Below, one piece after another: positions 1-64,000 of a stretch of DNA of 64,000 bases. Each line of letters starts with the position of its first letter. Position 1 is the stretch's first letter. The notes below the pieces were generated by a model, which made no database searches, was not told the origin of the DNA, and saw nothing but the letters and a program-made list of their open reading frames with translations. Location of the stretch: NCBI GenBank assembly GCA_030141605.1, contig JAQGDQ010000187.1, positions 1 to 64,000 on the forward strand. Direction: 5' to 3'. The stretch is from Tubiluchus corallicola (Eukaryota > Priapulida > Priapulimorpha > Priapulimorphida > Tubiluchidae). A program made the translations under genes and the position numbers.

Positions 1-1028
1 TATTAATTATTTAAGGTGTTGTCATTATGTCATAAAGGCATTATGTAAGTGGTATAAAATGTCAAGATGAAATTTTTAAGCTTTATGTAAGTGGAGGGTT
101 TTCTTGGGCTTTCAACATTTTTATCAATTCTTCCAGTAGGCACAGGACAAACGGTTTGACTACAGAATGATTTGACATCTAGGTAAAAGTTGTTTACTTC
201 ATTGCTCTCACTGAAAAGCAAACAATTATTAATAAAGCATTTTCAATAATGCATGGATAAAAAATTAGTTATACCTTCTTTTTCTTTTTTGCGTAACCGT
301 TTCCGTCGCCGATCAATGCAGGCAACTTCAGCTTTCAGAGACAAGTAAACTCTCCGTAGCTCCTGCAGCTGTTCTTGCAGATAGTTAATGCGATTTTCTC
401 CTTCAAGTGAGTCATCCACTGCAACAGATATCACATAATATGCATCGATAGGATAATACTGAAACTTCTTTCTATGAAAATTGTTATTTGTCACTGTTAC
501 TGTTACTGTCATTTACTCTTACAGCATAAATTTTCAAAACCAGTTCATGATTAGAAACATAAGCGCCACCCTGTGTGCCTACAAAAAGCTTTATTGTTTC
601 ACTAGGAAACCATTTTTAGCTAGACAATATTAAAAAGATTAATGCAATGTATAGCACAATAAAACACTCCAAATGGCTCCTAATCAGTCATAAATCTATG
701 TAACGGATGTCTTGCATACATTACACGAGTATAATTGATGTACAGCACAATAACCAATCAAAATAGCTTTTGGCTAAATTAAATTCCTAGCAGTTAAGTT
801 GTAATGAGAACAGAGACATTTGAAGAAGGTTAGTTTTTTGAAGATAATGAGTAAGCTTACCTTTGCAGAAATTCCATTTTTGAGGCCGATCAGGAGGCGG
901 TACAAGCGGTGCTTTGCTGCTTGTTCTTGACTCCTGCGAAGCTGATTCTACTTGGCTTGAACTACTGTGGTTGTCTTCAGTGTCTTCACTATCACTGCCT
1001 GTTGTACAAGAGTCAATTTTTAACATTT
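1..1028 (-). repeat. Inverted duplicate block A' (copy of 4153-5180)
   Basis: Read on the minus strand this block matches 4153-5180 base for base apart from a few substitutions; position x pairs with 5181-x. It contains copies of the last three exons of the ARID4-like gene. It starts at the window edge, so it may extend further left. The inner end shares a 4-bp microhomology (ATTT, 1025-1028) with the neighbouring block B. Confidence 0.95.
194..998 (-). pseudogene. Duplicate of the last three ARID4-like exons, inverted
   Basis: Minus-strand copies of the exons at 4183-4320, 4763-4906 and 4971-4987 fall at 861-998, 275-418 and 194-210. Splice sites and reading frame are kept and no stop interrupts the exons. 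Upstream of the first copied exon (towards higher coordinates) the sequence switches at about 1028 to block B, which is intronic. The copy therefore lacks the rest of the gene within this window. It could be an inert partial duplicate, an alternative 3' end of a rearranged allele, or an assembly artefact from a second haplotype. Confidence 0.7.
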
Positions 1029-2241
1029 AAATATTAACTGTAGTACTTTCTTCTAATTCACTGTCTACTTCTTCAAATGGCACAACAAAAATTTCTGACA
1101 ATTATAAATCCTAAGCTAATCTAAGACCAAAAAGTATGTGCTCAGTGAAATGTAAAAGCTCATTACAATGCTCTTACAACTTGACGTTTCAATTTGTGCA
1201 AACTTGCATAATGTAATATAATACACAATGTGATACATATACCAGAAAAATTTTACTCATACATCGATCACTTTGTTCTCAACATCGGGAAGTATGTAAC
1301 AGATTTCAGATAATCTTGGATATATGAAGATAATTATAGTTGTTTTCAAAACCACAGATTCTTAATTTATGAGTAATTTTTTTCAAGTATTTGCCTTAAC
1401 TTTAACACATAACATATAAACTTAATCATTGTACATTATAATTTAATTAAACAAAGATTGTACAGCTTAGTTAGACAATTATCAAACTACTTAGTGAGTC
1501 AAACAAATACTGTAATTTACAATGAATATATTAGAATTATTAGCATCATCAATAAAACATTGCAACACTGGATGATGGAAGATCTCTTTAAAAATAATCT
1601 GCAGGCATGGCACACATCAACCTAGGCTATGAGCATTCAAGGATGGTCACACATGACTGTTTTGTTGTTGTTGATGACGTTGAGGCTGTAGATGTTGCTG
1701 CTTCAGCTGCTAAAAAAGATAGGATACATTTAAGTTTAAGTAGTCTTAGAGGCTTTTCACCTTATGAGTTATCTTCAATTGTTAGCGGATGGATACAGTG
1801 GTTTGCATAGCAACCACTCATTAAAATGAAGCAAATGTTTTAGAAAAGAGTGTAAAACTGCAAAATTATCCAACCATTATGCTACATCAGTTGCGAATGG
1901 AGACAAAAACTTTTTCTATCTGATTAACAATTTCACACAACTGAAAATCTCAGCTAGGTTCCTCTGCTAGCACATGAACAAGGATACAAATTCCTTTAGT
2001 TACAGCATAGCAATCAAGAATGTTAGGAACAAGACACCAACATATCAATGAAGATGTTAAATTCAAATAGCAATGCTTACATTATTTAAAAGACAAGAAA
2101 AGGGGTACCTGAAGTAGGTTTCAGAAAAATCGCCTTAAAAAATTATATTTTTTATAGCAATTTTACGCATACATTGTACTCATATTGATATAATTTTTTG
2201 TTTGCTTCCATTTTAAATCTCCAGCAATACTGTTCCGACAG
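1025..2241 (+). repeat. Duplicate block B (inverted copy at 5331-6547)
   Basis: Position x pairs with 7572-x on the opposite strand, with only scattered mismatches. The block ends inside the first 17 bases of the ARID4-like exon starting at 2225. It is contiguous with that exon, so this copy looks like the native intron and 5331-6547 like the secondary copy. No other exon is visible inside it. Confidence 0.93.
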
Positions 2242-4987
2242 AAAAGAAGAGGCAATGCAAACTCGAGCTGGGCGTCCTCACTTAATAACAAATCGAGACA
2301 AGTCTCTGCTCGAAAATACTCCACCGACTACTCCTGAGCAATCTCCACCACATAGACCTAGTCAAATGGGCACTTGTGAACAGTACGTTTGTGGCTTTTT
2401 TATTATTTATTAACAAACAGACTAAACTTCATTGTACAATTTGGCTCCAGTTAAAAATATCAATTTTATGTCATTTAAACTAAAATTGTCTCCTAAGCCT
2501 ATCTTAGGGAATATAAAATACATAAGCCTTCTCTAGTGTAGTGTTTATTAGTAGGAATAACTTTTTTAAATACTGGAAATTTTGTGATAAAAAACATATG
2601 TTTGTGATCAAACATATACCACATAGATTACTTAATCATTACCCAACCATGGAATTCTAAACAAATGTTGTGTACCTGTTATATTAAAATTTATTATTTA
2701 CAGTCTATACAAATGGAAAAACTGGGTCCTGTACATTGTATTTTTGTTTGGAATTAATGATAGTGATTTGATATATCTCCTTACATAGTTCGATCAGCAG
2801 TGTTAGCGTTGCTAGTAGTGGCAGTAGTACACCAGATCATATCAAAGAGGATACATCGCAATTGGATGGCAGCTCAAATTCAGACAGTCTTAGTAGCCAT
2901 GATGTGAACAGTCAAGCCCCATTAATTATGAAACGACATAAGTCAGCATCAGAGTCTGAGGCAACAACAACGCGGAAACGACGGCGACGTCATGTGGCAG
3001 CCAGCAAGTCTACGAAGCACCGAGCTAAAGCTGGTAATTATCATATTACATGCCACATCCATTGTAAATATAGTCGTGAGATCTTCATAATGCGTAATTT
3101 TGTGGTAGTTACTTCGCTTGTCTGAAAATAAAATACTGCTAAAATGTTTTCTTTTCTCAAGTATTCTTGGATTCATGCATAAAAGCAAAATTGTTCAGAA
3201 GAGATACGAAAACAGATACTAGTATTTTAAAATTTAAACGACACTGTTAAAAATAATCACCACTGCCTCCCATATGTAATTCAATTTCTGTACTTCTCAG
3301 CTTTTAACTTTATCTCTGTGACTACTACAAAGATATGTGATTTCTGGTCCTAGTTAAAATTAACAATCAAACATTTAAGAGCAAAATTAAACAAAAATCT
3401 GTTGTTGCATTATTTTATCAAAAAATAATAACAATTGGTTAAAGTTAGTATAACTTTTTCCTGGTGATATATGTACTTGCATGAAATTGCATTGTACAGA
3501 TGTTATGTAAGGAGGATTTTTTTTTATTTTTTCATCTCGAGCATGATACCTGGCCCACAAAGCAATGGTGTCTCTGTTTTATGGTTTACATTTCCCGACA
3601 TAAATATAAGTTTATCTGTCGTTTTTGAATGGTAACAGTGGCTTTATGCTGAACAGTTTTAGTAGGAACTATGACGTTTTTACCATGTAGCAGCTAATTG
3701 GTATTCACCTCTAAATGGTGGGCCTAGTTAATGTAAATAGTTGCAGTGGAACTAGAACTCATCATCATTTATCAATGACAATCTGCTGTGATGTGACACT
3801 GAATTAACCAGAGATGTCTTAGCCATCAGATATGGCTGTGTGTGTACTACATCATCCTTCAACAAAACCCAGAGGCAGTATGACAAATGAAACTACCCAG
3901 AACAATTTTCTTAACAGAAACGTGCTTTACTAGCCAGGCCCAAGCAGTCAGTATTGCCTAACTTTACAGCCACTGCACATTGTGATAATTAAACTGTTTT
4001 CCTACATCTGAAAATATATATTTTTGATCAAATATTGTACACAGTGGAAGCATTGAAAAAGTTGTTAGGAGTACAAGCTGTTTGAGATACTAATTGACAG
4101 AAAATGATAAGAGTAAATTCAGTCAAAACCCATAAAATTGGAAATATATTAAAAATGTTAAAAATTGACTCTTGTACAACAGGCAGTGATAGTGAAGACA
4201 CTGAAGACAACCACAGTAGTTCAAGCCAAGTAGAATCAGCTTCGCAGGAGTCAAGAACAAGCAGCAAAGCACCGCTTGTACCGCCTCCTGATCGGCCTCA
4301 AAAATGGAATTTCTGCAAAGGTAAGCTTACTCATTATCTTCAAAAAACTAACCTTCTTCAAATGTCTATGTTCTCATTACAACTTAACTGCTAGGAATTT
4401 AATTTAGCCAAAAGCTATTTTGATTGGTTATTGTGCTGTACATCAATTATACTCGTGTAATGTATGCAAGACATCCGTTACATAGATTTATGACTGATTA
4501 GGAGCCATTTGGAGTATTTTATTGTGCTATACATTGCATTAATCTTTTTAATATTGTCTAGCTAAAAATGGTTTCCTAGTGAAACAATAAAGCTTTTTGT
4601 AGGCACACAGGGTGGCGCTTATGTTTCTAATCATGAACTGGTTTTGAAAATTTATGCTGTAAGAGTAAATGACAGTAACAGTAACAGTGACAAATAACAA
4701 TTTTCATAGAAAGAAGTTTCAGTATTATCCTATCGATGCATATTATGTGATATCTGTTGCAGTGGATGACTCACTTGAAGGAGAAAATCGCATTAACTAT
4801 CTGCAAGAACAGCTGCAGGAGCTACGGAGAGTTTACTTGTCTCTGAAAGCTGAAGTTGCCTGCATTGATCGGCGACGGAAACGGTTACGCAAAAAAGAAA
4901 AAGAAGGTATAACTAATTTTTTATCCATGCATTATTGAAAATGCTTTATTAATAATTGTTTGCTTTTCAGTGAGAGCAATGAAGTAA
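2225..4987 (+). CDS. ARID4-like (RBBP1 family) protein, C-terminal exons
   Basis: Five exons fit in phase: 2225-2382, 2789-3033, 4183-4320, 4763-4906 and 4971-4987 (TAA), giving the last 233 residues. Visible features are a Pro/Thr-rich stretch ([15 protein letters not shown]), a Ser-rich segment, a basic cluster (RKRRRRH), an acidic Ser-rich stretch, and finally a predicted coiled coil with [15 protein letters not shown] and [14 protein letters not shown]. That last block is what I recognise from the C-terminus of ARID4A/ARID4B, which are Rb-binding subunits of Sin3-HDAC complexes in the nucleus. The Tudor, ARID and chromo-barrel domains would lie upstream and are not in the window. The sequence directly upstream is an inverted duplication carrying copies of the gene's own last exons, so continuity with the 5' part is uncertain. 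Confidence 0.68.
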
Positions 4988-5180
4988 ACAACTTTTACCT
5001 AGATGTCAAATCATTCTGTAGTCAAACCGTTTGTCCTGTGCCTACTGGAAGAATTGATAAAAATGTTGAAAGCCCAAGAAAACCCTCCACTTACATAAAG
5101 CTTAAAAATTTCATCTTGACATTTTATACCACTTACATAATGCCTTTATGACATAATGACAACACCTTAAATAATTAATA
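4153..5180 (+). repeat. Block A, native copy of the inverted duplication
   Basis: It contains the last three ARID4-like exons and the start of the 3' region, and pairs with 1-1028 in reverse orientation. It is separated from block B' by about 150 bp (5181-5330) that has no second copy inside the window. Confidence 0.93.
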
Positions 5181-5330
5181 ATTTTCTTTTTTAGTTACGT
5201 AAGTCTTTAAAGCAGGTAAGCATAATGCTAAGTAATATAACTTTGCATGGAAAGTCTTTTGGGACATAGTTTAACATTTCGTTTTCTTCCCCTGATTAAC
5301 GTTGTGCATATATGATATCATATAATGGCA

Positions 5331-6547
5331 CTGTCGGAACAGTATTGCTGGAGATTTAAAATGGAAGCAAACAAAAAATTATATCAATATGAGTACAATG
5401 TATGCATAAAATTGTTATAAAAAATATAATTTTTTAAGGCGATTTTTCTGAAACCTACTTCAGGTACCCCTTTTCTTGTCTTTTAAATAATGTAAGCATT
5501 GCTATTTGAATTTAACATCTTCATTGATATGTTGGTGTCTTGTTCCTAACATTCTTGATTGCTATGCTGTAACTAAAGGAATTTGTATCCTTGTTCATGT
5601 GCTAGCAGAGGAACCTAGCTGAGATTTTCAGTTGTGTGAAATTGTTAATCAGATAGAAAAAGTTTTTGTCTCCATTCGCAACTGATGTAGCATAATGGTT
5701 GGATAATTTTGCAGTTTTACACTCTTTTCTAAAACATTTGCTTCATTTTAATGAGTGGTTGCTATGCAAACCGCTGTATCCATCCGCTAACAATTGAAGA
5801 TAACTCATAAGGTGAAAAGCCTCTAAGACTACTTAAACTTAAATGTATCCTATCTTTTTTAGCAGCTGAAGCAGCAACATCTACAGCCTCAACGTCATCA
5901 ACAACAACAAAACAGTCATGTGTGACCATCCTTGAATGCTCATAGCCTAGGTTGATGTGTGCCATGCCTGCAGATTATTTTTAAAGAGATCTTCCATCAT
6001 CCAGTGTTGCAATGTTTTATTGATGATGCTAATAATTCTAATATATTCATTGTAAATTACAGTATTTGTTTGACTCACTAAGTAGTTTGATAATTGTCTA
6101 ACTAAGCTGTACAATCTTTGTTTAATTAAATTATAATGTACAATGATTAAGTTTATATGTTATGTGTTAAAGTTAAGGCAAATACTTGAAAAAAATTACT
6201 CATAAATTAAGAATCTGTGGTTTTGAAAACAACTATAATTATCTTCATATATCCAAGATTATCTGAAATCTGTTACATACTTCCCGATGTTGAGAACAAA
6301 GTGATCGATGTATGAGTAAAATTTTTCTGGTATATGTATCACATTGTGTATTATATTACATTATGCAAGTTTGCACAAATTGAAACGTCAAGTTGTAAGA
6401 GCATTGTAATGAGCTTTTACATTTCACTGAGCACATACTTTTTGGTCTTAGATTAGCTTAGGATTTATAATTGTCAGAAATTTTTGTTGTGCCATTTGAA
6501 GAAGTAGACAGTGAATTAGAAGAAAGTACTACAGTTAATATTTAAAT
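5331..6547 (-). repeat. Inverted duplicate block B' (copy of 1025-2241)
   Basis: This is an antisense copy of the intron upstream of the ARID4-like exon at 2225. It ends within the first 17 bases of that exon (antisense at 5331-5347). It lies about 150 bp downstream of block A, so it now forms the downstream flank of the gene. No coding function is apparent. Confidence 0.93.
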
Positions 6548-10094
<3,547 letters not shown>

Positions 10095-11460
10095 GTTTCT
10101 TTATTATCAAAACCAAACAAGTTGAACTATATTACAATGTAAAAATTGTAAAATATGAAGGAATTAAAAGTTTAATTAAAAACAGCATTATAAATTATTT
10201 AATAGAGGTAAGCAAATTGAGTTTAAACTTATGTTTGAAAGTTAGTCTATGAGATAAAACTGTTAAGAATTTTTCTGTTATACATTATGGTAAGGGGTGT
10301 TTCAGGCAGCGGCAAGTACTTATATCTGTGAGTATACGCATCTGGCAATATTTCACTGTATGAGTATGTATTGTTATCAGTATACTAACAATAACATTAC
10401 TTGAATCGATAAAACCAACTTTTTACGGGAATTTTCGCATCTCGAAAACTCGGCGAAAGTTCTTAACACGCCTACAGCCAGCTATGGCTGTGAGCTCGCA
10501 ATTCCATTAAGCCGTGTTAACAACTTTTTAACAAGGTCCGTACTCCGAAGCGTGGGGTCCAGTTGTTAGTGGAGCCTCCAATGACGATCTAATTAACGCA
10601 TAAAGCGCTCGCCAATTACCTTTTTTAAAACATTGTAAAACAAATAAACAAACGATCAGCAAAAACATTGAAACATAGATATGCGAGTATTTCACTGGAT
10701 TCACAGTATCAAGAAACTTCGCGCGCACTGGGCACACATTATCATCGTAATATCCTCCGCTCGAACGCTTGAGCGGGGTCTCTTTTTGGCGTGGGGCCCA
10801 ATTTTAATAAATCTGTCTAACTGACTTAAAACCGGCCCTCATCCCAAAACATATGAACATACCCACTTTGGGCGTTAAGATGATTGGACATTTGAAACTG
10901 CATAAAAACGAATGCCTGTAGGTGTTGGTCATTTAGATTTAAACCTGTGTAACGTTTCTTGTTTTTCTTTCCTTTTGTTTGTTTCCTTTTCATTGTAAAA
11001 ATATGTACGAAATGATGTGGCTTTTCACAAAACAAATTAAAGAATGCCGTGCTGTTGTTGATTTAAATTCTCGTCATCTTCATGGCGGTCTCGCTTTATA
11101 AACAAAGATCAGTACTTTGAGGCCTAGTTCAAATTTGCCCGCATGTGGTTGCTATATATTACATGTATTCATCGCTTATGTAAACTCGGGTATTTGATTT
11201 GTAACTAAGCAACGACCAACCCACAACGTCCGTTAAATTACCGCGGTCTTCCAAATGTAGTTCAGTCCAACTTTTGGAGGCGTCCAATTACCATGTAACT
11301 CATTTGTAGCACAAGTATGTTGTGAAATAAAGGTAAGTTGCGGGCTGTAATACGTTTTTAGATTAATTATAACACAATTCTTGTTAAATGTGATCAAATA
11401 CGCGGAATGTAGTTATGTAAAGACTAACAAATTAAAAATTTATAATTACTGTTCTCGAAT
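10095..11460. other. Non-coding spacer
   Basis: No supported gene. A stretch around 10430-10620 is richer in C and G than its surroundings (several CpGs), but no ORF, TATA box or RNA fold could be tied to it. Confidence 0.4.
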
Positions 11461-11504
11461 AGACAGGTCACTCTGGTTTACCGGCTACGTGACATTTAGG
11501 CGGG

Positions 11505-12405
11505 GCCTTTTTAGCCCGGGTCATTTGAGCACAGGACACTTGCATGAGTGCGAGAAATTTTGGGCACGGGACATTTGGGCAAGGGACACTTCGGCATGAG
11601 ACATTTGGGCATCAGTAAAATTTAATATTTTACCCATTTTTTTAGTTTTTGTATATTCAATTTTTAATGACTCTAACTTTTTCCTAACTTTCTAACTTTC
11701 ACATAAGAATCATCGCTTCGCTAAATTGACTTTGAATTTTTTTAGTTTTCATTTTAATTTATGTGTAGTTTTAAACTGAACGAAGCAGAAGAACGCTAAG
11801 CAATGTTTATATTAGTATTTTTTAATGACAGCGTAATAAAATCAGCATTTTATTTCAAAAATATCTAGTGCATCACAAAAATAGTAAATAACAGAAACGT
11901 GCATTACGAAAGATCTGTTACAACTAGGGCAATAATTTAATCAGTATCATCACAATTCTTCCATTGGGCATTGTTTAGTTCATTAGTTGCTTATAACTAA
12001 ATGTCAACTTGAACACGACTAGCTAGATCAATTACATGTAGTAAGTAAAATTAAATGATGTATGCTCATCAATATCAAGATCAACAATACCTGTAAGCAT
12101 TTTTGCTTATCTTTTGCGAAATGTAATAAAGTCATGATAATATTACCATTCAGCAGCATTGCTTTTAGACGTGCTAAATGAGTTACATGTATAGGTAATA
12201 TACTGTAGTTGTTTATAGTTTTACACGATCGTACTCTCGACAATAATTATTTGTTTTAAAGTTTATGGTAATTAGGTAGTGGACGAGGATTTCCATATAA
12301 CAGCGTGATTTTTAGTGCAAAACAGAAACAATATGCTCTTGTGTGATCACTAACATCTGCGCTGGCGTCCAAATGTCTCGCGCCCAAAAAACCGTGCCCA
12401 ATTTT
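11505..12405. mobile_element. Candidate non-autonomous element with inverted motif arrays at its ends
   Basis: At 11505-11612 a degenerate array of GGGACATTTGGGCA-like units runs in plus orientation. At about 12365-12402 the same units appear in reverse complement (CCAAATGTCTCGCGCCCA, then CCGTGCCCAA). The roughly 750 bp between the arrays has no ORF. Inverted arrays enclosing non-coding DNA fit a MITE-like or foldback element. No target-site duplication was found, so the ends are approximate. Confidence 0.5.
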
Positions 12406-13511
12406 GTACTTAATCTATGTACTTATTGCTAAATCTTTAGTTATAAACTAAAGCTTGCACCAATTTTGCCCGATGCACCGAGTTTTACTGGCGCGGCTGA
12501 GGTTGTGATTTCCACAGATTTCACAATGGGATTGGTAATTCACGCCATTTTACTGGTTACTAACATTCTGTACAAAGTTCACACTCACTAGCAATCAAAC
12601 AAAGAGACAAACGTTAAAGGGAGACTGAAATGAGCATTTGATCCACTATGTATTTTATGGCTGCCAGCTACTAGTTGGAAATGATTAGACAACAAATTAT
12701 AATTTTGTAGACGGCTAAAATGAATTTTCCCTCCATAAGCTAGAGTAAGTGCAGAAAAATAAGAGGAAAATGCGAAAACACGAACAATTGCTAACATAAT
12801 ATTAATTTTGATGATTTTTTTATGTGCGTTTCTTTTTTCTTTCTTTCCAGGCGTCCACCTGGAGCTTCTTGCATTTAATTTCTTTAATGTAGAAGTTTGA
12901 TTAAAGCCTAAATATTGTTTGTAAGATATGTTTTTTTTTACCAAAATATTTGACACTAGCTGAACCATAATTTATGCCTTTCTAGAGATATAATGTTTCA
13001 CCATATTTTTGGCTATTTTTTATTTTAAGGAGGCCTGTCTTCAAAGTTAGTAACGTACACTCGGGGCTTAGAGAGCAAACAATTTAAAAGGCATATTCGC
13101 TAAAGATCAAAAGGAATTGCCGCCAATAAAACAACGCTCGTTTTGTGCTTGGCTAAAATTTGTTTTCTCTTATTAAGTAAATAAATTCCAATATTTCTGT
13201 TTATCGTCGCGAACTTTGATTTGCGAGTATTTGCGCTCTGTTCCTGCTTTGCAAACAGGTGTTTGCGTTGTCTACGTGCAAGTTATCACTACAAGAAAAT
13301 GTAAATAAATAACAACTTGAAGTTGTAAGTGAGTCATCTATACAATGTGGACTTAATTACTGAAAGGAAACTTGCAATTTAGTAAGCAGAACAATTAAGA
13401 TCAAAGTTGGCTGTCACTGTCATTTTTCTGCAATTTTTCTTCTACTAATGCTGTTATTTTGCTAAGAAGAAAAGTGCTCTTTGACATCGCGTTGCGTTAG
13501 GTGATTACGAC
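12406..13511. other. Spacer upstream of the small spliced gene
   Basis: A 126-codon minus-strand ORF at 12588-12968 has no splice signals or family features and reads as AT-rich chance. The last part is presumably promoter and 5' UTR of the gene starting at 13512, but no TATA box was identified with confidence. Confidence 0.35.
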
Positions 13512-15295
13512 ATGCATTTACGAAGCCGCGGCACACAACCAGAAGGGGATAATAGCAATCGCTCGACCTCCGTACGTAAGCAGATAAGGGTGAGTATGAC
13601 TAGAAAGGTGATCACAGAGCCCTGTTCGAGTGTACCGTTGTCCGAATAAATGGAGCTGTGGTAGCTAGTATTACTTTACTTTTTAATGAGCATTATTTTA
13701 GCCATTTTTTACTAAAATAGGAGGACTAGCAGAAAGATATATGAGGTGAAAATTGCTCATGCGATTATTCATCAGTAATAATTGAACCAATACAAATAAT
13801 GTGCAGGATGTGTTGCTAGGCAACACTAAACGTCGATGTTTATACAGAACAAAGTTCAATGGTCCTAATTTATAATAGTTAGGCTTCTCAGCAGAATTTG
13901 AGTCAGTCAGTCAGTTAATAAACAGAACATTGTAAGACGAAAACTGTTGGGCAGCCAAAATAACTTTGGTAGCTCACTGTGGCAGAAAGATGACAAGCTG
14001 TAACGAGGTCGATGATACTCTGAGGTCAAAGGTCAATTTTCCGAAACGTTTCGTATCGTAGAGTTGGACAACCAAACTTAAGGGCCTAAAATTAACAGGT
14101 GAGTGACAAATTGTAGACAGTGACTTTGGGTGCTGATTTCAGATCATGGGCCAATCTTCCTAAGTTTTCATTTTGTCATTAACAGAAGTTGTCGAATCTC
14201 ACATGACTGACAAAGGCGACGGAACTGCAGTACACTAAAGTCTACGTTCTCTGTGGCTCAGGATTACCTCGTATAATATCTTTTGTCTTTTAATAATGTA
14301 GCATTTATAACATTCCAGGTACCACTTATAACAATTTTCAGGATCCACTTCTACATGCGCTTTAAAACTTTAAGACATATGTACGGCATACCCAATTTAC
14401 TGTGTTAAATCATATTGTAATTACATGTTCTTTAAATTTATCTAAACGTTAGTTTTTTATACAACTTTTCTTCCATACACAAATTTTGTATTAAAGTGTG
14501 TCGAGCTCGTTACTATTATTATTATTATTATTATTATTGTTATTATTATTACTATTATTGTGATAATAGCTATAAAGAGATTAACGTCTGGGCTCAATTT
14601 ATAATTTCAGGAGCCAGGATTGAAACACTGATAAAAAATTTTTAAAATGTAAACGAAATTTTCGACGTATTACAGTTCGTCTATATATATATAGGCTGGA
14701 TTATGATGCTTCAATTGCCTTAATTGTCATAGCATACATAACACATGATGGACAGTAGTACACTTCATTCGCACAGACAAATTATCTTGCCACTCTGAAC
14801 ATAAGCTAAAATTTAGCACATCGATAGGTGCAGTACTTTGAAACAGAACAATCTCAGCAGGTAGATCTGAGTTGTAATGCTTTACCTGTCTCTCAGTCTA
14901 CCCGTAGAGATTACTCTGTGAAGTTACAACTGAATATGAAGTGGATGCGGAAACTTTTTAGTGACTTAGACATGGTTAGAATTCAATTGAAACAAAGCAG
15001 AACTCAACTCAATTACCATATTGTCCGTACAGACTTGAAATGTTATAAGTCATACTGAACACATGATTATGGATTACACAACCCCACATGAGTATTACAT
15101 CAGGTACTGAAGTGCATTTTAGACAGTATCTTTTGTGATGCTCTAGCGGTGTTGGAATGTGTTTTCATCAATGCTATTATATTGAATGGAGACCAAAATG
15201 TTGAACATGTAGACGACGCTACTTCGATAGAAATTTGTATTTATACTGATAATAGGTTAAACTTCCAAGATGCAGCTTTCCAAGACTTCCAATGA
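13512..15295 (+). CDS. Small hypothetical protein, two or three exons
   Basis: Exon 1 (13512-13589) starts MHLRSRGTQP, is CpG-rich relative to its surroundings and ends in a strong donor (AGG|GTGAGT). Exon 2 begins at 14834 after a CAG acceptor. It can run to a TGA at 15056-15058 (101-residue product). It can also splice at 15026 (GTCC|GTACAG) to a third exon, 15123-15295, giving 147 residues with all phases consistent. The N-terminal 50 residues are polar and probably disordered, the middle (KLFSDLDMVRIQLKQ) is helical and possibly coiled coil, and the optional C-terminus is more hydrophobic. AATAAA signals follow at 15550-15555 and 15649-15654. I do not recognise the family. Confidence 0.5.
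14512..14559. repeat. (ATT)n microsatellite, interrupted
   Basis: About 15 ATT units with single-base interruptions, in the first intron of the small spliced gene. Confidence 0.9.
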
Positions 15296-15648
15296 TATGA
15301 TCAAAATCACCTTTATGTTAATTGTTTTAAAACTATAGAAATGTTAATCACTCTCACGAAATGTAGTACTGCTGTTGTCCCCTTTGTAATGAACGATTCA
15401 AATATTGAACATGCCAGTATCTGTATATTGTTAAACATGAACAATTCAGAATGATTTAAATTGAAATGCTCACGTTGAATCTATGTGTAAAAAAACCAGC
15501 TAAACGATTGCATTTTCTTAGACAATTTAAAAAAGCTGGTTTCAACACAAATAAAAACCTGTTAAAATATATCTCTTCAGCAGGACTTGGTACTGCATCT
15601 CAATATTTATATTGTAATTTATAAATGTTCAGTCTTTATGATTGCAAA

Positions 15649-15654
15649 AATAAA
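15649..15654 (+). terminator. Candidate poly(A) signal AATAAA
   Basis: This canonical hexamer lies about 350 bp after the last stop of the small plus-strand gene; a second AATAAA occurs at 15550-15555. Either could define its 3' end. Confidence 0.4.
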
Positions 15655-15659
15655 CTAAT

Positions 15660-18600
15660 TCTAAATTCAGTACTTGTGTGTAAGATAATAAATCTTTTAT
15701 GTTATTGAACAACTGAATAATCATGAGTTCATATTAGTTTGCGTGTATACATCACTTTTTCAAAAAAAAGTTGTAACAGTACTGTTGAACAAATTCATTT
15801 CAAAAGAATTGTTTTCATCTAAAACACCCAAAAACCTCAAAAAATGCAGAAAACAGCAAGACTGGTAATATATTAATTTTATTAAAATATTTGAAAGAGT
15901 CAAATAATTATGGTCTTCAATACAATACATAAACATAATTTAGCTAAACATTTAATATCATGTAACACACCACCAATTAAGATATAGTAACATAGACATT
16001 AAATTAAACTTCTACAGAATACCTGTAACAACTAGGAGCTGCACTTCATGGGGGCTGTCTAGTAAGCTGGAACTCTTGTTTACACATACCTAAATTAAGT
16101 ATTTACACAAAACAAATAGCTTTCAAGTGTCATCGTCATTTCAATAGCTTGACAGAAGTTCGTACATGCTCATTCCTTTTTTTGATAAGGTCCAAAAACG
16201 ATGACTTGAAATCTTATAACAGCTTCTCAAGGCCAACATATCTGCCTTGATAATCACAAAAATGAGTGATTTTGGAAATAATTCGGAAAATTATCCACAA
16301 GAATTTGGAAATAAACTTATAAGACTTGCTTAATATCAGTTATATCAGTTTTGACAATATATGTACCACAAATTGTCTGTGCAATGTATGATTTACAAAG
16401 GTTAATCACCCGAAAGTAAGACAAAGCAGTCGTACACATTTTGAAGCGAAACTAATTACTTGGAAACTCCACTCAAAACGTAGCCTAGTTTATCATCAAT
16501 TAAAAATTAATAATACTTGAGAATAATATTTACAAAGTGATAACAAACTACAACACTAAGCTACAATCAGTTAGGATCATGATCTGGGCAGTGATAAATT
16601 TATCATCATTAGGAAATTTTTCAACAGTAAAACTGTAATAATTAAAACTGGAAAATAAATTTTGGCATCACCATATTATTTCTGTGCATAAAAAACAACA
16701 ATTTCCAAATTTGATAGTTTTAATAACAGAAATGCAGAAGAATGAACTTTTTGGTTCCTTAAGAGATGGTTAGAAAATGTAAGTACTGCAATAACAAGTT
16801 GCATTTTGGTAAAACAAACAAGGTTACGAAACATCTCTAAATTAGTTCTAATTTCTTATTGAGACCCACAATTATAAAACATTGAGAAACAAATATTATG
16901 AAAAATGCTTAACATCGAAGACTGGCAGTGAAAAGATGTAAAAAATGATTACACCATTTTGCAAAAACTAAACAAAGTACAATGTAGTGCACATGGTGCA
17001 AAACTGTAACTAGAAAGTTATTTTAATATTAATAATATTATTTAAGCTTTTGAATCACAATGAACAGGTTCAAGATGGACACAAACGTAAAGGCAAACAC
17101 TAAGCAGATTAGAAATACAATATAGCTGCAATTGCAGAATTTTATCACATTTAAGCAAATTATGTACAAAATGTTAAAATAATAAATTCTGCTCAGTAAA
17201 GCTTTTAACAATAAATATATGTAATACAGCCATGTAAGCATGCCCAATTACACAAAAGGAATGATATGCATTGAACAAATCAAAACCTAGTAATTACTAG
17301 CATACAAACAATAGATACATTCTTCTAAAAAAAGCTCAATTCATGGCTAAATGTCACTGATTTATTGCCAAAAACGTACAAAATAACAGTATGAAACCTG
17401 GCAAAACAACTGCAAATGCAGAATCACAAGTACAATATCTTGGACATGAAATCACTATGAAAATCTTAGGCACATAAACTTCAAAGAGCTCAGATTATTA
17501 CCTGAAAACAAGCCAAACATAATACTGCAAAAATCACCAACATAACAATGATTGTAAAATAGATTTTGGTCTTTAAACCATAATTGTAGCTACAGATAAT
17601 AATAAATGTAAATCATAAAGAGTTTTGATTTTTAGCTGCAAAGTGGGCAAAATAAACTATAATATTTAATTTTGTTCATGGTATTACACAGAACGACCTG
17701 TTTATTTAAATAACATTATTAAAAGAACAAATTGTAAATGAAAAAATTAACTATAATCTTACAAGCTACACATAACGATGAGCAGTTACTGTTTAATGAC
17801 ATACAACAATATTAAGCACGGTTTACTTTCGATTACTGAAGCTTATTAAAGACTATTTTATGTTCCCATTCTGACCCACCACTTTAATGGACAGGTGTTT
17901 GGCAACTATTAAAAATTTGCTTATTTCATGTTCAGAATGTTTTTTTTTACAATCATAAGCCCTCAAATTTAAATACATTTGGTGAAAAATATTTCTTGCA
18001 GATTTTGCACTGTAAAACAAACCTTTTTGCTAAGGCTGAACATTATGAAGTTCTGATAAGTGACCTACTAAGCAGTCCATATGTAAAATAGACCTTTTTT
18101 ATTATATGTTAAGCTAAATAATATTTACAGCTAGAATTGTTTAACTACAGTCAAACCTCGTTAAAAAGCCAAGTATGGGGTACAACTCTGACATTACGGT
18201 AGAAATGGCAGCAAGGCACAGTTTATTAAATTTCAACAGCTAGAAGCCTTTAATGATAATTTTGTGAATGTATTCTATTTATAATTAAACTCTTAGTAAC
18301 AGAACTCTCCACCAACACAGATGATGTTACTCTACCAACATGCCATACTGAACAACATTTACCTAATTAAAAAACCTAGTAATGTTTATCTGGAGTAAAG
18401 AATTATGAAACTCATCATGAAATGCTGGCATGGAGTAACTGTACGCAACTTATAATCAAATTGTGCTTATGAATACTTTGTTTAGTTTTAGACATATTTC
18501 CTATTTTAACTTATAAGTTTAAGTACTTAGTAAGCGGCTGTTTATGTGTTCAAAGATAGCTCTTTTTACAAAAAAATAGTTGTTTGGCATAAGTATTCAC

Positions 18601-19292
18601 AGTACTTTGAGTACTCATTACAATGGGATTGATTTATAACTTGAAACAGATTTTTGACTAATAAGTTATAAATCAACCCCCTTTTAATTCTAGATGTTCA
18701 AAGCACATTGAATGCTTATGTTAAACAACTACTGTATTACAAAAAGAGTTAGGTACCTAAAAAGAATAAAGCCGATTTCTGACTTTTTAACACATCGACT
18801 CTCAGAATGGATGGCTGCGAGTAATGTTGGCAGTATTCCTTGCATTTAGTATCATGTGGAGATCGAAATAAACTAGTATTACGGCAAAAACGATATTATA
18901 ACGGCGAAGGGAGATGGAAGTAAGTAGTATAACAAGGCTGAATGCACTAGAAATATTTATACACATTTAACAATTAAATAAAGCAAACTTGCAACAAGAG
19001 TAAGCTTGTAACATGAAAAATAAACTTATGGACAACTAAATAAAATCACACGATTAGCAAACATTAAGTCATTTTCCTCTAGTTTCGTCCTTTAAGCCAC
19101 AATGGCAATGAAAAGAAGACAAAGCTCAGAACTTAGTAATTGATCATCAAGTCACCTTCTTCATGGCTGTATCAAATTACAAGCTGCCATCTTGAAACCA
19201 CATCACTTTTAGCAATGACCATTCTGTTGGTCAATAATATTTGTTAGACTGTCATAGCAGAATATCTTCACTTGTGGGTGTAGCCCTTAAGT
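15660..19292. other. Ena/VASP 3' UTR and intergenic region
   Basis: Very AT-rich, with no supported ORF on either strand. The part next to 19292 is the 3' UTR of the minus-strand Ena/VASP gene, and several minus-strand AATAAA hexamers make its end ambiguous. A pogo/Tigger-like terminal remnant (CAGTCAAACCTCGTTA) is seen near 18151 without a matching partner. Confidence 0.5.
18530..18780. repeat. Imperfect long inverted repeat (foldback)
   Basis: The arms at about 18530-18645 and 18665-18780 are reverse complements with frequent mismatches. Shared blocks include TTGATTTATAACTT, TAGTTGTTT and a CTCTTTTT block. The unpaired centre is about 20 bp. A decayed foldback-type MITE is likely. Confidence 0.6.
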
Positions 19293-35758
<16,466 letters not shown>

Positions 35759-36499
35759 TTTTAGTTACCGCTGTCACACTCAAAATGAAAATGAACGGAT
35801 TTTACAAGCCTATCTTTAGTCGAGCTCAAGAATAACTTAAAACTTCTTATTAAGAGCAGGGCCCCTTGTACAGTACATACTTGAAGTTTTTATTGACATA
35901 GATTATCACGACAATTTCGACAAAAATCACTTATACGAAACAATATAATACAAATCCAACTTTTCAGTTCCTTTCCCTTACAAGTCGTACGCAAAACTGT
36001 GAATGATTTTTGGGAAAAACGCAAGTTATCATTTTACATTTTGCAACGACTTGCACAACACTAAGTCATTGCTAGTTTGCGAAGTCAAGATTTGTTGGAT
36101 CCATACATCCATCCACCCATCCATCCATCCATCCATCCATCCATCCATCCATCCATCCATCCATCCATCCATCCAATCATCCATCTGTCCGGAGCCTAAA
36201 TCCGTTTTATATCAGACCGAGTGATAAACAAATTGATGTACTACTAGGCTGTTAGTTTAAACTTGCTAATATGTAAACATATATTTTTTACACAAACATA
36301 GTTACACCCAATATATAAGCTGCAGGCACATTATACTAATAATAGATGCTTTTATCGTTATGCAATGCTTAACATTATGCTATCCTTATGCTGCTTTGCT
36401 GCATATTTTAGGTTTTAGTTAAACCATTATGATGCTTTATATTTTTACTGTTATGTCCTTCAATAAACTAACTGCTTGGTTCTTTCCACCTCCAAATAA
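35759..36499. promoter_or_regulatory. Ena/VASP 5' UTR and presumed promoter side
   Basis: The Ena/VASP start codon is at 35756-35758 (minus strand), so this region should hold its 5' UTR and core promoter. No TATA box or initiator could be assigned. It contains a CATC microsatellite at 36110-36180. Confidence 0.35.
36110..36180. repeat. (CATC)n microsatellite
   Basis: About 17 CATC tetranucleotides with two interruptions. The Ser/Ile/His/Pro-rich ORF over it is a by-product. Confidence 0.97.
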
Positions 36500-37010
36500 C
36501 AATCATCTCCAACACTCTTCATCAGTTCTTCCTTGCCAAGAGATTTTGTTTCTTATCTGCACATAAAACTCACATCTTAAAATTGCATAGTCTGCAGTTT
36601 CCTATCTTTGCCACATTTACAGAGTCTTTTTTCCAAGCAATAACTCCAAGCATATAAAGGACTTTCTCCCAATTCTAATGTACCATCCCTGGCTTTGACA
36701 AGCAGCTTAGCTCCCAATGTGTCCTTCATCTAGGCTCAAATGCTATGTTGTTTTTGCAATCGCTGTCCTTTTGACCACGGAGCAGTTATTTAACTTTTCA
36801 AACCACATTTTAGTCTTATTTCAGCTACAATTTTGTTTATATGTGCATCCCATGCTTTTTCGCCCAATTGTTTGTCATAAATTTTGTTCAATCCTAATTC
36901 ATTTAGTTGTCCAAATGCCATAATATTGCCAAACACTGGCATCCGATACTTATCACCTAAATGACTAGTTCTTTGCAGACACTTGGATTGCAATCTATTC
37001 GTCACTATCC
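36500..37010 (-). mobile_element. LINE reverse-transcriptase 3' remnant
   Basis: Minus-strand frames give EKAWDAHINKIVAEIRLKCG, the late reverse-transcriptase block typical of LINEs. After stops and a frameshift comes LCKCGKDR followed by ETADYAILRCEFY, the Cys-rich tail motif of many LINE ORF2 proteins. The copy is broken and non-functional. Confidence 0.7.
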
Positions 37011-38689
37011 AGGTTACTACCTTTTTCAGTAACCGATCTTCACTCGGGAATATAATTCTTTTAAAAAATTTTAGGTGAGCCTTCGCTTCTCTTTCTTAAA
37101 ATGACGAAAACCCTGCTTCACACCTAACAGCAGTGCCACTACTTCCTTTTATTTTCCAAAGCCATCTTAAAAATTCGTATTGTATATTGTTATACTAGTT
37201 AACTTCTGTGCAGAAATACCATTTAATCAACACCAGGAATAATTCTAGTTTTTTTTCTTGGAGTTGGCTTTATATTATGACAAAAGCTTGAACTGTACTT
37301 TTGATGTACTAAATCCAAGAATTACTGCTATAAAAACAGGGATGACTGGTAAAACTGCTGGTCTGCTGGTAACAAGGGGGTGAGAATTTTCTAACAGAAA
37401 GCGAATTTGAATTATTTGCTTTCAAACTCGAATCAAATTCAAATTCAGTTCTAAAGATTTTCAAGTAAATATGCCAATCATTAATAAAAATCATTGTGGC
37501 AGAGATCATATTGTATTGCTTGAAATTGTTCTGCAGTAAATTATAATTTGTTTAAGAATTGTGCACAGAAATCACAGCTAAATTGTGCTGATTGCTTGCC
37601 GTTTCAGGTTTCAGGTGTTTTAAATGAAGAAAAACGTCCAAACTCGAAGGTTACATGCTCACTGCTCCTATGTACACCACTATTGTTATAACTACGATTC
37701 CTATTATTCCAAAAGCTAAGACAATAACAATGAAGATGGTGTTGAGGTGGCAGCTGGTAGCGGTGGCGATGACGAATACAGCAATAACATTGAACAACAA
37801 CAACCTGCATGCTGTTGTATTACCAATGCTGCTGCTAGTTTTGTCATTATTATCATCGTCCTCATAATCGTTAAGTTCACCATCATCATTATCCATTATC
37901 AATCAGACCATATGTAATATTGTTATTACTGACGATATTAATATCATCATTATCATTATTAATACTACTACTATTATATATGTTAGTAGTAATAATATAA
38001 ATTATATAATATATAATTTATATATATATATAAATATATATATTACTAGCAGAAACAGGTTAGTAGTTTATATTTAAATTTCACGTAGGTCAGTTGAGGC
38101 CTCAAGCTTCAGTCTCACAACGATCATAATAATATCATCATTATTATATGCCCAATGCCCATTACGTCTACTGTAGACACTGGGCAGGCAGAATTCTAAA
38201 AAATAATGAAAGAAATCTGCCCTCGGGACAAGCGAATTAAAATAAATACATCCTTTGTATTCAAGGTTGTAGCGTCTTAACTGCACGTTGCAAGGAAACG
38301 CCGAAATCGTGTAGTTATATTGGTGTTTTTTAACTTTTCGCGGTTGCGTCTTCGCGTTGCCAGGTAAATATTGTGAACTTATAAATGTCTTCTGATGGAA
38401 AAAGCACCCGACGAATCAAAAACAACTTGGGTAGCTAAGATAAATAAAGATGTCAACAGCTACAGCCAAATCCAGTTTTGAGAGCACAAGAATATGCCTT
38501 GTTAGCTGCAGATGCGGGTAAGTGGTATTGGTAATACCTAGTGCCTCAATGTCTACAACAGACGGAATGAGAAATTGTGAATTGAATTGAATACTCAGCA
38601 GCACCGAAGGTGTACTACATTTTTGTGAATAATTAAATAAGCTTATTCCATCATGCATCAGTGGGGCGTGGTTTTATAATCCAACATCC
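37011..38689. other. Non-coding, AT- and microsatellite-rich spacer
   Basis: Contains AT/TA and ATT/ATC simple repeats at about 37860-38055 and no supported gene. Short ORFs near 37600-37900 come from repetitive trinucleotides. Confidence 0.5.
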
Positions 38690-38835
38690 TTGTTATAGAC
38701 ATATTCCAATTAGCACGACTATTAAATTTCAATGGATGATGTTGATAGTGTGCATCTAATTTCGCCTTAAAATCAGATGTTGCTATTCTCACATCACAGG
38801 GCAATCTGTTCCCTGAAGGAAGACCTTCAGCATCG
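38690..38835 (-). mobile_element. LINE C-terminal fragment
   Basis: Minus-strand translation contains GLPSGNRLPCDVRIATSDFK and KLDAHYQHH. This matches the consensus end of many LINE reverse transcriptases (WN.LP..V..A.....FK.KLD). It is short and truncated. Confidence 0.6.
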
Positions 38836-38847
38836 GTCTTAAAATCA

Positions 38848-39960
38848 TTGGTTTCTAAACAAAACAAGATTATCAAACTTATAACATTTACTAGCAAAAG
38901 GGAACATGTAACACCTTTGTATTTGCAACTAAATCTACTAAAAGTTCATGATCTGTATAAATTAGAATTGCTCAAGTTTGTACATAAATTCAAAAATAAT
39001 TCACTTCCAGATCTCTTCAGCAATTATTATACTTTAGCATGTCACATGCATCACCACTCTACTAGGTTTGCTACAACCCAATCTTATTTTATTGAAAGAT
39101 TCAACACATCTAAAGGCCAGAATTCTTTAAAACACCAAGGATCTTTGCTGTGGAATTCATTACCAGACCAGTTAAAGTCCAGTAACTACAAAAAGTTAAT
39201 TTTAAACTATAAAAAACAACTTATTGCAGGATACAAATAAATGAGACATTTTGCTTATATACTTGTAATACTATACATATTTTTTTCATTGCTACGACAC
39301 TTAAAGATTTTGTTTAAGTTTTTGTTATATTTTGATTTCATTTTGTCTGATTTACAGTTGAAGTAGTTTTTCGATGGTTTAATTTATTATATTTTCTTTC
39401 TCAACAAATTCAGTCATTGATGTTATTATTACAACATTTCAGTTTTGTTTTTCTTATTTGCTTCTGTTTCTTGTTTTGTTTTGTATGATTTATATTTGCC
39501 TTATTTTTCCTTGGTTTAATCTATTATATTTTTTCTCGACAGCTTTGGTTGATCATTTTACTGTTTTTTGTTTTTGCCGGATTTTTTAGTTAATGCTCAA
39601 ATTATGCATATTCTGTTATCTTAAAAATCTCAAGTTATTTTTATTGTGTTTGCTTCGCATGATTCATAGTATTTTAGAATTGTAAATCTTTCGTTATTTA
39701 AACTATATGTTCTACAGTATTACGATACCTATCATTCAATTGCCAAATTAACACACATCAACTGAATACAAATTTAAATTGATAACGACGCCATAATTAA
39801 GTTTATTTAATCATAACTATTTAAGGGTGGCTGACTTGATAACCTACGGGTTCTTCGCTGCCCTTCCCTTGCTTCAAAATATTCCATGTATTCTTTATAC
39901 TGTATTTTTATCGTTCTAACGGAGATAATAAATAATTGAATTGAATTGAATTGAATTGTT
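38848..39960 (+). mobile_element. LINE ORF2 C-terminus with 3' tail
   Basis: The plus-strand ORF 38848-39240 reads as a late LINE reverse-transcriptase segment: HVTPLYLQLNLLKVHDLYKL, FVHKFKNNSLPDLF, then GSLLWNSLPDQLKSSNYKK, and a stop. About 700 bp of T-rich 3' UTR follow, ending in a short (TTGAA)n run at about 39932-39958. That is the kind of simple-repeat tail several non-LTR clades use at their 3' end. It is 5'-truncated, and the surviving ORF is open, suggesting a younger insertion than its neighbours. Confidence 0.75.
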
Positions 39961-39999
39961 CCCGATCTCTGGCAGCATACAGAAACATTTGTATTTACC

Positions 40000-41035
40000 A
40001 GTTACGTAATTTAAACCTATTCGTTTTAATTAATTTTCATATGGGAAGTTCATTAGGTCCGGTAACATGTTCAATGCTCTCATTTGAACAGCTTTGACTG
40101 GGTCCACTATATACATGCTCTAGGACTATTCCAAATGCTACTTCCATACTCCACTTTTGCTGTACAAGTGCCACATACAGAAGTTTGTAAGTTTGCAGAT
40201 CTAGATACTTGAAATTTCTCCTTATTAATACATTGTTTCATTTGGTACTCTTTATAATTTCAGCTGTGTGATCTCTAAAAGGTAAAATTTAGTTTATTAT
40301 CTAGTAATAATCCAAGGTTTTTCTCACAAGCACTAAAGTCCAGTTCTGCCGGAACAGCACTTGCATCTCACAATTTGTATTTATACTCATATCCTACTCC
40401 CACAGAATGAACCTTACACTTGTTGGGATGGAACTGCATACCACTTGCAACTGCCTAAATGTAGAGCCTTTCTAGATCCACAAACAAACACAGAGTTAAT
40501 ACCAAACGTTGTGGCACTCCACTAGTAATCAAGGACACAGTCGGCTTATAGCCATCAAGTCATGTGTGTGATCTTCTGTTTTCTAAGCAGTTAACTATCC
40601 ACTGTAAAGCTGAATGGGCCATGCCATAATTTTCAAGTTTCGTAAACAAAATAATGATGAGATATAAGATCAAATGCCTTTTCAGGTCCAATACTATATC
40701 AAAAGCTTGTTAGCATCTTTTAACTCGAACCATGTATCACAACATTGTAATAGTTGGGTAACCATTGTTTTACCCTTAACAAACCATGCTGTTCTTCACA
40801 GATAATGTTGTACCTTATAAGATGGTTCATGATATGCTTCCTTGTGATTTTTTCTGCCATCTTATCAATTGCATTTAATAGATGAACTATAGCTTGATGG
40901 ATCTGACTTATCCCCTTTGTTATGAATGGAAATAACCTGTCCCACATTCCACTGTCCAGGTAACTGACAATCAACAAAAGACCTATCCATTAAGGCGTAT
41001 ATAGACTTGAAAAGTACATTCCTACATTCATTTTA
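40000..41035 (-). mobile_element. LINE reverse-transcriptase remnant (CR1/Jockey-like)
   Basis: Minus-strand frames, with several stops, run through reverse-transcriptase blocks in the correct order. They are WDRLFPFITKGISQ and EKITRKHIMNHLI (about 40800-40930), VTQLLQ, then a T-S-G-V-P-Q block near 40520, KCKVHSVGVG near 40410, and YGSSIWNSPRACI near 40120. The YADD catalytic block is not recognisable. Confidence 0.72.
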
Positions 41036-41165
41036 GTTACGTGGATGGTCGCTATCTGTAGCAAATTTCTCACCGATTCCTGAAGCATTTGATGTGACAA
41101 TTGACACAAATTATAATTGATATTAATAACTGGTCCTACAGTTGAGTAATTTTTGTGATATATTT

Positions 41166-41168
<3 letters not shown>

Positions 41169-41229
<61 letters not shown>

Positions 41230-41310
41230 TCGCTCTCTTTCTCCATCTCTCTCTCCCTCTCCCCTCTCTTTCTCCCTCTTTCTCTCCCTTTCTCTCCCTC
41301 TCCCTCTCTT
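41169..41310. repeat. (TC)n / (CTCTCC)n microsatellite
   Basis: A near-perfect TC dinucleotide run to about 41225 is followed by a degenerate pyrimidine tract to 41310. ORFs over it encode Ser/Leu or Arg/Glu repeats and are artefacts. Confidence 0.97.
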
Positions 41311-41319
41311 TGTGTCTAA

Positions 41320-42380
41320 TACTCAACAGATATAGTGAGAATTTGGCAGGTACATCTCTACAGTATGGCTTCACGGACAAGCTCAGCACTGAGCTTTGCA
41401 TTTACACAATGAAGGATGTTATAAATTCATATCTGAATAAGCAAAATGAAGCAATAAGTAAAGGATATCTCGAAGGCATTTGGCTTAGTGAACTATCACT
41501 AGCTATTCTTTAAATGACTACAAATTGCAGTTCCAAAAATTATTGTGCGTATGTTGTTCTTTTTTATTTAGAGCAGATGCTTACTATTAGATGTGGTCAA
41601 TTTAATGCCCAAGTCTTTAAAGTGGGGAACAACATTAAACAAGGTGGAATACTATCTCCTGTTCTTTTCAAAATTTATTTCAGGGAGTTTAGCATTGAAT
41701 TAAGTGAAATGCATAAAGGCTGTTGCATTGGTGAAAAATATGTTAATCAGTTGATGTATGCCAGTGATGTATGTCTTCTGGCAAAAACTATGAGTGCTTT
41801 ATTTTACAATATCTAGTTGATATATAAATATATACATATATATGCAGTATTCTATGCGGATCAAAACAAAATTAATCTCTGTTAAATCAACTATCATGTC
41901 ACAAGTAACATTTAACTCATTACATATAAAAAATTGCAAAATAAGCTCATGTTATCAAGAAAAATACTTAGGACATGTCATAACTTCAGGCAATAAAGAT
42001 GATTAAGGAAACATTCTCTGTTTTCCTGTAGAGCAAACAAACTGTTAAATACATTTAAAAACTGTAATGATAATGTAAACAGATATTTCGATAAACAGCT
42101 ACTGCAGCAACCATGCGGCTACATGGAGAAATTTTTATAATATCAAACCAAAGATAGTATACATTGTATTACTGCATTAATTTTTTGAAAAACCGTTCGA
42201 CTTTGGTCAAAGACAATTATGTGTATCCTGTAATCTCAAATACTTTGATTTTATTAGAAAGTGTGTGTTTAGCCTGTATATAAGGATAATAAACAGTAGT
42301 AATACCATTTTGAATCAGTTATGTAACAGTGATATTAGATGCATGTCTAGCATATGTGCCAAATGGCAATCAATCATATA
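41320..42380 (+). mobile_element. LINE reverse-transcriptase remnant
   Basis: Blocks in order over broken frames: LQYGFTDKLSTELCIYTMKD (about 41357-41420), IKQGGILSPVLFKIY (about 41635), VNQLMYASDVCLLAK (YASD in place of the catalytic YADD, about 41740), a YLGHVI block near 41968, and FIRKCVFSLYIRIINS near 42250. The order matches the reverse transcriptase and downstream domain of a non-LTR element. The catalytic aspartate pair is lost and stops are frequent. Confidence 0.75.
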
Positions 42381-43039
42381 CATGATTATTATTTTATTTT
42401 ATTTATATTGAAGGGAATTAGGTTATAAAAGGTTTTGTAGTTTCTTTTGTGTATATTTGTAAATAGTATTTATACGCTATTTTAGTTAATTCATCATATA
42501 CAAATATTGTCAACAAAACTAACGAAGTGCCATTGTATTCCTTAAATGTGACAATCATTCTCAGCATTTTATAACTAGACTGGGTGTTTACTATGTGTAA
42601 CTCAGTAACCGCCAGGGTTAACTACTACAGCGCTGCTAGCTCTTGGCCTCTGTCCCATTTTTCAGTGCACGTATAAAGCATTCCCTGATTGTAAATCCCT
42701 TGCATGATTTGCCATTATAAACCTAAGTGCAACGTACCGTGTGCTAGTTAGAATAATTTATAGCAAGCGGTTTGCTCAAATCAGCGCAAATCGGCTACAT
42801 TGCATGCCCGATTATGGCATGTTGAGGTATTTGCAGTTTTTGCAACATGTTTTTTTAGTAACACTTCTTTTTAACAGATTTGCATTTCTGATCCTGTAGT
42901 CATTCTTAATATTTTTGTTATTATGTTTCAAAGGTATGCTGTCTTACAGAACATGTCAATTTAACTTGACCATAGTCTGAGAGTAAAGTGTGAGCTTAAC
43001 TTGACAAGCTTGTTGACTAGATAGCAATAGACAATCCTC
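42381..43039. promoter_or_regulatory. Upstream region of the ROCO-MBT gene
   Basis: This spacer between the LINE remnant and the ATG at 43040 should contain the promoter and 5' UTR. No core promoter element was assigned with confidence. Confidence 0.3.
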
Positions 43040-46000
43040 ATGGCAAAGAAGGGAAAGGCAAAAAAGAAAGCAGCGAAGACTAAGAAAAAAGTTCAAAGCG
43101 ACGATGACGATGAATATTTGTGAGTATAATTATTATGCACCTTTGTCAATGACTTAAAATCTAAATTTTAGATTATAGGGTTTTCTGAAACTTTGCTATG
43201 TGTGTTTTTATGCCTAAACGGTGATGTATTTTATGCCTAAATTCTAATACTGATAATAATTTGATTATTCTACTTTTATTAAAGATTTTAAGCCAAACAT
43301 GTAGTAAAAGCAGTATATCAAGTAGTAGGCATTATTTGTGCTAAAAGTCTTTAAATATCTTTAATGATTTTTTTAAATACTTTAATACTTCAAATATTAC
43401 CAACACCAAAATAGCTCAAGCTCCTCTCCATTGACTTAGGGATCTAGCCAAAGCAGCATTTTGCCAATAAATTAGCAAGCATTTTCTTGTCACTAAGTAA
43501 GAGCAATATGCAGCTGGTGATAGCACTTAACAAGCCTGATTGAATGGTTATGTTACTTACACCATGTGAATGTCAGTAGGTGACAACAGTTTCAAATCTT
43601 TTGAGCATTATATAGGATAATCATTCATTTAGAATCTGATTGTATGTTATTAATCAATATTTGTATGTTATAATGACATTTTATGCAAATCTGAACCTGC
43701 AGCTGTGTTTATTGCTGCAATGAAATGGCTTGTAGTGATACAATGCCAAAAATTTTCCTTCTTTTTCTAATTGGTAAAGCTTGAAGATTTAGGTTTAGTC
43801 TGGGTTTACCTATACAAAACTATGCTTTAGTTATAGCATGTATATCTATTTTTACTTTTAGTCAGCAGAGCAGCTATAGTCGATTTGATGATGAAATCGC
43901 ACAGATGACTAGCAATAATATATTTGGGGAGGAGAATGAAGTGCAAGAGGAGCTGAAACAATCACTGCTGAAAGAGTTAAATCAATCCATTAGTAATAAA
44001 CCACCATCACCTATTGTACAGCAGAAATCAAAGAAAATGCAGCCAGTAGTAATACAACAAAAAGTGGTGGCTGCTGGTAAGATACAGATGATGAGGCAAA
44101 GACAGTTTTCATAATTGCATGTAGCTCTGTTATCATATGTGTTATTTAATGAGCAGGTGCATATGTACACTGCATGTAGTTGCCATCTTTAAAAACCAAA
44201 ATGCCAGAAAAAATAGCTGGAAAATAATCCTAGAAAAAGTGGTCTCGGGTGATTGACCATCCATCACCGCGTTTTTTGTATTTTAAGATTCTTTGACTAG
44301 ACTGTAACACGATATCCATATTTATTATATGTCTTTATGTATATTTTTAATAGTGTACCTATATTGTTGTGCATAAGCATGTTAACTCATTAAGAAAGCA
44401 AATTGTTTTTAAAACATTTTAATTTGGAAATGTTTTTGCACTGAAAAAGAGCTCTCATCAGTTTATTGGTATTAAATCTACACAGAGTTGTAACTACTTT
44501 CATGTATTTTTTTAGATATAAAGTTGACAAGTAAAGAGCTATTTATAGCCTTTAATAATTTTAAAAGAATGCCTTTAGAGAAAACACAGGTAAGTTTACT
44601 TGCACCAAAGAAAAATTGGTACTGGATCAATTTATTTTGAAGAGTGTAGGATTTAGTTTATTACAATCAAGACTTGTTCTGGTAAATTTTAATAGTCCTA
44701 TAACGATTATTGTAGATATTGTTGTATCTGCATATTGCTTATTAGCACATCAAGGCTTGACTATAGTCAAAATTTAAATCATGTTTGGGTAAAATTATGT
44801 TTACATATGTGCCTGTCAATGTATAAGAAGCATGGGAATCAGATATCTTGCTGTTTGTGACATACCGTTCTAAGAGTCATTCGTCTAAGTAGTAACCTAA
44901 CATGAATTTTATTCACTGTTTTAGAGTGTTATAAAGACCAAAGTTGACTATAACAACTTAGTCGATCTGGATCTTAGTGGCGTTCAGCAGTTAACCAACC
45001 TTTTCTTCTTAATACTTGGTCGTAGCGGAGCATCCGGTGTAAAACAGCTTGCCCGTGTTAATTGTACAGGCTGTGTTCATTTAACAGATATATGTATGAA
45101 ATGGTTATCATCATTTGCAAAATTAGAAGAGGCAAGTTAATGATTATTATATTTATCGATGAATTTTGTGCACACTACATTCACTGCAGTTAGTTTTTAG
45201 AAGCGATGAGGCGTGGCTTCTCTTATATACATTTAAAAAGTTTATTCTGCTCATATTGAATTGTACATCTATTTTTAACAATATTTGACATTTGTGTATC
45301 TTCTTAATATGTTGTTTTTTTCCATATGTGCACATGCACACCCATAAATAAAAGCTGTTCATTTCATTTTGATTTCATGCCATACCACTTTTACATAAAA
45401 TATAGGATATAGTTTTATTATTGCTAAACATAAATAAAATATCAGCTTTTTTAATAGTCTAACGTATCTTGTTTCAGCATAGGTCTGCAATGATATGTCG
45501 AGGCATCATAATATTTTTTGTTACAATACATGTATCCTCAAAGCACACTAGTATTGCGATAACCTGAGTCATTGATATATAGGACATGCTTGACTGTCCG
45601 CTGATAAAAACGGTGTGAAATAATTCTAGCTGCAGTTTAGAGTGTACTGTAGCTATGTAACAATCAGTGCAGTGGCAGCTGCGTAGCATTAGCAGGCCAC
45701 ACAGACAGACCTGCTGCTAGCAACCAAAGTGGTTGAAAGTGCAATGTATTTATAATAATTTATAGTAGGTCAATTACGTTTTTTTATTCTGAAGTGGAAA
45801 GCAACACATGTGAACTAGAAAATGCACTAACATATTTTAAATTAAAAGTTTGAAATGCTTTGCTTTTCTAATGACTTACAATATGATTAGTAAACAAAAA
45901 TCAAAAGTTTGCTGAATTAATTTAGCATTTGGCAATATTAACTTTTCTTCATAGATAAATGTAATCTACTTAGCTTTTATTATACATGTATATATATATA

Positions 46001-49000
46001 TATATATATGTACATGTAAAATAAAAGCTAAGTAGATTAGATATACATATACAATATACAATATATATATATATACATACAATATACATATAGAATATAC
46101 ATATATATATATATATATATATACATGCATGTATGTCAACAGCTTACTCTAGTTTTTTTCTAAAGCATGCAAACATATACATATACAATATATATATACG
46201 TACAATATACATATAGAATATACACATATATATATATATATACATATATGTATGTCAACAGCTTACTCTAGTTTTTTTCTAAAGCATGCAAACATCGTGA
46301 CAGTCCTACCATAGCATCATAAAGTTTTTGCTACCCTTAACTTCAAAAACTTACGGCTAGATTCTAAAGCCTTGTGGAATATGGCCTGACGTGTGAAAAA
46401 CCATTGCTTGTAGTGTAGGTATCACCTTTACCGTCTAGTGGTAATAGTGCATCAGATCCATTCAGAATTGCTTCAATATTATCTAAACAAAGTGAATTGT
46501 GTTGATTAGATTAATAATGTTAGTTGTAATTTTTAAAAATTACTAGGCCTCTTGGTGTTCTCATTGTCTTGAGTAAAACTCCAATCTCCAGTTTGATTGA
46601 AGATTGAATGTTCGTTTTCAATAACCAGCTTTTAATAAATTGTAATGTGCCTTGAATGGTGATGATGAAATAAGTCTTTTAATGTAATTATTGATGGCTG
46701 AGCTACTGCTTCTTTATTGTTTAGGTAATATTTGATGGCTGCAATCAGTTGAGTGAAAGAAGTTTAGTGTCATTGTTCGAGTCATGTGAACAGCTAGAAA
46801 AAATATCGATGGCGGGGACATCTGTTAGCTTTGTTCCAGAACCAAAGAATTTATATGTTCATCTTAATCTAACTGGCTGTCCTCTCATTACACCACCTGC
46901 TAATTACATAGCTAATAAGCCATTGGGAAAGTATTATAAAGGTAAAACAAAATTTCAGTTTTAAATTAACTCTAATCTTAATGAATATTGATTTAGTAAG
47001 TTGTTATTGTAAACAGTCAGTGTGTATATTTAATCACTTGTGCTTTCTACATTACAAGATTGCAAGAGAGTAAACTGCATTTGAGAAATATTAATGTTTC
47101 TGACAACAGAAGGGTAATTATGGGGTTTATGATAACAACACAATTAGAGGTTACTGGTTACCTTTTTCAGCCAAGGTCAGCTTGCATCAACCTAACCTGT
47201 TTAAAAATGAATTTAGTAGTTAGTTTCTAAATTTTTACCAGGCACAGAACATAGGGACAAAGTTTATATGTATAAAGTGATCATAATTGGCAGTACTCCT
47301 TCATCACATAATTATATCGATGCTATTGTGAATGGAAAAAGATCTACCATGTCCACCAAGCCTGTCTTCATCCACAAAGGCTGGAAACCTAAACAGGGCG
47401 CTAACTCTTACAACATTTTCCAGTGCACTTGGGTAAGTACAATAACATGTTGTCAGAATTGTTAAAGTCGTTTCCTAATAATCCTATACTAATAAACAGT
47501 TTGTCTAGTAACTAATTATGTAAGTAGAATATTTCTAGTATAAGTTTTCTATGTTGATTTTCTGTCATTATTGCATGTCATATAAAACGTTACCATATGT
47601 GTGAATGTGGTACCACCCTGAATTGCTTTAATCTGTGAAACAGCTGTGCTCTAGTAGGTATAACTTCTGTTGTAATCTCTTTCTTGATTGCTTTTCTCTT
47701 AAATGTGCAAGTGCATACTTTTTAATGTTATAAAAATTTATTAATAAATATTCAGGACATTTCTAATATTTTGATTGAACTAATTTGATTGAATACTTTT
47801 ATTTCAGAACAAAGTCCATATTATCATGCAATACAAATCATAAATAACAATCAAACATTAACAAGTCATATGGATTTATTTCATACAGATAATTAAAATT
47901 ACTAATTTTTTCAGTAACACACAAAAATTACAGCGAAGAACTGAGAGAATAAACCCCAGTACCCTTTACTGGTGTAGCTCAGGACTCTGTAACTTTGCCA
48001 TTTTTAACATTGCAAAAAACAAGGTTTTTTGAGATTTAAGAAAGATCCAGTGCTTTTTGTGTCCATTTCCATAGTTAAGGAATGCTAATTGTAGGCTTAT
48101 GTACTTAAAAAAGTTGTATTTATTTCAGAAAAAGCCAAATGTTACATTTAATATACAGTGTTGTTTTACTTGTAGGAACTTGTGCCACTATTCATTAGCA
48201 ATAGAAGCATTGTTGTGCTAATAGCAGATGAAAGTGAATCTGGTCAAAACAACAATGCGAACATTGCTATTAAGATAGCTTCAATACTCAGCCAGGTAAT
48301 GACTACCATTAATAATTCTAAGTTCATTGGCTACAGTAATCATTCAAGACTGGTTTAATCTGCATTTCTGTTTGTTTGCAGTTTTTCGGGAAAAACTGAA
48401 AAAATGAACAGGTAGATAGATAGCAAGAAAAAGTAATAGTCTGATGTAGTATAAATTGTCATTGTAGCATAACATTCTGATTTTTATAAGAATCGACTAG
48501 CATATTTTTATATATGACGCCCTACTGAATGCCAATGGTTATTGCTGGACTATGTAAAATTTTTCAGTGATTGTTCAATGTCTCTGGTTTTCAATTTAAC
48601 TTATTATTATTAATTTTATTAATTAATAATTATTAATTTTACAATAGGTTAGCAAATTAGCTAATGGGAATAGTCATGCAATGACAGTGTTTGTAAATGA
48701 TGGTAAACAACATTGGATCTGATTAGCAAATGGATGACTGCCCTTTTAAAAAATTGCTTCTGCATGATTTTATTTATTCCGACTATTTGTTTTGCTGAGG
48801 GAGGGTATATAGACACATCCACTGTGGATAAGACTTTTCTGCGTGTTAAGTATTTCAGTATTAAAGCATCAGTTGTGATAAATGGCCAGATTCTGGTTCT
48901 GTCACAACCATGAACATAATTTTGACGGTTATCCAGCCCATTGTCTTGTGCTAGATACTGGTCTGGAATGTGCTGAATGTATAGAAAAATCTTTGAAATT

Positions 49001-52000
49001 TTTTATTTTGTCAAAGAGATATAGAGCTTATTGAGAAATGCTTTTTTTCAGTTTCCAAATGTAGTATTTATCTTATCTGGTGTTCAAGTTGATGCAATAG
49101 AGAAGATGTTGCAACAGCTGCGCAACAACTGTAATGTGGATGAAAATACCGCAATGAAGTGTGTAATCATCTGTGTTATCAACTTATTTTTTAATACCAT
49201 GTCTTCGTGGTACCAAATAATCAGATTGATTATTAGTTTTATTAATATCGTTTTAATCACAAAGTGGCATTGACAACAGTAAAAGAATGTGTAGTGTGTA
49301 TATGTGTTCTAATACTATAAGGATATCTCTGTAAAAACTCGATAATACCAGTCTTGTTGGTTTGATTTTTAGTCATGTGTCGTAATCTCTTATTATGTAT
49401 GACCTTAAAATTGTAGAATTATATTGCGGGGTGTTACTGCTGCTAATCTACGGTTTTGTGTCAAGTAATGAAAATGATTGTGATTTATTTTCTACACATT
49501 TTATTTGTAATAAAGCTTTTAAGGTGGAAATTAGCATTTATGTGTAGATAAATGTAGAAAAGACATTGAATTTCTAAAAGTAATAACTTATCAAAATTTT
49601 TATGAACAAATGCTTATTGTGCACTGCTGAGAGAATTTATTTTTTCAGTAATTTGGAAAGACTAAGTTTCACGGACCAGATTCAAATGGGAAGGCTTGTT
49701 CATTTCACAACAAAAGTGTTGCACAAAAGCTTCTTTTCAAGTCGCCTTGTTGCATCTGGAATAGATTCATTTGAGGTAAATAACATTGTCACCTGCAACT
49801 TGTTCAAAAATACCACTCGTGTTTTTATTCAGCATAAAAAACATTTTATGAAATTTTATATTTCCTATACAGTGCTTCTTGTTATACAAATCTAATGCTT
49901 TTTTGTGTCATTTTTTTGTCACTGTAAAATAATTGTGACGTGTTTGTTTTTTACAAAAAAGTGTCTGATGAGTTAATTTGCTTATTTTCTATGGCTTAGT
50001 TAATTAAAATATATTAACATGTGTTGGAAGTTGGAAGTGTGTGGTAATATTTGTTTATTTTATTTAGAGTGGAGCAGATGTACAGAAAGTTTTTGAGGAA
50101 GCAGCTACTAAACTGTCAACCATTTGTCCAGAATTTGTTGCTTTAGACAAGGATTTTATGAAGGTAGCTACACAAAAATTACCTGGTAATCAGGTACTGA
50201 CTGTAGCAAGTCTAGATGAAGCTCTTGGGAAACCATTCTTATCGAGACCATTGACTTTTCAGAAAGCTATAGAGGCCATGCAAAATATGGTAATAATTCT
50301 TTATAAATATAAGTACCTTACATTAATATTTGTGACTTTCTAGGTGAAGGATTAAAAACATTTCTATGCTGTGTAAAGCAGAAGTTTTTTGCATTTTTAA
50401 TTTTTAAGAATGAACTCACTTTTAAAGTAATTACTTCTTGCTACATGTAAAGTGAATATCAACTTTTTCCTTTGTAATTGCATTTGCACATTTATAAGAT
50501 TTTGTCCAACTTAAATATAGACATTTTTGTGAACACCATGTTGTATGTGAATTTTTGTTTGTTTAGGGTGTGCTAATGTACATTCCATCACTCACTCAAA
50601 AAGTAGTTATAACTGACTTGAAATGGGCAGAAAAGACATTTAACAGTTTGTTCACCAAACCTGACAAACTCCATAAGCAAAGTATTTCTTTCATAGTGCC
50701 GGAAACACCAGTTTACACGAAAGATGAAATGAGACAGTTATTAAAAGATACTGAGTCAGAAGAAAAAGTAATTTTCATTTTTTTTAATATTTTGTGATGA
50801 ACTGGTAGTAATGAGCTGATTTCTAATGAAATAGATTAGTTGAAAAGTTTTTGAGTTGTAAGATTGATTGTGAAATATTATTCATTTTGAAACCTTTTTT
50901 TATTCAAGTATAAGAAACAGGCAAGTAAACTGTTAAACATCATGAATTATATTTTATAAAGCGAGACTTTTAGACTGTTCAGTTACCTTTGTGCAATAGT
51001 TTAAGTTTGCCTGCAGTTAGAGGCCACATTTTCATACATATGTAAAATACACCCAGTTATACTTCTCTAATAGGAAAAAAATCTTGGCTCTTGTTAGAAG
51101 CATTTTGGTTTTTAATAGATCAGATTTAATACTCATTATTTACATTTACATTTCAGCTTGATATGCTACTAGAGGCACTTCAAGAATTTGGTCTTATTAT
51201 TAGGATACCTCCTGAAACCTCACCATCAAAGTCTTTGTATATTATGTCATCTCACTTGCTTGCTGATGTTCCTGTAGCATTGGTAAGTTCTATTATAGCA
51301 AAGTTTTGTCAGATGTCTGACAGCGCAAATCATTTGGTTGGTGACTGCACTAAGGTGATCACCCTGTGAAAGTGACTTTGTTTGACATTCTCGGGTTTGC
51401 AGGTTGGGGAATTGTACCAGGTAGAGCTTGTAGGTGAATTGCTTCAGACTTGCAGTGGTTCAGCAATGCGGCGCACCTAGTTAGCAACTTATAAAATTTT
51501 CATACTTTGTAGTCTGGAAATGATGCAAAAAAACTGAAAAATTTTTAGAGTTCTGTATTGATGGTTAACTTTTTTATGTATGATACAATAAAAAATGACT
51601 ATATTCAATTGCAATTTAGTGATAAGACATGTTAATATGATAATATGAGAGTTTAATACTACAAATAAACAAAAATTTTATGCTTTGGAACTATATTTTG
51701 AGATTTCGATGGGAGCTTTCAACTCCACAATTTTTTGGGGGGGGGGTAGAATGTAACTATACATTTTATGGCAATGCATGTGTAATCAGAATCACTCTGA
51801 ATCATCAGCTTTTTTGCAAAATTTGATGAACAACGGCTGACTGAGCTAAATATATAGAAAATATACAAATATTGTTGAAGAAATCAAACAAGTTTAATAT
51901 CAAATGCATTTTATAAACGTACTTAAAAAACTAAAAAAATCATACCTAATAATTTTAATTGTGCTGGGAAGTTAACTAGGCAAACATTTATTTAGATTTA

Positions 52001-55000
52001 GCTGATTTTCCTGCATTTGAATTGTTTTTAGTTTGGAAAAAACGAGTTCAGTTGCAAAATGTTTCCTGACAATGTCCAAGCACATTTGGCTTCATGCCGG
52101 CAGGCCTAATTTCCTGATTCATCTGGGGCAAATCCCAACACATAATTATTACATTTAATTTAGAGACAAAAACAACTCAACAAATTGAATCAAACTAAAC
52201 CTGTGTTTGCACTGGGAACCAGAAAATCACTTCCTTGTCATTTTGATTAGGCAAATATTAATTTCCTCTTCATAATAGAATAACTGCTTCGGTAGTTTCT
52301 TTCCATAGTTTATTGTTGCTAGTATAATTAATGCTAATGTGCTGTTCTAAACTGTATTAGATGCCATGTAGATTTCCAAGAAATTTTACATACTTTGCAT
52401 GTAATTGGCTAATTGTATGGCTAATTTAATACTTGTAAATAATCTAACAGCAGAAAGTAAATAATTGTCACACACTTAGCAGAATTTATATCTGCAGACA
52501 TAATGTAATCATCTGAAACAACAAACAATTGTAAATACTGTGTTTTCATATTTTTGTAGAAACACTACTGGACGCCTAAGACACAAATGTATGATCAAGA
52601 AATGGGATACGCATTTTCCTTTTACTATCAGCAGAGTGTAGGATTAATACCAATACTGCTGAATGAGCTAGCAAACACCTGTAGCTTGGCAGTACTTTGG
52701 AATGCAGGCTTTATTTTGCAGCAGCGTGGAATGGAAGCACTGATTCAACTTAGCAGTCAGAATTCAGCTAAAGGTAAGTTGTCCTGGGTCTTTGTTAAAA
52801 CACTCTGAGCAACATTACATTTAACTTTAAGTTACTTCTTTGTATTCCTCTTTGAAGACTACAATGTGAAATTGTTATTACGACAAAGTATCGCTATCTA
52901 CGTCTCGAGGCCTTCACAAATTTATGTAATATGTTTTTTGCCTTATAGTTCAGTTATCACTACTATCTTCCTTGTTTGTAAAATTAAGACTTAATTTTTA
53001 CCTTGGTTAATCTGTAGTTAATTAATTGTTGAATACATGCAGCACCTGCTAAACTGGAACTGTTCGTTCGAGCAATGCGTCCACCAGATGACATGGACAC
53101 TGTTATGGTTGAAACTGGTCCAAAGCAATGCATGGAATTTATGTTAGGCCTGTGCTCATTAATAACTCAGTACTTGTGTAATAGAGCCGGTATTGGGTAT
53201 CAGGTATTCAAGTGTGGCCTAGAAATTATTTTTTGCTTGAAGTGGACCGTTTAATATTTTCAGCACAGGAACTGTTTAATGTCACTGATGAATTTTTTGT
53301 GTATTTTTATGTAACTTGCAGTTAGAGTATGTGATTCCTTATCTACAGTATGTAGAATATGCACATTGTTTTACTGAAAAATCACCAGGTTTGTGTGCTG
53401 TGTTTTAGCACTTACAGACTGCTGTTTATATGAGAATTTTGGCACTTTTTTCATTCGCTTTCAAGGTAGCAAATGCTCCTAGTGATGCAAACTTTGCCAA
53501 TGTTTAGATTGAAGGTATTTACTCTGAAGATCAGTGCCCGAAGACGAAAGCAGCTCATGTGGTAAAGATGTGGGAGACACCTTTAGATATGATGGAAGGC
53601 AAAAAGTGCTCAAACTGCCAAGCTACAATTAAGCGAGAGCTATTACTTTTGCATGGTATGTGAAGAGTATGCAATTCAGGATTTTAAATTTGAATCTTTG
53701 CACTTACAACTGTATTTAAGGGAAAGATAATATAAATTTGCCGAGGCAAGCTGTACAATACCAGTATGCACATGCAATTGGACAGATATGAAATGATAGA
53801 TCATGTTATTAATTCTCTGTGTTTGCAACTGTCGGAAGAAAAAAACGAATGCAAATTGTACAATATTTACTAAACAAATAAGGTGGACATGAAAAATGTA
53901 AATAATAATTTTTTGTGTTAGTTAGAATAATTGCTATGATTGGCTAAACTATTGCTTAGTGTAAGAAATGTGTAGCAACTTATGGAATTGTGGTATTTAT
54001 ATTAATTACTTGTCACTTCTTTTTTCTTTCAGAACTGCTTCCAATGAAGCACGTTAATCGTATTCAGTCTGGAACATGTACACTGTGTGCACGAAGATAC
54101 AGAAAAGAACCATCTTGCAACACTTGCGCCTTATGCTCAGTTTGTCAGGATTTCATTTTGGTTAGAATTTTTTTAACCTAACTGCTACTCATAAAGTATG
54201 GATTACTTAATTAGTTGTAATTTTAATTTCATGAAAATAAATATTAATTCAATAAAGGCATAATTGTGAAATTTTTGAAACCAAATTTGATCAAAAGCAT
54301 AGAATGTGTAACAGTCAGGTAGAGCTTGAATTTAAAATACGAATCTTTGATTAGGTGTATTTTTTGTATGTAGGTTTGAATTTGCAAGTTTCACATCAAG
54401 AGTGTTTCACTCTAACAAGAATTTTTTATGAAATTTTACTCTTGTTTCATTCTGAAAATGAGTTTAGAAGGCTCTCTTTTATCTTCTATTTTACCAAGGT
54501 TTTTCCCAGTTTAGAGCAAGCATGGCAATGGGTGAACTAATAATTGTTGTACAATGACAAATGTTTGGATATTTCTAAAACCCAAGTATGCAGATCACTC
54601 ATCATATAGGAAAAATATTATAAATTTTAGTAATAGTTTATTATTTTAATCATTGATATCCAAGTTATCATAAGAAGACAGTAAGGGTATTGTTTGCATT
54701 TGTAACTTCTTTGATGCCTCTTTTGGTTGTTGTTTTTTCAAAAATGACCTACTAACAAATTACTGTAGATTATATACTACATTATATACTGTAGATTATT
54801 TAAGTACTACTTCTTATATTCCAACTTTGGCCCATATTAAGGATAAAAAAGTTTCAATAGTATTTTATTTTTAAGAAGTATTTACGTTATAAATGTGTGA
54901 TTATAATTATGAAGTTGTTTATAATAATTTGCCTTCATGATTTGGCATTTTCAGACCAGATGTATAGCTGTTTCCCCATCATTTTTTCCCTCTTACTTGC

Positions 55001-58000
55001 TGACACATTCAACTGATGAGCAGATGCAGGAAGCAGTAAAACAGGCAGGCAGTTATGTGACTGTAACACCTTTGAATGAAGACATTGTAACTCTTCATTA
55101 TGAGCTGAAAGTTGGAGATTCATTTTTTATAAGCTTTTTGAAAGGGCCCTTTCCTGTAATTGAGGTTGCAATTGCGTAAGTTTTTCATCGTATAAAGTTT
55201 TCTGTATTTTCTTTGCGCATAATTTTATGAAGTAGTTTAATTTTATGCTTATTTTTTTCACAGTTAGCATATTTTTGTGAGTACCATTCCTCTTACACAT
55301 CATGAAGAATGAGATGGTATTTTTGATACAGAAACATTTTTTTATTTAGCCAACTTCTGCTGGTCAGCTATAATTTCGAAGATGGTAAGATTGTACAGAA
55401 GCAGCTTGACTACCCGAATGAGGAAAGTAATGAGGAAGAAATGATTACGGAAACAGATAATACAATAGAAAAGGACACATTCATAAATGGCTGCTGCTTG
55501 CTTTGGAAGATCACACACAAAGTAACATACTGTAAAATTCCTTCAATCAGTTGTCTTTTCAAATGATTAGTATATTAACTTTGACTGAACGATTTATTTT
55601 GTAAATTTGTATGTGTGGTTAATACATATATTTGTACAGTCAAATTAGAGTTGGAAGGACAGGTGCATTGTTAATATTTAGGCATAAAAATCTCTTTTTA
55701 TAGTTGACACAATTTGTACTCTGAGACATTGTCACCAAGTGAAAGCTTTCAGTGCAAATTTACATTTTTTATGTAATACCTAAGAGTAAAGGAGTTGCTT
55801 ATTCATTTTTATTCACGTTTGTTTCAGCTTGTCGATATGGAATCATCTGAGTCGTTGGAAATGAGCAAGCGTTCTGAGTCAACGACCATTGCTTCGGCTG
55901 AATCAAGAGGAAGAGATACAGGGAAGAAATCTCTCCAAGCTTTTTTTGAACTAATGGTAGATGATAATTTGATTTATTCAGTTTCTCTCCCAAAGCTTGA
56001 TGATGGAATGCTGGTTACAGATGCATCAATGAAGTTTTCATTCTCAGCTGATAGTGAGATGGTAGTTGGCTCTTTAGGCTTTCAGGTGTGGCTTTGTTTA
56101 TTTTAAAAGATAAATATATGTTTAATGCTGCCGTGAATATTAAGAATAACTTTTATAATTAAACAATTTGCATAATTTTTCTAAGAAATGAAATAAAATA
56201 TCAGTAAAAACTAACTGCAGAAGTACCACCATCTCACAAGCTTTTTAAGAAAATATTTATTAATTCCGATTCGGAAAGCTTCATTTTTCTGGAATTTCAC
56301 CAGAAAATTGATGGAAGCTGAAACTGTGGAAATCATCATTTCCCAGAAACAACAAATTCTGCATAGCTCAGAAGCAAGACTTTTTTAGCCTAGAACAATT
56401 TTTATTTAGACTATTAAACAGACTATTAGACTATTAGGTCAAACAGTACCTTAACTTGCTGCAGTATATGTGTTAGTCAACCAGACCGTGTGTTTACTGA
56501 TGTTACCGTTACCGCAAGTTTTAATTGATGTTTGTTAGGCTACATGTCAGTTGTTTAGAAAAGCATGGTGAGTTACAAACATATTTTCACTTTGCTAATA
56601 GAGCTGGTCACAACATTGATCATTTAAAATTCTGTATTGTATAGGCAACTCAAAACCGAATTACTGGATTTCAAGAAGGCATGAAATTAGAAGCATTAGA
56701 TAGGAAAAACCCAAGCCTTATTTGTGTTGCTTCTGTTAAGAAGGTGTTCAGCAACGGCAATGTGGAAATCTACTTTGATGGCTGGTCAGAATCGTAAGTT
56801 GTTCAATTAAGTTTTTTGATAGCATATAAGAATATTCGAGTTAACTATATTTGCTTTTAGTGTTTAGTGATAATTCTCAGTATGTGATACAATATTAGAG
56901 GTTTTTGGCTAACATTAGCAGTTTTGCACACCATTGGTAGTAACAGACTGTAAGTGATGCATTATCCTAGAGCATTACATTTTTGTGTAACGTACCCTGT
57001 CATGTGCTATTTCTGGGAAGCAGTAAAAAAGAACTGTACTTTTTATAGTGTTTTTATCACTCAACAATGTTTTCTTTCTTGGTTTAAAGTTTGTTGCCTG
57101 TCATAAGCCTGCTGTTTGATTATATGCCAAACTGTCAGTATTGCATGCGTTTAACTACCGAACATGCAATTGCTAGGTTATTTGTTTTCCTTGGAAATGG
57201 CCACAGATAACACAGCAAGCTTTAAACTTTAAACTTACTAATTGCTTCTGCAGATTTTAAAAATATTCTAATTTTGTCAAAAATTACAATTGTGCAAAGC
57301 CTGCATGGCTGCTTTTGCAGCCTAATTAATGTGTGTGCTAAAACCAAAACAAAAATAATTTTTCAAAAAATATTTTTGCTATGTTTTTGTTTTTACAAAA
57401 TGCAGAAAAGTTACATTTCAACAAATGATTTTTTTTACAGTTTCTGAACGCTCAACTTTTTCAAACAAGCTCATATCATGACCACTCAACTATATCTTAC
57501 CCTCAACAACGAATTTGTTGAAAAAAATTGCCAATTCAGTTTTGATTGTATTATTAAATGAGCTGAAAATGCCAGTAGGGTCTAACTGTATTATAGTCAC
57601 TATTGCGTAAAAAGATAGAGAACACCTCTCCTTCCCCACTCCTTCCTTGACTAACGTGGTAGACTATTTGGTGACAATAAGAAGAACAGAATAAAATGAA
57701 ACTGAAAAACTACATAAAATTTGTCAAAGAAAAGTACGAGATAAACATACTAAACGTGTTTGGATATTAATCACGTTGAGCATCTATCGTGGTGGAGAGG
57801 TTAAGAGGTGATATGTATACTATATTTGTGGCTTAGTTTGATAGTTATTCTCTTAAACTATCTATGTTTACAACTTGGAGCTGAATGTTTATTTCTCTTG
57901 GTATGATCTAGCATTAAATGTTTGTTTCTGTCGGTATGTTCCATATAAGAATACCTCTGGGAAATCATTAATTTTTAAAGATTTATGCTGGTTTTATCTG

Positions 58001-61000
58001 AAGGACATGTAAAGCCAAATTGTGATTAAATATTCTTTATCTGAATAAAATGTAGGTGATACAATAAAATAATGCAAGTAAATGTCCAAAACGTGATATG
58101 CAGGAAAACCTTAAATAAAGCTTACCTCATCTCATGCAAAAACAGAAAGACAGAAAACACATACAGTAATCAAATTACTTAGACATTATCATAAAAAATC
58201 AAATAAATTAGTGGAAATTTTTTCCAGATACAAGTTGAAATTTGTTAAAACGCGTTGTAAAAAATATTGTTTTAAATTCCAGTGTGTATGATAACTTAGC
58301 GTATGTATAAGGTAGATTCAGCCACGACAGTTCCGACGTAGCAATGTATAGCAATGCGATATGCTTCATTTTTTGTGTAGGTTTTACCGATTGTTTATAT
58401 GACCTTCTAATCTGCTTTTATTAGATTTTTTAATTAAACTCTGCAATCTAATCTCTGTACGGTAGAGTTTACAACTATAACCAGTTTACTGTACATTATG
58501 TTTAATCCAACATACTGATTTTCTTTATTAGGATTTGTAATCTGCATGTTAGGCTCAAATGGTAATTGTATCTAGAAAGTAACTGGTTGCTGACTTGACA
58601 GTTTCTTTTTTTATTTTCAGATTCAGTTACGTTTGTGAGTCCACTGATAAAGATCTTCATCCTGTTGGATATTGTAACCATGTAAATCATAACCTGAGTG
58701 CACCTAAAGGTATGGCTTAGTTTAATTTTGTTTATTATATCATTTTACAACAATGTCTAACAACACAGGTCAAGTTCATCACTGCATCAAAGATCAAGTT
58801 CTCATACGTATCAATAAAATTGTTAAAGATTACATTTAAGTTAAAATTAAATGACGTATTGTAACTTAAGATTTGTCAGTCTGCTTAGAGTGTTTTTGAA
58901 GTGCAGACATTAATAGCTTTTCATGTACTAAGAGGCTGTGGTCATTCTTGAAAGCACAAGTCATTTGTTTTTAATATGTCTATTCTTTGCAGAAAAAGAG
59001 TGAGAAATTAAATATTGTGCATATTTGTAGAAAATGCACTAGGATGAAATGGTTACAAATTATTTGGTGACTGTTGTGACACACTACTTAAATAATTAAA
59101 TGTAGTGTTAAACATTTAAATGTTTTAAACAGGTTTATATTGTGGTAACAGTTTTAATTTAATTTCAAGAAATTTTTCAAGCCACTTAAAAATTTGCAGA
59201 AATTTTTTTGTTTAACTACGCATTTCATGAGGTGCATTTTTAAGATTATTCTAAATTGTTGATTTTTTAGGTGACACTGATTCCAATTTTTCTTGGCCTG
59301 ACTACTTGGAAGAAACTGGTTCAGTTCCTGTACCTTATGAGTTGTTTACAAATCCGGTATGAACATTGCTTGGCATGCGATAGGATACAATGTCTGTGTT
59401 ATTGATACTTCTTCAGTACAGCTTACATTTAGACTTTTATCATTTTACTGAGTTAGTGCTGATATTGTATGTGCAAGAATTTGATATCCTGACAGTTGTC
59501 TACAACTTATTTTTCCTTCATTTCAGGAACAACTTGACAATTCTCCACCAGACCCAGTTTATAAAAGATTTAATTTTTCTATTACAACGTGCACCTTTGA
59601 TGCCACTGTAAACCCACTAGGTATGCTGTGAATATATTTTTGTGGTGTTTTATCTTATATTAGTGTGTTACATTATAGCCAATAAAGAGCTACCAGCTCA
59701 TGTTATACATGTAAAAGATCACCTTTAAATATAATTTTATGTTATCTTATCTTCTCTTATCTTACAGTATTTGTCATTTGACTAAAGGTAAAATAAGTCA
59801 ATGTTTGCGACTGCAATATTTGTTTAATGAGAACTTTCATTTTTGTCGATTTGATGTTTTTATTTTATTTGAATGTGCAGACAAAATAAACGTTTCAGTA
59901 CTCATTTTGAGTATTAGAGATAGTAAACTGTTGCAATAATTTCAGTAAGGTATTTTCTGATATAAGTGCAGAAAACAAAACTCGTATTTTTCAGTACTAG
60001 CATGTAGTGTGAGGAAAAGCGCTGCGGTGCTGGCAAAGGTGTTCTATGGCTTAGATTCGGATAGCTACTTGTTCTCTCTGCTCCCTCTTGATTTGGATTC
60101 AACCATACTGCAATATCCATGCAGACGAGCTGTACATGATCTCAGCAGACAAATGATTTACTTTCTTTGTGCTCACAGGGGTATGAGAGCTGTTGAAACA
60201 ATTCTGACTGTTATTTTAATAATATTATCACTTCAATTATTTAGGAAGGTGAATGCCGATACAACAGTGTGTAGTAATTTTTACTGCTGCGCACATTGTT
60301 GTTGCCATCTTAAATTTCAAAATGACCACCTGCCATAAAATTATATAATGTATTAATTACCTTTGCAAGTTAGTTGTTTGTAAGACTAATTTGTCAGGCA
60401 GCTTGCAGACTGATGTCAGCAAAGTTCAGTTCAGTAGAAGAAATTGGATAAACCCATTCCTGCAGCCAAAAAAAATGAAGAAAATCATAAATAAGTGGCT
60501 TGTCAGTAGAATTATGCTTTTTAACATAAGACTGAGGTGCACATAATTCATTCTTAGGAAATGCTTATAATTTGAATTTTGTGATACATTCTTTCATTTA
60601 ATTTTTCAATTTTCCTATTTGCAAACCCTTGAAAACTGCTATATCCTATGACTGCATCCACGTTTTTAGATCATTGAGTACAATAGAGCACACTAGAACA
60701 TAGTACAACAACCAAAAATATGAATAGGGATTATGGTGAACCCATTAATTAAAAGGCATATAAAATGATATAAAATGCAAGCAGAATTTTAAAATAATCT
60801 GGCATGCATGGGATTTGTTGACTTGAAAGATAGCCACCTTATTTTGTGCCGTTTTGTGTGTTAACTTTGTTTTGCCTAAATTATAGTATCAAGAGTCTTA
60901 AGAACTAATAATCTTACTTCTATAGTATGCTTCTGTTTTTTTCCAATTTTGCTGAATACAATTAATAAAGATTAAATACATTTTATACAGTCTACAGGTC

Positions 61001-63431
61001 CTCAAAAATATAATTATTACAAAGAATTTTTGTCCAATCAACTGTAATATATAGTCAGTTTAGAGAGTGTTTTTATTTTTTAGATGCAGAGCATTTCATA
61101 GATTTGGCAGGTATTATGTATCAGCCAAGCAAGATTTCTTTCGATTCTTTGTTGTCTGATGTTTGGGTTTACTGTTGTTACGTGCTCTCTAAGAGAAAGG
61201 TATATGTTCATTCATGGTTTAGAAAGGAATAATAAATTTAATCATACTTGTTATAAATATAACTCAATAAGACAAACTCCATTTTGTGTCAACAGAAAAC
61301 ATTTGATTACTGGGATGTTGAAACAGTCGTTCTGTTGTATAACCACACTATGCCAAACATATTAAAGCAATTGAAAATATCCAAGAGCGAGCAACTAGAT
61401 TGATTGTCAAACTTAAGAATCTTAATCGACTTAAGAAACTGAAACTCCCAAGTCTGGCATTTTGGAGATATTTTTATTTTTGTTACCTGAAACACTGTTA
61501 TACTGGTACTTAAATTAAAAAAGCTACGTTCTATTTTCATCAAGATCGGTTTCACTCTTGAGGTGTAGTGTACACTCACGTCTCACTACTACAGCTCACT
61601 TAATTCGCAAGGGTTTCTCTGTCATTATCCAAGCTTGAGATATTTTTGCCATCTTGCTCTTCTTTTTACATTAGTCAGTGCCTAGAAAGTATGCCGCACA
61701 GGCTTTAATTGAAGTGCTTGCTAACTGACAACAATGTTTGGCTTTCACAGTTCAAGCTATATGCTACTGGCTATGATGCAATTTGCATTAGGGAACTGGT
61801 CAGGAGTTTAATTCTTGCACTCTTTTTTTCAGACAACCATTCCCGTCTTTGACAAGATTGTGAAAGATTCATCATCCGTGTCACTGGAGCAGGTCCTTAA
61901 ATTACAGTTTTTAGTTTTAACAAAATTTTAGTTGTTATGTTTACAGTAGCAGTTATGGTTGTGCACTTTTTGCTATCAGGTTCTTTTACCATGCAGTGAA
62001 AATCTTAGTCTTGACATCAATATTTAAAGTAAAAATAATCTGTTATTGTTTGCCTTATCAGCACTTTATAGTTGTTATGTTGTATCACTTTTGCTTGTGA
62101 TTTGTGTTAAACGTATGTAAGAGCAAAGATACCAAATAGAAATATGAATTACACTTTGCAAATACCTGTGCTACTAATAATTAGATTATTATAAATTAAT
62201 CAAGAATGCTACTTTGATATATTCTTATTTCTATTCTTCAGGTGTCGGCTGGAGTGCAGCGATTATTGTATATGTACCTTTATACAATCAGCATGTATTC
62301 TCCGTTTCTGAACATGTTTAGGCAAATTGAGGCACAAGGAGAAAACTACGAGCTTGTACTTCCTGCTAACTCGGGGGTAAAATGACCATCTTTATAAAAA
62401 TAACATCCATTTCATGGTTTAATTGCTGTTAGTTTATTAAATTGTAAATTATTTGCTGCATTAAAGTTGTTTTGTTTATTTTCTTTTATAGGAAGTTGTT
62501 GAACTTGCTAAAAGGACTGAAGGCCATTTGATTAAATTTGCTGCGAAGAACCAGATATCTCGTTACAGTTGTCCATTCCACGCTGACACTTATCGTCCCG
62601 AGGAACAACTAGAAACTATTGATGTAGCTCAGTATCTTCCATACGCGCCTTTAATTGTGAGGCTCAATTTCAGTCAAAACAACATTAAGGAACTCCCGGA
62701 ACACATTTTTCGGGATCTGTATGCACTCCAGTTTGTTGATTTCTCTAATAATAACCTAGAAACAATTCCAAGTGGTTTGCCCAATGCTAGGAATCTTGTT
62801 GCAATAAATATAGCTGGGAATAACATACAAGAATTACCAAAGGATTTCTCTGCAGCCCACTCCTTGAAATCTCTCGACATTTCCGATAATCCTTTTCACA
62901 ACATTCCCACTGAAATCTTTGCCCTGTCTGGACTGCAGGCTTTGATTGCCAAATCTCTTGTCCTTGATGTATTGCCTGATGATATAGGCAACTTACAGCA
63001 GCTGAAAACATTGGATTTATCTGAACATCAATTGAGCTTTTTGCCACAATCAATGGGCCACATGAGAGCCATGGTTCACTTTCATATCTGTGGATTAAAA
63101 TGGATAAAGCATCAAGGTTCAAATACTATTATAACAACTGAGTCATATCGGGAGTACGTTAATCACCACAGGGCCCTACGTGGCACTTATAAAAAAGTAA
63201 GTTTGTTTACCATAACATTTTATAACAACAAGTTATATTGTTTTATGTATTCTTTTTGATTTGTTTAACTGTTGTTTATTGTGAATATTATATCCCCCAA
63301 AAAGCTTTACTTTATTTCAAATTTAACAGCTGCAGCAAATCTTTTGTTATAGGGATTTGTCATACATTAATATTAAAATTTTTAATGGTACATTCAGAAT
63401 CAGAACTGATGGCGCCAAAAAACCTGTGTGA
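43040..63431 (+). CDS. ROCO-family protein with degenerate Roc, COR, MBT and two LRR blocks
   Basis: Twenty-nine exons join in phase to 1636 residues: 43040-43119, 43862-44076, 44516-44589, 44925-45131, 46725-46941, 47242-47432, 48176-48295, 49052-49158, 49649-49775, 50068-50289, 50567-50767, 51157-51282, 52560-52773, 53043-53203, 53508-53655, 54033-54160, 54955-55175, 55350-55521, 55828-56085, 56645-56793, 58621-58709, 59271-59356, 59527-59620, 59995-60180, 61084-61199, 61833-61892, 62242-62376, 62492-63196, 63330-63431 (TGA). The N-terminus (MAKKGKAKKKAAKTKKK) is lysine-rich, then acidic. Domain order is LRR, Roc-like, COR, Cys-rich, MBT, helical region, LRR; each is described separately. 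ROCO proteins are large signalling scaffolds of the LRRK/MFHAS1 type whose Roc GTPase and COR act as a pair. There is no kinase domain here. The MBT suggests binding to a methylated partner, which is inference. Exon joins are hand-derived; two further exon-like segments break phase and were left out. Confidence 0.8.
45962..46039. repeat. AT-rich hairpin
   Basis: TAATCTACTTAGCTTTTATT (45962-45981) is answered by its reverse complement at about 46020-46039, enclosing a (TA)n stretch. It lies in the ROCO-MBT intron 45132-46724. Confidence 0.9.
46040..46296. repeat. AT microsatellite with a duplicated flank
   Basis: TA-rich tracts alternate with a duplicated block (GTCAACAGCTTACTCTAG ... AAAGCATGCAAACAT) at about 46135-46173 and 46254-46295. 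It looks like unequal exchange or replication slippage. Confidence 0.85.
47242..49775 (+). other. Degenerate Roc-like GTPase region (residues 265-446)
   Basis: The segment opens with a Ras-like first strand (KVYMYKVIIIG), but the following P-loop position reads STPSSHNY instead of GxxxxGK[ST]. The G3 region, normally D-x-x-G-Q, reads NIFQCTWELVPLFISNRS. The next strand (IVVLIADES) is kept. The G4 strand (FPNVVFILSG) is followed by VQVD rather than [NT]KxD. The fold is inferred from strand order and from the COR domain directly after it. Without P-loop Lys/Ser it is unlikely to bind or hydrolyse GTP normally. Confidence 0.6.
50068..53203 (+). other. COR domain region (residues 447-754)
   Basis: Five exons encode an alternating helical and strand segment in the position of a COR domain: TFQKAIEAMQNMGVLMYIPS, then DLKWAEKTFNSLF, then LDMLLEALQEFGLIIRIPPE and YIMSSHLLADVPVA. 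The pattern of a winged-helix-like half (W-x-x-x-x-F, E-x-F-x-L-x-x) followed by FSFYYQQSVGLIPILLNELA agrees with what I know of COR N- and C-terminal halves. COR normally mediates dimerisation in ROCO proteins. Confidence 0.6.
53508..54160 (+). other. Cys-rich, probable zinc-binding segment (residues 755-846)
   Basis: Two exons contain DQCPKTK, CSNCQATIKRE and then CTLCARRYRK, CNTCALCSVCQ. Four CxxC-type pairs (CSNC, CTLC, CNTC, CSVC) point to one or two zinc-binding knuckles. I do not recognise a named domain. It sits directly after COR. Confidence 0.6.
56645..59356 (+). other. MBT repeat (residues 1064-1171)
   Basis: Three exons encode a textbook MBT repeat: FQEGMKLEALDRKNPSLICV, ASVKKV, VEIYFDGWSESFSYVCES and DKDLHPVGYCNHVNHNL. 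FSWPDYLEETGSVPVPYELF follows, the linker that usually leads into the next repeat. Compared with L3MBTL1, the cage Asp and Asn (D-R-K-N), Phe and Trp (FDGW) are kept, and the fifth cage Tyr is replaced by Phe. MBT repeats read mono- and dimethyl-lysine. Only one full repeat is visible. Confidence 0.9.
61346..61470 (+). mobile_element. LINE reverse-transcriptase fragment in an intron
   Basis: The plus-strand frame reads HYAKHIKAIENIQERATRLI and then LKNLNRLKKLKLPSLAFWR, a common late LINE reverse-transcriptase block. It is short and truncated on both sides, between the ROCO-MBT exons at 61084-61199 and 61833-61892. Confidence 0.65.
62492..63196 (+). other. C-terminal canonical LRR exon (residues 1369-1603)
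   Basis: One long exon encodes at least six 22-24-residue LRRs of the Ras-suppressor/Shoc2 type: LNFSQNNIKELPEHIFRDL, VDFSNNNLETIPSGLPNA, INIAGNNIQELPKDF, LDISDNPFHNIPTEIFAL and LDLSEHQLSFLPQSMG. This LRR type is normally N-terminal to Roc in LRRK/MFHAS1-like proteins, so its place after the MBT is unusual. Confidence 0.9.
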
Positions 63432-63681
63432 AAACTACTGTATTGAGTTAAAAGCATATCAGATGGTGGATGTGCACCAGTTATGGATACAAGATAGTTT
63501 AGCAAATATGGCTTTGTCATTAATGCTAGGCCATTACGTTTTTCAGCTGAAGCAATCTGGAGCAGGAAACCTCTTTGATTAGGCAGGGTTTTTTTGAGGC
63601 CTCCCAATGTATAAGTGCTTCTTGTTTTGGAATTTTTTACTGTACTATGTAAAGAACAGAAATTTAATACTATGTAAAGAG

Positions 63682-63915
63682 TATTAAAATAAACTTTTAT
63701 ACAAACATAAAATTTATTTATTTATTTTTGCAAGCCTCTTTTTACTAATTTTTTTACTCAAAAGTAAGGTGCTTATATTGGATGTAATGTTATAAGATTA
63801 TTAAAATAAACTTTTATACAAACATAAAATTTATTTATTTATTTTTGCAAGCCTCTTTTTACTAATTTTTTTACTCAAAAGTAGGGTGCTTATATTGGAT
63901 GTAATGTTATAAGAT
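63682..63915. repeat. 117-bp tandem duplication in the shared 3' region
   Basis: Two units, 63682-63798 and 63799-63915, are almost identical (one A/G difference seen near 63763/63880). Each carries AATAAA for the plus strand and several AATAAA/AATAAAT hexamers for the minus strand. The unit ends at the stop codon of the convergent gene. Confidence 0.95.
63688..63693 (+). terminator. Poly(A) signal for the ROCO-MBT gene
   Basis: AATAAA about 257 bp after the TGA at 63429-63431. A duplicate copy lies at 63805-63810. Confidence 0.55.
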
Positions 63916-64000
63916 TTATTTCTCATCCAATGTAAGCATATCGGAAATGTCGAATTTGTTTAAGCTAATATTGAGCTTGTTCATGTTTTCAGGAGCTAGA
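63916..64000 (-). CDS. C-terminal codons of a convergent gene, partial
   Basis: On the minus strand, an open frame from the window edge ends LAPENMNKLNISLNKFDI, then SDMLTLDEK and TAA at 63916-63918. AATAAA hexamers follow directly within the duplicated 3' block. The frame is too short to name a family. An AG at about 63996-63997 could be a splice acceptor, so the exon may begin there. Confidence 0.45.
   Translation of the reverse strand, partial: LAPENMNKLNISLNKFDISDMLTLDEK

Follow-up and report, generated by a model that had tools for sequence, protein, structure and literature searches.

A predicted ROCO–TIR protein with an MBT repeat and putative tandem Roc–COR units in the priapulid Tubiluchus corallicola

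Does a single gene of Tubiluchus corallicola join a Roc–COR unit of the ROCO family to an MBT repeat, and where does that gene end? The question is raised by a locus on contig C977 (420,531 bases) of a 343.5 Mb assembly. The window analysed here comprises bases 1–64,000 of this contig, so that contig numbers and window numbers are the same. An earlier note on the window had described a ROCO protein carrying an MBT repeat, with its last exon and stop codon at 63330–63431. We find it very probable that the encoded protein belongs to the ROCO family and has an MBT repeat. Our preferred reading, to which we give a probability of roughly 0.6 and which draws on analogy with other ROCO proteins, is a single intracellular protein of 3169 residues that belongs to the animal ROCO–TIR type, contains an MBT repeat and tandem Roc–COR units, and would act in GTP-driven TIR signalling.

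The exon chain was rebuilt by hand from the sequence and joined by script. Contig positions 62001–92000 were fetched, of which 63900–82000 were read; the segment 62001–64000 is identical to the window over that span in a script comparison. Within the window the chain consists of 28 exons (43040–63196, plus strand) that join in a single frame of 1603 residues, and the continuous, phase-consistent chain proposed previously from the ATG at 43040 is thus borne out as far as 63196. The start codon itself is assigned from the frame only. Splice sites have AG acceptors and GT donors, with the lone exception of a GC donor at exon 4, and all 14 exons in the window that reach 149 nt are open in exactly one of the three frames.

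The frame does not stop at the window boundary. An exon beginning at 63993, of which the first 8 bases (63993–64000, plus strand) lie in the window, is phase-compatible with exon 28 and opens a series of 27 exons that ends at 81556. The complete predicted gene has 55 exons encoding 3169 residues with no internal stop or frameshift, and its 54 introns have 53 GT donors and one GC donor, together with 54 AG acceptors. The gene is real, large and extends beyond the window; we infer one transcript for the entire 55-exon chain. A candidate minus-strand gene ending at the window end was rejected after the contig sequence past the window had been read. Inclusion of the previously proposed exon 29 (63330–63431, plus strand) yields a protein of 1636 residues with a stop at its end. 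This exon was rejected as the main gene end, as the rival splice to 63993 holds the frame for 27 more exons, and the earlier placement of the gene end at 63431 is most likely wrong. The stop at that position is possible solely as the end of a short form.

Intron 28 contains two 117-nt tandem copies (63677–63910) that are 98% alike and each carry an AATAAA, and a gene caller might be tricked by these copies into placing the gene end at this point.

One competing account divides the locus into two transcripts or genes: a short protein ending at 63431 with LRRs, a degenerate ROCO unit, the MBT repeat and further LRRs, followed by a downstream LRR–ROCO–TIR gene. An in-frame terminal exon with a stop is indeed present, as are AATAAA strings after that stop, within the tandem repeat. 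We nevertheless regard this division as unlikely. Exon 28 can splice in phase to 63993, and the first methionine of the 63993 exon is 27 residues in. The LRR array also spans intron 28, with LRR_8 scoring 69 versus 46.2 bits and LRR_4 52.1 versus 28.8 bits with and without the exons past the window, although the query lengths differ in these comparisons. Finally, the published description of an Aplysia gene that is counted among the TIR–LRR proteins gives it ROC, COR and Mbt regions as well (PMC9334734), which argues that LRR, ROC, COR, MBT and TIR belong together.

The predicted order of domains in the single protein is a Lys-rich N-terminus, LRRs, a degenerate Roc–COR unit, a cysteine cluster, the MBT repeat, a region of about 200 residues, a further set of LRRs, an intact Roc–COR unit, a weak and then a clear TIR domain, a charged linker and a CaaX-like end. 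Exons 1–2 (43040–44076, plus strand) contain the start codon, the Lys-rich N-terminus (MAKKGKAKKKAAKTKKK) and an acidic and Gln-rich stretch. The N-terminal LRR-like repeats in exons 4–5 (44925–46941, plus strand) are weak, with an LRR_4 match of 18.7 bits (E 0.0021) against a cut-off of 27.

The first Roc–COR unit follows the N-terminal repeats. Its putative Roc domain (residues 265–446 approximately; exons 6–9, 47242–49775, plus strand) scores above shuffles with a Roc-only profile and has no Pfam match in scans of either the whole protein or the segment. In a separate scan of this segment, exons 10–15 (50068–53655, plus strand) give matches to COR-A (PF16095; 24.5 bits, E 2.7e-5, cut-off 35.3) and COR-B (PF25497; 13 bits, E 0.094, cut-off 27), neither of which is listed in the Pfam scan of the whole in-window protein. 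The translation then contains a cysteine cluster of the form CxxC...CxxC...CxxCxxCxxC (exons 15–16, 53508–54160, plus strand), a possible zinc site for which there is no Pfam match over cut-off.

A Roc–COR profile was made from 90 prokaryotic sequences, comprising 10 plasmid loci (10 of 11 matches, with H11 left out) and 80 genome loci (the best 80 of at least 551 related loci). The first unit scores 23.3 bits with this profile, compared with 5.0 for the best of 200 shuffles and 301 for the second unit. Separate Roc and COR profiles were obtained by adding the second unit to the Roc–COR profile and splitting the result. With these, the first unit reaches 17.0 bits for Roc (8.0 for the highest of 1000 shuffles, 0.8 for the reversed sequence) and 19.2 bits for COR (7.9 for the highest of 1000 shuffles, −3.2 for the reversed sequence). 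The Roc alignment covers only residues 333–405 and leaves the P-loop part unaligned; the same Roc stretch is aligned by BLASTP with the second unit as sole subject (BLOSUM45, E 0.006).

GTPase domains of this kind are recognized by a P-loop of the form GxxxxGK(S/T), a DxxG motif and a T/NKxD-like motif. The first unit instead has IGSTPSSHNYI at the P-loop position, YNIFQCTW at DxxG and LSGVQVD at THxD, and appears to be a Roc–COR that has lost its nucleotide-binding motifs; a degenerate copy lacking the P-loop is the most that can be claimed for it. The previous Roc assignment in the window has a profile score above all shuffles for residues 333–405 and no Pfam match, and the COR assignment is recovered in the segment scan with both matches below the Pfam cut-offs.

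An equally unlikely proposition is that residues 262–775 form an unrelated region and not a Roc–COR unit at all. In addition to the missing Pfam Roc match and the sub-cut-off COR matches, a phmmer search of the unit against the PDB at E ≤ 10 gave no Roc-COR, only one weak, unrelated nitrogenase match, and the unit is absent among the listed matches of a COR-A search of the animal's own genome. We read the region as Roc–COR because COR-A, COR-B and the cysteine cluster occur in the right order and the profile scores exceed those of all shuffles, for the whole unit and for each half. The BLASTP alignment to the equivalent Roc stretch of the second unit points in the same direction.

The MBT repeat is certain. 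It occupies residues 1071–1143 (exons 20–22, 56645–59356, plus strand) and matches PF02820 over residues 1076–1143 with an E value of 5.3e-23 (81.5 bits, cut-off 22), in agreement with the strong call made in the earlier note. In the genome search, the match at 56681–56821 is counted with one inner stop, since it extends beyond the donor at 56794 and takes in intron sequence. The best match of known structure is L3MBTL3, with the second of three matched stretches scoring 85.3 bits. When aligned with L3MBTL3, the pocket positions D1082, N1085, F1107 and W1110 are retained and the tyrosine is replaced by F1114; we take the asparagine to be a pocket residue. The semi-aromatic cage of MBTD1 has been described as D502, F526, W529 and Y533 (PMC2747274). 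Relative to that cage, the F–W and W–Y spacings are equal and the D–F spacing is one residue longer. It is plausible that this repeat reads mono- or dimethylated lysine in a partner protein.

The region of about 200 residues that follows the MBT repeat (exons 23–27, 59527–62376, plus strand) matches no family at E ≤ 10 and is probably helical, as judged by eye. The exon 27–28 region has no relative in an IMG/VR scan. Exon 28 (62492–63196, plus strand) encodes the LRRs that lie ahead of the second Roc domain (LRR_8 E 4e-12 and others).

The second Roc–COR unit lies 0.6–10 kb past the end of the window and provides the intact Roc followed by COR in one chain. All three of its domains are over the Pfam cut-offs: Roc (exons within 64633–67697, E 3.1e-22), COR-A (68669–70692, E 6.6e-33) and COR-B (72154–74007, E 3.9e-26), all on the plus strand. 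The COR-A search of the genome likewise gives matches over cut-off at 69277–69414 and 70525–70674, 5–7 kb past the window. The three nucleotide-binding motifs are present as GLGGAGKTS (P-loop), VWDFAGQS (DxxG) and VGTHVDK, from which the second Roc is predicted to have what is needed for GTP binding. The proposal of a ROCO protein with an MBT repeat very probably stands in its main point, but Roc and COR within the window are degenerate, and agreement with the family models is found in the unit beyond it.

Two TIR domains follow on the plus strand. The first is weak (TIR_2, 74163–75864, E 3e-5, 24.9 bits, cut-off 28) and the second is clear (TIR_2, PF13676, 76034–78160, E 2e-13, 51.4 bits, cut-off 28); PF01582 (TIR) reaches 14.2 bits, below its cut-off of 21.3. 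The last 597 residues have no family match at E ≤ 1. The last predicted exon ends with the sequence SKSCCIM, with the stop after CCIM at 81556 on the plus strand. We take these final four residues to be a CaaX-like pattern, and the C-terminus may be lipid-anchored.

L3MBTL3 and L3MBTL1 are chromatin proteins, and the repeat described here resembles theirs in MBT sequence and in most of the pocket. This likeness, with D, N, F and W kept and Y changed to F, could suggest a chromatin protein that binds methylated histones through the MBT repeat and uses its basic, Lys-rich N-terminus as a nuclear signal. We consider that role quite improbable. L3MBTL3 has three repeats and other chromatin MBT proteins are known to have two to four, whereas a single repeat is found here in a ROCO–TIR protein. 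The link to chromatin raised in the earlier note is also not favoured because the same protein carries TIR domains and a prenylation-like motif at its C-terminus, features that favour a cytoplasmic or membrane signalling protein. A decaying gene or an assembly error, for which one could cite the degenerate first Roc, a perfect inverted repeat at the contig start (a sign that the assembly may have defects) and the presence of a probably bacterial contig in the assembly, is very improbable, because neither a stop nor a frameshift interrupts the 3169 codons and the splice sites are regular.

The single 3169-residue protein is most likely an intracellular, GTP-gated TIR signalling protein in which the MBT repeat and LRRs serve as sensing modules. 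By analogy with other ROCO proteins, the second Roc would bind GTP and, with its COR, drive dimerization or a conformational change that draws the TIR domains close to one another and sets off their signalling. The GTP state would control how close the TIR domains are. The LRRs and MBT repeat would act as input modules, the first Roc–COR unit could be a fixed scaffold or dimer partner, and the CaaX-like end might provide membrane anchoring. As a tentative and rather doubtful extension, we suggest a two-headed ROCO in which a methyl-lysine reader separates a nucleotide-dead first Roc–COR from a live second one, and which also has TIR outputs and a lipid anchor; methylation of lysines in proteins could then control a TIR immune signal that is switched by GTP and located at membranes. 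If its function were shown, the coupling of a methyl-lysine reader to TIR signalling would represent an unusual kind of input for the innate immunity of animals.

To our knowledge, the human ROCO proteins LRRK1, LRRK2, DAPK1 and MFHAS1 have no MBT and no TIR domain. Like the predicted protein they contain Roc–COR, and all except DAPK1 have LRRs before Roc (in part from the description in PMC6337361). LRRK1, LRRK2 and DAPK1 differ from it in having kinase domains. The working mechanism of LRRK2 is described as still debated (PMC6337361), and a naturally occurring chain that pairs one dead with one live Roc–COR could, if function were shown, serve well for testing models of the dimer.

Closer relatives are already in print, and the earlier statement that no ROCO–MBT fusion is known does not hold: such combinations are listed for Trichoplax (PMC4104024, PMC5094078) and for Aplysia (PMC9334734). 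Up to forty domain combinations are reported for ROCO proteins in animals (PMC11378527). The legend to Figure 1 of a 2014 study names MBT and TIR among the domains of Trichoplax ROC–COR proteins (PMC4104024); the Trichoplax adhaerens set is like the present protein in the ROC–COR, LRR, TIR and MBT domains named in that legend. In three Trichoplax ROCO proteins, ROC is described as preceded by an additional Ras-like domain, a possible counterpart of the first unit here. According to a 2016 study, TIR_2 and GTPase domains are accompanied by MBT in Trichoplax and by C2 in an oyster (PMC5094078); unlike the present protein, the oyster protein with TIR_2, GTPase and C2 has no MBT in that description. 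The same source describes LRR–Roc–COR–TIR_2 genes in sea anemones. Among them, Actiniarian Novel Gene 1 shares LRR, Miro/Ras/Roc, a low-threshold COR and TIR_2 with the protein described here but is reported without MBT, and its BLASTx matches to F-box/LRR proteins arise through its LRRs only (PMC5094078). Aplysia californica LOC101848126 was counted in 2022 as a putative TLR (TIR and LRR) in which ROC, COR and, as an accessory region, Mbt are present too (PMC9334734). By this description it has the same LRR, ROC, COR, MBT and TIR kinds of domain, with its LRR deduced from its class. The accessible sections of PMC8195603 mention no MBT.

The literature searched, which covered text and figure legends, contained neither a tandem ROCO whose first GTPase is dead nor the prenylation-like end; published proteins may share the tandem layout and the dead first Roc. 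ROCO, MBT and TIR in combination are already in print as annotation, and the tandem layout and possible lipid anchor merit comparison with the Aplysia and Trichoplax proteins.

A COR-A search of the T. corallicola genome gives at least five matches on at least four contigs: two on C977, both in this gene, a match over cut-off on C761, and matches below cut-off on C419 and C679. An MBT search gives at least 19 matches on at least six contigs, two of them in this gene. COR-A and MBT occur together on C977 only, among the matches listed. The match on C761 (1533–4946) lies in an uninterrupted ROCO frame of 921 residues, and the C-terminus of a neighbouring ORF resembles a Bacteroidota-type secretion signal by eye; C761 is likely a bacterial contig inside the animal assembly. 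C679 and C419 probably contain exons of two further ROCO genes. The former appears LRRK-like by eye, and neither has an MBT match among those listed. On C1229, an MBT match of 30.8 bits belongs to a long open frame that begins in a Tudor-like manner, includes a zinc finger and is PHF20-like by eye.

Several other elements are found in the window. Positions 1–1028 and 4153–5180 form a perfect 1028-nt inverted repeat at the contig start, with the same ORFs on both strands, and look like a fold-back assembly artefact or a very recent inverted duplication. A long TAT/ATT microsatellite at about 9968–10126 produces poly-Tyr and poly-Ile open frames. A reverse transcriptase fragment (41514–41816; RVT_1 E 5.6e-5, below cut-off) lies just upstream of the gene and is perhaps left over from a LINE-like element. 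Two minus-strand exons at 27935–28964 match WH1 (1.4e-18 and 2.5e-10) and, together with a proline-rich ORF at 23739–24191, probably belong to an Ena/VASP-type gene on the other strand.
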